Shown: positions 1 to 50,097 of the stretch, piece after piece
How the letters are laid out: the number at the start of each line of letters is the position of its first letter
How positions within the stretch are numbered: position 1 is the first letter of the stretch
NCBI GenBank assembly: GCA_900696515.1
Contig: CAADGK010000064.1
Span: 77,055-127,151 of the forward strand
DNA: 50,097 nt
From: an uncultured Nitrosospira sp.
GTDB taxonomy: Bacteria > Nitrospirota > Nitrospiria > Nitrospirales > Nitrospiraceae
Direction of reading: 5' to 3'
Notes under the pieces: generated by a model
The model's input: only the letters and a program-made list of their open reading frames with translations
Databases searched by the model: none
What the model was told of the DNA's origin: nothing
Program-made: the position numbers and the translations under genes

Positions 1-522
1 AGGGAGAAAAGCCTGAACATCGATCCCGCCGTGTTCAGCAGGCAAGACCTGCATATCCATGTCCCCGCCGGTGCCATTCCCAAGGATGGGCCATCCGCCG
101 GCATCACGATGGCCACGGCCATTGCCTCGGCCTTCTCCGGTATTCCCACAAGGCGGGACCTGGCCATGACGGGAGAGATCACCTTGCGCGGCCGCGTCCT
201 TCCGATCGGAGGATTGAAAGAAAAAATTCTGGCGGCGAAACGCGCTAAGCTGACGACCGTCATCCTCCCTCGTCGCAACAAAAAAGATCTCGAGGAAATT
301 CCCAAGCATCTTTTGAAGGGCATCCAGCTGGCGTTCGTCGATACCATGGACGATGTCATGAAGATCGCACTCCGTCGACGTGGAAAGACGCCGCCGACTT
401 CGAAGAAACAACCAGCCCCTCCGGCACCAGCCCGCATCCGGCCTCTCCGACCAGGCAAAGAACGGCGGTCCCAAGAGCTCCCAGCCTCGGTGATGACCGG
501 CCGGACCCCGGCCCGGTCATAG
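1..522 (+). CDS. lon: Lon protease, C-terminal part (cut by window start)
   Basis: This is the proteolytic domain of the ATP-dependent Lon protease, which degrades damaged and regulatory proteins in the cytoplasm. The reading frame is open from base 1, so only the last 173 residues are visible. The catalytic Ser lies in KDGPSAGIT (about residue 32 of the fragment) and the catalytic Lys in GGLKEK (about residue 75), 43 residues apart as in E. coli Lon. After the conserved fold, roughly the last 50 residues form a Pro/Lys/Arg-rich tail that is not part of the usual domain. thiL follows 9 bases downstream in the same direction. The family call is secure; the ATPase part lies outside the window. 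Confidence 0.95.
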
Positions 523-531
523 GATCGTCTT

Positions 532-1575
532 GTGGCCAATCGCAAGGCCAAGTCAACCATTCGGGAATTCCCGCTGATCCAACGGCTCGCGCGTCGGTTC
601 GCTCGCGAGGCACCTGGACTTGTCCAGGGCATCGGTGACGATGCCGCGGTCGTTGAACCTGCCTCACGGATCTGGTGGCATGTCACGACGGACCTGCTCG
701 CCGAGGGCATCCATTTCGACTTCAACTCTGCGTCCCCCCGGTCCGTTGGGTATCGGGCCGCTATGGCCAACCTCAGCGATCTTGCCGCCATGGGGGCAAC
801 CCCTCGCTATATGGTCGTCTCGGTGGCGATTCCGAAAACCCTGAAGTCATCGCACATCGTCGGCATCTACAGCGGCATGATGAAGGCATGCCGACGTGAT
901 CGCGTCGCACTCATCGGTGGTGATACCTCCGCCTCCAAGGCCGGGCTCTTTCTCAACATCACGCTCCTCGGCACCACTCCCACACGCAAGGCTCTCTTTC
1001 GTCACGGAGCTCAGGTCGGAGATCTGATCTATGTGACCGGTACCCTCGGAGACTCCCTTGCCGGTCTGCGCCTCTTGATGCCGACCCATAAGACGTACCG
1101 CTCAAGCAAGTCCAGGATCGTCCTCTCCCGCTCACATCAACGATTTCTGATCGACCGCCACTTCCACCCAACGGCGCGAGTAGCCGAAGGGCTGTGGCTC
1201 AATCGAGAACGGCTGGCCACGTCCGCCATCGATCTGTCCGATGGCCTGTCGGGCGATCTCCGGCACTTGTGTGAGTCCAGTCGGGTCGGCGCCGAAATAG
1301 AGCCAGAGAAGCTCCCGATCTCGGCAGCCTGCCGAGCCTACGGCAAAGCAGCCGGCAGCTCACCGGTGCAGCTCGCGCTCACCGGAGGCGAGGACTATGA
1401 ACTGCTCTTCACCGCCGCCCCGGGCTCCCGAGCTAAGATTGAACGCCAGGCCCACGCCCGCGGGTATCGCGTGACCTGCATCGGGACGATTCGCTCGAAG
1501 CGATTTGGAATACGGATGTCATCCGGCGGAAACAGCCGACGGCTGCCGATCACGAGCTACGAGCATTTTCACTGA
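532..1575 (+). CDS. thiL: Thiamine-monophosphate kinase
   Basis: ThiL phosphorylates thiamine monophosphate to thiamine pyrophosphate with ATP, the last step of cofactor synthesis. The 347-residue length is normal. Family motifs are visible: GDDAAVV near residues 35-41 (metal/ATP site), TTDLLAEGIHF near 52-62, and AMANLSDLAAMGA near 77-89. A C-terminal GGEDYELLF block is also typical of the AIR-synthase-like fold. The start is GTG at 532, preceded by a weak AGGA. The stop overlaps the ATG of the next gene (TGATG), so the two are probably translated together. It works in the same pathway as thiS-thiG-thiE at 14.9-16.6 kb on the other strand, which are separate from it. Confidence 0.95.
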   Translation: MANRKAKSTIREFPLIQRLARRFAREAPGLVQGIGDDAAVVEPASRIWWHVTTDLLAEGIHFDFNSASPRSVGYRAAMANLSDLAAMGATPRYMVVSVAIPKTLKSSHIVGIYSGMMKACRRDRVALIGGDTSASKAGLFLNITLLGTTPTRKALFRHGAQVGDLIYVTGTLGDSLAGLRLLMPTHKTYRSSKSRIVLSRSHQRFLIDRHFHPTARVAEGLWLNRERLATSAIDLSDGLSGDLRHLCESSRVGAEIEPEKLPISAACRAYGKAAGSSPVQLALTGGEDYELLFTAAPGSRAKIERQAHARGYRVTCIGTIRSKRFGIRMSSGGNSRRLPITSYEHFH

Positions 1576-2087
1576 TGTCCGAATTCAGCACCCAGCCGGT
1601 GAAAGGCGGACGATCATTCCGTGCACTTTTACGCCAGGTTCTTCATCTGCAAGAATCTCCTCGCCGCACCGCCTTGGCCTTCGCCCTGGGCGTCTTTATT
1701 GCCTTCTCGCCGGCGTATGGCCTGCATACCGCCATGGTCGCGCTCTGCACCTGGCTGTTCAGACTCAACTTTCTCGCGTTGTTCGCCGGAGCATTGATCA
1801 ACAATCCCTGGACGATCATTCCGATCCTGGGCGCAACCTATTGGACCGGAGCCTTCCTGCTAGGACGTGCCGATGCACCGACCTTCGACTGGCACGATCT
1901 GAGCTTCAGCGGCATCTATGACCAAGTCCTCCCGTATGCCGGCCCGTTTGTGCTGGGAGGTTTCATCCTCAGTGTACTCGGCACCGTGATTTCATACCCT
2001 GCCGCGTATTTCTTTATTACGAAATACCGGCCTGGGTCGGCATCCGATTTGGCCAAACCATTGCCGCCCTCGGATCGGGTGGGCTAA
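1575..2087 (+). CDS. DUF2062 family membrane protein
   Basis: This 170-residue protein belongs to the DUF2062 family of small integral inner-membrane proteins of unknown function. After a basic N-terminal stretch, two adjacent hydrophobic segments (about residues 35-75) carry the family pattern, including a Phe-Ser-Pro-rich turn and the NNPWT motif near residue 76. A third hydrophobic segment precedes a short polar tail. The ATG overlaps the thiL stop, which suggests translational coupling. Some DUF2062 domains are fused to glycosyltransferases, but nothing like that is attached here. The family call is firm; the function is unknown. Confidence 0.85.
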   Translation: MSEFSTQPVKGGRSFRALLRQVLHLQESPRRTALAFALGVFIAFSPAYGLHTAMVALCTWLFRLNFLALFAGALINNPWTIIPILGATYWTGAFLLGRADAPTFDWHDLSFSGIYDQVLPYAGPFVLGGFILSVLGTVISYPAAYFFITKYRPGSASDLAKPLPPSDRVG

Positions 2088-2101
2088 GATATTCGCCGAC
2101 T

Positions 2102-3523
2102 ATGGAACCCGTAGACCACCGTCCTGATGCCCCCTACGATGGCTCTGCACTCATCGCCGATCCGATTCATAAGTACGTGACCTTCACTGTTCCATTTGCA
2201 AACCCCGACCCACACGAACATACCGAGAAGGACCTGATCGATTCTCCCTGGATCCAGCGGTTACGGTACATCTATCAATTGCAAAGTGCCCGTTGGGTCT
2301 ATCCCTCCGCCGAACACACCCGATTCGTCCACTCCTTGGGAACCATGCATGTGGCGGGACGATTCGCCCGACACTTGTATCCCTTTCTGAAAAACACCGT
2401 CAAAGACGTGCCGTCGGCCAATTACGTTGAGGAGCTGTTGCGTATTACGGCCTTGGTGCACGACATCGGACACGGCCCGTTCTGCCATTTCTTCGACGAC
2501 AATTTCCTCCATGGATTCAGCCTGACCCATGAACGATTGGGGCAAATTATCATCCGAGACCACCTTGCGCCCCTGATCAAAAAGATCCGCCGAAGTCCTT
2601 CCGGCCCCTTCGCCAAAGGTGAAGAGTTGAACCCGGATCAGATCGCCCATCTGATCCTCAAGGAAAAAGGCAAGGACAACTCCCGGCTCCCTCCCTGGCT
2701 GAACATGCTCCAGCCCGTTATTTCCGGAAGTTACACCGGGGACAATCTGGACTACGTCTTGCGGGATTCCTACATGTGCGGCGTTGCCGTAGGACCGGTC
2801 GATCTCACGCGGTTGATTCATTACACGATCGTGACGGAAAAGGGATTCACCATTCATAAGACCGGGCTCCCCGCGCTCCAGATGTTTCTCAATACCCGCA
2901 TGTATCTCTATTCAAATGTGTATTTCCATCGCACGACCAGAGCCATCGACATCCACCTTCGCGATATTTTCGGAGACACGATGAAGCTGATCTGTCCCCG
3001 CGATCCGCGGAAGCATATGGACGGCTATTGCAGACTGACCGATTGGTCGCTCCTGGAAGAGGTTCGGGGATGGACGCAGAGCCGCAACAAATCCCGCCGA
3101 CAGTTGGGGCAGGAATGGACGAGAATCCTGAACCGTGACGTCAAATGGAAGATGGCCTACAGTACGACCTTGAAAGAAAAGGGGCAGGAGCGCGGCATGG
3201 CCTTCCCCGGCCATCGACATTTTGAGCAGCAAATAATCAAGGAACTGCCGACTCGCCTGAAACGATGTCCTTTCCGGGTGGACATGGCCCTGTTGGACCC
3301 ACGACCGGACCCCAAGGATTCACGGGGAAACCCTTTGTATGTCTATGATCCCGGCACAGGCCAGGTGTCGACCGAGCTGTTGGAAGAATGCCTGGATCTG
3401 CTCCCCACGCGACTCGTCCAGTTTCGGATCTACGCGCCGGACCATACGCACGACGCCGCCCTCTCGCAAGCCGCCGCAACCGTGCTGAATAAAACACCGA
3501 CAAGTCTGGAATCACACGACTGA
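2102..3523 (+). CDS. HD-domain phosphohydrolase (SAMHD1/dGTPase-like)
   Basis: A 473-residue HD-superfamily hydrolase that resembles the dNTP triphosphohydrolase/SAMHD1 branch. The metal-binding set is visible: His in RFVHSLG (about H77), the HD pair in ALVHDIGHGPF (about H120-D121), and a later Asp in GDNLDYVLRD (about D217). YIYQLQSARWVYPSAEHTR before the first His is typical of this branch. The likely activity is removal of triphosphate or phosphate from nucleotides; the exact substrate cannot be read from the sequence. The gene starts 14 bases after the DUF2062 gene and may be the last gene of a lon-thiL-DUF2062 transcription unit. Confidence 0.85.
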   Translation: MEPVDHRPDAPYDGSALIADPIHKYVTFTVPFANPDPHEHTEKDLIDSPWIQRLRYIYQLQSARWVYPSAEHTRFVHSLGTMHVAGRFARHLYPFLKNTVKDVPSANYVEELLRITALVHDIGHGPFCHFFDDNFLHGFSLTHERLGQIIIRDHLAPLIKKIRRSPSGPFAKGEELNPDQIAHLILKEKGKDNSRLPPWLNMLQPVISGSYTGDNLDYVLRDSYMCGVAVGPVDLTRLIHYTIVTEKGFTIHKTGLPALQMFLNTRMYLYSNVYFHRTTRAIDIHLRDIFGDTMKLICPRDPRKHMDGYCRLTDWSLLEEVRGWTQSRNKSRRQLGQEWTRILNRDVKWKMAYSTTLKEKGQERGMAFPGHRHFEQQIIKELPTRLKRCPFRVDMALLDPRPDPKDSRGNPLYVYDPGTGQVSTELLEECLDLLPTRLVQFRIYAPDHTHDAALSQAAATVLNKTPTSLESHD

Positions 3524-3822
3524 ACGATTCCTCGGACGCGAGTGAGTTGGGCGAAACTGGAGGCAAAGGGGGAAAACTCTTCCCCTCACGGAGCTATGGC
3601 GAGGAACCTGTCCCACGTTGGCTTCGTAATTGGCAAACGAGAGACGACGGGCTTCAAAGCCGCACTCTGAGACCTCGTTGTCTGGATCTCGCACCTCGTA
3701 AACGAACGACGCTTCACCGTTCGACAGGCTCATGGTCTTGAGCGAAATCGAAGGACGAGACACGCTTCACGCTCTTGAAAGCGATGAGGGGGGAGACCGG
3801 AGAACTTTCTAACAACCTGCGA
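3524..3822. other. Gene-poor intergenic stretch with a REP-like motif
   Basis: I see no convincing gene in these roughly 300 bases between two convergent genes. Short open frames on both strands have no family resemblance and no ribosome binding site. At about 3718-3750 the sequence reads GTTCGACAGGCTCATGG and then TGAGCGAAATCGAAGG. This matches in style the dispersed TTCGACAGGCTCA/TGAGC palindromic repeats seen in many bacterial genomes. One copy is not enough to prove a repeat family. Confidence 0.4.
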
Positions 3823-4590
3823 CTACGCTGACATCTTGAGCGGGAGATTCTTCATCAATTGGGATTTCTTGCGTGTCATGAAGTCCCGTTGAGGCTCCAA
3901 TGGAAAATGCGAGCCACGCTTCGACCGTGGGAACCGACGTTCGAATTGTTCGATGATTTCAAGCGCCTCTGCTTCCTCTCCCGCCTGAAGCAAAAGTTGT
4001 ACGAGCCGGAGATACGCCGGGACGAGCAGCATCAGGTGCCGCACGTCTTTCGCTTCATTGACCACATAGCGATAGCCCTCAATCGAGACTTCCTTGTTGA
4101 CTCGTTCGGACACCATGGCTTCGATCATACAGACCGCCACCCGATCGGTTTCCGAGCTGATACAACGCTCCCATTGCCCATTCACTAAGGCGCGCACTTC
4201 TTCAGCCGAAAGCTGAATCCCTCCCCGCCCGACGCTCTTCCGAAGATTCTCCAACACGCCTCTGGCTTCCAACCAGGCGCCGTACAAACCGAGCAGGGCT
4301 CCGTGGCATGGAATCGGACGGGCACAGTTCCCGGTGAGGGGTGAAAAATGTTTCTTCGCAACATGAGACGGCAGAAACACACGACCATGCGCAGCCTCAC
4401 AGACTTCACAGATTTGATCGTCATCCGGCGCGACATAAATATACATTCGAGTTCCGGAACGGTCGAAGATATCCACGGCCAGGATACGCCCGGACAGGAT
4501 TTGCAGTTGATAGTACTGCCAGAGAACAAGCAGGCCAAGAATGGCCACCGCATACATCGTCACGTCAGAAAACTCAAACCCGTCGAACAT
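3823..4590 (-). CDS. Membrane-anchored protein with a Cys/His cluster, unknown function
   Basis: I do not recognise a named family. The start is set at the ATG at 4590 because GGGAG sits 7 bases upstream; the longer open frame has no ribosome site. The 255-residue product has one hydrophobic segment (about residues 12-25), then a soluble part. Cys61 and Cys64 (CEVC) and Cys89, Cys95 and His96 form a likely metal-binding cluster. The short CEVC-to-CH region loosely resembles the Cys motif of phage head-morphogenesis proteins, but there are no phage genes nearby. The C-terminal half is helical, with a TPR-like stretch (about residues 195-235). The gene converges on the HD-hydrolase gene. Confidence 0.6.
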   Translation of the reverse strand: MFDGFEFSDVTMYAVAILGLLVLWQYYQLQILSGRILAVDIFDRSGTRMYIYVAPDDDQICEVCEAAHGRVFLPSHVAKKHFSPLTGNCARPIPCHGALLGLYGAWLEARGVLENLRKSVGRGGIQLSAEEVRALVNGQWERCISSETDRVAVCMIEAMVSERVNKEVSIEGYRYVVNEAKDVRHLMLLVPAYLRLVQLLLQAGEEAEALEIIEQFERRFPRSKRGSHFPLEPQRDFMTRKKSQLMKNLPLKMSA

Positions 4591-4824
4591 CAGTACGCTC
4601 CCGCTCTGTTGCTTGAGATCGGCACCAACCAAGACTATCCGATGTGGGATCCCCACAAAACCTCTTCCTTCCTCTACACATACAAGACTGTATCGGTTAC
4701 TTCGCCGATACACTTAATCCCCCTCCATTTCTCCCGGCAGTCTCTGTGATCCTGAGTGACGCTGGCATGGAACATGCGAATCACTCAGTTAACGCAGATT
4801 TACAGGATCCAAAAAGCAGGGGGA

Positions 4825-5187
4825 ATGATGATTTCCGGGATACGAATAATGGCTGCTTGGGGGCTTTCACTGTTGTGCGTCGTTCCGGCCTATGCGCAAA
4901 GCCAGCAAGAATCCACCAGGAGCTTTAATGGCATGCCATCCGACATGCTCGTCAAAGTCCAATCGCTGGCGAAAATCCTCCAACAGGGACTTTCCGAGGG
5001 AAACCTTACTGAGGATGAGATCTCACGAAGTTTAATGTCCGGACAACTGAGCGAGAGACTCAAACAGTTGCACCCGGAAGCGGATCAGCTGCTTCATGAC
5101 ATCAGCGAAGCGTCGAGGCAAGGGAAAGGACCGGGTGAAGCAAGCCTCCTTCCGCTGCTCGAAGGATTGGGTATCCCTCCGGAATAA
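4825..5187 (+). CDS. Small exported protein, unknown function
   Basis: A 120-residue protein starting at ATG 4825 (or the next codon, 4828), directly behind the purine-rich AGGGGGA. The longer open frame from 4756 is rejected because it would bury the signal peptide. Residues 1-24 form a signal peptide ending in PAYAQ, a good signal-peptidase I site. The mature part is polar and helical, with many Gln, Glu and Leu residues and no cysteines. No catalytic motif is visible. It diverges from the membrane-anchored gene at 4590 across a gap of about 230 bases. It is likely periplasmic; the function is unknown. Confidence 0.6.
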   Translation: MMISGIRIMAAWGLSLLCVVPAYAQSQQESTRSFNGMPSDMLVKVQSLAKILQQGLSEGNLTEDEISRSLMSGQLSERLKQLHPEADQLLHDISEASRQGKGPGEASLLPLLEGLGIPPE

Positions 5188-5804
5188 GAACCGCGCATGA
5201 GACTAACCTTGGAGACCCGCTCTCTGTCGTACCAGTACCCCATCACCAGCGGCCCCGAACCGCGTCATCAGAACCGAACACATCGTGATGGATAGTCCTT
5301 CTTCCATGAGCCATGCAAACAGTTGGCTCTCATCATCCGGAGGAACGGAGCACCGTGCACTTGGACGGCCAAGGCGGTATCAAGGCCACTGTAACAGACC
5401 GCACTGACCGGTGGTCGATCTGGAACTGAAAACGCCGGCGCTTCACATGCGGCAAAACTGTCGATCCCGGTGAGCGAGTTCGCTGAGCAAATCCCACCCA
5501 CTAGCCGCGCGCTCCCAACAAGCCATTACAATTCAATCGGCTCCTCTTGATGGTCAAGGGGAACCACCCGATTATTGTGTACTGAGTCATATGACCTGAA
5601 GATTATTATCAGCCTGCTGGAACGACGATTACTGTCCACACATCAACAGTACTTGTCCCTGGAAAGATGTCGATCCACGTAAACTTTCGTAAGTATGTTG
5701 AGCAATTCAAGGGTTTTTGAGACACTACCCTCAGTTCCTCATCGACTCAACGACACTTCAAGACACCGGTGCCTTCTTGTCACCTAACCCGTGAGGTGAG
5801 TTCC
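5188..5804. other. Long intergenic stretch without a recognisable gene
   Basis: About 600 bases between two small exported-protein genes. A 77-codon open frame on the minus strand (5268-5501) has a hydrophilic, Cys-containing product with no family resemblance and no ribosome site, so I do not call it a gene. I found no tRNA, no hairpin followed by a T-run and no strong promoter. Base use becomes more AT-rich after about 5520, which suits a promoter region for the gene at 5805. Confidence 0.4.
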
Positions 5805-6518
5805 ATGACACACCCTACCAACACCATCTCAAGCGCCTGTCAGCGAATCACCGTTTGCGTGCTCGCAGGAATGCTCTGCATGGAGGTTGGCTGCGTCAGT
5901 CGGAGTGCCTATGAACGGATCAAGGCCCAGGCCCAAGAAGACACGCAAACACTTGGGGTGGTTCGAAACGAGGTGAAGGAACTGGATCAACAAATCGCCG
6001 GGCTGCAAGCCGCCAATCGGCAAGACGATGCGACGACGGCTGAGCTACGTATGGCGCTACAACATGAGGAAGAGCAGTTGCCGATCATGAGAGAGCGGGC
6101 GGAGGCGAGCCTTATCTCGCTCAAAGGACAGGTCACCGCATTGATGAACCAAAGTTGGAACCTCGCTCGCAAGATTTCAGACCTTCGCCATGAAAGTGCC
6201 TTCTTGCAGAGTACCGCCGCACAGTATAAGCAGGAGATGGAAGAAGCCCCGGCTGCTGAGCCGGTAACGGTAGATGAAGTAGAGTCAGGTACCACTCAGA
6301 CCATTGCCGCTGAACCACCAGCACCAGCAGAACCTTCGGCTCAGGAACCCATCGTGGCTCAGCAACCAGCGCCAGTGGCGCCTACGCCGAATCTGTCACC
6401 CCCAGTACCATCAACTCCATCATCGCCCACGAACACAAACCCTGCGGAGACAGATAACTCCTGGATCAGCATCATCCTCAGCTGGCTCACCACATTCTGG
6501 AATTGGCTCCTCAGCTAG
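5805..6518 (+). CDS. Putative envelope protein with coiled coil and Pro/Ala-rich linker
   Basis: The chosen start is ATG 5805, behind GTGAGGTGAG; the frame opens upstream at 5769. The 237-residue product begins with a signal-like hydrophobic segment ending in MEVGC. The Cys near residue 26 could be lipidated, although the lipobox is poor. Residues 35-125 form a coiled coil rich in Glu, Gln and Ala. This is followed by a Pro/Ala/Thr/Ser-rich linker of about 80 residues. The protein ends with a very hydrophobic, Trp-rich segment (WISIILSWLTTFWNWLLS) that could insert in a membrane. The layout suggests a protein spanning part of the envelope, but no function can be given. Confidence 0.55.
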   Translation: MTHPTNTISSACQRITVCVLAGMLCMEVGCVSRSAYERIKAQAQEDTQTLGVVRNEVKELDQQIAGLQAANRQDDATTAELRMALQHEEEQLPIMRERAEASLISLKGQVTALMNQSWNLARKISDLRHESAFLQSTAAQYKQEMEEAPAAEPVTVDEVESGTTQTIAAEPPAPAEPSAQEPIVAQQPAPVAPTPNLSPPVPSTPSSPTNTNPAETDNSWISIILSWLTTFWNWLLS

Positions 6519-6708
6519 ACTTGGCTGCCCTTCTCGTCATTGATGCGCCCTTCCGTACCTTGGTCCTGCCACAAGAGCCTTGCTCCGTTCTTACCTTCCC
6601 CCGATTTGACGGACACCAGGTTACACGACTGCGGCCCTCACGTCGGAGTGTGGAAGATTAATTGTGTAACTGGTCATCATGCCTTTTTGAGAGAGGCGGG
6701 ATGGTTTG

Positions 6709-7130
6709 ATGACCAAACACGGCACAAGAACGGAGGCGGTACTAAATGACAGATTCCCAGGAGGTATCTTGCCGGAAGAAATTCTGGGGGAGCATGAATG
6801 ACTCAAAGACTTCACGAAACGGCTGGTGGAAACAAGCCCTGGCCTCTGAAATAACAACCCATCTTGGGTATACGCCTCATGCCCACTCACCTTCGAAATC
6901 AGACCCTGCTCGGAATGGCAGCAGTCCGAAGCCGGTGCAGACCAAGCAAGGCTCGATTAACCTGGCGGCACCACACGATCAGGCGGGCACATCTTGGTGA
7001 AGAAACGGCAGCAGCGCCTGGAAGGGAGTAATGATAACGTGCTCGCCCCCTATGCCCATGGATTCATCACGCGAGACATGCACGGTCACCTCGAAGGGTA
7101 GAACCCCGCACAGTCCCTCACGATTTCTTC
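6709..7130 (+). pseudogene. Decayed IS256-family transposase remnant (N-terminal part)
   Basis: Read across frames, this stretch gives the N-terminal half of an IS256/mutator-type transposase. ATG 6709 leads to LPEEILGEHE, then an in-frame TGA where the family has Gly, then LKDFTKRLVE. A frameshift at about 6830 brings LASEITTHLGYTPHAH, then RNGSSPKPVQTKQGSI and the remains of a PRDR-like block. A small deletion near 6990 is followed by LVKKRQQRLEG and VLAPYAHGFITRDMHGHLEG, with TAG at 7099-7101. Traces continue to about 7130 (GTAGAA, AGTCCCTCA). The catalytic domain is absent. No terminal inverted repeats or target duplication are visible, so the copy is old and immobile. The open frame at 6746-7000 is only one slice of it. 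Confidence 0.75.
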
Positions 7131-7381
7131 CCTTCTTCTACCGACGCATTCACTCCACTCAACTCCGCTTCTTTCCGGTCTTCCCTTTCGATCTCCTTCT
7201 GTGACTTAAGATCGCGCTCGTCTTGATGGTCACCAATGAGTGCCCCGGTGATCAGCATTTGGATGCCAAGAAGGAGGAAGAATAATGCGCCCTTGTACTG
7301 GCCGCTCGGCTCGGCCAGTGAAAACTTATGCGCAGAGATCAGAAGGGAGAGCGCTGAGCACAGGAATAAGAACGTTCGCAT
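7118..7381 (-). CDS. Small membrane protein, unknown function
   Basis: An 87-residue protein with two hydrophobic segments (about residues 2-17 and 32-49) and a strongly charged C-terminal tail rich in Glu, Lys, Arg and Asp. The first segment could be a cleaved signal peptide or a membrane anchor. I recognise no family. There is no clear ribosome site before ATG 7381. Its 3' end meets the end of the transposase remnant on the other strand. It is transcribed in the same direction as the proteasome operon, 106 bases beyond that operon's last gene, and could be read through from it. Confidence 0.55.
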   Translation of the reverse strand: MRTFLFLCSALSLLISAHKFSLAEPSGQYKGALFFLLLGIQMLITGALIGDHQDERDLKSQKEIEREDRKEAELSGVNASVEEGKKS

Positions 7382-7487
7382 GTCGGATGACGCATTATGA
7401 ATAAGGATGTTCCAGAGGGTATGCCGCCAGTAAGACTCAGGTCAACTGGAAATCACGCGGAACGAATGGCTTGAAACGCAGCGGCGG

Positions 7488-8483
7488 TTACGGAGTTGGC
7501 GAGCCCATCCCGGAAGTCGGTTCGGTGAGCGAGACTGGTGCTGGAGTTGCGGACTGTGCGCCACCTTTGAACGGAAGATCAAGCAATGCATAGGGGTTCA
7601 CCCGTGCGCCGTTGAGTTTGACACCCCAATGAAGATGCGGACCGGTCGCCCGACCGGTCGCACCGACTTTCCCGACGATCTGTCCCGCTTTCACAATATC
7701 TCCATCCTTGACCAACACTTCGGACAGGTGGAAATACATCGAGTAGAATCCCAAACCGTGGTCGAGGAAGATGCCCTTCCCGGAGAAAAAATGATCGACG
7801 GTGAGCCGCACCACCCCGTCATTGGTCGCCGCAACGGGCGTGCCGAGCGGCGCACTGATATCTTCGCCGTTATGCGGATTCCGCGGTTGACCATTCATGA
7901 TTCGGACACTACCGAAGATCCCTGATCGTCTGCCGCTTACCGGTTCCACGAAACCAGGCTGCCATAATCTGGTCTGCGAATCGACGGCCAGCCCTGTTTT
8001 GATCTGCTCCTGTTCCGCCTTCCACCTGGTGACAGCCTTCTCGTCTAAATCAACTTTGTCTTTCGGCAGCGTCAAATGCTCGATATGGAACTTTTCTTTG
8101 ACCACCGATACGCTGTAACTGAGGGTGCGACTCTGCTCCCCCTGCTTCAGTTCGACAGTCAGATCATGCGTTCCCGGCTCATCTTGTAGATCAATCCCCA
8201 GCAACCCCACAAACCCTTTCGGCTCGTCGAGTCGAGGATCCGGAAAGAATCGGATGGAGCGACCGAGAAACGTTCCCTGGACTGTAGCCGCTTCATCTTC
8301 AGACGGTACTTTTACCACAAGCACCTGGCCCTGTTTGCCGCTAAAACGACCTTCGACACCCTGAGCCGCCTGTAGCGACCCGGGGAGGAGAACAAGGACA
8401 AGAGGCGTGAGCAGCACAACGACAAACGCAAGTTGTACCAGCCCGATAGGCCGCGGATGAGAGAGACTGAACCATGGCTTCAT
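7488..8483 (-). CDS. Exported M23 (LytM-type) metallopeptidase coupled to pafA
   Basis: A 331-residue periplasmic peptidase of family M23, expected to cut peptide crosslinks in murein. It has a signal peptide or anchor (about residues 15-40, ending near LQAAQ) and a beta-rich middle part. The M23 domain (about residues 185-300) holds zinc and catalytic motifs: NPHNGED (His and Asp ligands), then GFYSMYFHLS and the HLHWG motif. Unlike the EnvC-like protein at 18.7 kb, the active site looks intact. The ATG overlaps the pafA stop (ATGA), so it is the sixth and last gene of the proteasome operon and is probably translated by coupling. M23 peptidases are not a usual partner of pupylation genes. 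Confidence 0.88.
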   Translation of the reverse strand: MKPWFSLSHPRPIGLVQLAFVVVLLTPLVLVLLPGSLQAAQGVEGRFSGKQGQVLVVKVPSEDEAATVQGTFLGRSIRFFPDPRLDEPKGFVGLLGIDLQDEPGTHDLTVELKQGEQSRTLSYSVSVVKEKFHIEHLTLPKDKVDLDEKAVTRWKAEQEQIKTGLAVDSQTRLWQPGFVEPVSGRRSGIFGSVRIMNGQPRNPHNGEDISAPLGTPVAATNDGVVRLTVDHFFSGKGIFLDHGLGFYSMYFHLSEVLVKDGDIVKAGQIVGKVGATGRATGPHLHWGVKLNGARVNPYALLDLPFKGGAQSATPAPVSLTEPTSGMGSPTP

Positions 8484-9856
8484 CGGTAGAATCGCCCTCC
8501 CGAGACTTGCGAGATCAGTTCTTCGACCCGCCGATTCGCGGCACTAAAGGGATCCATGCAGAGGATCGTTTCCTCCCAGTACCCGTTCAGTTTCAAATAG
8601 GTCCAATCAACCGTGTAGGATCGGTTCTTCGCCCGCGCGAAACGGATGAAGTCCCCTCTCACCTTGGCCCTCGTCGTTTGCGGCGGGGTCGACATGGCCC
8701 GCTGCACGGCATCTTCTTCCACAACTCGTTCGACCAACCCGCGAGACTCCATCAAATAGTACAGCCCTCTCGTCCGCTTCACATCATGGTACTGCAGATC
8801 CAGCAGCAGCACCCTCGGATCGTCCCACCCACAATTCTTCTTGTCGACGTAGGATTGAATCAGGTGCTTCTTCGTGACCCAATCGATCTGATGCGTCAGC
8901 TGCATCGGATCCTCCTCCAACTGCTGCAGCACCGCTTCCCACTTGTTGCAGACATCATCGAGAGTCGGATCGTGCGTTTCCTGTGCCAGATAGTCTTTTG
9001 CGCGGTTCAGGTAGACACGCTGAATCTCGATGGCGGTCATCTGGCGACCGTCATCGAGCCGGACCTTCTTTTTCAGGGTTGGATCACGGGACACCTCGCG
9101 GATCGCCTTCACCGAGTCTTCCAGCTCCATCCCATGGACCGCATACCCCTCTTCGATCATCGACAAGACCAGCGTGGCGGTTCCCACCTTGAGATAGGTC
9201 ACATACTCGGACATGTTCGAATCACCGACGATGATATGCAGCCGCCGATACCGTTCCGCGTCGGAATGCGGCTCATCGCGGGTATTGATGATGCTCCGGG
9301 AGGACGTCGTCGAGGACGACGTCTTCTCATGAATATGTTGCGCACGCTGCGAAATGAAATACTGCGGCTTCCCCGAGACCTTTAAGACTTTCCCGGCTCC
9401 GCTGAAGATCTGCCTGGTGACGAAAAATGGAATCAATTGTTCGGTGACTTTCCAAAAGTCGACGTCCCGGCGCATCAGGAAATTTTCATGACACCCGTAC
9501 GTATTGCCCAACGAGTCCGTATTGTTCTTGAAAATATAGATCTCCCCGGACAACCCTTCCTCCCGGAGCCGCTCTTCCGCGGCAGGCAGACAGGCTTCCA
9601 ACAGTCGCTCTCCCGCCTTATCGTGCACGACAAGATCGAGAATGTTGTCGCATTCCGGGGTCGAGTACTCCGGGTGACAGCCGGTGTCTTGATAGAAGCG
9701 AGCCCCGTTGACCAAAAAGGCGTTCGACGGCCAGCTGTTCGGAATGAGTCCTTCAAAAATGTAGCCCAAGACTTTTTCCATGGGCAGATAGATCCGGCCG
9801 TTTGGGGAGAAAATGAGGCCGTATTCGTTCTCAAGGCCGTAAATCCGTTGTTTCAT
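8480..9856 (-). CDS. pafA: Pup-protein ligase PafA
   Basis: PafA attaches the C-terminal Glu of the tag protein Pup to lysines of target proteins with ATP, marking them for the proteasome. The N-terminus matches the family: MKQRIYGLENEYG, then GARFYQDTGCHPEYSTPEC with the catalytic Asp at about residue 57, then FKNNTDSLGNTYGCHENFL. It lacks the extra loop seen in the Dop paralogue at 11.5-13.0 kb. I chose ATG 9856 because it gives the family's N-terminus and has GGTGGG just upstream; ATG codons at 9874 and 9871 are alternatives. It is 458 residues, a normal length. It follows prcA after about 90 bases and overlaps the M23 peptidase gene. Confidence 0.93.
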   Translation of the reverse strand: MKQRIYGLENEYGLIFSPNGRIYLPMEKVLGYIFEGLIPNSWPSNAFLVNGARFYQDTGCHPEYSTPECDNILDLVVHDKAGERLLEACLPAAEERLREEGLSGEIYIFKNNTDSLGNTYGCHENFLMRRDVDFWKVTEQLIPFFVTRQIFSGAGKVLKVSGKPQYFISQRAQHIHEKTSSSTTSSRSIINTRDEPHSDAERYRRLHIIVGDSNMSEYVTYLKVGTATLVLSMIEEGYAVHGMELEDSVKAIREVSRDPTLKKKVRLDDGRQMTAIEIQRVYLNRAKDYLAQETHDPTLDDVCNKWEAVLQQLEEDPMQLTHQIDWVTKKHLIQSYVDKKNCGWDDPRVLLLDLQYHDVKRTRGLYYLMESRGLVERVVEEDAVQRAMSTPPQTTRAKVRGDFIRFARAKNRSYTVDWTYLKLNGYWEETILCMDPFSAANRRVEELISQVSGGRFYR

Positions 9857-9891
9857 GGAACCCACCGTCATCATGCGCGAGTCATACTCAG

Positions 9892-9921
9892 ATTATACGC
9901 CCAGGCCGGGATCGACAACAA
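9892..9921 (-). promoter_or_regulatory. Possible internal promoter before pafA
   Basis: In the 90-base prcA-pafA gap the minus strand carries TTGTTG (9916-9921), an 18-base spacer and a perfect TATAAT (9892-9897). It could let pafA and the M23 peptidase gene be expressed apart from the proteasome core. The -35 is weak, so this is tentative. Confidence 0.35.
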
Positions 9922-9946
9922 AGGACGCCATTATGAACGGAAAAGG

Positions 9947-10633
9947 TTAGGAAGAGAGTGCCCGTCGAATCTCACCGACTGAGAGGCGACGGAACTTTCG
10001 GCCGGTCCGACTGCGGTCCAGCACCGCAATCTCCAACCCCTCCGGCTGGAGCTTTTGATTGGCCGTTTGATCGAGAGCCGTCACACAAAGTCGTAAGGCC
10101 TCGTCGAGACTCGGGACATGGCCGGGGCTTTTGTCCTTCAAGAAATTCTGCACCGTATCCGCCCGCCCCCCGATCACGGCAACATTCTTTTCGTCGATGA
10201 TGCTCCCGTCAAATGAAATACGATAGATTTCATTCGGATGGCTGTTGATGCCGGTCTGTACGACGAGGATTTCCACCTCCAACGGCTTCATTTCCTGACT
10301 GAAGACCGTCCCGAGACTCTGCGAATAGCCGTTCGCCAACGATCGGCCGGTGACGTCTTCTCGGCTGTACATGAATCCCTTGAGATCGGCGTGGCGAATC
10401 CCCGCCTTCCGAAGATTCTCGAACTCGCTATACTTGCCGGCCCCGGCAAACGCGATATTGTCGTAGATCTCGGAGACTTTATGGAGCGAGGCGCTCGGAT
10501 TGTCCGCGGCCAAGAGAATCCCTTCGACGTACTCCATCGCGATGATCGATCGGCCCTTGGCGATCCCCTTTTTGGCGTACTCCGCCTTGTCCTGCATCAT
10601 CTGCTCAGGAGACACGTAGTAGGGCATCGGCAT
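9947..10633 (-). CDS. prcA: 20S proteasome alpha subunit
   Basis: PrcA forms the outer seven-membered rings of the 20S proteasome and gates entry to the chamber. The 228-residue sequence follows actinobacterial PrcA closely. MPMPYYVSPEQMMQDKAEYA opens the N-terminal gate and H0 helix region, followed by KGIAKGRSIIAM. Downstream blocks are SASLHKVSEIYDNIAFAGAG, REDVTGRSLANGYSQSLGT and the NEIYRISFDGSI strand. As expected for alpha subunits there is no N-terminal catalytic Thr or cleaved propeptide. It starts 3 bases after the prcB stop, so the two subunits are made from one message. The C-terminus is longer and more basic (RTGRKFRRLSVGEIRR) than I would expect for an actinobacterial PrcA. Confidence 0.95.
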   Translation of the reverse strand: MPMPYYVSPEQMMQDKAEYAKKGIAKGRSIIAMEYVEGILLAADNPSASLHKVSEIYDNIAFAGAGKYSEFENLRKAGIRHADLKGFMYSREDVTGRSLANGYSQSLGTVFSQEMKPLEVEILVVQTGINSHPNEIYRISFDGSIIDEKNVAVIGGRADTVQNFLKDKSPGHVPSLDEALRLCVTALDQTANQKLQPEGLEIAVLDRSRTGRKFRRLSVGEIRRALSS

Positions 10634-10636
10634 GAA

Positions 10637-11476
10637 TTAGGTCTCCCGTGAACGACGAGCTGCCATGACCGCGTCACACACCGTCCGGAGTGTGTCTTCC
10701 GCGACATCCGTAATGCCGTGATCCGTTACGATCTTTGCGGTGGGATAAATCCCGCGCACGAGGTCGGGACCACCGGTCCCCACGTCGTCATCCGCGGCAT
10801 TGTAGAGCGCCAACACCGCCAGCTTAATCACCTCCACCTCGGAGAGATTTCGCTGAAAATGCTCCCGCATCGTATTGCGCGCATCTTTTCCGCCCGACCC
10901 GATCGCATGGTAATCCGACTCTTCGTATCTCCCGCCGGTGATGTCGTACTTGAAAATGCGGCCCTCGCCGCGTTTCAGGTCATACCCGACATAGAGCGGC
11001 ATCACGACCAGCCCCTGGAACACCATCGGCAAGTTCGCCTTCACCATCTGGCCCAGCTTATTGGCCTTCCCTTCGCAGGAAAGCGGCACACCTTCCAATT
11101 TCTCGTAATGCTCCAACTCGGTCTGAAACAGCTTAGCCATCTCGATACAGGGACCGGCTGCCCCCGCAATCGCCATCGCCGACCACTCATCAATCTTGAA
11201 TACCTTCTCAATCCGGCGATCCGCGATCTGAAATCCCTCGGTGGCGCGGCGGTCTCCGGCAATGATCACCCCATGCTGATACTTGATCGCCAAGACGGTC
11301 GTAGCAGAGGGCACCGACACTGCCCCGGCTGTGCGCGTCGGATCGGCGTTGGGCGCGAGCCCGTTCGCTCCGAGCGTCAAGCCGGGATAATGTTTGGAAA
11401 GGAATTCCACGAAGCTGGAACCGTCGTCATCGGGGAGGTGGGGTAACTTCATCGTCGTATCAAGACCGTTCGTCAC
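10637..11476 (-). CDS. prcB: 20S proteasome beta subunit (catalytic)
   Basis: PrcB forms the inner rings and holds the active sites. The 279-residue precursor has a propeptide of about 58 residues containing SSFVEFLSKHYPGL, which aligns with the SSFTDFLRRQ-type block of actinobacterial propeptides. Cleavage before TTVLAIKY would expose the nucleophile Thr59. The Asp and Lys partners lie in the GDRRATEG and RRIEKVFKIDE regions, and GSGGKDARNTM and DDDVGTGGPDLVRGI complete the site. The GTG start at 11476 overlaps the dop stop (GTGTGA); ATG 11452 is an alternative that would shorten the propeptide by eight residues. No tag-protein gene lies between dop and prcB, unlike the usual actinobacterial order. 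Confidence 0.95.
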   Translation of the reverse strand: MTNGLDTTMKLPHLPDDDGSSFVEFLSKHYPGLTLGANGLAPNADPTRTAGAVSVPSATTVLAIKYQHGVIIAGDRRATEGFQIADRRIEKVFKIDEWSAMAIAGAAGPCIEMAKLFQTELEHYEKLEGVPLSCEGKANKLGQMVKANLPMVFQGLVVMPLYVGYDLKRGEGRIFKYDITGGRYEESDYHAIGSGGKDARNTMREHFQRNLSEVEVIKLAVLALYNAADDDVGTGGPDLVRGIYPTAKIVTDHGITDVAEDTLRTVCDAVMAARRSRET

Positions 11477-12975
11477 ACCTTGAGCTTTTCGAGAAGCACA
11501 TCAACCGAATCGGCAGCATCCAGTAGCGCCCCGGTCAAGGCCTGTGTCCCACGATGGGGATCCATCAAGGGGACTTTCTTGATCGTGGTATCACCGGCAT
11601 CGAACAAGACCGAGGTCCAACTGGCACCGTACAGCGACTTCGCAAACTTCCTGATACAGCGTCCACGAAAATAGGCTCGGGTACCCGTCGGTGGATGAAA
11701 CTCAGCCCGCTGGATTTCTTCCTCGTCAACGATTCGCTCGATCAGCTGGCTACGCTCCAGCGTATAGAAGAGCCCCTTTTCTGGACGGACGTCATGGTAT
11801 TGAAGATCCATCAATTTCACGCGTGGGTCGCCCCAGCCACAGCCTTTTCGTTCCATGTAGGATTCGATCAAGTGTCGCTTCGCCACCCAGTCCAATGAAT
11901 GGACCAACAATCGGGGATCGCGCTCAAGTTTATTCAGCACCTCTTCCCAACGGAGCAGCACATCTTGGATCGTGGAATCGTGCGCCTGCGAGGCGTAAAA
12001 CACCTTGGCCGCATCCAGGTAGGCCCGCTGGATCGCCAGCGCGGTAGTGGGCCGTCCGCCAGCCAGCTTCACCGTCTGTTTGACTTCCAGATCTCGTGAC
12101 ACCTGTTTGAACACCCGAACCGGCTCTTCGAGTTCGATCTGCGGCAAGTCGGCACCGGCCTCCAGCAAATGCAGCACAACGTCCAAAGTCCCCACCTTGA
12201 GATAGGTGGACAACTCCGCCATATTGGCGTCGCCCGTAATCACATGGAGTCGCCGGAACCGTGCTGAATCCGCATGGGGCTCATCACGCGTGTTGATGAT
12301 CGGGCGCTTGACCATCGTATTGAGGTCCATGAGACATTCAAAAAAGTCCGCGCGCTGAGAGAGCTGATATTCTGTCGGTGCAGTCTGATTTTCAGCACCA
12401 ACTTTTCCCGCCCCGGCAAAGATCGGCCTGGTCACAAGAAACGGCGTCAACGTCCGGGCAATCCGATCGAACGGCACGCTTCTCGAAACTAAGTAGTTTT
12501 CATGATATCCGTAACTGTTGCCTTTGCCATCAGAGTTGTTCTTATAGAGGGTATAGACTTCGAAGCCTCGTGCACGGGCCATGGTCTGCAGGCATGAAGC
12601 CAGAATGCGCTCTCCCGCCCGTTCAAACGCCACGATCTCTCGAGCGTGTGAACACTCCGGCGTCGAGTACTCCGGATGAGCCCCGTCCACATACAGCCGT
12701 CCCCCGTTCGCCAACATCTTGTTGAGCTGCCGGTTATAGTCGGGGTTCGGACGCTCACGCTCCCCCTCGACCTCAAAGCCACGTGCATCGACCAGCGGGT
12801 TCTCATTTTCATAGTCCCAGACTGCGGTTGGAGCCGCCAGGTTCGGATAGTGCCCGATCACGGCAAAAGATCCTGCCACCGGGTCCATCGCCGACGCATC
12901 TCTCGAGGCAATCCCGAACTCCGTTTCCGTACCAATTATGCGGGCGGAGTTCGTGCGAGTCTGGTCGTTCATCAT
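11473..12975 (-). CDS. dop: Deamidase/depupylase Dop
   Basis: Dop is the paralogue of PafA. It converts a C-terminal Gln of Pup to Glu where needed and removes Pup from substrates. The N-terminus reads RIIGTETEFGIA, followed by the Dop-specific insert (about residues 40-80, including NPLVDARGFEVEGE), which tells it from PafA. The catalytic Asp is about residue 97 in RLYVDGAHPEYSTPEC. YKNNSDGKGNSYGYHENYL and INTRDEPHADSARFRRLH are further family blocks. I set the start at ATG 12975 (or 12972), four bases after the mpa stop. The longer frame to 13155 only reads through mpa. It is 501 residues. Presence of Dop together with PafA implies a complete tagging cycle. Confidence 0.93.
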   Translation of the reverse strand: MMNDQTRTNSARIIGTETEFGIASRDASAMDPVAGSFAVIGHYPNLAAPTAVWDYENENPLVDARGFEVEGERERPNPDYNRQLNKMLANGGRLYVDGAHPEYSTPECSHAREIVAFERAGERILASCLQTMARARGFEVYTLYKNNSDGKGNSYGYHENYLVSRSVPFDRIARTLTPFLVTRPIFAGAGKVGAENQTAPTEYQLSQRADFFECLMDLNTMVKRPIINTRDEPHADSARFRRLHVITGDANMAELSTYLKVGTLDVVLHLLEAGADLPQIELEEPVRVFKQVSRDLEVKQTVKLAGGRPTTALAIQRAYLDAAKVFYASQAHDSTIQDVLLRWEEVLNKLERDPRLLVHSLDWVAKRHLIESYMERKGCGWGDPRVKLMDLQYHDVRPEKGLFYTLERSQLIERIVDEEEIQRAEFHPPTGTRAYFRGRCIRKFAKSLYGASWTSVLFDAGDTTIKKVPLMDPHRGTQALTGALLDAADSVDVLLEKLKV

Positions 12976-12979
12976 GTGG

Positions 12980-14749
12980 TTAGAGATAGTGGCCGGTACT
13001 GATCGTTTCGATCTGACGATGTTCCGTCGGTCCGCCGCTGATGGTCCGAAGATGGATGATCTTCTCGCCCTTCTTGCCGGCGACCTTGGCCCAATCGTCC
13101 GGATTAGTCGTATTGGGAAGATCTTCGTGTTCCTTGAACTCTTCCCGGATGGCACGAATCAAGTCGTCCGATCGCAAACCGGTCCCCTCATTGGCGATCA
13201 CCCGCTTCACGGCGAACTTTTTCGCCCGCGACACAATCCCTTCGATCAACGCGCCACTGGCGAAGTCCTTGAAGTACAACACTTCCTTTTCGCCGTTGGC
13301 ATAGGTCACTTCAATGAATTTGTTTTCTTCGCTCGCCGCATACATGGCTTCGACGGTCATGGCGGTCAAGTGTTCGACCAGCGCATGCCGATCCCCTCCA
13401 TGCCGCGCGACGTCCTCCTCGGCGAACGGAAGGTCCGTTGAGATATACTTCGAGAAAATGTCCCGTGCTGCATCGGCATCCGGGCGCCCGACCTTCACTT
13501 TGACATCCAACCGCCCGGCACGCAGCACGGCCGGATCGATCAGATCCTGGCGATTGCTTGCTCCGATGACGATGACATTACGCAATCGTTCGACGCCGTC
13601 GATCTCGGAGAGAAATTGGGGAACGATCGTTGACTCAATATCCGAGGACACACCGGTCCCACGGGTGCGAAAGAGCGCGTCCATCTCATCAAAAAAGACG
13701 ATCACGGGATGTCCATCCTCAGCCCGCTCCTTGGCCTTCTTGAACACCTCGCGAACTTGACGTTCCGACTCCCCAACATATTTGTTAAGCAGTTCAGGAC
13801 CCTTGACATGCAGGAAGTAGCTCCGAATCTCTTTCCCGGATCGATCGCCCAGCTTCTTGGCAATCGAGTTGGCCACCGCTTTGGCGATCAGCGTCTTGCC
13901 GCAACCGGGAGGGCCATAGAGCAGCACGCCCTTCGGCGCGCTGAGTTGGTATTCAGCGAAGACCTGAGGGTGCAGAAACGGGAGTTCGACGGCGTCACGT
14001 ACCTGCTCCAACTCTTTCTGAAGGCCGCCGATGTGCGCATAGTCGACATCCGGGACTTCCTCCAAGACCAGCTCTTCCGCTTCCGACTTGGGCAGCTTTT
14101 CGATCACGTAACCGGAACGCGTATCGTAAAGCAGATGGTCCCCGACACTCAGCCGTTCAGCCAATAAAGGATCGCCCAGGTCAGCCACCTTCTCCTCGTC
14201 GAAATGGAGGGTGACCAAGGCCCGGCCCCCTTCTAGCACATCCTTGAGTCGAACGACTTCGCCTTGACTGTCAAATCCCTTGACCTCCACCACATTGAGG
14301 GCTTCATTCAAGACAACCTCTCGCCCTTTCCGCAATTCGGTCCGGTTGATCGAGGGATGAAGGCTCACCTTCATTTTCCGGCCTGATACATACACATTGC
14401 CCGTTCCGTCTTCGTTCAGACTGGAAAAGATGGCGTAGCTCGACGGAGGCGCCGTGAGCTTTTCCACCTCAGCCCGAAGGGCCTCGATCTGAGCTTTGGC
14501 GTCTTGCAGCGTCGCAACGAGTTTCTCGTTCTGTTTGGTCGCCTGGTCGAGCTGGTAACGAGATTGATACAGCCGACGGATCTCTTCTTCCATCGACTGA
14601 ATTTGCACGCGAAGTTTGTCGAGCTCCCGAGCCTGTTCACTGTTCTTGTGAATCATCTCCCCCTCCTCCTCGGACAACCGCTTTGTAATCTTCTTGACAG
14701 AATCTCGGAGGGACCGGAGTCGGTTTGGCTGACTCTTGCTATCCGCCAT
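12980..14749 (-). CDS. mpa: Proteasome-associated AAA ATPase (Mpa/ARC)
   Basis: Mpa/ARC is the hexameric ring ATPase that recognises pupylated proteins, unfolds them and feeds them into the 20S core. The 589-residue protein has an N-terminal coiled coil (about residues 30-100) that would bind Pup. Two OB-like domains follow (about 105-225). The AAA domain has Walker A GPPGCGKT at 279-286, Walker B VIVFFDEMDAL at 349-359 and an RNVIVIGASNR sensor block. The protein ends in GHYL, with the penultimate Tyr of the HbYX-like tail that docks into proteasome alpha rings. ATG 14749 is chosen because the family starts at the coiled coil. It is the first gene of the operon, behind the promoter at 14812-14840. 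Confidence 0.95.
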   Translation of the reverse strand: MADSKSQPNRLRSLRDSVKKITKRLSEEEGEMIHKNSEQARELDKLRVQIQSMEEEIRRLYQSRYQLDQATKQNEKLVATLQDAKAQIEALRAEVEKLTAPPSSYAIFSSLNEDGTGNVYVSGRKMKVSLHPSINRTELRKGREVVLNEALNVVEVKGFDSQGEVVRLKDVLEGGRALVTLHFDEEKVADLGDPLLAERLSVGDHLLYDTRSGYVIEKLPKSEAEELVLEEVPDVDYAHIGGLQKELEQVRDAVELPFLHPQVFAEYQLSAPKGVLLYGPPGCGKTLIAKAVANSIAKKLGDRSGKEIRSYFLHVKGPELLNKYVGESERQVREVFKKAKERAEDGHPVIVFFDEMDALFRTRGTGVSSDIESTIVPQFLSEIDGVERLRNVIVIGASNRQDLIDPAVLRAGRLDVKVKVGRPDADAARDIFSKYISTDLPFAEEDVARHGGDRHALVEHLTAMTVEAMYAASEENKFIEVTYANGEKEVLYFKDFASGALIEGIVSRAKKFAVKRVIANEGTGLRSDDLIRAIREEFKEHEDLPNTTNPDDWAKVAGKKGEKIIHLRTISGGPTEHRQIETISTGHYL

Positions 14750-14767
14750 AGTGAGACGATATGACCA

Positions 14768-14783
14768 GCTCAAAATATTGAGC
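14768..14783. promoter_or_regulatory. Short inverted repeat in the mpa leader
   Basis: GCTCAA and TTGAGC are separated by AATA, a perfect 6-base dyad 18 bases before the mpa ATG and about 28 bases after the -10 box. It could be a small RNA hairpin in the leader or a repressor site. The arms are short, so chance is possible. Confidence 0.35.
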
Positions 14784-14811
14784 CTAAGCGAGAGTACGTT
14801 TGGTGTGAGGG

Positions 14812-14840
14812 ATTCTAACATCCGACCTGGGGGTGGTCAA
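14812..14840 (-). promoter_or_regulatory. Sigma70-like promoter of the proteasome operon
   Basis: On the minus strand TTGACC (14835-14840) is followed by a 17-base spacer and TAGAAT (14812-14817), close to consensus with ideal spacing. It lies between the thiE stop and the mpa start, giving a leader of about 55 bases. It would drive mpa-dop-prcB-prcA-pafA and the M23 peptidase gene. Confidence 0.6.
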
Positions 14841-14856
14841 CTGCAACGGGCGTTCT

Positions 14857-14879
14857 GACGCGTCACAGACTCACGCGTC
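14857..14879. promoter_or_regulatory. GACGCGT inverted repeat upstream of the proteasome promoter
   Basis: GACGCGT (14857-14863) and ACGCGTC (14873-14879) form a perfect 7-base dyad with a 9-base loop. It is just downstream of the thiE stop and 16 bases upstream of the -35 box of the mpa promoter. There is no T-run after it on the minus strand, so a simple terminator is unlikely. An activator or repressor site, or a factor-dependent stop for the thi genes, is possible. Confidence 0.35.
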
Positions 14880-14890
14880 GTCACGTCACA

Positions 14891-15517
14891 TCATATCTGC
14901 AATGCGTCCGTGAACTCTCGAACCGCTTCACCGATGTCATCACGAGTCAACAACGCCCCGATCACCGCGACTCCATACGCACCGGCTCGGCGAACGTCTT
15001 GCACTCGATCGCACGTAATACCTCCGATGGCAAACACCGGGATGGCCGACCGACGACAGACCTCATCGAGCAACGCAAGTCCTAATGCAGGCCCAAACGC
15101 TCGCTTGGACGGCGTGTCATAGACGGGCCCGAAGACGACATAGTCGGCACCGCTCCGATTCGCCAGCTGGACATCTTCGGCAGAATGGGTGGAAACCCCG
15201 ATCAATCGCCGCGATCCGATCGACTCACGAACAGACTGCGCCGGCAGACTATCGGATCGAAGATGCACTCCATCCAGATTCATGGCCATCATAAGATCCA
15301 CACGATCGTTGATCAGCAACGGCACCGACCGCCGGGCACTCACGGCGTAAGCGTCCTGTACCAGCGACAGAAGTTCCGGGGTAGACAGATCCCGCTCTCT
15401 GAGCTGAATGGCTTGAACACCAGCTTCGATGGCACGATCGAGCAACGGGACAAGCGGACGGCCCAGAGTGTGGTGACGATCGGTGACCAGCAGAAGACGG
15501 AAGTTAACGGAAGGCAT
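14891..15517 (-). CDS. thiE: Thiamine-phosphate synthase
   Basis: ThiE joins the pyrimidine and thiazole phosphates to give thiamine monophosphate, the substrate of ThiL (coded at 0.5-1.6 kb). The 208-residue TIM barrel shows family blocks: LLVTDRH at the start, GVQAIQLRERDL for phosphate and pyrimidine binding, LLINDRVDLMMAMNLDGVHL, and DYVFGPVY-like DYVVFGPVYDTPSKR. GGIT near residue 165 is the C-terminal phosphate loop. TenI is a close relative, but the conserved QLRE and GVHL residues favour a true synthase. It is the last of three co-directional thiamine genes, about 100 bases after thiG, with a palindromic element in that gap. Confidence 0.92.
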   Translation of the reverse strand: MPSVNFRLLLVTDRHHTLGRPLVPLLDRAIEAGVQAIQLRERDLSTPELLSLVQDAYAVSARRSVPLLINDRVDLMMAMNLDGVHLRSDSLPAQSVRESIGSRRLIGVSTHSAEDVQLANRSGADYVVFGPVYDTPSKRAFGPALGLALLDEVCRRSAIPVFAIGGITCDRVQDVRRAGAYGVAVIGALLTRDDIGEAVREFTDALQI

Positions 15518-15534
15518 GTCCGAGGCCAGTTAGG

Positions 15535-15616
15535 AGTAAATGGTGAGGCGCGAGGGGTTGATGAGAGTTTTTTCTCCAAGCCTTTACGTTTCACCTCTCA
15601 CCCTTCACCCCTTACT
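15535..15616. repeat. Imperfect palindromic intergenic element between thiG and thiE
   Basis: The left arm, starting AGTAAATGGTGAGGCG at 15535, matches the reverse complement of the right arm ending CACCCCTTACT at 15616 (AGTAAGGGGTGAAGGG). The arms are about 25 bases each and enclose about 30 bases with a run of six T. Such GTGAGG-rich inverted repeats resemble dispersed intergenic palindromes. In the thiG-thiE message it would fold into a long hairpin. Confidence 0.45.
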
Positions 15617-15620
15617 CACT

Positions 15621-16394
15621 TCAGAGCATGCCCTCGATCGGACTGCTCGCCGTTGCGTACAGCTTCCGGGGAATGCGACCGGCCTTGTACGCCAGACGAC
15701 CCGCATGGACGGCGTACTTCATCGCTTCCGCCATCGCAATCGGATCCTGCGCCCCGGCAATGGCCGTGTTCATGAGAACCGCATCAGCCCCGTACTCCAT
15801 GGCCAAGGCTGCATCGGACGCTGTTCCGACACCGGCATCGACGATGATCGGCACTTTCACCGTTTCCATGATGATCTTCAAGTTATACGGATTTCGAATC
15901 CCCAGGCCTGATCCAATCGGCGCCGCGAGGGGCATAACGGCCGGGCAGCCGATATCCACGAGCTTCTTCGCGACGATCGGATCATCATTCGTGTACGGAA
16001 GGACAATAAATCCTTCCTTGATGAGAATCTTCGCCGCTTCAATGAGACCGGCCGTATCAGGGAAAAGCGTCTTCTCGTCCCCGAGCACTTCCAGCTTTAC
16101 CAGGTCGGAAACACCAGCCGCGCGGGCCAATCGAGAATATCGCACCGCATCTTCCACGGTATAGCATCCAGCGGTATTGGGAAGAATCGTGTATTTCTTC
16201 GGATCGATGTAATCAAGCAGATTCTCCTTCGATGGATCAGTGATGTTCACCCGGCGCACCGCGACCGTGACCACATCAGCGCCCGACACTTCAATCGCCT
16301 TCTTCGTCTCGGCAAAGTCTTTGTATTTTCCTGTCCCGACCCATAGTCGGGACTTGAACTCACGCCCCGCAATAACCAATCGATCATCAGCCAT
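15621..16394 (-). CDS. thiG: Thiazole synthase
   Basis: ThiG makes the thiazole phosphate half of thiamine from deoxyxylulose phosphate, dehydroglycine or glycine imine, and sulfur carried on ThiS. The 257-residue barrel is typical in length. [15 protein letters not shown] is a family signature, and the Schiff-base Lys is in [16 protein letters not shown]. The phosphate sites are [11 protein letters not shown] and [18 protein letters not shown] 16394 sits inside the last codons of thiS (8-base overlap), behind AGAGGG, so the two are translationally coupled. No thiO, thiH or thiF lies nearby, so the glycine-imine source and the ThiS adenylase must be coded elsewhere. Confidence 0.95.
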
Positions 16395-16623
16395 GTTGCC
16401 CTCTTGAGGATGATCCGCCCCCGATGAAACTCATAATCTCCACCCGATCTCCGTCCTTGATCTGACGCTGGCCGAATGCCGAGCGATCCAGAATCTCAAG
16501 ATTCAGTTCCACTGCCACCCGTTCGGTCTTGATGTCCAGCTCCGTCAAGAGATCCGAGACCGTTGCGCCGGCACACCAGGTCCGCTCCTCGCCGTTCACA
16601 TGGATTTTAATGGCATTCTGCAT
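16387..16623 (-). CDS. thiS: Sulfur carrier protein ThiS with a C-terminal extension
   Basis: ThiS is a ubiquitin-like protein whose C-terminal Gly-Gly becomes a thiocarboxylate that donates sulfur for the thiazole ring. The 78-residue product has the family pattern: [12 protein letters not shown], then [20 protein letters not shown] and [10 protein letters not shown]. The oddity is that the frame continues eight residues past the glycines (SSSRGQHG) before the stop. The active end would therefore have to be exposed by proteolysis. I chose ATG 16623 because a promoter-like pair at 16631-16660 would place the transcript start at that ATG. ATG 16632 would add three residues. Confidence 0.88.
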
Positions 16624-16630
16624 CCCTGTC

Positions 16631-16660
16631 ATCCTATGAGACCGGAATTCGCCTTGTCAA
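16631..16660 (-). promoter_or_regulatory. Promoter candidate for thiS-thiG-thiE
   Basis: Minus-strand TTGACA (16655-16660), an 18-base spacer and TAGGAT (16631-16636). The predicted transcript start falls almost on ATG 16623, which suggests a leaderless or very short-leader thiS message. There is no TPP riboswitch in the 90-base gap. Confidence 0.45.
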
Positions 16661-16720
16661 CAAATGGGCCTTGCGCGGATATCAAGAAAAACCGCACAAT
16701 AGTGCGTCAAGAGCTTGCCC

Positions 16721-17191
16721 ATGCAGGACAATAATCAGCGTCTCACCGCTCTCTTTCGATCCATGGCCGATCTCTTGTCGGCTCAGCGGGCGAACCCCTA
16801 TCGCGTGCGGGCGTATCGACGAGCAGCGGATGCGTTGCAGGCTCTAGAAGAAGATGTCGCAACAGTCGCACAGCGCCAGGGGCTTGAAGAAATTGACGGG
16901 ATCGGCGCGGATTTATCCAAAAAGATCGAGGAGTTTCTTGAGACTGGAACGATCCGTGCTTACGAGGAGCTGAAGACTCCACTCCCCGTGGAGGTCAAGA
17001 ATTGGGCAACGCTTCCGGGACTATCCGACTCGCTCGTGACCTACTTATACTTTCGCCTCGGCATCAGAACGCTCAAGGACCTCGAACAGCTCATCCAATC
17101 ACATCTTCTTCGGACCCTGCCGAGTTTTGTTGGATCCGAAGAGCGTCTTCTGAAAGCCGTTCAAGACAGGCTGCACAATCCCAATCCTTAA
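16721..17191 (+). CDS. Stand-alone helix-hairpin-helix protein like the PolX N-terminus
   Basis: The 156-residue product resembles only the N-terminal 8-kDa-like domain of PolX DNA polymerases. NPYRVRAYRRAADALQALEE is followed by a helix-hairpin-helix motif EIDGIGADLSKKIEEFLETG (about residues 55-75). A second HhH-like stretch is LPGLSDSLVTYLYFRLGI (about residues 100-117). The polymerase palm and the PHP exonuclease are absent and there is no coding trace of them downstream. Binding to DNA, perhaps to gaps, is the likely role. ATG 16721 is chosen; an in-frame TTG at 16715 would add two residues. It diverges from thiS and converges with ctpA. It looks intact rather than a broken polX. Confidence 0.7.
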   Translation: MQDNNQRLTALFRSMADLLSAQRANPYRVRAYRRAADALQALEEDVATVAQRQGLEEIDGIGADLSKKIEEFLETGTIRAYEELKTPLPVEVKNWATLPGLSDSLVTYLYFRLGIRTLKDLEQLIQSHLLRTLPSFVGSEERLLKAVQDRLHNPNP

Positions 17192-17290
17192 CAGGCTGAG
17201 GTCGAGGCTAAGGCCAAAAAGAGGGCTGTGATCCGCTTGACCCACGCCTTCATCTCCAAGAGCTGGCGAACTTTTTCAGCCTCTTCCTAA

Positions 17291-18649
17291 TTAGGAAGGC
17301 TTGAGCTCCTTGAATATCTTCCAACTCTTCAGCAACTCCACCGCTTTCTGTAGCTGAACATCCTGCTCAAGTGAAAGTTCTCCGCCCGCCTCGGGCAAGG
17401 TCGGCGGAGGCGTCCCGTTCTTCGATCCTCCCTCGTCCGGGAACTTCCCGTTCTGTGGAACAGCATCTTTCCCCGCTGCAGGCTTGACGACTTTCGGCTC
17501 AGTTTCCTTGTCTCCTGATTTCCCCTCAGAGCCCTTGGCCACCACCGGCGCAGTCAGCTTCACCACAATATCTGGCGTAATCCCGGTCGATTGAATCGAT
17601 CGACCTTTCGGCGTGTAATACTTCGCGGTGGTGAGACGGAGTCCCGAGCCATCTCCCAAGGCTAAGATCGTCTGAACCGATCCTTTCCCAAACGAAGTTG
17701 TCCCCACCACGACCCCTCGCCCCCAGTCCTGGAGCGCTCCCGCCACGATTTCCGATGCGCTCGCCGACCCCTCGTTCACAAGAACAATGACGGGAAGGTC
17801 CTCCAACTGATCTTTTGCCTTCGCAACCCATTCGTCCTTCTTTCCTTCTCGACTCTTGGTGTACACCACCAGTTTCCCGGTCGGCAGGAATTGTTCGGAC
17901 ACATCAACCGCCGCCGTCAGCAACCCGCCCGGATTGTTTCGCAGGTCGAGAATCGCGCCCTGGACCTTCTGCTCCTTAAATTGCTTGATCGCTTTCGCCA
18001 AATCCCTCCCCGTGGCTTCTTGGAACTGGGTGAGCCGGACATAGCCGAGATTATCGATCACCTTCGACTTCACACTTTCAATTTTGATGGTGTCCCGGAC
18101 GAGCGTAAAAACCAAAGGATCCGTCGCACCATCTCGCTGGATGGTCAGATTCACTTTACTGCCTTTCGGTCCCCGCATCTTCTGCACGGCATCCATCAGC
18201 GTCAAATCCTTGGTCGGATCTTCATTGACCTTGATAATGAAATCCCCTGCCTTGATACCGGCTCGATGGGCTGGTGTGCCCTCGATCGGAGCAATCACCG
18301 CCAACCGGTTGTCCTTCACGCCGATTTGGATTCCGACTCCCCCAAACTCCCCTCTGGTTTCAACCTGCATCTCTTTGTACATCTCTGGCGTCATGTAGGC
18401 GGAATGCGGATCAAGCGTCGACAACATCCCACGAATAGCCCCTTGAATGAGATCTTTCGGTTTGGTCTCATCGACATAATGCTTCTGGACCTGGTTCAGC
18501 ACTTCCGAGAAGGTCTTGAGTTCCTCATACGTTTCGCTGGCATGTCCGGTCCGCTCCCAGCCCTTTCCGATGAGGACGCCACAGAGCAGGGCGAGTGCAA
18601 TCATCGGCCCGACCACCCAAGATTTCCGCCGCGGCTGCTGTTCCATCAT
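17291..18649 (-). CDS. ctpA: Carboxyl-terminal processing protease (S41)
   Basis: A periplasmic, membrane-anchored serine protease of the CtpA/Prc family, which trims or degrades envelope proteins from their C-termini. ATG 18649 gives a 452-residue product with an N-terminal membrane segment (about residues 13-28). A PDZ domain follows (about 95-180, with GEFGGVGIQIG and APIEGTPAHRAGIKAGD), then the S41 catalytic core. The Ser is about residue 297 in EGSASASEI and the Lys about 322 in SFGKGSVQ. The C-terminus is a Pro/Gly/Lys-rich low-complexity tail followed by a helical end. It is the last gene of the ftsE-ftsX-envC group. In other bacteria Ctp proteases regulate murein hydrolases, which fits its place. 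Confidence 0.92.
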   Translation of the reverse strand: MMEQQPRRKSWVVGPMIALALLCGVLIGKGWERTGHASETYEELKTFSEVLNQVQKHYVDETKPKDLIQGAIRGMLSTLDPHSAYMTPEMYKEMQVETRGEFGGVGIQIGVKDNRLAVIAPIEGTPAHRAGIKAGDFIIKVNEDPTKDLTLMDAVQKMRGPKGSKVNLTIQRDGATDPLVFTLVRDTIKIESVKSKVIDNLGYVRLTQFQEATGRDLAKAIKQFKEQKVQGAILDLRNNPGGLLTAAVDVSEQFLPTGKLVVYTKSREGKKDEWVAKAKDQLEDLPVIVLVNEGSASASEIVAGALQDWGRGVVVGTTSFGKGSVQTILALGDGSGLRLTTAKYYTPKGRSIQSTGITPDIVVKLTAPVVAKGSEGKSGDKETEPKVVKPAAGKDAVPQNGKFPDEGGSKNGTPPPTLPEAGGELSLEQDVQLQKAVELLKSWKIFKELKPS

Positions 18650-18713
18650 CTTTTCATCCCTTCTTTCTTGCGTCGTCGAACCATGCGGTCTGGAGACGCG
18701 GTCACGACTTCCC

Positions 18714-19895
18714 CTATCGCCTTGCCAGCCAGTGGAGCGGGTCAACCGGCTCGGCTCCTTCGCGCAACTCAAAGTATAATGTATTTTCTCCCGTCATGCC
18801 CGTGTCTCCAGTTTCCCCAATCGACTGGCCTTCGACCACGCGCTCACCGACTTGGGTCAGAATCTTGGACGCATGGGCATACAGCGAGAAAAATCCGTTT
18901 GCATGATCCAGGATTATAACGAGTCCGTACCCTTTCAACCAGTCCGCATAGACGACGCTCCCCGGCATGACGGCATGAATCAGGCTCCCCTCGGTCGTAC
19001 GAATTTCAATGCCTTTGCGTTGAACATAGGTGTCGAACGTGGGATGTTTCTGCCGTCCGAAGAACGAGACCACCTGTCCTTGGGCCGGCCAGGGCAGTGC
19101 TCCGCGGGCGCCACGAGGGAACGATGCCGTCGCGGGCGGATGCATGGCCACAGCGCGCCGACGCGATTCCAAGTCTTGCAGCAAGTGATCCACCCGTGAG
19201 GCCGACCGTTCCAGCTCTTCGACCGCACGATGGTAGGCTTCTTTCTGATGCGTGATTTTTGTCAGATAGAGCATCTTCTCTTTTTGAAGCACTCGAATGT
19301 CTGCAAGCTTCTTTTCGATGTGTTGCTTGAAGATCATCAGACCATCCCGAGTGTCGGCTTGTTGGCGTTCCGCCTGCTCCTTCCTCGCCATGTCATCCCG
19401 AAAACCCTGCAGTAATTCATAGTCTTTCTGCGAAACAGCGGAGAGATACTGCCCCCGACGTTGAAGATCACCGTATGAATCGGCCGTCAAGAGCGCCTTC
19501 ACATACCCGAACCGACCTTCCATATACTGCACGCGAAGCCGGGCCAAGATGGCCTCCCGCCGGGATTGAACACTGCTCCGTGCCGTCACCAGCTGTTCCG
19601 TAATTTCCGCAAGTTCACGATCCTTTTGCCGCAATTTCCGGTTGATGTCGTGATGATCTTGTCGGTGATGGACCAATCGTTCGTCCAAAGATTGGAGTCC
19701 CTGCAGAACAGATTCGCGCTTCTTCTCGGCCGCTTCAGCCCGTTTCCGCTTTTCTTCAATCTTGTTTTTCAGTGTTTCCAGATGCTTTCGTTCACGCTGA
19801 ATTTTTTCAGCGAGAGGATCCGTGGCCGCACCCACATCCGTACTCCACCCCCCGAACGTGAAAATCCATCCCAGCAGAAGGAGAAAACGTTTCAT
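18714..19895 (-). CDS. envC: Murein hydrolase activator EnvC
   Basis: EnvC is a periplasmic protein that, under control of FtsEX, activates amidases to split the septal wall. The 393-residue product has a signal peptide (about residues 1-24, ending GAAT). A long coiled coil spans about 28-255, and a C-terminal LytM domain runs from about 275 to 390. As in E. coli EnvC the LytM domain is degenerate: QRKGIEIRT lacks the first zinc His and NTLYFELREG replaces the HxH motif. It should therefore activate rather than cut. The ATG overlaps the ftsX stop (ATGA), which supports the FtsEX-EnvC partnership. The fold, motifs and context agree well. Confidence 0.9.
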   Translation of the reverse strand: MKRFLLLLGWIFTFGGWSTDVGAATDPLAEKIQRERKHLETLKNKIEEKRKRAEAAEKKRESVLQGLQSLDERLVHHRQDHHDINRKLRQKDRELAEITEQLVTARSSVQSRREAILARLRVQYMEGRFGYVKALLTADSYGDLQRRGQYLSAVSQKDYELLQGFRDDMARKEQAERQQADTRDGLMIFKQHIEKKLADIRVLQKEKMLYLTKITHQKEAYHRAVEELERSASRVDHLLQDLESRRRAVAMHPPATASFPRGARGALPWPAQGQVVSFFGRQKHPTFDTYVQRKGIEIRTTEGSLIHAVMPGSVVYADWLKGYGLVIILDHANGFFSLYAHASKILTQVGERVVEGQSIGETGDTGMTGENTLYFELREGAEPVDPLHWLARR

Positions 19896-20791
19896 CCGCG
19901 TCCTTCTCCTACGCGTAGAAGCGAGACCACGCTGCCGGCAAGGCCGAGCACCATTCCAGCCGCGACCAGCGCCAGACAGGCGGACCAGGGGAAAAATGAA
20001 ATCAGGCCATCTATTCCGCTGAAACGGCTCACAAACTGCACTTGTTGCCGAAACAGCTCGAACCCCATCTTGAGAATTCCCAAGGACAAGGCGCTTCCAC
20101 AGGCTCCGAGCACCGCCCCCTCCAGGAAGTACGGAATACGAATGAATGTCCCTGTGGCCCCGATCGAGCGAAGGATTTCGATCTCCTCTCGTCTCGCAAA
20201 CAAGGCAAGTCTGATCGTATTGCCGATAATCGTCACCGCGGCGGCAGAAAGAAGAATCCCCACCCCGATTGCCGCCAACTCAATGTAGCCGATCAGTTCG
20301 GCCAACAGGCTGATCCAGCGCTGATTATAGTCGACCTTCGCCACCCCTTCCATTGTTTGAACTTGCTCGACCCAATCTTTCATGGACTCGGGTGAACGAA
20401 AACTTGGGGCCAGCGTCACCACAAAGGAGGCCGGAAGGGGATTCTCGCCGAGCCCTTCGAGCAAATGCGAGTCGGCAGGAAACTGCGCGCGAAACTCCGT
20501 CAGCGCTTGCTCCTTTGAGATATACAGCACACTTCCGACCATCCGATCGGACTTGAGCATCAGCTCCAACTGCAAACGCCCATCTCGAGAAAGCCGATCC
20601 TCCAGATAGACCATGATCTTGACGTCTTCCTGAAGCCATCCCGCCGCACGCTGCAGGTTCACATAGACTAAGAGAAAGATTCCGACACAGGTCAATGTAA
20701 AGGCTGTGGTCAGGATTGCAACGATCGTGGTCATGCGATTGGTCCGCATATTGACCCAAGCCTCGCGAACAAGATAGAAGAGCCTTCTCAT
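19892..20791 (-). CDS. ftsX: Cell-division ABC permease FtsX
   Basis: FtsX is the membrane half of FtsEX. It passes ATPase signals from FtsE across the inner membrane to the periplasmic activator. ATG 20791 overlaps the ftsE stop (ATGA), giving 299 residues; the longer frame to 20860 runs inside ftsE. The first membrane segment is at about residues 20-45. An extracytoplasmic domain (about 50-145) contains the SKEQALTEFRAQFP block typical of FtsX. Three more membrane segments follow in the FtsX/MacB-type domain, with RREEIEILRSIGATGTFIR as the cytoplasmic coupling motif. It is followed at once by envC. Confidence 0.93.
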   Translation of the reverse strand: MRRLFYLVREAWVNMRTNRMTTIVAILTTAFTLTCVGIFLLVYVNLQRAAGWLQEDVKIMVYLEDRLSRDGRLQLELMLKSDRMVGSVLYISKEQALTEFRAQFPADSHLLEGLGENPLPASFVVTLAPSFRSPESMKDWVEQVQTMEGVAKVDYNQRWISLLAELIGYIELAAIGVGILLSAAAVTIIGNTIRLALFARREEIEILRSIGATGTFIRIPYFLEGAVLGACGSALSLGILKMGFELFRQQVQFVSRFSGIDGLISFFPWSACLALVAAGMVLGLAGSVVSLLRVGEGRG

Positions 20792-21477
20792 ACGACGACC
20801 CGCTCGGACACCGCCCGATCCGGCAAGATAACCCCTTGCATCAACGTGATCACCCGGCAATTAACCTGATGCATGACATGATGATCATGCGTGGCCATGA
20901 CTACGGTGGTACCCCGGGCATTGATCAGCTTGAACAGCTCGATGATCTCACCCGTGAGCTCCGGATCAAGATTGCCAGTCGGTTCGTCCGCCAATAGGAT
21001 AACCGGCCCGTTCACGATCGCTCGAGCAATACACACCCGCTGTTGCTCTCCCGTGGACAGACTGCTTGGCGACTGGTCTCGCTTATGCTCGACACCGACT
21101 GCCCGCAACGTTTCCGTGACTTTGCGTCGAATATCTTTGTCGGACACACCCTGCACGATTAATGGGAGTGCGACATTGTCAAATACCGATTTCTTCGGTA
21201 GTAACCGGAAGTCTTGAAAAACCGATCCGACCTTCCGCCTCAGGTATGGAATCTCGGACCGTTTCAGTTTCGTGACATTCTTGCCTTGAACAAAGAGCTG
21301 TCCTTCATCCGGTTGTTCCTCTCCAATGAGCATCCGTAGGATCGTCGACTTGCCCGATCCACTCGGACCCATGAGCAACACGAACTCCCCCTTCTCGATC
21401 TCGATCATGATATCGGATAAGGCCGGCCTTCGGTCGTACCATTTCGATACATGAATGAGCTGAATCATCGCATCCAT
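20788..21477 (-). CDS. ftsE: Cell-division ATP-binding protein FtsE
   Basis: FtsE is the cytoplasmic ATPase of FtsEX. The 229-residue sequence has Walker A GPSGSGKST (about residues 37-45), Q-loop VFQDFRLL, signature LSTGEQQRVCIARA, Walker B VILLADEPTG and the switch His in ATHDHHV. The signature has Thr where most family members have Gly (LSGGE). The ATG at 21477 has GAGGGGG six bases upstream. A gap of about 30 bases separates it from yraN, so it may continue the upstream ffh-to-yraN run or have its own start. It is the first of four genes (ftsE-ftsX-envC-ctpA). Confidence 0.94.
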   Translation of the reverse strand: MDAMIQLIHVSKWYDRRPALSDIMIEIEKGEFVLLMGPSGSGKSTILRMLIGEEQPDEGQLFVQGKNVTKLKRSEIPYLRRKVGSVFQDFRLLPKKSVFDNVALPLIVQGVSDKDIRRKVTETLRAVGVEHKRDQSPSSLSTGEQQRVCIARAIVNGPVILLADEPTGNLDPELTGEIIELFKLINARGTTVVMATHDHHVMHQVNCRVITLMQGVILPDRAVSERVVV

Positions 21478-21507
21478 GGAGCCCCCTCTCGACAGAGGCG
21501 AGACCTC

Positions 21508-21900
21508 TTACGACTCGGTGAGGTCGAACGCATTGGGGATATGTTCAATCTGCGCGGAAACTGATGGCTGCCCTTGGATCAAGACGACATCAAATCGACA
21601 GAGTCTGTCGGACCAACGCCGCTGCGACAGGTACTGTGCGGCTACCTTCGCCAATTTCGCCCGCTTGCGACGATCCACGGCCGACAGAGCGCCACCAAAC
21701 GCCTCAGTACTCCGGCCTTTGACTTCGACAAAGACGACGACACCCTGATCATCCGCAACAAGGTCCAATTCCCCGATTGAGAGCCGCACATTTCGATCAA
21801 GGATCCGATAGCCCTTGGCGATCAAGAACTCCTCCGCCTGCAACTCACTCGCTTTGCCGAACCGATGACGCGGGTCTGCGGTCTGCATATGATCAGGCAT
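21508..21900 (-). CDS. yraN: YraN/UPF0102 family protein
   Basis: A 130-residue member of the YraN family, which has a restriction-endonuclease-like fold and is often found beside rnhB. The start is ATG 21900 (overlapping the rnhB stop) or ATG 21888; the longer frame only reads through rnhB. Family blocks are FGKASELQAEEFLIAKGYRI, IGELDLVADDQGVVVFVEVK and CRFDVVLI. The conserved Asp, the Glu-x-Lys (FVEVKGR) and an upstream Glu make a PD-(D/E)xK-type site. The cellular role is not settled. The rnhB-yraN pairing is standard. Confidence 0.9.
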   Translation of the reverse strand: MPDHMQTADPRHRFGKASELQAEEFLIAKGYRILDRNVRLSIGELDLVADDQGVVVFVEVKGRSTEAFGGALSAVDRRKRAKLAKVAAQYLSQRRWSDRLCRFDVVLIQGQPSVSAQIEHIPNAFDLTES

Positions 21901-22552
21901 CGGACGCTGTAGAGTCCGTGAAATGAATTTGCTCCATCTCCCTTGCGCTGATGGCAACTTTGACTGGAGCGAAACTTCGACGATGGATGGAACAGGGACC
22001 GTGGCGTGCAAGCCGTTCCAAGTGTTCAGCCGTCCCATACCCTTTGTGCGAGACGAAACCATACTCCGGGAACGTGTCATGATAGCTTGCCATCAGCCGA
22101 TCCCTCGTAACCTTGGCCACGATGGAAGCGGCGGCAATCGAGACAGATAAAGAATCTCCTTTGATGATCGGTCGTACCGGAATGCTCACACCGGGCAGAC
22201 TCACGGCATCGATGAGCACATAATCGGGAGGCGGGACCAACTGCTCAAGAGCCCGCCGCATGGCAAGCCGAGTCGCCTCAAGAATATTCAACTGATCGAT
22301 TTCAGCGACGTCGGCCCACCCAATTCCCGTTGCTACCGCCCGTTCGCGAATGGCAATGTAAAATCGCTCGCGTGCACGCTCTGACAGCTGCTTCGAATCA
22401 TTCACCCCGATGAGCCGGCAACGAAATGGAAGAATAACCGCGGCAGCCACTACGGGGCCAGCCAATGGACCACGCCCCACTTCATCAACTCCGGCAATAC
22501 GGCGATATCCACAAAACCGAGCTGCTCGTTCAAACTCATCCGTGGGTTCCAT
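21893..22552 (-). CDS. rnhB: Ribonuclease HII
   Basis: RNase HII cuts RNA in RNA-DNA hybrids and starts removal of single ribonucleotides from DNA. The 219-residue protein shows the AGVDEVGRGPLAGPVV motif with the catalytic Asp-Glu pair, then GVNDSKQL and VLIDA with the third acidic residue. DSLSVSIAAASIVAKVTRD and the YGFVSHKGYGT block complete the signature. I chose ATG 22552, behind GAGAGCGG, over the in-frame TTG at 22588. It sits 66 bases after rplS and overlaps yraN, the common bacterial order rplS-rnhB-yraN. Confidence 0.93.
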   Translation of the reverse strand: MEPTDEFERAARFCGYRRIAGVDEVGRGPLAGPVVAAAVILPFRCRLIGVNDSKQLSERARERFYIAIRERAVATGIGWADVAEIDQLNILEATRLAMRRALEQLVPPPDYVLIDAVSLPGVSIPVRPIIKGDSLSVSIAAASIVAKVTRDRLMASYHDTFPEYGFVSHKGYGTAEHLERLARHGPCSIHRRSFAPVKVAISAREMEQIHFTDSTASDA

Positions 22553-22618
22553 CAACCGCTCTCTACCGACGATCCTGCCAATCGGCAAGCCATGATGGAA
22601 CGCATGCGCAGAACTGAC

Positions 22619-23023
22619 CTACGCCGTGACCGCTCCTTCTTCGGGTGCCGCAGGCTGTACCGATGGTTTGTTCTCTCCGACAAACTCCCGCTCTTCGACC
22701 TTGGCAAACCGGCCCTTCTTGCCGCGAAGATAGTACAGTTTGGCACGTCGAACGCGCCCCTGGCGCACGACATCGATCTTGGACACGATCGGAGAATGCA
22801 CGGGGAAAATCCGCTCGACACCCACACCATAGGACAGTTTTCTAACCGTGAACATTTCAGTGTTCAGGCTGCCCTTGCGGGCGATCACGGTTCCCTCATA
22901 CACCTGAATACGCTCTTTCTCGCCTTCCACGACTTTGACATGGACACGCACCGTGTCTCCAATCTCGAAGTGCGGAACTGTTTTTTTCGTCAATGATCGC
23001 TGAATTCGCTCCAACTGATTCAT
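22619..23023 (-). CDS. rplS: 50S ribosomal protein L19
   Basis: L19 sits at the interface of the two ribosomal subunits. The 134-residue sequence is typical: [33 protein letters not shown], then [15 protein letters not shown] and [14 protein letters not shown]. About 20 residues beyond the usual end form an acidic, Pro/Ala-rich tail (after EREFVGENK). It starts four bases after trmD in the order rpsP-rimM-trmD-rplS, the conserved bacterial arrangement. Confidence 0.97.
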
Positions 23024-23027
23024 GTCC

Positions 23028-23813
23028 TCAACCCTCCTTCTCGCATGATAACGGGGCCGTCAACAGGCCTTCATTCATCAACTCATCCAACAATTGTCGA
23101 TCCTCTCTTGTAAACATCCGATCCCTCAGAAGATCCGGGCGTCTAAGATACGTGCTGCGCAAGGCCTGTTTCCGACGCCATAAACGAATGGCCTCATGAT
23201 GGCCAGACAACAAAACTTCCGGCACGGCAATGCCGTCAATCTCCGCGGGCCTGGTGTACTGCGGATACTCCAAGAGCGAATCGGAAAACGACTCATCAAC
23301 GGCAGAGTGCGGATCGCCCAACACGCCCGGGACAAGCCTTGTCGCGACATCGATCAAGACCAGTGCCGGTAATTCACCTCCGGTAAGCACATAATCTCCC
23401 AGTGAAATCTCCTCAGGTTCCAATGCGAGACGGACGCGCTCGTCTACGCCTTCATAGTGCCCACACAGAATTACGATTCGACGAGACTCCGTTGCCAGCT
23501 CTTGGGCATACGACTGGGTCAACGGGCGCCCATGAGGAGTTGGAAATAGCAACCGAACTTCTTCTCCTTGAGACTGGGCGTCTCTCCGCAAAGCTGCGAC
23601 CGCCTGAAGAATCGGTTCGGCTTTCATGACCATCCCCGCACCGCCTCCATACGGAGTATCATCAACGACCTTGTGACGATCCGCCGTAAAGTCTCGCAGA
23701 TTGTGTACCTGCACCGAAAGAAGCCCCTTCTCCTGGCCGCGCTTGAGCATACTCTGGGCCAAGACCGGGGCAAACATGCCAGGAAACAGTGTCAGGACGT
23801 CGAACCGTACCAT
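23028..23813 (-). CDS. trmD: tRNA (guanine-37-N1)-methyltransferase
   Basis: TrmD methylates G37 next to the anticodon and prevents +1 frameshifts. The 261-residue SPOUT-class enzyme shows [13 protein letters not shown] at the start, [14 protein letters not shown], the knot residues [11 protein letters not shown], and [15 protein letters not shown] for S-adenosylmethionine binding. The C-terminal domain contains [20 protein letters not shown]. Start ATG 23813 lies three bases after the rimM stop. It is part of the rpsP-rimM-trmD-rplS operon and should be co-regulated with ribosome synthesis. Confidence 0.97.
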
Positions 23814-23816
23814 GTG

Positions 23817-24335
23817 TCAGTCACCAAGCCCGTCGATCAACCGTACCGTCATGATTCGAGCCATCAGATCGACCGAAAGGACGAACTCTTTCGCGGCCGG
23901 AATCAAGATCTCTTTCGTTTCACAACGAACAACGACTACTGGATTACCCGGCAGTTCCCAGATTGTCTCCACAACACCAAGCGGGTCTCCCAACTCCGTT
24001 TTGACGGTCAACCCCACCAAGTCACACTCATAGTACTGTCCATCCGGAAGTTCAGGAACGGACCCGCGAACCGTCCGAATCAATCCTCCTCGCCAAAGGC
24101 CTGCCTCTTCCGGTGTGGTGAAGGCCGACAGCCCGAGAATAAAACTCGTTCCCGCCCGCCTCACATGCGTGACGCCGGTCTCGAGCGTCTGTCCGTTTGT
24201 CGCAAGAAGGCTGACGCGTGTCAATCCTTCCAGCCGGCCGGGAACATCGGAGAGAGAACGAACCTTGACCTCTCCACGAACGCCAAACGTCCGTTCGATC
24301 CGTCCCACCGTCACGGTTTCAGGCTGATGGACCAT
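23817..24335 (-). CDS. rimM: Ribosome maturation factor RimM
   Basis: RimM assists assembly of the 30S head and binds S19. The 172-residue protein has the N-terminal RimM barrel (VTVGRIERTFGVRGEVKVRS, about residues 7-26). A C-terminal PRC-barrel follows (about 95-172, with QYYECDLVGLTV and LGVVETIWELPGNPVVVV). Near the end EILIPAAKEFVLSVDL matches the family. The gene sits between rpsP (seven bases) and trmD (three bases), its standard place. Confidence 0.95.
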   Translation of the reverse strand: MVHQPETVTVGRIERTFGVRGEVKVRSLSDVPGRLEGLTRVSLLATNGQTLETGVTHVRRAGTSFILGLSAFTTPEEAGLWRGGLIRTVRGSVPELPDGQYYECDLVGLTVKTELGDPLGVVETIWELPGNPVVVVRCETKEILIPAAKEFVLSVDLMARIMTVRLIDGLGD

Positions 24336-24342
24336 GCCACGG

Positions 24343-24636
24343 TCAGGCTTTTACCGGAGCCTTCTTCTGCGCGGACTTTTCGGCTTCAAACTGTTTCCAG
24401 ACCCCCGCACGCCGCAACAGGGTCCGAACGGTCACCGTCGGTTGCGCCCCCTGGTGAAGCCATGTCAGCACGCGCTCCTGCTTGAGCTCCGGCACACCGG
24501 CCTCTTTCAACGGATCAAAAATTCCCAGGATCTCGATGAAGCGGCCGTCGCGTGCTTTCCGCGAATCCGCCGCCACCAACCGATACATCGGTCGTTTATG
24601 TCGTCCCGTGCGAGCAAGCCTCAAATGTACAGCCAC
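24343..24636 (-). CDS. rpsP: 30S ribosomal protein S16
   Basis: S16 is an early-assembly protein of the small subunit. The 97-residue protein begins VHLRLARTGRHKRPMYRLV, with the family core RKARDGRFIEILGIFDP. A lysine- and alanine-rich tail of about 15 residues follows the core. The start is GTG 24636 behind AAAGGAGG. It lies between ffh and rimM; ffh-rpsP-rimM-trmD-rplS is the common order. Confidence 0.97.
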   Translation of the reverse strand: MAVHLRLARTGRHKRPMYRLVAADSRKARDGRFIEILGIFDPLKEAGVPELKQERVLTWLHQGAQPTVTVRTLLRRAGVWKQFEAEKSAQKKAPVKA

Positions 24637-24678
24637 AACAATTCCTCCTTTACACTGGTTCGAGTGATCTCCGATTGA

Positions 24679-26025
24679 TTACCGCGCGCGCAAGAGCTGG
24701 GCGAGTTGCCGACGCCCTCCCGCACCGGTCATTGCCTTTGCCAACTTCTTTGCAGACAGAAATTGCTTGATCAGCCGATTCACGTCCTGCACCGTCGTAC
24801 CGCTCCCTCGCGCAATCCTCTTTTTCCGGTTTCCATTGATGATCGTATGATCGCGGCGCTCTTTCGCGGTCATCGAATCGATCACAGCGACCACGCGACT
24901 GATCTCTCGTTCCGGCTTATCACCTTCCATTGCCTGCTTGATTTTTTGTCCACCAGGAAGCATGCCCAAAATCTGCTCGAACGAGCCCATGCGATTCATC
25001 TGTCCCAGCTGGGTTCGAAAATCTTCCAACGTGAAAGTATTGCTGGTGAGCCGCTTCTGAGCTTCCTCCGCCTGTTCACGCGTAATGCTTTCCTGTGCTT
25101 TTTCAATGAGCGACAGCACATCTCCCATACCGAGAATACGAGAAGCCATCCGGTCCGGATGAAACGGTTCAAGCGCATCAAGTTTTTCCCCGACGCCCAA
25201 AAACTTGATCGGCTTTCCCGTTGCGGCGCGGATCGACAACACTGCCCCTCCGCGCGCATCCCCCTCAACCTTGGTCAGAATCACGCCCGTAAGCCCGACT
25301 TGCCGGTCAAACTGTCCGGCCATGGTGACCGCGTCTTGGCCAGTCATCGCATCGGCGACTAATAGCACCTCCTGAGGCGACACCGCGGCCTTCACCGCAG
25401 TCAATTCTCCCATCAGCTCATCGTCGATGTGCAAACGACCGCCGGTATCCAGGATGACCAAATCAAAGCCCTGCTCCCTGCCTCGGTCCACGCCGGCACT
25501 ACAGATCCGAACCACATCGACTTGCGAAGCTTGAGTCTGATCAACGCGATGTACCTCGACTCCAAGATCTCGCCCCAACGCACTCAACTGCTCTCCTGCG
25601 GCAGGACGACGAGGATCGGCCGCAACCAGCAGCACTCGTTTGCCTTGGCTTTTAAAAAGACGGGCAAGCTTTCCACTGACCGTCGTCTTACCTGCCCCCT
25701 GTAGTCCAACCAGCATGACGATGGTCGGCGGCATGGAGTTGAGGGAAAGACCGACCCGATCTTGCCCCATCATCGCCCGGAGCTCATCCCAGACGACCTT
25801 GACAACCTGATGCCCTGGGGTCAAACTCTGCAGGACTTCTTGTCCGATCGCCTTGGCACGAACACGATCGATAAACTCTTTGACAATCTTAAAGTTGACG
25901 TCCGCTTCAAGGAGCGCAAATCGTACTTCCTTGAGCGCTTCTGTAATATTTTGCTCAGTGAGCACACCCTGCCCACGAAGCTTCTTCAGAACCTTTTCAA
26001 ACTTCTCGCTCAGCGCATCAAGCAT
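24679..26025 (-). CDS. ffh: Signal recognition particle GTPase
   Basis: Ffh binds signal peptides on the ribosome and delivers inner-membrane proteins to FtsY. ATG 26025 gives 448 residues, the usual length. The N domain begins LDALSEKFEKVLKKLRGQG. The G domain holds GLQGAGKTT (G1), DTGGRLHIDD (G3), TKVEGDARGG (G4) and GVGEKLDALEPF. The methionine-rich M domain (about residues 315-448) contains MGSFEQILGMLPGG and the RNA-binding RIARGSGTTVQDVNRLI. It is the first gene of the ffh-rpsP-rimM-trmD-rplS-rnhB-yraN run, with a promoter candidate about 85 bases upstream. Confidence 0.96.
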   Translation of the reverse strand: MLDALSEKFEKVLKKLRGQGVLTEQNITEALKEVRFALLEADVNFKIVKEFIDRVRAKAIGQEVLQSLTPGHQVVKVVWDELRAMMGQDRVGLSLNSMPPTIVMLVGLQGAGKTTVSGKLARLFKSQGKRVLLVAADPRRPAAGEQLSALGRDLGVEVHRVDQTQASQVDVVRICSAGVDRGREQGFDLVILDTGGRLHIDDELMGELTAVKAAVSPQEVLLVADAMTGQDAVTMAGQFDRQVGLTGVILTKVEGDARGGAVLSIRAATGKPIKFLGVGEKLDALEPFHPDRMASRILGMGDVLSLIEKAQESITREQAEEAQKRLTSNTFTLEDFRTQLGQMNRMGSFEQILGMLPGGQKIKQAMEGDKPEREISRVVAVIDSMTAKERRDHTIINGNRKKRIARGSGTTVQDVNRLIKQFLSAKKLAKAMTGAGGRRQLAQLLRAR

Positions 26026-26113
26026 GACACCGTCCGCCACACAGAAAAAGGCCACCGAGGCCTTGCACCAGACCTCCGATCGCCTCGAAAATCCTAGCTA
26101 AAGAGCATCGGAA

Positions 26114-26142
26114 AGTGTATAGGACCACAGAAAGCAAGTCAA
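26114..26142 (-). promoter_or_regulatory. Promoter candidate for the ffh operon
   Basis: Minus-strand TTGACT (26137-26142), a 17-base spacer and TACACT (26114-26119). Transcripts would start near 26107 with a leader of about 80 bases before the ffh ATG. It is back to back with the promoter of the DUF4321 gene. Confidence 0.45.
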
Positions 26143-26166
26143 GGTCGACGCAAGTCAGTAGTTTTA

Positions 26167-26195
26167 TTGACATGCTGAAACCCTTCAGATATGGT
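26167..26195 (+). promoter_or_regulatory. Promoter of the DUF4321 gene
   Basis: A consensus TTGACA (26167-26172), a 17-base spacer and TATGGT (26190-26195). The start point would be near 26202, leaving a leader of about 58 bases to the GTG at 26261. Confidence 0.6.
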
Positions 26196-26260
26196 GCCCC
26201 TGTGAGACCAATAAACCTCACAACTTATGGACGGGGAAGCCGTCAGCGAGGAGAGGCTGC

Positions 26261-26521
26261 GTGCGAAAGTCGCCCTGGGTTCTGATTGTTTTCGTGATCA
26301 TCGGAGGTCTACTGGGCGGGATCCTCGGCGAAATTCTCCATGTGATGGCGCCTCAGGGCACCATACAAAATATTTTTTCTACGAATTTTATGCCCGGCAT
26401 TAATCCGCCCCTGACCGTAGATCTGGTATTGATCAAACTCGTATTGGGGTTCAGCCTGAAAATCAATATTCTGAGCATTCTCGGTATGTTTGTCGGCATC
26501 TATCTCTACAAGCACGTCTAA
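26261..26521 (+). CDS. DUF4321 family small membrane protein
   Basis: An 86-residue protein that matches the DUF4321 pattern. A first membrane segment (about residues 6-26) has the Gly-rich GGLLGGILGEIL, then a short extracytoplasmic loop containing FMPGINPP. LTVDLVLIKLVLGFSLKIN follows, and a last membrane segment ends in YLYKHV. The start is GTG behind GAGGAGAGG. The family is known from Firmicutes and Nitrospirae-like bacteria; its function is unknown. It has its own promoter and no partner downstream within 500 bases. Confidence 0.75.
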   Translation: MRKSPWVLIVFVIIGGLLGGILGEILHVMAPQGTIQNIFSTNFMPGINPPLTVDLVLIKLVLGFSLKINILSILGMFVGIYLYKHV

Positions 26522-27034
26522 TAGGTAATACAAGAACCTACCAGCTTCGTTTTCAACTCTCCCTGCGGATGACCGCATTAGAGAGACGTTCTACGATATA
26601 TACCTAGCTCACCTTTGATTTCGGGCAGGTCCAATTAAAGTAGGGTATTGGGCAAACGCGCTCTCCAATCGATGATGACTCTACGGACTGCTGATCAAAA
26701 CCCTGAATTCCTCAGACTGCCTCTCTGAAACGAGCCCCTCAAACGAAGCCTGGCAATGCACCACCTCACAGTTTCACTTATTTCAAATTTGCAAGCGCAA
26801 CAGTGTATCTCGGGATACATGGACAGGTAAGATACCTGACACTTCTCACCATGCCGCACAAAGCGTCTTCTGGCAAAATCTCCCATAAAAACATCCGACA
26901 CCTGCTGGAGCTTCACTCCCGGACTTGAAGAATATGCGACTAGGATGTGTTGCCACACAACGATTGACAGAGGCTAAACTTTTCAAAGACATATTTCAAT
27001 CGATGTTCATGCTACAACCCAATAGGCACGATAG
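26522..27034. other. AT-rich intergenic stretch with two short dyads
   Basis: About 510 bases, visibly more AT-rich than the surroundings. An 87-codon frame on the minus strand (26695-26958) has no family resemblance or ribosome site and is not called. Two neighbouring dyads stand out: TGTATC-TCGG-GATACA (26804-26819) and AGGTA-AGA-TACCT (26825-26837). A TTGACA at about 26965 could be the -35 box of the acyltransferase gene, but no good -10 follows at the right distance. Confidence 0.4.
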
Positions 27035-28213
27035 ATGTTAGATCGTTTTTTCCTATTAGGTAGCCGCTCCATTCCATGGCTGGATGGCGTGAGAGGTTTG
27101 GCCATCATACTTGTCGTCATTCGGCATACATTTGATCGCCCCTACCATCAATTGGTCGGCGAAAAAATACTTGCCAACGATGCGCTTTGGCTAAAACTTT
27201 TGGCGGGATTCGGATGGTGTGGTGTAACACTTTTCTTTATCCTCAGCGGATTTCTTGTGGGTGGCACAATCGTCCTTGAAGTCCACTCCGGCACATTTCG
27301 CTGGCGAGAGTTTGCGCTTAAGCGCTTCATCCGCGTCTATATACCAGCAATGATATTCCTGACACTAATGGCAACTGCCAGTCATCGAGAAATACTCTCC
27401 ACAATCAGCCTGCACAATTACTTGCTTATGGCCAACTATACCCGGGATATATGGCTGAGTCATTACTGGTCTCTTGCAGTCGAGGAGCATTTTTACATAC
27501 TCCTTCCGATTTCCGGAATACTTCTGACGCAGATACTTCGACAGCATTCCTTGGTCTCCTTAAGCCGAGGAATTCTCATAATTGCATTGAGCTTCTCCCT
27601 GCTCCGCCTTATTGCGGCTCAAACCAATCTGGTTATTGACCCTGATGACTACTATCGCCTGTCACACTGGCAATTTGATTATTTCGCCCTCGGCATTGCA
27701 TTGCGTTTATTCCACGAACATCAGAAAACAATGGGCATCTCAAAGACAATTACACCAAGCTTTGCAGCGAACATCCTCACGATCTGCACATTTTTCTCCA
27801 TCATGATTGTGTTTTCATGGTTTGCCTCCAATGTTGAGGGGAACAATGTACTGAACCAAACTGCAAATGGGGGCGCAAGTGGCATCCTATATCTTCTCAA
27901 CATCATCATGTTTGGAGCGATGTTTTTCGCTATGATGATGGGCGCAATGGTTAACTTGTTCGCTTTACGATGGCTACGCATTGTGGCGGCCATCTCATTC
28001 TCAACCTATATTGTTCATGTCCTTGTTTTAGAGAACACACCGTTCTTGTATCAACCGCTCTCAAAAATCAATGACCCCACGATCGAGTTGTTGTTCGCAC
28101 TAGCGATCGGCCTGGGAACATCCTTGGCTGCAGGCTTGTTATTTTTTGTCCTGGTAGAGCGCCCTGCATTACTCCTGCGTAATCGGTTGCTGCAATGGGC
28201 GAAGGTGAGCTAA
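27035..28213 (+). CDS. Acyltransferase family 3 (OafA/YrhL-type)
   Basis: A 392-residue polytopic membrane protein of the acyltransferase-3 family, which transfers acetyl or other acyl groups to sugars of surface polysaccharides. Hallmarks: DGVRGLAIILVVIRHTFD near residues 20-37 with the catalytic His, an FFILSGFLVGG membrane block, KRFIRVYIPA, and HYWSLAVEEHFYILLP. About ten hydrophobic segments are visible. There is no SGNH domain. The gene is richer in A and T than its neighbours and stands alone, without polysaccharide genes nearby, which suggests acquisition by transfer. The acceptor cannot be told. Confidence 0.85.
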   Translation: MLDRFFLLGSRSIPWLDGVRGLAIILVVIRHTFDRPYHQLVGEKILANDALWLKLLAGFGWCGVTLFFILSGFLVGGTIVLEVHSGTFRWREFALKRFIRVYIPAMIFLTLMATASHREILSTISLHNYLLMANYTRDIWLSHYWSLAVEEHFYILLPISGILLTQILRQHSLVSLSRGILIIALSFSLLRLIAAQTNLVIDPDDYYRLSHWQFDYFALGIALRLFHEHQKTMGISKTITPSFAANILTICTFFSIMIVFSWFASNVEGNNVLNQTANGGASGILYLLNIIMFGAMFFAMMMGAMVNLFALRWLRIVAAISFSTYIVHVLVLENTPFLYQPLSKINDPTIELLFALAIGLGTSLAAGLLFFVLVERPALLLRNRLLQWAKVS

Positions 28214-28335
28214 TACGAAGTTATCCTCGATAGTGCCTGGATCATACGCACATCGATTCAGCTGGATCGACAGGCAATAGTCGAAACTATCCGTCACCAA
28301 GGCCAGGGATATGCCGAACATCTTCAAGCTATGCG

Positions 28336-30354
28336 CTAATTATTGACCTGGCCTTGAGGCCCATTTTCTTGCTCGGCGTTTAGGCGGATCGAGCGAATCC
28401 GATTCCGCAACTCTGCTGCTCGTTCGAAGGCTAGTTCCTTTGCCGCCGCTTTCATCTCGATCTCCAGTCGTTGGATAAGTCGATCAGTTGACTCTGCACT
28501 TCCATACTCGGCATCGGACTCCGCCGCAAGCGGCAGTTGAATGTAATCAAGGTCCGCCACCGCGTACTCAAGTGATGGGATCCCTTTCGTAATACCAACC
28601 GGCGTAATGCCATGGACGCGGTTGTGCTCGGCCTGAATCCCACGACGACGATTCGTCTCGTCAATGGCCAGTTTCATCGACTCCGTCACGCCATCTCCAT
28701 AAAAAATCACCCGCCCTTCGAGATTGCGTGCCGCCCGGCCGGCCGTTTGGATCAATGCGCGATATGAACGCAGGTATCCCTCCTTATCCGCATCCAGAAT
28801 GGCGACGAGACTCACCTCCGGAAGGTCGAGTCCCTCTCGGAGTAAATTGATTCCGACTAAGACATCGAACGTTCCGCACCGAAGATCACGAATGATCTCA
28901 GCTCGTTCAAGCGTTTTGATATCGGAATGGAGGTAGCGAACCTTAATTCCCAAATCGTGGTAATACTCCGTCAAATCCTCCGCCATCCGCTTTGTCAGGG
29001 TTGTTACCAACACTCGTCCCCGCTTGGCGACCTCAGCACGAACCTGCCCCAGGAGGTGATCGACTTGCCCTTTCGCCGGTACGACATCAATGTGCGGATC
29101 CATCAGCCCCGTCGGCCGGACGATCTGTTCCACCACATCATGACCTGCATGTTCGAGTTCATAGGTGCCGGGAGTGGCCGACACATAGACCACCTGATTG
29201 AGACACTGTTCGAATTCCATAAACTTTAGCGGTCGATTATCAACCGCCGACGGGAGTCGGAATCCATATTCCACGAGCGTCCGTTTTCGAGAAAAGTCTC
29301 CCTCATACATGCCCCCGACTTGCGGGATGGTCGCGTGCGACTCATCAACAATCAGCAGAAAATCCTTCGGAAAGTAATCCAACAACGTGGGGGGTGCCTG
29401 GCCAGGATTTCTTCCACTGAGATGACGAGAATAGTTTTCAATCCCGTGGCAATAACCCATGGCTCGGATCATCTCGAGGTCAAACTTCGTGCGCTGTTCA
29501 ATCCGTTGAGCCTCCAACAACCGTCCGGATCGCCTGAAATAGTCGACACGCTCGTCGAGTTCCTCCTCAATACCGGTAATGGCCCGCTCATAGCGGTCAG
29601 GGGCAATGAGATAGTGTGTATTCGGGTAGATCGCAACCTTGGGCAGCTTTCCCAAGGACTTCCCGGTGAGCGGGTCAATTTCATGAATCGCATCCACCGT
29701 ATCCCCGAAAAGTTCGATCCGCACGGATTTCGCTTCCGACGAGGCCGGGAAAATTTCAATCACATCTCCGCGTGCCCGAAAGGTTCCGCGATGAAAATCC
29801 ATGTCGTTGCGCTCGTATTGGATTTCCACCAGCTTCGACAAAAGTTTTTCTCGCCTCGTTTCAAGACCGACCTCCAGATAAATCAGCATGTCATGGTAGA
29901 CCTCCGGCGACCCCAGCCCATAAATACAGGAGACGGAGGAAACGATCAGGACATCATTTCGTTGTAACAACTCGGTCGTCGCGGAGTGACGCATCTGATC
30001 GATGGCATCATTGATGGAAGAATCCTTGGCAATGTACGTATCGCTCTGCGGAATATAGGCTTCCGGCTGATAGTAATCGTAGTAACTCACGAAATACTCG
30101 ACGGCGTTGTGAGGAAAAAACTGTTTGAATTCCTGATAGAGTTGCCCGGCCAGAGTTTTGTTGTGCACGAGCACCAGCGTCGGCTTCTGGACACGTTCGA
30201 CAAGATTGGCCATCGTAAAGGTTTTGCCTGACCCGGTGACTCCCAACAGAACCTGATGTCTCTTCCCCGATTGCACCCCGGTAGTCAGCTGCTCGATGGC
30301 GGCAGGCTGATCACCGCATGGCTTGAAAGGAGCCTCAAGTTTAAAGGACGGCAC
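28336..30354 (-). CDS. uvrB: Excinuclease ABC subunit B
   Basis: UvrB is the helicase-like damage-verifying subunit of nucleotide excision repair. The 672-residue protein has Walker A GVTGSGKT (about residues 38-45), the beta-hairpin region [18 protein letters not shown], Walker [10 protein letters not shown] and helicase motifs [11 protein letters not shown] and QTAGRAARN. The C-terminal UVR motif ([20 protein letters not shown]) contacts UvrC. The GTG start at 30354 has GGGAGG five bases upstream. Its partner uvrA-type gene is at 38.3 kb on the other strand. The last codons take part in a 10-base inverted repeat with the downstream gap. Confidence 0.96.
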
Positions 30355-30420
30355 GATAACCTCCCGTGGTGCGGCCGAACAAATACCCGATCAGCACGAC
30401 GGTCCTCGCATAACAGCACG

Positions 30421-30457
30421 TAAAAGCAAAAAGGGCTGCCGGAGTCTCCGGCAGCCC
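30421..30457 (-). terminator. Rho-independent terminator of the RRM gene
   Basis: A perfect 12-base-pair stem GGGCTGCCGGAG/CTCCGGCAGCCC (30433-30457) with a one-base loop is followed on the minus strand by TTTTTGCTTTTA. It lies 27 bases after the stop of the RNA-binding protein gene and before uvrB. Confidence 0.9.
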
Positions 30458-30483
30458 TCATCGACAACGAAACAGATCTCGGT

Positions 30484-30783
30484 TTAACCGCGACCGCCGC
30501 CAAACCCGCCGCGGCCGCCGCCACCGGAACGCGGCTCTTGGGGACGCGCTTCATTCACCGTCAAGGTGCGTCCGCCGAGTTGCGTGCCGTTCAATGCCGC
30601 AACCGCCGCCTGCGCTTCGGCGTCGGTCGACATTTCCACAAATCCAAACCCACGAGATTGCCCGGTAAACTTGTCCGTGATGATCCGGGCTGAGGCCACG
30701 GACCCATGCGCCGCAAACAAATCACTCAGTTGTTGCTCGGTCGTTGCATATGGCAATCCACCGACATAAATCTTCGCACCCAT
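30484..30783 (-). CDS. Glycine-rich RNA-binding protein (RRM)
   Basis: A 99-residue protein made of one RNA recognition motif and a short Gly/Arg tail. RNP2 is KIYVGGLPY (about residues 4-12) and RNP1 is RGFGFVEM (about 46-53), so RNA binding is well supported. The tail (GGGGRGGFGGGRG) resembles that of cyanobacterial and other bacterial cold-inducible Rbp proteins. ATG 30783 lies behind AAAGGAGGAG. It has its own terminator, so it is a single-gene unit. The family is often cold-induced; the long leader of unknown extent upstream could serve that, which is inference. Confidence 0.93.
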   Translation of the reverse strand: MGAKIYVGGLPYATTEQQLSDLFAAHGSVASARIITDKFTGQSRGFGFVEMSTDAEAQAAVAALNGTQLGGRTLTVNEARPQEPRSGGGGRGGFGGGRG

Positions 30784-31047
30784 CAGGCTCCTCCTTTGAC
30801 ACAATGATGTTGTCTTGGACTCGAGAAAGCAACGAGGAAGGAATGGGCCGAAGACGTCAACACAACGGCGGCTTAGCTCTGGCTTCCGATCAGATTCCCG
30901 GACTGGCCCAATACAACATCTACTCAGGCCTCATCATTTTCTTCGACAAGCTTGCGCAGGCCTTTCACAAGCTGGCGGCCTGATCGTACCTCAGATGCGA
31001 AGAGAAAGGCAAGTTTAAGATCAACTCGGGTCACCAGGATCCTCGCA

Positions 31048-31833
31048 TTAGTACGCCGGCGGCGGAGAAATCGGCCGGTGCGAAAACAGTGGAACCGCAT
31101 GGAAACTATCAAACAGCATGGCCGTCTTGTCTGATATGGCGAAACCGACCTGCCCCAAGCCCAACGTTTGGTCCTCTACCGACAGCGCCAATGTTCCATC
31201 TACAAACACCTCAATAAAGTCTTTGCTGATGATCGTATTGCGCTGCACTCTGAGGGTATGCCAGTCAATCGGTTTCAGGTTGACGGTTGCTTGTCCCAGG
31301 ATCGTTGCGACACCGTTGGAAAGACGAATGAATCGAACGTGCTGGATGGCGGGATCCACGATTGCAGCATAAAAATTCTTCCTATCACGTGCTCCAACCA
31401 CCACTCCGCCTGAGCCCCCGGTCCCCGGAGGGGCGTGCAATCGAACACTCACATCCGGATATTCATACTGCATCCCCTCAGCCAGCAATACTTGATAGCA
31501 GAGCTGTCGACAAGTCGACAACGCGGCCACGACATGGGGAGGTGAGGGAGCAGTGGGATGATGTTGTACCACCCATTCGGCAAGCGATTCTTCACTGGAT
31601 ACTGCTCTGATAAAACCATGAGGCTGCTCTCCAAGAGGCTCTTGATCGAATAGCCACTGCTGAAAAAGCCCCCCCTTCGCCTGTTGCTTCAGATTGGCGG
31701 CTTTTTCCTCCTGCGTTTCGCGTGGAACAGCGTAGGTCCGAGTAGGCTCGAGCAGGAAGACTGTCCCGGCCACCAACCACACAACCAGCGTTGCCAAACC
31801 CGGGCTTCCGACCTGTGACGAGTGAATGACCAT
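31048..31833 (-). CDS. Exported protein with a concanavalin-like (LamG/DUF1080-type) domain
   Basis: A 261-residue protein with an N-terminal signal or anchor segment (about residues 12-28). The first third is helical and polar. The C-terminal two thirds look like a beta-sandwich of the laminin-G/3-keto-disaccharide-hydrolase type. Supporting blocks are YPDVSVRLHAPPG, GVVVGARDRKNFYAAIVDP, HTLRVQRNT and VFVDGTLALSVEDQTLGLG. I see no clear catalytic residues, so binding to a sugar or surface is as likely as catalysis. ATG 31833 is preceded by GAGG. It follows a small gene at 31854-32108 and probably shares its message. Confidence 0.65.
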   Translation of the reverse strand: MVIHSSQVGSPGLATLVVWLVAGTVFLLEPTRTYAVPRETQEEKAANLKQQAKGGLFQQWLFDQEPLGEQPHGFIRAVSSEESLAEWVVQHHPTAPSPPHVVAALSTCRQLCYQVLLAEGMQYEYPDVSVRLHAPPGTGGSGGVVVGARDRKNFYAAIVDPAIQHVRFIRLSNGVATILGQATVNLKPIDWHTLRVQRNTIISKDFIEVFVDGTLALSVEDQTLGLGQVGFAISDKTAMLFDSFHAVPLFSHRPISPPPAY

Positions 31834-31853
31834 TATCCTCAACACCTCACGCC

Positions 31854-32108
31854 CTACTTGGAGCTCCCCGGTTTCTTGATTTGAAGAATATCGCGCTGCA
31901 ACCGGTCCCGCTCAGCAAGAATCCTTTGTCGACGCTTCCACCGATCCCATGTCCACCAACGCAGTTTCTCCCGGAACGTCACCATCGGGGTCGCGGCACT
32001 CCCCCCTGGAGCCTGCTGAAAAGAATAGCCTTCGTGGGTATCACGCTCTTGAAAAAACCGTCGGTACAAGTGATCGTACAATCCTTTTCCCTGCTCACTC
32101 CCCGCCAT
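31854..32108 (-). CDS. Small basic protein, unknown function
   Basis: An 84-residue soluble protein with ATG 32108 behind GGAGATCC. It is rich in Arg, Lys and aromatic residues, with a WWTWDRWKRRQRILAERDRL helix in the second half. No family is recognised and no membrane segment is visible. The next gene (31833) begins 21 bases downstream, so the two probably form a unit. The basic tryptophan-rich helix could bind nucleic acid or a membrane surface; this is a guess. Confidence 0.5.
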   Translation of the reverse strand: MAGSEQGKGLYDHLYRRFFQERDTHEGYSFQQAPGGSAATPMVTFREKLRWWTWDRWKRRQRILAERDRLQRDILQIKKPGSSK

Positions 32109-32259
32109 CCTGGATCTCCATCTTCTCCACTTCGACAGCCATCAAACCAGCCGATTGAATTGAATAGTACCTGGGCTTGGTGCGGCTCTGCAACAAGCTT
32201 CCCCGCGTGCTATGATCCATCGATATTCCACGGATGCTCACAGTGACCCGGATATCCTC

Positions 32260-33852
32260 ATGAATACCATCACCCCCTGCCCGGGTGTGTCGTTCGAGAA
32301 GCTGATGATCTGCATTGCCATCACCGCCTTGCTACAAGCTCAGGTTACCCTCGCACAGGCCCCTGAGACGGTTTTCCAGGCTGCCATAGAGTCACTCTCC
32401 CCGGAACGGATATTGGCCGATATCCGAACACTCAGCGCCCCCACATTCAATGGACGGCAAACCGGTACGAAGGATGACCTCCTCTCAGCGCAATGGATCG
32501 CGGAAGAGTTTCGCCAAGCTGGCTTGCATCAACCACATATATCTACTGGGTCCCTACAGTCCTCTCCGCTTAGCAGGAAACATGGAGAGACACTCGGCGC
32601 CATGTCGACCCTCGTCACTGCGCCGGTCATGGCTCCCGATCCTCATTTGCGCGTCGGTACCGCATCCACGGTAACGACCAAACAAATCGGCACAGAGTAC
32701 TTCCCGATTTTTGACTCCCCATCCGCCGACATCCAAGCCCCCATCGTCTTTGTCGGCTACGGCCTCGTTGATCAGGCCCAGGGCATCGACGATTATGCTG
32801 GCGTTGAAGTAAACAACTGCATCGTGCTGTTTCTGCGCGGCAAGCCGGAACATTACCCCCGTCCCGTCAGCCATGCCGATAAGGTTCGATGGGCGCGAGA
32901 ACGCGGTGCACTCGGCTACCTCACGGCCACCGGCCCAATACTCAACCTCTATGAGGCCCGCCGTGGCGTCACCGGTCAACCGAGTGCCTTCTATGGGCAG
33001 ATACCTCCCGACCAGGCCATCCCCGGTGCCTGGGTCAGTACAGCCGTCGCTCAAGACCTCATGGCAGGGTCACGCCATGATTCCAATCGCCTCCGAACCC
33101 TTCAGGAACAATTGAACAACGCTCCATCACCTCAAGCCACACGAACTGATCATTACGCGTCATTACAGTGGGACACGACGATGGAGGAAGGCATCTTGGT
33201 TAATGTGGTGGGGATGATCCCGGGCACTGGAACAGAGACCGTCATCATCGGCGCCCATCGTGACCATTTTGGCCGCCCAGGCGGCGTGCTCTTTCCCGGT
33301 GCGGATGACAATGCCTCCGGGACCGCAGTTATCTTGGAAGTCGCGCGCGCGTTGTCCAAGATTGATCGGCGACCCACCAGAACGCTCCTCTTCATATCCT
33401 TTAGCGGTGAGGAACGAGATATGCTGGGATCGTATTTCTATACATCACAGCCGCTCGTACCGCTGAATTCCACCAAAGCTATGATCAATATCGACCATGC
33501 CGGAGTTGGCAATGGACGGCTCACCGTCGGTGTCACAGGAATTGAGAAGGAGATTGCTGTGGAGTCAGGGAAGGCCGCAGGGGTCAACGAGAAATTGGAT
33601 CTCTATGGATTTTTCCCTGGTGGTGATCATGTCCCCTTTAAAGAAGCCGGTGTCCCGACCATCACTGTTGTGAGCGGCGGCATCCATCCGCATTTTCATC
33701 AGCCAGCCGACACCGCTGATACCATCGATCCTCAGATCCTCAAAACTGCAGCCCGATCCGTCTTGGCCTTGACGTGGCAACTGGCCTATGGACCGACAAA
33801 TACCGGAGGCGAGTCCACGACCACCGCTCCCTTACCCCAACACACGAAGTGA
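32260..33852 (+). CDS. Exported M28 family metallopeptidase with PA domain
   Basis: A zinc aminopeptidase-type enzyme of family M28, 530 residues from ATG 32260; an in-frame ATG at 32212 would bury the signal peptide. The signal peptide ends near VTLAQA. A protease-associated (PA) insert of about 150 residues (IVFVGYGLVDQAQGIDDYAG) splits the catalytic domain. Zinc and catalytic residues: His and Asp in GAHRDHFG, Asp in GADDNASG, Glu-Glu in SGEERDMLG, Asp in NIDHAG, and the last His in GDHVPFKEAG. It should act in the periplasm or outside, releasing N-terminal amino acids. The Arg in AHRDH replaces the usual Tyr or Ser. Confidence 0.88.
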   Translation: MNTITPCPGVSFEKLMICIAITALLQAQVTLAQAPETVFQAAIESLSPERILADIRTLSAPTFNGRQTGTKDDLLSAQWIAEEFRQAGLHQPHISTGSLQSSPLSRKHGETLGAMSTLVTAPVMAPDPHLRVGTASTVTTKQIGTEYFPIFDSPSADIQAPIVFVGYGLVDQAQGIDDYAGVEVNNCIVLFLRGKPEHYPRPVSHADKVRWARERGALGYLTATGPILNLYEARRGVTGQPSAFYGQIPPDQAIPGAWVSTAVAQDLMAGSRHDSNRLRTLQEQLNNAPSPQATRTDHYASLQWDTTMEEGILVNVVGMIPGTGTETVIIGAHRDHFGRPGGVLFPGADDNASGTAVILEVARALSKIDRRPTRTLLFISFSGEERDMLGSYFYTSQPLVPLNSTKAMINIDHAGVGNGRLTVGVTGIEKEIAVESGKAAGVNEKLDLYGFFPGGDHVPFKEAGVPTITVVSGGIHPHFHQPADTADTIDPQILKTAARSVLALTWQLAYGPTNTGGESTTTAPLPQHTK

Positions 33853-33899
33853 GGCACCGCATACTTATCGACGCGCAGAGCGGCAACCGATGGCCTGGC

Positions 33900-34346
33900 T
33901 CAATAGGGTAATGGTTCGAGCAACCCTGACTCAATCGGCGGCAATAAATCCGTCTGGCGCGGTGGAGAAGGCAGAACGGTTGGACTCCCAACCTGATTTG
34001 CACCCTGGATAAGTCCGATGGATAGTTGTGGACCAAAGGTCATCACGGCGCCACTCCATGCTTGGCCAGTCGTCGGATTCCGAAAGTTGTAAGTTTGCAC
34101 ATTCGATCCCGGCGCGTAGAGAAACCCCTGAGTTCCTTGATTGTCGAGATACAAACTCCCTCCAGGAAGCTTCAACAACGGTGAAACCCCGCCGGCGAAC
34201 GACCGCACCCCCGAGGCACTTTGGGCCCAGGCTTCCACATCCGCGGAGAGAATTACGGCGATGACCAGACACAGGAACCCGCCTGTTGAACTGATCCAAT
34301 GACTGCCAGCGCCTGTATGTCGAACCGGGTGTGTTTGAATAGCCAT
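33900..34346 (-). CDS. Exported protein of unknown function
   Basis: A 148-residue protein with a signal peptide (about residues 20-42, ending EAWAQ). The mature part is rich in Gly, Pro, Ser and Asn: GVRSFAGGVSPLL, GGSLYLDNQGTQGFLYAPG, then a proline-rich end. No family is recognised. The start is uncertain: ATG 34346 keeps the signal peptide near the N-terminus, and ATG 34358 is close to a TATAAA on the same strand. It converges with the M28 peptidase gene and diverges from the TolC-type gene; the start lies inside that gene's promoter region. Confidence 0.5.
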   Translation of the reverse strand: MAIQTHPVRHTGAGSHWISSTGGFLCLVIAVILSADVEAWAQSASGVRSFAGGVSPLLKLPGGSLYLDNQGTQGFLYAPGSNVQTYNFRNPTTGQAWSGAVMTFGPQLSIGLIQGANQVGSPTVLPSPPRQTDLLPPIESGLLEPLPY

Positions 34347-34373
34347 GACGTGAACCATACAACATTTTATAGT
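34345..34373 (+). promoter_or_regulatory. Promoter candidate for the TolC-family gene
   Basis: ATGACG (34345-34350), a 17-base spacer and TATAGT (34368-34373). Transcripts would start near 34380 with a leader of about 30 bases to ATG 34410, which has AAGGAGG. Confidence 0.45.
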
Positions 34374-34409
34374 ATGCTCTTGTATCACTCGTTGATCAAG
34401 GAGGCATGT

Positions 34410-35978
34410 ATGCATCGCATATCCTCGGCACGTCACTATCGTCTCACGATCATGGTGATCGCAGGATGGGTATGCATGTCCCTGCCCCTCACAGCTTGGT
34501 GTTTGGACGTGACTCAGCCGCTTCCGATGGAACGGCGTGAAACCGTATCACTGGCTGACGCCGCAGTGCGGGCGTTGCAGAGCAATCTTGACATCAGCAT
34601 CAGCCGGCAGAATCGAGAAAGCCGACTGGCCGATATCATCATCGAACAATCGAAGTTCGACCCAAACCTGAGCATCAACGGCCAATACAACCGAACCGTG
34701 AATCCGCTCAATCGACCCGTGTTCGGGGGAACCGATCCAAATCTCCTTGGTCAGATCACCACCTTCGATCAACGGGCCCATTCGCTGACGGTCGATGCAC
34801 AGACCAATCTGATCACAGGCGGAAACTTTGACGTCAACTATAGCCCTGCCCGCAACAGTGTGAACCAAAACGTCGCGCGTGGATTCCTGTTCAACCCATC
34901 GTGGACAGGAGGGTTAGCATTCACGTTCACGCAACCGCTGCTCAGGAACGCGGGAATCGCCATCAACAAGACCTTTATCAAGGTCGCTCAAAACAATGCG
35001 ATCGTCGAACAGCATGTCTTTCGAGATCGAGTCATGACCGTCATTGCCTCGGTGGAACAGACCTACTGGGAAGTCGTCTTTGCCAACGAAAGCCTGAAGG
35101 TCGCCCAGGTGGCCTTGAAAGCCGCCGAAGAACTCTTGGCTGCCAACCGGGCGAAGACCAAGGCAGGCGTGATGTCTATCGTTGACGTACTCCAAGCGGA
35201 GGCCGCCGTTGCGTCAAGGGTGGAACAGGTATTAGTGGCTGAAAAATCCATTCGTGACCAAGAAGATCAATTGCGGCGGCTTTTGAATCCAGGCGAGGAG
35301 GATCTGCGCCAGGACGTCCGCCTCACACCAGTCGATCCTCCCGTCACCGTCCTTGAACCTCTGAGCCTCCAGGAGGCCATCGACACCGCCATCGAACAAC
35401 GGCCTGAAATCACACAGGCCAAGAAAAATGTCGAAACCGGTGAACTCAATAAGCAGTTTGCGCGTAACCAGCTGCTCCCGACGCTTTCGCTTCAGGGCAC
35501 AATCGGACTCGCCGGCCTTGGCGGGGACTACGGCGAATCCTTCACCAGAAACTTCAGCGGCGACTTCTACAACTATGGAGCCGGGCTGGTGCTCAGCTAT
35601 CCGCTCGGGAACCGGGCTGCCATCAGCAGCTATAGCAAGCGAAAGCTTGAGGCACAAAACGCTGAGGTGGCCCTCGCGAATGTGCGCCAGCAAATCATCG
35701 TCGGCATCCGTGAGGCGGTGCGCCGAGTACAGACAGATTTTAAGCGGATCGAAACCACCAGGTCTGCACGCATCATGGCGGAAAAACAACTCCAGGCCGA
35801 ACAGGAACGGCTGAAAGTGGGACTCAGCACGACGCGCTTCGTACTCGAGTTCCAGCGTGATCTCGCAACCGCGCAGGGGAACGAGTTGCGGGCGATCGTC
35901 GATTACAATAAGTCGTTATCCAACTTGTCTCGCCACAAGGCGACCACCTTGGATCGCTATCACCTCGAACTTTCGTAG
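34410..35978 (+). CDS. TolC-family outer-membrane channel protein
   Basis: A 522-residue outer-membrane efflux-type protein. ATG 34410 has an AAGGAGG site; the signal peptide ends near TAWCLD. The family's repeated coiled-coil pattern is visible in both halves: VSLADAAVRALQSNLDISIS, then VIASVEQTYWEVVFANESLKVA, and in the second half LQEAIDTAIEQRPEITQAKK and IREAVRRVQTDFKRIETT. TolC proteins form trimers that link inner-membrane transporters to the outside. No adaptor or pump gene lies next to it, so its partner cannot be named. The presence of the gene supports a Gram-negative envelope. Confidence 0.88.
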   Translation: MHRISSARHYRLTIMVIAGWVCMSLPLTAWCLDVTQPLPMERRETVSLADAAVRALQSNLDISISRQNRESRLADIIIEQSKFDPNLSINGQYNRTVNPLNRPVFGGTDPNLLGQITTFDQRAHSLTVDAQTNLITGGNFDVNYSPARNSVNQNVARGFLFNPSWTGGLAFTFTQPLLRNAGIAINKTFIKVAQNNAIVEQHVFRDRVMTVIASVEQTYWEVVFANESLKVAQVALKAAEELLAANRAKTKAGVMSIVDVLQAEAAVASRVEQVLVAEKSIRDQEDQLRRLLNPGEEDLRQDVRLTPVDPPVTVLEPLSLQEAIDTAIEQRPEITQAKKNVETGELNKQFARNQLLPTLSLQGTIGLAGLGGDYGESFTRNFSGDFYNYGAGLVLSYPLGNRAAISSYSKRKLEAQNAEVALANVRQQIIVGIREAVRRVQTDFKRIETTRSARIMAEKQLQAEQERLKVGLSTTRFVLEFQRDLATAQGNELRAIVDYNKSLSNLSRHKATTLDRYHLELS

Positions 35979-35985
35979 CCCATCC

Positions 35986-36693
35986 ATGATGCCAGAGCCC
36001 CATCGGCTCGCTCACGGTCACATTGTCCATACGGGAGCAGCCCTGGCGCTGCTCCCCATCGGAGCCACGCTCGGCTATTACACTCTTCCCACTTCTATCC
36101 AGACTCAGCTACTTATTCAATTCATCCCGCAGTTGCTGGCGTATGTAGCGATGGGCATCTGGGTTTCGGGCACATCTGAAATCCCGAGACGACTAGGGCT
36201 GGAGGGGACGAAGTTCATCAGCGGACTGCAGTGGGGTCTGCTCACAGGTCTGTCTCTGGGTTGTCTCAATACCATCGTGATTCTGTCACTCTATCCATCA
36301 TTCGGCTATGACATCACCTTTCTGAAACAGACTCCTCACGGTCGGCTTCCGGTCTTGCTGATGGTCCCCTGGTTCATCTGTGCCATCGCGTTGTTCGTGG
36401 AAGTCAACTTTCGCGGCTTCCTCTTGGGCCGCTTAGCTGAATTCGAACGGCAATGGAGAAGGGCTCACTCCAACCATGAGTGTGCTCCTCTGGCACTGCT
36501 GGCCACGACACTGACATTTACATTCGACCCATTCATGGTGAATACCTTTCAACATCTCCACTGGATCGCATTGTGGGATGGGCTCATCTGGGGAACGATC
36601 TGGCTCAGAACCCGCAATCTCTGGATCACCATCGTCGCCCATGCCGTCGAGGTCATCATCATGTACAGTGCCGTCAGAGCGACGATAGGATGA
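35986..36693 (+). CDS. CPBP-like membrane protein with a degenerate active site
   Basis: A 235-residue polytopic membrane protein resembling the CPBP (Rce1/Abi) intramembrane protease family. The motif-1 region reads FVEVNFRGFLLGRL, where the family has EExxxR; only the second Glu and the Arg remain. The FxxxH region (NTFQHLHWIALWDGLIWG) and the last His (WITIVAHAVEVIIM) can be found, but the usual Asn after the last His is missing. It may be inactive or have a different role. ATG 35986 or 35989 follows the TolC-type stop by about ten bases, with no strong ribosome site. About seven membrane segments are visible. Confidence 0.65.
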   Translation: MMPEPHRLAHGHIVHTGAALALLPIGATLGYYTLPTSIQTQLLIQFIPQLLAYVAMGIWVSGTSEIPRRLGLEGTKFISGLQWGLLTGLSLGCLNTIVILSLYPSFGYDITFLKQTPHGRLPVLLMVPWFICAIALFVEVNFRGFLLGRLAEFERQWRRAHSNHECAPLALLATTLTFTFDPFMVNTFQHLHWIALWDGLIWGTIWLRTRNLWITIVAHAVEVIIMYSAVRATIG

Positions 36694-36793
36694 GACCTGT
36701 GAGTACGAATTACATATTGGGATTGTCGTGCACAACAAACCTGTGGCCGGTATCATTAGGATATCGCAAGAAACATAAGCCGGAGGATCGTTG

Positions 36794-37132
36794 GTGAGTG
36801 ATGTCGCAAAGTATGTCGTCTATTTCCTGCTCGGTGGCACGATCGTCAGCCTGTCCACCTACCTTGGAGCCAAAGGCAATTCGTTCCTCGCTGCCATGGC
36901 CAGCACCTTTCCCGCCATCACTGCAGCAACCTTCATCCTGCTGTATATGAATGGCGGTAGCGCACCCACCGTCGACTACGCCAAGAGCCTCATGTGGTTC
37001 GTCCCACCCTGGATCGTCTACGTCACCGCGATGATCATGGGCATTCCCCGCCTGGGCTTCTGGCCTGCGATGGCCGGATCCCTCGTCCTCTATCTAGGGT
37101 GCGTCGGGCTCGTGAAGATGATGCTACGGTAG
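36794..37132 (+). CDS. DUF3147/GlpM-like membrane protein
   Basis: A 112-residue protein with four hydrophobic segments. It has the pattern of DUF3147 (GlpM-like): YVVYFLLGGTIVSLSTYLG, ASTFPAITAATFILLYMNGG, SLMWFVPPWIVYVTAM and PRLGFWPAMAGSLVLYLG. GTG 36794 is chosen because GGAGG lies eight bases upstream; TTG 36791 is the alternative. The gene is about 100 bases after the CPBP-like gene on the same strand. Function unknown. Confidence 0.65.
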   Translation: MSDVAKYVVYFLLGGTIVSLSTYLGAKGNSFLAAMASTFPAITAATFILLYMNGGSAPTVDYAKSLMWFVPPWIVYVTAMIMGIPRLGFWPAMAGSLVLYLGCVGLVKMMLR

Positions 37133-37173
37133 CGGCGCAAGATCGGATTCACCAGGACTCTGGCTTGCGAAAA

Positions 37174-37202
37174 TGTACATGATTGCGTACACTTCTCATA
37201 AT
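37174..37202 (+). promoter_or_regulatory. Operator-promoter of the toxin-antitoxin pair
   Basis: TGTAC and GTACA (37174-37178 and 37187-37191) form an inverted repeat. The left half is also part of TGTACA, which serves as a -35 box for CATAAT (37197-37202) with a 17-base spacer. TGTACA cores are typical operators of YefM-type antitoxins. Binding there would block its own promoter, the usual autoregulation. Confidence 0.6.
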
Positions 37203-37217
37203 AAGTGAGGTGTAGTC

Positions 37218-37484
37218 ATGGTTAAAACAATGTCACTCAAACAAGCTCGTTCTCGATTCTCCTCCCTTGTTGATAAGGCAGATCGTTTGTCGGAACGGTT
37301 TATCGTGACGAAGAACGGCACGCCAAAAGCAGTCGTGATAGGAGCAGACGAATATGAAAGCTGGGTAGAGACCCTGGAACTGCTCTCAAATCCAAAAGCC
37401 GTCAAAGCCCTCCAACAAGGATTGAAAGATGCGAAGGGCGGGAAATTTCGCTCATTTAAGGATGTGTTCGGCGAAGATCAGTGA
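37218..37484 (+). CDS. Antitoxin, Phd/YefM family
   Basis: An 88-residue antitoxin. The N-terminal half has the Phd/YefM DNA-binding fold: MSLKQARSRFSSLVDKA, then ERFIVTKNGTPKAVVIGADEYESW. The C-terminal part, which would wrap the toxin, is polar (LKDAKGGKFRSFKDVFGED). ATG 37218 follows GTGAGGTG. The stop overlaps the GTG start of the toxin gene (GTGA), so antitoxin is made first and coupled. Expected regulation is autorepression at the TGTAC/GTACA operator just upstream. Confidence 0.88.
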   Translation: MVKTMSLKQARSRFSSLVDKADRLSERFIVTKNGTPKAVVIGADEYESWVETLELLSNPKAVKALQQGLKDAKGGKFRSFKDVFGEDQ

Positions 37485-37732
37485 AGCACATCAAACTCAC
37501 CCATCAAGCCGTCAAGGATCTCGATGCCTTCGATCACGCAATCCGAGAACGCATCAAAGAGTCCCTCCGTCACCTTGCCAACCATCCATCCGAAGGCAAG
37601 CCACTCAAAGGCCGTTTTCAGAAAGACAAAGTGTGGTCCTACCGAGTCTGGCCCTATCGTGTTCTTTACCGCACAGTAGCGGGCTGGACCGAAATCTTAT
37701 CGATCGAACACCGGAAAGATGTGTATCGATAG
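37481..37732 (+). CDS. Toxin, RelE/ParE superfamily
   Basis: An 83-residue toxin of the RelE/ParE superfamily. The fold markers are IKLTHQAVKDLDAFDHAIRE, LANHPSEGKPLKGRF, then SYRVWPYRVLYRTV and ILSIEHRKDVYR. The basic C-terminus with Arg, His and Tyr resembles RelE-type mRNA interferases more than gyrase-targeting ParE. The start is GTG 37481, overlapping the antitoxin stop. Both genes look intact, so the module is probably functional. Confidence 0.88.
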   Translation: MKHIKLTHQAVKDLDAFDHAIRERIKESLRHLANHPSEGKPLKGRFQKDKVWSYRVWPYRVLYRTVAGWTEILSIEHRKDVYR

Positions 37733-37827
37733 ACCCTGCGCCTCATCGCGCTTTACCAAACGACTGCCGATAAACTTGCTCCACGTTCCCTTTCTGTTCC
37801 TTTTCACATTTCACTGCCCCCAGTCAC

Positions 37828-38151
37828 CTACTGCTCTACCACCACTGCCGTCCCGTTCGCACTGACCATCAACATGCTGCTGTTGGTCCCGATGGTTTCA
37901 TAATCGATATCAATCCCGATAATCGCATTAGCACCCAAGTGTTTGGCTTGCTCCTCCATTTCTTCGAGCGCAATTGTCTTCGCCTTTCGCAGTTCCTTTT
38001 CATAGCTGGCCGAGCGCCCGCCGACGATATCGCGGATCGATGCGAAAAAATCACGGAAGATGTTCGCACCGAGAATCGCGTCACCGGAAACTAACCCCAG
38101 ATACTTCACCGTTTTCTTGCCTTCAAGATTGTTGGTCGTCGATAGAATCAT
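37828..38151 (-). CDS. UPF0145 (YbjQ-type) protein
   Basis: A 107-residue protein of the UPF0145/YbjQ family, which forms ring-like oligomers and was once proposed to bind heavy metals. Signature blocks: [24 protein letters not shown]-like start, then [12 protein letters not shown]-type [20 protein letters not shown] and [16 protein letters not shown] 38151 lies behind AGGAGG. It stands alone, convergent with the toxin gene and divergent from uvrA. No partner is visible, and the function is not known. Confidence 0.88.
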
Positions 38152-38223
38152 GGATCCTCCTGGTTAAATATCCGGACATTCGCTCATCCAACTGGCCAAT
38201 CAGCAAACCTTACCTCAACCCCA

Positions 38224-38252
38224 TTGAAGCGGAGCGATAGGACTGCTAGCAT
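38224..38252 (+). promoter_or_regulatory. Promoter candidate for the uvrA-type gene
   Basis: TTGAAG (38224-38229), a 17-base spacer and TAGCAT (38247-38252). The transcript would start near 38259, only about ten bases before the TTG start at 38270. I saw no LexA-type CTG-N10-CAG operator here. Confidence 0.4.
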
Positions 38253-38269
38253 CATCCACTTATCACACC

Positions 38270-41068
38270 TTGGATCAGACAGTGAACCCTATTCCTTTGC
38301 ATCCGAATCAATCTACCAATCTCATTATTGAGGGAGCCAGGCAGAACAATCTCAAGAACGTTTCGCTGCAGATTCCCCATAATCAGGTCACGGCCATCAC
38401 AGGTGTCTCAGGATCCGGTAAATCCTCGCTCGCGTTCGACACAATCTTTGCCGAAGGCCAGTGGCGTTACGTCGAATCGCTCTCGACCTATGCCCGCATG
38501 TTTCTGGACAAGGTGGCTCGTCCGGATGTGGATCGGCTGATCAACGTTCGTCCGGCAATCGCGATTGAGCAGAAGAACCAAGTACGGACGGCTCGTTCGA
38601 CGGTCGGCACGACGACGGAGATCGCCGATCTGCTGCGCCTGCTCTTCGCCAAAATCGGTAAACCGACTTGTCCGGACTGTAAGCTGGAAGGCCGTTCGTT
38701 TCAACCGGACTCCGTCGCAAACGACCTACTCACCCGATGGCCTGATGCCCGGGCCATGATTCTGTTCCCCATTCCCACGCCCAAGCCCAAGGAAGAAGCC
38801 GCGTTTGTCCAGTCTCTGCTGACCAGAGGATTCACGAGACTCAAGACACAGGATGATGTGATCGACCTACATGACTCAGGACAGGTGAAACTCCACAAGT
38901 CTGCATCCCTTCATATCGTCCTGGATCGTCTTGTGATCCGAGAAGACAACCGCACCAGACTAGTCGAAGCTGTAGAAACAGCCTTTCATGAAGGAGAAGG
39001 CCGCTGTTCCATCGATATCATCGACCATGGACGACAGTCCTACAACGCACAGTTTCTCTGCCAGGGTTGCGGGCGAACGTTCGAACCGTTGAGGCCGATT
39101 CTCTTTTCGTTCAACCATCCGCTCGGCGCCTGTCCCGAGTGCAAGGGATTCGGCAATGTACTGCGATACGATCCTGAGCTGGTCATCCCCGACCAGACAA
39201 AATCCCTCGCCCAAGGTGCGATCGAACCCTGGAGCAAACCCAGCTCGGCCTGGTGGCAGAAGCAAATGCTGACTGCGATGAAAAAACATGGCGTTGACGT
39301 CGAGACTCCCTTTAAGTCACTACCGGCGGATCAGCAGCAGTTACTCTGGGAGGGGGCCAAATCCTTCGATGGCATCAACGACTTCTTCGAGTACCTGGAA
39401 GGCAAGCGGTACAAGCTGCACGTTCGGGTCTTCCTCAGCCGCTACCGCACGCCTTTCGATTGCCCCGGTTGCCATGGTACACGCTTGAAACCGGACGCGA
39501 GCTTCGTCAAGCTCGCCGGCAGTGATATTCACGAGACGACGGAACGAACGGTCGAGAGTCTTGCAGCCTGGGTGGACTCCCTGCCCTTGCGCCGCTCCGA
39601 ACAGGAGATCACGGCAGATATTCTCCGGCAACTCAAATCAAAACTGGGCTTTCTCCAACGCGTTGGCCTGGGATACTTGACGCTCAATCGGCAAACGAAA
39701 ACCCTCTCCGGTGGGGAAGCCCAGCGAGTAGCGTTGGCGAATCAACTCGGTTCGCGACTGGTCGGTACGCTTTACGTGCTCGACGAACCGACCATTGGTC
39801 TCCATGCCAGAGATACCGATCTATTGGCCGGGATCCTGCGTGATCTCGCAGCGAGTGGAAATACCGTTGTGGTCGTCGAGCATGACCGCCGCATGATTGA
39901 GTCTGCCGATTTCCTCGTCGAACTGGGCCCCCACTCCGGAGAAAAGGGCGGGGAGATCGTCCGTGCAGCGCCACTGAAAGAATTCATGCAGGATCCTCGA
40001 GCCACCACTGCCCGATACTTGCGTGGCGATGAAGAGATCCCGCACCCTTGCTCACGGCGAAACGGAAACGGCAAGATACTGGTGCTCGCCGGGGCCACGG
40101 AACACAATTTGAAAGATCTCTCCCTCCGCATTCCCCTCGGTATGCTGATCTGTGTCACCGGCGTGTCCGGTTCAGGGAAAAGTACGCTGGTTGAAGAGAC
40201 GCTCTATCGGGCCGTAGCCCGAGCCTTTCGCGTGACATCTCTGCCCATGGGGCGGTTCAAAGCGATCAAAGGCATCGAGCACCTCAAGGGCATCCGCCTG
40301 ATCGACCAGCAACCGATCGGGCGTACGCCTCGTTCCAATCCGATCACCTACCTGAAAGCGTTCGATGAGATTCGTCAGCTTTTTTCCACAGAACGGGAAG
40401 CCCAACGGTTAGGACTGACACCTGGACACTTTTCGTTTAATGCCACCGGTGGCCGCTGCGAACGCTGCGAGGGGAGCGGAGTGGAAAAACTCGAGATGTA
40501 CTTCTTCGAGGACATCTATGCGCCGTGCGAGGTCTGTGAGGGCAAACGCTTCAAATCAGCTGTCCTACAGATTCGTCACCGCGGGAAAAATGTCGCCGAA
40601 GTCCTCAACATGACCGTGGAAGAAGCAGCGTCATTCTTCACCGGAACGCCGAAGCTTCAAGATAAGCTCCAGCTGCTCTCGTCAATCGGGCTCGGCTATC
40701 TCCGCCTTGGCCAATCCGCGACCACGTTATCCGGTGGGGAAGCCCAGCGATTGAAAATCGCCGCTGAACTCAAAGATGCCTCAGCCAAAGACATCCTCTA
40801 TATTTTGGACGAGCCCACCACCGGCCTGCACTTTGAGGACATCAAGAAACTCCTGACGGTCCTCCACAAACTCGTGAATGCCGGGAACACGCTGGTCGTC
40901 GTTGAGCACAACCTCGACGTGATCAAATCTGCCGACTGGATCATCGATCTCGGCCCAGAAGGCGGCGCCGCTGGCGGTCACATCATGGCCGAAGGCCGGC
41001 CGGAACAGGTGGCAAAGGTGGCTGAATCACATACAGGGCGGTTTTTGGCAACGGTGTTGGGAGAATAG
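38270..41068 (+). CDS. uvrA: UvrA-family excinuclease ATPase
   Basis: UvrA finds helix-distorting lesions and loads UvrB. The 932-residue protein has both ABC modules: Walker A GVSGSGKSS (about residues 45-52) and a second GVSGSGKST, with signatures LSGGEAQRVALANQ and LSGGEAQRLKIAA. Two zinc modules are visible (CQGC...CPEC and CERCEGSG...CEVC), with another CPDC pair near residue 126. Several family-wide positions differ from E. coli UvrA, such as AIEQKNQVRTARSTVGTTTE in place of the usual IDQKTTSRNPRSTVGTVTE. It may therefore be a UvrA paralogue rather than the main subunit. The TTG start at 38270 has no clear ribosome site; GTG 38282 is possible. Confidence 0.9.
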   Translation: MDQTVNPIPLHPNQSTNLIIEGARQNNLKNVSLQIPHNQVTAITGVSGSGKSSLAFDTIFAEGQWRYVESLSTYARMFLDKVARPDVDRLINVRPAIAIEQKNQVRTARSTVGTTTEIADLLRLLFAKIGKPTCPDCKLEGRSFQPDSVANDLLTRWPDARAMILFPIPTPKPKEEAAFVQSLLTRGFTRLKTQDDVIDLHDSGQVKLHKSASLHIVLDRLVIREDNRTRLVEAVETAFHEGEGRCSIDIIDHGRQSYNAQFLCQGCGRTFEPLRPILFSFNHPLGACPECKGFGNVLRYDPELVIPDQTKSLAQGAIEPWSKPSSAWWQKQMLTAMKKHGVDVETPFKSLPADQQQLLWEGAKSFDGINDFFEYLEGKRYKLHVRVFLSRYRTPFDCPGCHGTRLKPDASFVKLAGSDIHETTERTVESLAAWVDSLPLRRSEQEITADILRQLKSKLGFLQRVGLGYLTLNRQTKTLSGGEAQRVALANQLGSRLVGTLYVLDEPTIGLHARDTDLLAGILRDLAASGNTVVVVEHDRRMIESADFLVELGPHSGEKGGEIVRAAPLKEFMQDPRATTARYLRGDEEIPHPCSRRNGNGKILVLAGATEHNLKDLSLRIPLGMLICVTGVSGSGKSTLVEETLYRAVARAFRVTSLPMGRFKAIKGIEHLKGIRLIDQQPIGRTPRSNPITYLKAFDEIRQLFSTEREAQRLGLTPGHFSFNATGGRCERCEGSGVEKLEMYFFEDIYAPCEVCEGKRFKSAVLQIRHRGKNVAEVLNMTVEEAASFFTGTPKLQDKLQLLSSIGLGYLRLGQSATTLSGGEAQRLKIAAELKDASAKDILYILDEPTTGLHFEDIKKLLTVLHKLVNAGNTLVVVEHNLDVIKSADWIIDLGPEGGAAGGHIMAEGRPEQVAKVAESHTGRFLATVLGE

Positions 41069-41097
41069 CGTCACAGTTTCAAACAGAGGGTTGTCGA

Positions 41098-42477
41098 CTA
41101 TAGCTCCGGCTTATCAACTTTCGCCGCTGGGTGTTCCCCTGCCAGTTTCGTGTGCAGATACTTCTTGCTTACGGTCGTGATGAGAAAGGCAAGACCGATG
41201 GCGATCGGCACAAAGATGGCCGAGGCCACGTTCGCATTGCCAAGCCAACCGACTTCATACAGTCCTTTGAAGACATATCCCGCCAGCCCGGCTAGGTAGT
41301 AGGCAATGACGATCACCGATAATCCCTCAACCGTGTGCTGAAGGATCACTTGGCTCTTCGTCGTCTTGTCGACGCTCTGGAGAAGCGTGAGATTCTGTGA
41401 CTCCACAATCAAGTCGATCCGGGTGCGAATAATCGCAATGATGCCTTCGAATCCGCTGCGAAGCGTATCGATCCGGCGCAAGAGTTGTTGATACCCTTCC
41501 GCCACACCCGTAATACCTCCCAATACATAGTCGGAGATGGGACGGTAGGAGGCTGTGGGCTGCTCCGCCAACGAGGCCAAGGTGGCATGCACGATCTTAT
41601 CGTACGGAATCGAGGCCGACAGTTCGAAGTGTAACTTGCCCGCCATACGATTGGTTTTCAGCAAATCTTGCGTGAGGCTGTTCAACCATCGCTGCAACGT
41701 CTCAGCATTGGCATGCCCGATATGCCCCGTAATGATTTCTCGCTGCTGGAGATGCACCTGTTCGAATTTATAGACTTGGTCGATCGCGGCGGAGAACAGC
41801 GGCTTCTGCATCAGCAGGAGATGGTAGTAGGTTTCAATCCGCACAACGGCATCCACAATGTCTTTCAACCGCGAGTGGTCGCCTTGCAACGGGCCGACGC
41901 TCACCCAGTACCGTTCTCGCCCGTGATTGTCCGGCGTAAAACTGGTCACGACAGCCGCCTGCTCATTGAAGATTCTGCTGCCATACAATACAGCCCCCGG
42001 CAACTGCCCTCGCACCTCATCGCGAGAAGGCATGGCTCCCGTCTTCAGCACGATATCCAACCGGCAAACGACCGAACCAAGGGGTGTCAAGGAGACGGGG
42101 ACAGCTGGAAACGTAAGTGGTCCAAAAGTAAGCAAACTCGCCGTGGATGAAGGCACATGCCAAAATTGGTAGTTATAGTATTCCGTATGGGCTTGCCAGA
42201 TGAGAATGAGACGATCTCCATTCTCGGCTTCCTTCACACCATAGCCAAAATTGTCTCGCAGTTCGATCCGCTCATCGGGAACCTTGAATCGCTCCAGTAA
42301 CGATTGAAATTCAGCTCGGCTGGCCGGGCGCTGCGTGGGCGGGTCGGACATGCGAAAGGCTTCGTACTGCACATGGGCCGGTGCCCGAATCCACTCGCTG
42401 ATCGGCTGATGCGGTCGCTCGTGCAGTTTCTTCAGAAATGATTCGCCGTCGTCCCGATAGAAGCCAGCCTGAGTCAC
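41098..42477 (-). CDS. DUF3422 family membrane protein
   Basis: A 459-residue protein of the DUF3422 family. GTG 42477 is chosen because AAGGGAGAG lies four bases upstream; the frame opens further out. The soluble N-terminal part contains ERPHQPI and the AHTEYYNYQFW block. A helical central region follows, and two membrane segments lie near the C-terminus (about residues 365-395 and 405-430). These membrane proteins are widespread, and their function is unsettled. It is convergent with uvrA across about 30 bases. Confidence 0.85.
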   Translation of the reverse strand: MTQAGFYRDDGESFLKKLHERPHQPISEWIRAPAHVQYEAFRMSDPPTQRPASRAEFQSLLERFKVPDERIELRDNFGYGVKEAENGDRLILIWQAHTEYYNYQFWHVPSSTASLLTFGPLTFPAVPVSLTPLGSVVCRLDIVLKTGAMPSRDEVRGQLPGAVLYGSRIFNEQAAVVTSFTPDNHGRERYWVSVGPLQGDHSRLKDIVDAVVRIETYYHLLLMQKPLFSAAIDQVYKFEQVHLQQREIITGHIGHANAETLQRWLNSLTQDLLKTNRMAGKLHFELSASIPYDKIVHATLASLAEQPTASYRPISDYVLGGITGVAEGYQQLLRRIDTLRSGFEGIIAIIRTRIDLIVESQNLTLLQSVDKTTKSQVILQHTVEGLSVIVIAYYLAGLAGYVFKGLYEVGWLGNANVASAIFVPIAIGLAFLITTVSKKYLHTKLAGEHPAAKVDKPEL

Positions 42478-42578
42478 AAATCTCTCCCTTACGAGAATGA
42501 AATACAGCCCTAACACTCACCGCTATTCTCTTTACCAATGATGCGTGAGTGATGAGGAGAGAAGCAAGAGGAGAGGAT

Positions 42579-43139
42579 TCAGTTGCAGGATGGATCGAAC
42601 GGCATCTCCGCGTAGGGCTGATAGGCTTCGCCCAACGTGCACAAGATGTCTCCCCACACGCGCGTCGGATCCTTTTCAAACACCGCTTGAGGATCGGCAG
42701 GAAGGATAATCCACGAGCCGGTTTTCATCTCGCCTTCCAGCTGGCCAGGCCCCCACCCGGAATAGCCAAGATAGGCCCTGAAGAATTCTTTCGTACCGGC
42801 GGCAGTGAGAATGCGTTCAACCATCCCGATATCCCCGCCGAGACAGACTCCGTCGAAGACATGGTGGGCATTGTCGGGAAATTGGTCACCCCGGTAGAGC
42901 AACATCACTTGATTCGTTTGTACGGGACCGCCGGCATAGAGGACATGCCCTGTACCTTCAATGACCGGAATCTGTGGCAGCGCCTCGGAAATCGACATCG
43001 CGGTGGGCCGATTCACAATGACACCCAAAGCGCCCTCCGGCCCATGTTCGCACAGCAACACCACGGTCTGGCGAAAATTGGGGTCGCGCAGGCCTGGCGC
43101 GGCGATCAAGAACATGCCCTTCCGGAGTTCCGTGCTCAT
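42579..43139 (-). CDS. yqgE: YqgE/AlgH family protein
   Basis: A 186-residue UPF0301 (YqgE/AlgH) protein. ATG 43139 is chosen behind GGTAGGA; the longer frame adds 19 unlikely residues. Family blocks: KGMFLIAAPGLRDPNFRQTVVLLCEH, GALGVIVNRP, YAGGPVQ and FRAYLGYSGWGPGQLEGE. In Pseudomonas AlgH was linked to alginate regulation, but the biochemical role is not established. The gene follows the nitrilase-family gene on the same strand after about 70 bases. Confidence 0.92.
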   Translation of the reverse strand: MSTELRKGMFLIAAPGLRDPNFRQTVVLLCEHGPEGALGVIVNRPTAMSISEALPQIPVIEGTGHVLYAGGPVQTNQVMLLYRGDQFPDNAHHVFDGVCLGGDIGMVERILTAAGTKEFFRAYLGYSGWGPGQLEGEMKTGSWIILPADPQAVFEKDPTRVWGDILCTLGEAYQPYAEMPFDPSCN

Positions 43140-43211
43140 GAGCGAAATCCTACCTTGCTCATGCAACTTGCGCAAGCTCCGGGCTTCTCTCGGCAAAATG
43201 CATGTGAGCGG

Positions 43212-44003
43212 TTATAACTTGTACAGGGAGACACGCCGGTCACGAAGCAGATCGTTATAACGATTGAGACTCTTGTTGCGGGCTTCAGCAGGATCGATCT
43301 CGATAATAGTCAGTTCTTCTTTGTCACGCGCCGCTCGCTGCATGATCACGCCTTTCGGTGTGACGATTTCACTCTTGCCGATGTAAGTCAATGGATCCTT
43401 GCCACCGCGTGCCTCCCGGCCGATGCGATTGCACGTCACGGCAAACACCCGATTTTCAAGGCACCGAACGGGCATCGAATCCGGGCAGTTCGGCAAGACA
43501 AGATTGGAGGGATGGCAAATGATCTCGGCGCCCTGAATCGCCAATGTCCGAGCAGCCTCTGGATAGTACCAATCGAAACAAATCATGACACCGATCTTGG
43601 CGACACCGATATCCCACACCAGAAAGCCGGAATCACCCGGCGTGAAGAACTGGGTTTCTTCGTAAAACAGATGGGTTTTTCGGTAACACCCCAGAAATCC
43701 AGAAGGCCCCACGACCACGGCGGAGTTATAACACACTGATCCGGATCGTTCGGGGAGTCCTGCCACAAGATGCAGCTTGCGGCTCTTCGCGATATCCACG
43801 AGCCGGCGAACCGTCGGACCATCCGGAACCGGCTCGGCAAGACGCTGCGCCTCTTCACGAGACAAGAATTGATACCCGGAGGCGAACAGCTCCGGGAGTA
43901 CGAGCAAATCGGCATCCGCCTGCTCCAGCTTCGCCGCCACCACATCAAGATTCGCAGCGACTTCCCCGAATTGCGGATCGAATTGGTAGAAGCCGACTCG
44001 CAC
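43212..44003 (-). CDS. Carbon-nitrogen hydrolase (nitrilase superfamily)
   Basis: A 263-residue amidase-type enzyme of the nitrilase superfamily. The catalytic triad is visible: Glu in LVLPELFASGY (about residue 38), Lys in CYRKTHLF (about 109) and Cys in VMICFDWYYPE (about 142). GTG 44003 is chosen because CGGAGC lies seven bases upstream and a hairpin sits between it and the next gene. A TTG at 44078 would place that hairpin inside the coding region. Likely substrates are linear amides or N-carbamoyl compounds; the precise one is unclear. Confidence 0.88.
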   Translation of the reverse strand: MRVGFYQFDPQFGEVAANLDVVAAKLEQADADLLVLPELFASGYQFLSREEAQRLAEPVPDGPTVRRLVDIAKSRKLHLVAGLPERSGSVCYNSAVVVGPSGFLGCYRKTHLFYEETQFFTPGDSGFLVWDIGVAKIGVMICFDWYYPEAARTLAIQGAEIICHPSNLVLPNCPDSMPVRCLENRVFAVTCNRIGREARGGKDPLTYIGKSEIVTPKGVIMQRAARDKEELTIIEIDPAEARNKSLNRYNDLLRDRRVSLYKL

Positions 44004-44024
44004 AGGACGCTCCGTTTCATGCAA

Positions 44025-44055
44025 GAACGGGCAGGGATTGCGTCCCTGCCCGTTC
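44025..44055 (-). terminator. Strong hairpin between the SmbP-like and nitrilase-family genes
   Basis: GAACGGGCAGGGA and TCCCTGCCCGTTC form a perfect 13-base-pair stem with a 5-base loop. It lies about 40 bases after the SmbP-like stop on the minus strand. No T-run follows on that strand, so it may be a factor-dependent stop or an RNA-stabilising 3' hairpin. Its position supports GTG 44003 as the start of the next gene. Confidence 0.55.
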
Positions 44056-44094
44056 AAAATCTCAGCTGTCGCCGACAACTATCGGCTATTGACG

Positions 44095-44442
44095 TTACTT
44101 CACTTCAGCCAGATGCGTGGCGCCGCCGTCGGCGTGTTCCGTGCATGCCTCCGCATGTCCGGCTTTGCCATGCTTCACCGCTTCCGTCAGATGCTTCACG
44201 CCTTCGAGTAAATGCGGGTTTTTCCCACCGGCAGCCGTCGCATGCTTCAGCGCCTCTTCTGCATGCTGCACACAGGCGTCGGCATGGCCTTCCTTGCCAT
44301 GGGATGCCGCACCCCTCGCATGTTCGACCGCTTCTGCCAGATGCTTGTCCCCGGCCAGTGCGACGCCATTGAACAACGGCGCCCCAAGCAACAGGCTGCC
44401 CCCGATCACCACCAACGCACTACGAAGAATTCTTCTCATCAT
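44095..44442 (-). CDS. SmbP-like small periplasmic metal-binding protein
   Basis: A 115-residue exported protein with a signal peptide (about residues 5-30, ending VALAGDK). The mature part is a chain of short helical repeats with regular His residues: HLAEAVEHARGAASHGKEGH, ADACVQHAEEALKHA and HLTEAVKHGKAGHAEACTEH. This matches SmbP of Nitrosomonas europaea, which binds copper and other metals. The mature part also has two Cys. ATG 44442 lies behind AAGGAGG. It has its own promoter and hairpin, so it is a single-gene unit. A role in copper handling or buffering is likely. Confidence 0.8.
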   Translation of the reverse strand: MMRRILRSALVVIGGSLLLGAPLFNGVALAGDKHLAEAVEHARGAASHGKEGHADACVQHAEEALKHATAAGGKNPHLLEGVKHLTEAVKHGKAGHAEACTEHADGGATHLAEVK

Positions 44443-44502
44443 GGCTGCCTCCTTGATGGATGAAGATTCACAGTTCAAGTGACGGCTGCTTTGCATAAAT
44501 TC

Positions 44503-44532
44503 ACCTTACACAGCGGGTCTCACGACTGTCAA
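44503..44532 (-). promoter_or_regulatory. Promoter of the SmbP-like gene
   Basis: Minus-strand consensus TTGACA (44527-44532), an 18-base spacer and TAAGGT (44503-44508). The -35 box overlaps the end of the sulfurtransferase gene. The leader would be about 55 bases. Confidence 0.55.
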
Positions 44533-45407
44533 GAATGTTGGGGGGCTGAGGAAAATCCAAGAATTTTCTGCAGCGACTGCAAGTCCTTCTCGACCGGAGC
44601 GGCAAAGTCCCGACTCCACTCCCACCATGATCCTGGGTAGTTGCTGACCTTCGGATACCCGACCAGCTTAAGGATAAAGTAGAGCCAGGCTGATCGTACC
44701 CCTCCGGTACAGTAGCAAATCACCTCCTGATCTGGTTGCACCCCCTTCGCCTCCAACATTTCCTTGACCACCGTAACGTCCTTGATCGTGGCATCTTTAT
44801 TTAGAAAGCCGTTCCACGCCAGATGAATGGCTGAGGGAATATGGCCGGGCCGTGGAATCCCCGATACTTCTTTCCCGAGGTATTCTTCAACACTTCGCGC
44901 ATCCAGAATCGCCGTCTGGGGATGCGGCATCCTCACAATCGTTTTCAGATCGTCTTTCACCATCAGTAGCGTCTGCACCGGTCGAGCAGTAAAGTTCCCC
45001 ATCGGTGACGACACTGGCCCATGTTCGAAGGGCCGCTTCTCTGCTGTCCACTTCACCCACCCCCCGTCCAGAATACGCAGGCGTGGGTGACCCAGATAGT
45101 CCAACATCCAGAACATCCGTCCTTCATCGCCCCAATTGTCGAAAGGGTTCGAATAGATCACGACATCGCTGTCGTGATTGATCCCGAGACGGCGAAGGAT
45201 CTGTTCGATCTGGCCAAGGTCTGGATTGAGCAATCCCTTCGCCACGGCCTTGGGGTCACTATATTCATGCCACGTCGAATGAACAGCCCCCGGAATATGG
45301 CCGCCGAATTCATAGGCCGCTCGACCGCGAACGTCGAGAACGACCAACCCCGGTTTTCCCAACTGCTCTTGGAGTGTCTCAGTATCGATCAACAATGGAT
45401 GGTTCAC
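44529..45407 (-). CDS. Thiosulfate sulfurtransferase (two-domain rhodanese)
   Basis: A 292-residue protein with two rhodanese domains. The N-terminal domain (about residues 1-130) has the fold but no catalytic Cys. The C-terminal domain has the active-site loop CYCTGGVRSAW, with the nucleophile at about Cys233. Such enzymes move sulfane sulfur from thiosulfate or mercaptopyruvate to thiols or cyanide; the loop favours thiosulfate. The start is GTG 45407 with AAAGGA upstream. It follows the HDAC-like gene by about 35 bases and probably shares its message. Confidence 0.9.
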   Translation of the reverse strand: MNHPLLIDTETLQEQLGKPGLVVLDVRGRAAYEFGGHIPGAVHSTWHEYSDPKAVAKGLLNPDLGQIEQILRRLGINHDSDVVIYSNPFDNWGDEGRMFWMLDYLGHPRLRILDGGWVKWTAEKRPFEHGPVSSPMGNFTARPVQTLLMVKDDLKTIVRMPHPQTAILDARSVEEYLGKEVSGIPRPGHIPSAIHLAWNGFLNKDATIKDVTVVKEMLEAKGVQPDQEVICYCTGGVRSAWLYFILKLVGYPKVSNYPGSWWEWSRDFAAPVEKDLQSLQKILGFSSAPQHS

Positions 45408-45441
45408 GATATTGTTCCTTTACAATCCATTCGCGCCTGAT

Positions 45442-46386
45442 TCATGCCCTCAATAGTGCTTGGATATGGGCATCCACTGAGTGCGCCAACGCGGTGAGGT
45501 TGTAGCCGCCTTCGAGCGAGGACAGAATACGCCCCTTCGCATGGCGCTTGGCAATCCCGGCGACAATGTCTGTCAGATCTGCATATCCGGCCTCCGTTAA
45601 CCCCATACTCGCCAACGGGTCATCTTTGTGGGCATCGAATCCCGCTGAAATAATCACAAACTCCGGCTTGAACGCATCGGCCGCCGGCACCAGGGCTTTG
45701 AGGAAAATCGCATGGTACTCCGCATCACCCTCCCCTGCCTCCATCGGCACATTGATGGTAAATCCTTGCCCGGCTCCCTTGCCTCGCTCGGTTCCACGAC
45801 CGGTGCCAGGATAGTGCGGATATTGATGGGTGCTGAAAAAGAGCACGGAAGGATCCTCTTCAAAACTATGCTGCGTCCCGTTGCCATGGTGCACATCCCA
45901 ATCCACGATCAGCACCCTCGTCACTCCGTATTTCTTTTGGACATAGCGCGCGGCAATCGACACATTATTAAGAAGGCAAAATCCCATCGCACGACCGGCT
46001 TCAGCGTGGTGCCCTGGAGGGCGAACCGCACAAAAGACATGTTCCACCTGATGGGCCATGATGGCATCAACCGCTGCCAATGCACCGCCTGCCGCAAGGT
46101 AGGCCGCATGTAGTGAGCCTGGCGACATCGACGTATCAGGATCGAGCGAGACACGGCCCTCTGTTGGCGCATGCCGATTGAGCGAGGCCACATAGCTCGG
46201 CGAGTGAACCTGCGTGACCCATTCATCTTCAGCCCGTCGAGGCTCGATGCGAGTCAACTGAGCGACAGTACCACTCTCCTCCAATCGCTGCATAATCGCG
46301 CGCAACCGATTGGGAGACTCCGGATGTCCCGGTCCCATGTCATGCTCAAGAAACGCTGGATGGTAGACGAGACCCGTTTTGCCCAT
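45442..46386 (-). CDS. Histone-deacetylase-superfamily amidohydrolase
   Basis: A 314-residue zinc amidohydrolase of the bacterial HDAC/AcuC/acetylpolyamine-deacetylase superfamily. Motifs: FLEHDMGPGHPESPNRL near residues 13-29, RPPGHHAEAG with the catalytic His pair, and DWDVHHGNGTQ with zinc Asp and His. SAGFDAHKDDPL supplies the third zinc ligand, and LEGGYNL is also present. Removal of acetyl groups from small amines or proteins is likely; the substrate is unknown. The same-strand sulfurtransferase gene follows 34 bases on. Confidence 0.92.
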   Translation of the reverse strand: MGKTGLVYHPAFLEHDMGPGHPESPNRLRAIMQRLEESGTVAQLTRIEPRRAEDEWVTQVHSPSYVASLNRHAPTEGRVSLDPDTSMSPGSLHAAYLAAGGALAAVDAIMAHQVEHVFCAVRPPGHHAEAGRAMGFCLLNNVSIAARYVQKKYGVTRVLIVDWDVHHGNGTQHSFEEDPSVLFFSTHQYPHYPGTGRGTERGKGAGQGFTINVPMEAGEGDAEYHAIFLKALVPAADAFKPEFVIISAGFDAHKDDPLASMGLTEAGYADLTDIVAGIAKRHAKGRILSSLEGGYNLTALAHSVDAHIQALLRA

Positions 46387-46408
46387 GACAACTACTCGTG
46401 AAGCGTGG

Positions 46409-46510
46409 TTCGCTTGAAGCGAAGCGCTGGTAGCTTATGGCCTATGGCATGGGGAGAAAGAAGTTGCCCGGATTGTTCCTTCTCGTGCTATACACCATAG
46501 GCCATCAGCT
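46409..46510. repeat. Palindromic intergenic element
   Basis: AGCTTATGGCCTATGG (46432-46447) and CCATAGGCCATCAGCT (46495-46510) are inverted copies with one mismatch, 15 of 16 bases. The inner flanks (GAGAAAGAA... and ...TTCCTTCTC) also pair, so about 79 bases can fold into one hairpin. Just before it, TTCGCTT-G-AAGCGAA (46409-46423) is a second perfect palindrome. No gene or TIR-bounded ORF lies inside; it looks like a REP- or MITE-type intergenic repeat. Confidence 0.6.
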
Positions 46511-46606
46511 CTTCTCCTATGTGAGATATGATGCCAGGTTATCACGCAGAAAACGTCATAGACAATGTGCCGCGGCGCTGCTATCGTCCTCACACGGAGG
46601 GAAATA

Positions 46607-46924
46607 ATGCCGAATCCTAGAATTGAACCGCTCAAGAAAGTGCTCGCCATCGATCCGAACGACGATGTGGCCTGGTTTGGATTGGGGAAAGCCTACATGG
46701 ACGATGGGAACTTTGAAGAAGCCGCAAAGGCCCTCAGACAATGTGTCACCGTAAAGCCCACCTACTCCGCCGCCTACTTTGCGCTGGCACAGTCACTTCA
46801 TAAACTGAATCGGATCGACGAATGCCGTACAATCTGCGCCACTGGCATTGAGGTCTCGACCAAAAATGGCGATGCCATGGTGACGAAGAATTTGGAGATG
46901 CTCAAGGGTGCATTACCTTCCTAA
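46607..46924 (+). CDS. TPR-repeat protein
   Basis: A 105-residue protein with about two and a half tetratricopeptide repeats. DDVAWFGLGKAYMDDGNFEE is followed by AAKALRQCVTVKPTYSAAYF and ALAQSLHKLNRIDECRTIC. ATG 46607 has GGAGGG upstream. TPR proteins bind partner proteins. No partner is coded beside it, since the next gene runs on the other strand. It lies just after the palindromic element. Confidence 0.8.
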   Translation: MPNPRIEPLKKVLAIDPNDDVAWFGLGKAYMDDGNFEEAAKALRQCVTVKPTYSAAYFALAQSLHKLNRIDECRTICATGIEVSTKNGDAMVTKNLEMLKGALPS

Positions 46925-46987
46925 TATTTCGCGACTTGCCTGCCACATCTTTCCCGCTCTTTGAATGGCCAAGAGCCCCTGATGCCA

Positions 46988-47833
46988 CTACAACGTCTGA
47001 CAAATGGAATCTCTCTGTCGTTCTGAGAGTAAGGCCAAGGCCTGCGGGTTCTGAATCAGAAGCCTCACCCGTGGTTGAGTTCTCTGGTGTCGTGGACGCT
47101 CCACCAATTCGACGTTAGCTAATCTCGTTCCAGCCTTTGACGGCAAGGGCTCCACATCCCACAGGGAAATCAGCACGGCACTCATGGTCGGGATCTTGGT
47201 GAGTAACACCGTCACCGTACCCGCCAGCATTTTCAGATCTAGCCAGATCTCTTCTGGCCTGGTCGCTCTGTCGCCCTGAAGATCTGCCCGCGGAATCGAG
47301 ATGCCAAGCACCACCGGATCGCAGTAGTCGGCCAATTGCTTGGCCTTTTGGCGAGTGCGGGCAAGGATCCGATGCGTCAGGATCACCCCTCGATCTTCCT
47401 CCTCACCGACAACCTCATCGAGGTCGAGCCCACGCAACGGCAACCGTTGCCGTTCTGCAGAGCCCACCATAGTCGTGACTTCCACGAAGAACCGTTCACG
47501 CCCAACACGGCATTCAAGATCGGCTGTGCGGGCTTGAGATTCCGGCAGGAAGGTGACGTGGACCCCAGTGCGAATAAGCAGGGTAGCCAATTCCAATTCG
47601 GCGAGGGCGGATTCCCTCACCCCGTAATCATAGTGTGTGAGACGCCGGACCAGTCGACTGAGGCGTAGATGGCTCGATTGATCCGCACAATGTCGCTGGA
47701 GCGTCGACCACCGGTCATGAAGCCCAGATGCAAGCCCTTGCTCCTCCCGCTTCCAGGCGGGCACGTGCGCTGACTGCTCCCCATGAAGTGGTACGGCCAA
47801 CCTGAACGTCTTGCGCGAACGAAATCTCGCCAT
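46988..47833 (-). CDS. Unrecognised protein with a PD-(D/E)xK-like motif
   Basis: A 281-residue soluble protein of no family I recognise. In the middle, an acidic helix (LAELELATLLIRTG, about residues 78-90) is followed by LPESQARTADLECRVGRERF and FVEVTTM. Asp105 and Glu118-x-Thr120 have the spacing of a PD-(D/E)xK nuclease core, with Thr in place of the final Lys. The C-terminal half has no recognisable motif. ATG 47833 lies three bases after the stop of the small gene at 47837-48172, so the two are co-translated. Confidence 0.6.
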   Translation of the reverse strand: MARFRSRKTFRLAVPLHGEQSAHVPAWKREEQGLASGLHDRWSTLQRHCADQSSHLRLSRLVRRLTHYDYGVRESALAELELATLLIRTGVHVTFLPESQARTADLECRVGRERFFVEVTTMVGSAERQRLPLRGLDLDEVVGEEEDRGVILTHRILARTRQKAKQLADYCDPVVLGISIPRADLQGDRATRPEEIWLDLKMLAGTVTVLLTKIPTMSAVLISLWDVEPLPSKAGTRLANVELVERPRHQRTQPRVRLLIQNPQALALLSERQRDSICQTL

Positions 47834-47836
47834 CGG

Positions 47837-48172
47837 TCATACCGGTGCTGCGCCTTCATCATCGTTGGGTGACAAGCCAAGCGACTCCGGGCGACGCTGT
47901 GCCACCTCTTCATACAAATCGTCCAGCCATCGACCGGCACAACCCAACACCTCACGGACCAGCGGTTCCGGCTGACCGGTTCGCCTGATCGTCCATTGCG
48001 ACACGTACTCCAGGAGCGTCTCCCGGTCAAATTGCCGACTGGACTGCGTCGCCAACGTCACAAGTTCACCCAGTCCAATGTGCAAGATCTCGGCGACCAG
48101 GTCCCTTCCATACGACGTGCTGGCCGTCACATATTGAATGGCGCGATTGATTTCTTGTTCAGTCATGGCCAC
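47837..48172 (-). CDS. Small helical protein paired with the nuclease-like gene
   Basis: A 111-residue soluble, all-helical protein with an acidic C-terminus. It is not recognised. MTEQEINRAIQYVTASTSYG opens it, and LVTLATQSSRQFDRETLLEY lies in the middle. The stop is three bases before the ATG of the nuclease-like gene, so the two form a compact pair. It is divergent from the oligopeptidase gene across about 145 bases. A regulator or partner role is possible but unproven. Confidence 0.5.
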   Translation of the reverse strand: MAMTEQEINRAIQYVTASTSYGRDLVAEILHIGLGELVTLATQSSRQFDRETLLEYVSQWTIRRTGQPEPLVREVLGCAGRWLDDLYEEVAQRRPESLGLSPNDDEGAAPV

Positions 48173-48316
48173 GACACTAAAAACCTGTCACATTCCCGGC
48201 ACCTCCGTCAATGCGGGCATGCGGGTTCCGCCTGCGGCCTCACATTTTTCTCTTCTCCTGAAAGAGACCGATGATATGATCGGCCATTATCCGATTCACG
48301 TATCAAGGAGTACCCG

Positions 48317-50097
48317 ATGGCACGAACATCCGCGACGCAACCTATCACCAAACGAAGCCGCTCGACCTATCCTGACCGATGGGACCTCACCGAGCTGGTC
48401 AACGATCCAGTGACTGACATCGCCGCCCAGCTTGCCGATCTGGAATCGAAGGTCGTGAAGATAGAAGCCGCACGATCAACAGTGACCCCCTCCATGTCCA
48501 GCCATGATTTTCTCACGCTGCTCCAGCTCAGCGAGGAGATCGCGCAGGGTGCATCGCGTCTCGGTGCCTATACCTATCTGCGGTTTTCAGAAAACACGAA
48601 AAATGCCGATGCTCGTTCATTGAAGACCCGGGTGGAAGAACAGCTGACCGGTCTGACGAATCGATTGCTGTTCTTCGAACTCTGGTGGCAGGGCGTAGAC
48701 GACGTCAATGCGGCGCGCCTGATGGCTGATGCGGGCGATCTGCGCTATCACCTGGAGACCATCCGGCGCTTCAAGCCGCACACCCTGTCCGAGCCGGAAG
48801 AAAAGATCCTCAACCTCAAGAACGTCACCGGTCGAAGCGCCGTCCACACCCTCTACGATGTCGTGACAAACGGATTCACCTTCACCATGAACGTCGGCGG
48901 GAAGAAAAAGTCCGTCAATCGGGAAGAACTGATGACCTACGTGCGAAACCCGAAGGCTCCTGTCCGTCAGGCTGCCTATCAGGAACTCTATCGTGTCTTT
49001 GCAACCCAGCGCGACTTGTTGGGAGAGATCTACAAAACGCTCGTGAATGATCTGAAGTCGGAAAACCTCGGGCTCCGCCGTTTTTCTTCTCCCATCGCCA
49101 GTCGCAATCTCAGCAACGACGTACCTGACCAGGCCGTCGACGTCCTCCTGGCGGCCTGCGCGAAGAACGCCGACATCTTTCAGACCTATTTCAAACTCAA
49201 ATCCAAGATCTGCAAAATCAAGTCGATGAGCCGATACCATCTCTACGCGCCGCACCGAACAGAAACAAAAAAGTACCGATACGCTGATGCCGTCACGATG
49301 GTGCTCGACGCGTACCGGGGCTTTTCGCCTCGCCTGGCGGATTTAGCGGAGCAGGTATTCCGAGATCGACATATCGACGCCCCGACACGCCCTGGCAAAC
49401 TGGGCGGCGCCTACTGCTACAGCATCGTTCCAGGCATGACACCCTATGTCATGCTGAACTACACGGGGGAAGCCCGAGACATTGCGACTATGGCCCATGA
49501 ACTCGGCCATGCCGTCCATGGCATGCTGGCCAAAGACCATTCTACCTTCACCTTCCATTCAACCCTGCCCCTGGCGGAAACGGCATCCGTCTTCGGGGAG
49601 CGCATACTCTCCGACGCATTGATGTCCCAGGAACGGAACAAAGCCGTTCAGCAAGGCCTGCTGTTGGGCCAATTGGACGACATTTACGCCACCGTACTGA
49701 GGCAAGCCTACTTCGTTCGTTTTGAAAAATTGGCTCATCAGATGATCGCGGACGGTGCAACGGCCGATCAATTGGCGAAGACCTATGGACAGGAGCTGCG
49801 GCAACAATTTGGTAAGGCCATCAAAGTGCCGGATGAATTTCAATGGGAGTGGCTGACCATTCCCCATATTTTTGCCAGCCCATTCTACTGCTACGCCTAC
49901 AGCTTTGGGAACTTGCTCGTGCTGGCACTCTACCGCATGTACAAGGAACAAGGCCCTGCGTTTGTCCCAAAGTATCTGGATCTCCTGGCCACCGGCGGTT
50001 CGCAGTCGCCACAGCAAATCCTCGCTACCGTCGGTGTCGATATGACTTCCGAAGCCTTCTGGCAATCGGGGTTCGATACGATCCGGGAGATGGTCGA
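48317..50097 (+). CDS. pepF: M3 family oligoendopeptidase (PepF-type), cut by window end
   Basis: A cytoplasmic zinc peptidase of family M3 that cuts short peptides. ATG 48317 has AAGGAG; the frame stays open to the end of the window, so about 593 residues are visible. The M3 signature HELGHAVHG has its HExxH at about residues 394-398, with the third zinc ligand in LAETASVFGE (about 25 residues on). IASRNLSNDVPDQAV and RPGKLGGAYCYSIVP are oligoendopeptidase-F-like blocks. Near the end, IPHIFASPFYCYAYSFGNLL is family-typical. Only a short C-terminal end is missing. Confidence 0.93.
   Translation, partial: MARTSATQPITKRSRSTYPDRWDLTELVNDPVTDIAAQLADLESKVVKIEAARSTVTPSMSSHDFLTLLQLSEEIAQGASRLGAYTYLRFSENTKNADARSLKTRVEEQLTGLTNRLLFFELWWQGVDDVNAARLMADAGDLRYHLETIRRFKPHTLSEPEEKILNLKNVTGRSAVHTLYDVVTNGFTFTMNVGGKKKSVNREELMTYVRNPKAPVRQAAYQELYRVFATQRDLLGEIYKTLVNDLKSENLGLRRFSSPIASRNLSNDVPDQAVDVLLAACAKNADIFQTYFKLKSKICKIKSMSRYHLYAPHRTETKKYRYADAVTMVLDAYRGFSPRLADLAEQVFRDRHIDAPTRPGKLGGAYCYSIVPGMTPYVMLNYTGEARDIATMAHELGHAVHGMLAKDHSTFTFHSTLPLAETASVFGERILSDALMSQERNKAVQQGLLLGQLDDIYATVLRQAYFVRFEKLAHQMIADGATADQLAKTYGQELRQQFGKAIKVPDEFQWEWLTIPHIFASPFYCYAYSFGNLLVLALYRMYKEQGPAFVPKYLDLLATGGSQSPQQILATVGVDMTSEAFWQSGFDTIREMV

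Follow-up and report, generated by a model that had tools for sequence, protein, structure and literature searches.

The proteasome systems closest to the one described here are the Pup systems of actinobacteria and Leptospirillum, whose tag gene, pup, lies between dop and prcB, a position described in the literature as rigidly conserved. A second type, the UBact-proteasome system (NF033388 / PF20513), was reportedly set out by Lehmann et al. in 2017. The presence of two proteasome gene sets in one genome of the phylum is already known: a figure legend on Leptospirillum ferrooxidans describes two complete proteasome/pupylation gene sets in a single genome (PMC3511204). Published statements, in the portions available, concern nitrospirae or Leptospirillum, not Nitrospira proper, and within the available text of the open-licence PMC literature we found no report of pup relocation.

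The locus analysed here carries the same five enzyme and protease families in the same order as the actinobacterial and Leptospirillum operons, with a Pup that ends in GGE and the T-T pair at the cleavage site of PrcB, but its pup lies at hppA-recJ-rel instead of between dop and prcB. It is a known system in an unusual layout, one that appears, as far as genomes were sampled, to be an order-wide exception to the published gene order. The UBact system is present in the same genome as a second operon, the operon described first being itself of Pup type; like L. ferrooxidans, this member of the phylum thus has two gene sets, the second here being of UBact type. With a probability of about 0.93, we read the arrangement as a standard Pup-proteasome system whose tag gene left the operon.

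A complete Pup-type operon with no tag gene at the dop-prcB junction

The window, by which we mean the whole 50,097-nucleotide stretch analysed, corresponds to C64:77055-127151. The draft genome to which it belongs totals 4.59 Mb, is split into 144 contigs and is rated 99.99% complete, with 2.4% estimated contamination. It holds a complete Pup-type operon, mpa-dop-prcB-prcA-pafA, running from 14749 to 8480 on the minus strand; the identity of its five proteins was judged by NCBIfam equivalog cut-offs, given in brackets.

12980..14749, minus strand: mpa/ARC, proteasomal AAA ATPase (TIGR03689, 741.5 bits, scored on frame 14821-12980; cut-off 504.75)
11473..12975, minus strand: dop, depupylase/deamidase of Pup (TIGR03688, 549.7 bits; cut-off 492.3)
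11473..11476, minus strand: putative vacated pup site, a four-base dop/prcB overlap (GTGA); pup is here in the phylum's other orders
10637..11476, minus strand: prcB, 20S proteasome beta subunit (TIGR03690, 297.7 bits; cut-off 191.9)
9947..10633, minus strand: prcA, 20S proteasome alpha subunit (TIGR03691, 299.4 bits; cut-off 139.05)
8480..9874, minus strand: pafA, Pup ligase (TIGR03686, 564.3 bits; cut-off 551.3)

All five proteins, PafA, Dop, Mpa/ARC, PrcA and PrcB, exceed their cut-offs, and each gene is where the initial annotation had placed it. The longest mpa frame starts at 14821, the ATG at 14749 having been picked as start from the sequence, and Mpa ends in TGHYL. In PrcB a propeptide precedes TTVLA, where we place Thr1 by analogy; the T-T pair is invariant in 15/15 aligned PrcB sequences.

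A script check bore out the tight junctions originally described: four bases between mpa and dop, the dop-prcB overlap, and three bases between prcB and prcA. The prcA-pafA gap had been put at about 90 bases, which fits a later pafA start; to the first in-frame pafA ATG it is 72 bases, the value depending on the start codon taken. The earlier reading had also found no room for a tag gene within the operon and no frame with a tag-like end around it, and the six-frame search of the whole genome indeed gave no Pup or UBact match anywhere in the window, the single match to each family being on another contig. The usual layout, pup between dop and prcB (not a biochemical requirement), is absent from the window operon; so is any UBact gene whose product would finish in an RTG[EQ]-like tail, the genome's only UBact match lying on contig C79.

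Comparison of the same junctions in relatives, a check proposed with the initial annotation, drew on the best 80 named loci, 31 of which were assigned to Nitrospirales by their titles or their position in the tree. Of these 31, 24 show the dop-prcB junction, the other seven having no dop upstream, and a Pup match occurs in 0/24; two of the 24, L155 and L156, have a gap of 242-265 bp there, likewise without a Pup match. Since the junction is free of a Pup match in all 24 named relatives that show both genes, its lack of pup is more than chance or assembly error.

A single, ordinary Pup gene upstream of recJ

Searching the whole genome with both tag profiles, again as initially suggested, returned one Pup, on contig C77, and one UBact, on C79. 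The Pup match (six-frame Pfam Pup search; C77:670-858, minus strand, E 7.9e-21) has no second anywhere in the genome, even at E<=10, and belongs to the following gene.

G000:C77:667-864, minus strand, outside the window: pup (65-aa frame 864-670; locus L001:670-864; PF05639, TIGR03687)

The 65-residue product has the C-terminal Gly-Gly-Glu/Gln of a Pup, ending QKGGE, and scores 77-78 bits against PF05639 (78.4 for the longer frame 667-882; cut-off 27) and 61.6 bits against TIGR03687 (cut-off 41.45). With a real Pup encoded elsewhere in the genome, the tag is neither missing nor exotic. The tag had been expected to be elsewhere, very short or of a different type; only the first of these holds for this operon, its length (65 aa) and its type (PF05639, GGE end) both being ordinary.

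The Pup protein is most likely the product of frame 864-670, because an invariant GGAGGTG stands just before its ATG in the aligned upstream sequences. In 14/14 aligned loci, all of the window's family, the ATG is preceded by an invariant TTGACG-N18-TAnnGT together with this Shine-Dalgarno sequence, and the conservation of both elements suggests that pup may be transcribed independently, from a promoter-like box of its own. The TTGACG box was not picked up as a promoter by a consensus scan, whose threshold the second hexamer does not reach. In the window's own genome the scan gave one terminator-like hairpin after hppA (shuffles average 0.9, i.e. no excess) and a promoter-like site ahead of recJ, but no terminator in the stretch separating pup from recJ.

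On C77, pup has two neighbours on its own strand, hppA (H+-pyrophosphatase) on the upstream side and a DHH-family gene on the downstream side, whose naming as recJ is backed by a full-length outgroup homologue with DHH, DHHA1 and RecJ_OB domains. Loci of the best-scoring Pup matches have recJ downstream in 30/30 and hppA upstream in 29/30; among 32 more diverse loci (L082-L113), recJ lies downstream in 28, rel (RelA/SpoT family; (p)ppGpp synthetase/hydrolase) downstream in 30, and hppA upstream in 26. Four loci, from three genera, have no recJ match, and pup immediately precedes rel. Outgroup genomes gave a recJ match in 13 of the 23 searched, followed by rel in 12 of the 13. None of these 13 has a Pup near recJ, in flanks covering 0.66-1.5 kb upstream of it; nor, in the flanks examined, was an hppA match found beside recJ in any, or an empty hppA-recJ site. 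Because outgroup recJ precedes rel without Pup, the ancestral conserved pair is, on this comparison of gene order, recJ-rel, an old pair that pup would have joined.

Placement of pup relative to the operon

In this draft, pup and the operon are on separate contigs. We compared them by dc-megablast with the Nitrospira moscoviensis chromosome (G053, taken as NZ_CP011801.1), whose pup coordinates agree with those in the genome of the named locus L135. On that chromosome the window ends at 3,399,391 and C77 begins at 3,404,604; a small contig, C119, carries rel and the C-terminal part of recJ, and C77 the N-terminal part of recJ. C64, C119 and C77 fit in a row on that chromosome.

41136..50097, no strand: right-hand part of the window, up to where contig C64 stops; gene order follows N. 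moscoviensis toward its pup locus

From this contig order, with the gap added, we infer a distance of some 45 kb from prcB to pup, pup being the upstream gene.

Distances were read in an order set of 146 genomes, made up of the window's own and others that share its genus, family or order, the order being taken as Nitrospirales from named records. Pup is found in 136 of the 146, and a 20S-beta match in 143, over the cut-off in 135. The 126 genomes with Pup and an over-cut-off beta have them on the same contig in 32 cases and on different contigs in 94, where the distance is unreadable. Where one contig carries both, 27/27 genomes of the window's family have pup and prcB on one strand with pup 44.8-63.0 kb upstream, whereas the two genes are 87 kb to 1.4 Mb apart in another family of the order (n=5). 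We also drew on a phylum sample of 295 genomes, of which 137 have Pup and 135 a beta match at E<=1e-60; it contributes 14 further members of the window's family in which a single contig carries the two genes, separated by 41.0 kb at the least and in one case on opposite strands. In the order, then, 46 genomes allow the distance to be read, and pup is always at least 41 kb from prcB.

Elsewhere in the phylum, pup is 116-185 bp upstream of prcB (between profile matches) in 38/38 genomes with both on one contig. The class's remaining orders account for 15 of these (15/15), and other classes for 23; of the 26 Pup-bearing genomes in those classes, two have the genes split between contigs and one has no PrcB match. 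In 18 outgroup operons that we inspected, pup is directly upstream of prcB in every case and preceded by dop in 17; in the remaining one, L071, it was pafA that gave the top dop match. Among the best 80 named loci, Pup is found just upstream of prcB in Troglogloeales, Leptospirillum, Nitrospinae, 'Deltaproteobacteria' and most actinobacterial loci. The exceptions outside Nitrospirales are Rokuibacteriota L163 and L166, Methylomirabilota L161, Nitriliruptoria L178 and L198, and L208. Neither Nitriliruptoria locus contains a Pup match, though the genome of L178 has Pup on another contig, beside a dop match; Pup was not found in the genome of L198, and the L208 locus begins at prcB.

Exceptions within the order

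Eleven Pup-less genomes of the order (ten from the set of 146, plus G297 from the phylum sample) were examined for recJ and rel. In six the contig ends before the pup site: G009, G056, G103, G015 and G020 have rel or the remainder of recJ at the contig start, and in G084 only 293 bases of contig precede the recJ match, and they give no Pup match. The other five (G074, G297, G093, G131, G144) yielded no match to recJ or to rel; this is most simply put down to gaps in the assemblies, though these genomes may instead have lost Pup.

Ten of the 146 genomes have Pup without a window-type PrcB over the cut-off, which counts against a relocated Pup serving the window-type operon, and all ten were searched for Pup_ligase. 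G018, G054, G129 and G140 contain ligase-family genes beyond the two beside UBact, in G018 and G054 less than 1 kb from a contig start. G003, G004 and G041 contain only the two beside UBact, and give no support to the relocated Pup serving a window-type operon; G008 and G049 have no Pup_ligase match. G095 lacks a PrcB match; all that is left of its Dop/PafA genes is a relic interrupted by 5 stops, and its Pup, still at hppA-pup-recJ, is degenerate, with QGRG as its last residues. This joint decay of Pup and ligase-family gene, a single case, fits the relocated Pup serving the window-type operon. Assembly gaps are a likely explanation for the Pup-bearing genomes without window-type PrcB.

The UBact-type operon and other candidate tags

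Contig C79 carries a second 20S-beta gene (168.5 bits, below the cut-off), in an operon comprising an ATPase gene, dop2, a 64-aa UBact frame, prcB2, prcA2 and pafA2. Its five large proteins are all under the Pup-type equivalog cut-offs.

L245:8735-8929 (C79): UBact, between dop2 and prcB2 (NF033388, 77.6 bits, cut-off 35; PF20513, 75.5 bits, cut-off 27.8)

The 64-residue UBact ends RTGQ and is the genome's single match in the six-frame search at E<=0.001. A UBact match is present in 100 of the 146 order genomes. All three of Pup, window-type PrcB and UBact are present in 89, and Pup with that PrcB and no UBact in 37; on these distributions the two systems are separable and Pup goes with the window's operon, which can be explained without UBact.

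Since UBact is encoded in the same genome and Dop/PafA-family enzymes occur in both operons, the window enzymes might use the UBact of C79 instead of Pup, and the three genomes that combine Pup with only the ligase-family genes beside UBact (G003, G004, G041) could be read in the same sense. UBact sits, however, inside an operon of its own, whose five large proteins miss the cut-offs that the window's five pass; the 37 genomes lacking a UBact match retain Pup and window-type PrcB; and in G095 it is Pup that decays along with the ligase-family gene. UBact as partner of the window operon is accordingly unsupported, and we consider it very unlikely. The assembly's fragmentation and estimated contamination could instead suggest that the C77 Pup is a binning contaminant and that the true genome has lost Pup. 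Synteny leads us to reject this, as barely credible: the window end, C119 and the start of C77 are successive along the N. moscoviensis chromosome, recJ is split between C119 and C77, and in single-contig relatives pup and operon share one chromosome. There is least of all to be said for a very short or cryptic tag hidden in or beside the operon, the probability of which we put close to nil. The candidate near mpa would be frame 16387-16632, which looks like ThiS and continues some residues past GGG; but it adjoins frames that presumably correspond to thiG and thiE, and with a genuine Pup on C77 such a tag is not needed.

Proposed working of the system

In the preferred reading, a standard Pup system with a displaced tag gene, family biochemistry would have PafA ligate Pup through its C-terminal glutamate to substrate lysines, no deamidation being needed as Pup ends GGE; Dop would remove Pup, and Mpa would unfold tagged proteins into the PrcA/PrcB chamber. 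Having presumably moved once, in the order's ancestor, to just upstream of the old recJ-rel pair, pup would now be transcribed apart from its enzymes, and the UBact-type operon would work as a separate system with its own tag in place. It is tempting, if rather improbable, to suppose that Nitrospirales have uncoupled tag supply from ligase and protease and tied it to recJ-rel, such that pupylation follows signals of growth rate or of starvation, and that many of these cells operate a UBact proteasome besides. The lasting neighbour of pup is a stringent-response gene, rel. The layout offers a natural experiment, in that tag expression could vary apart from ligase expression in these nitrifiers, and separate Pup and UBact systems in one cell make tag specificity directly testable. 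Annotation based on gene neighbourhood will wrongly label Nitrospira proteasome operons 'Pup-less'.

Probable history of the pup gene

Given the spacing of pup and prcB on either side of the order's boundary, at least 41 kb in 46 genomes and 116-185 bp in 38/38, the simplest history is that pup departed from the operon before Nitrospirales diversified, in their common ancestor, and came to rest on the upstream side of recJ-rel. In a FastTree tree of five concatenated proteins from 45 taxa, the 13 Nitrospirales group with support 1.0, the node of the sister group having 0.70. Gene moves usually take two steps, a copy and then a loss, and the history could have been of this kind, a pup copy, perhaps foreign, being inserted upstream of recJ and the operon copy deleted later; Pup is too short for a resolved tree, and a foreign origin is possible. 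We hold this to be a minority prospect, bearing on the history only. Identities to the window's Pup (52-92% for relocated Pups in the order, 38% for the decayed G095 copy, 36-71% for operonic Pups of other orders and classes) fit descent, without proving it, and an operon-side pup copy is present in none of the order's genomes or loci examined.

The Rokuibacteriota (L163, L166) and Methylomirabilota (L161) operons likewise have no pup at the dop-prcB junction and a pup elsewhere in the genome, but their loci differ from that of Nitrospirales: pup follows a dCTP deaminase gene in L236, with which L237 is colinear, and in L238 some 1.8 kb separate it from fusA. In the 45-taxon tree, neither Rokubacteria nor the Methylomirabilota genome groups with Nitrospirales. 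As their pup is at other loci and the lineages branch elsewhere, Rokubacteria and one Methylomirabilota genome apparently moved pup independently, and pup probably left the operon at least twice. As a separate observation, the genome of L238 also contains another Pup fragment, truncated where its contig begins.

Position of pup outside the operon

The more constant neighbour of the displaced pup is rel, a RelA/SpoT-family gene, rather than recJ: at four loci (L091, L092, L109 and L113) rel follows pup immediately and a recJ match is absent. The position beside recJ is kept in a relative, G095, where Pup is degenerate and ends in QGRG (L100:3237-3371); a search of this genome for PrcB gave no match, and Dop/PafA is present only as a stop-riddled relic. 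In the Pup of G104, a genome in a single contig, five residues are inserted close to the C-terminal helix (L090:3595-3810; 43 bits).

Beyond the order Nitrospirales, a dop-prcB junction without pup is also seen in operons of Methylomirabilota (L161) and Rokuibacteriota (L163 and L166), whose pup genes lie at unrelated loci (L236, L237 and L238), apparently through independent relocations. Two genomes of Nitriliruptoria present a further picture. G401 (Nitriliruptorales, L198) has PrcA and PrcB matches, and a whole-genome search gave no match to Pup, an absence that incomplete assembly could explain. In G400 the prcB-prcA locus (L178) has no Pup and no dop upstream; since Pup lies on a different contig, close to its end and next to a match for dop (L239), the operon may simply be divided between contigs.

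A second proteasome operon and a ThiS-like frame

The window's own genome, G000, contains a UBact-type proteasome operon in addition to the Pup-type one, and the window itself holds a frame presumed to be ThiS-like:

G000:C79:38387-45098 (L245:5388-12099), second proteasome operon, complete: ATPase2, dop2, UBact, prcB2, prcA2, pafA2
window 16387-16632, presumed ThiS-like protein, next to a thiG-like frame

The UBact of this operon has the C-terminal end RTGQ. A relative, G035, has two UBact matches (G035:C35:122595-122720 and 125141-125266), about 2.4 kb apart.

In what we take to be a ThiS-like protein, a GGG motif is followed by extra residues; the loci of four relatives show additional residues as well, which are not identical in every case.
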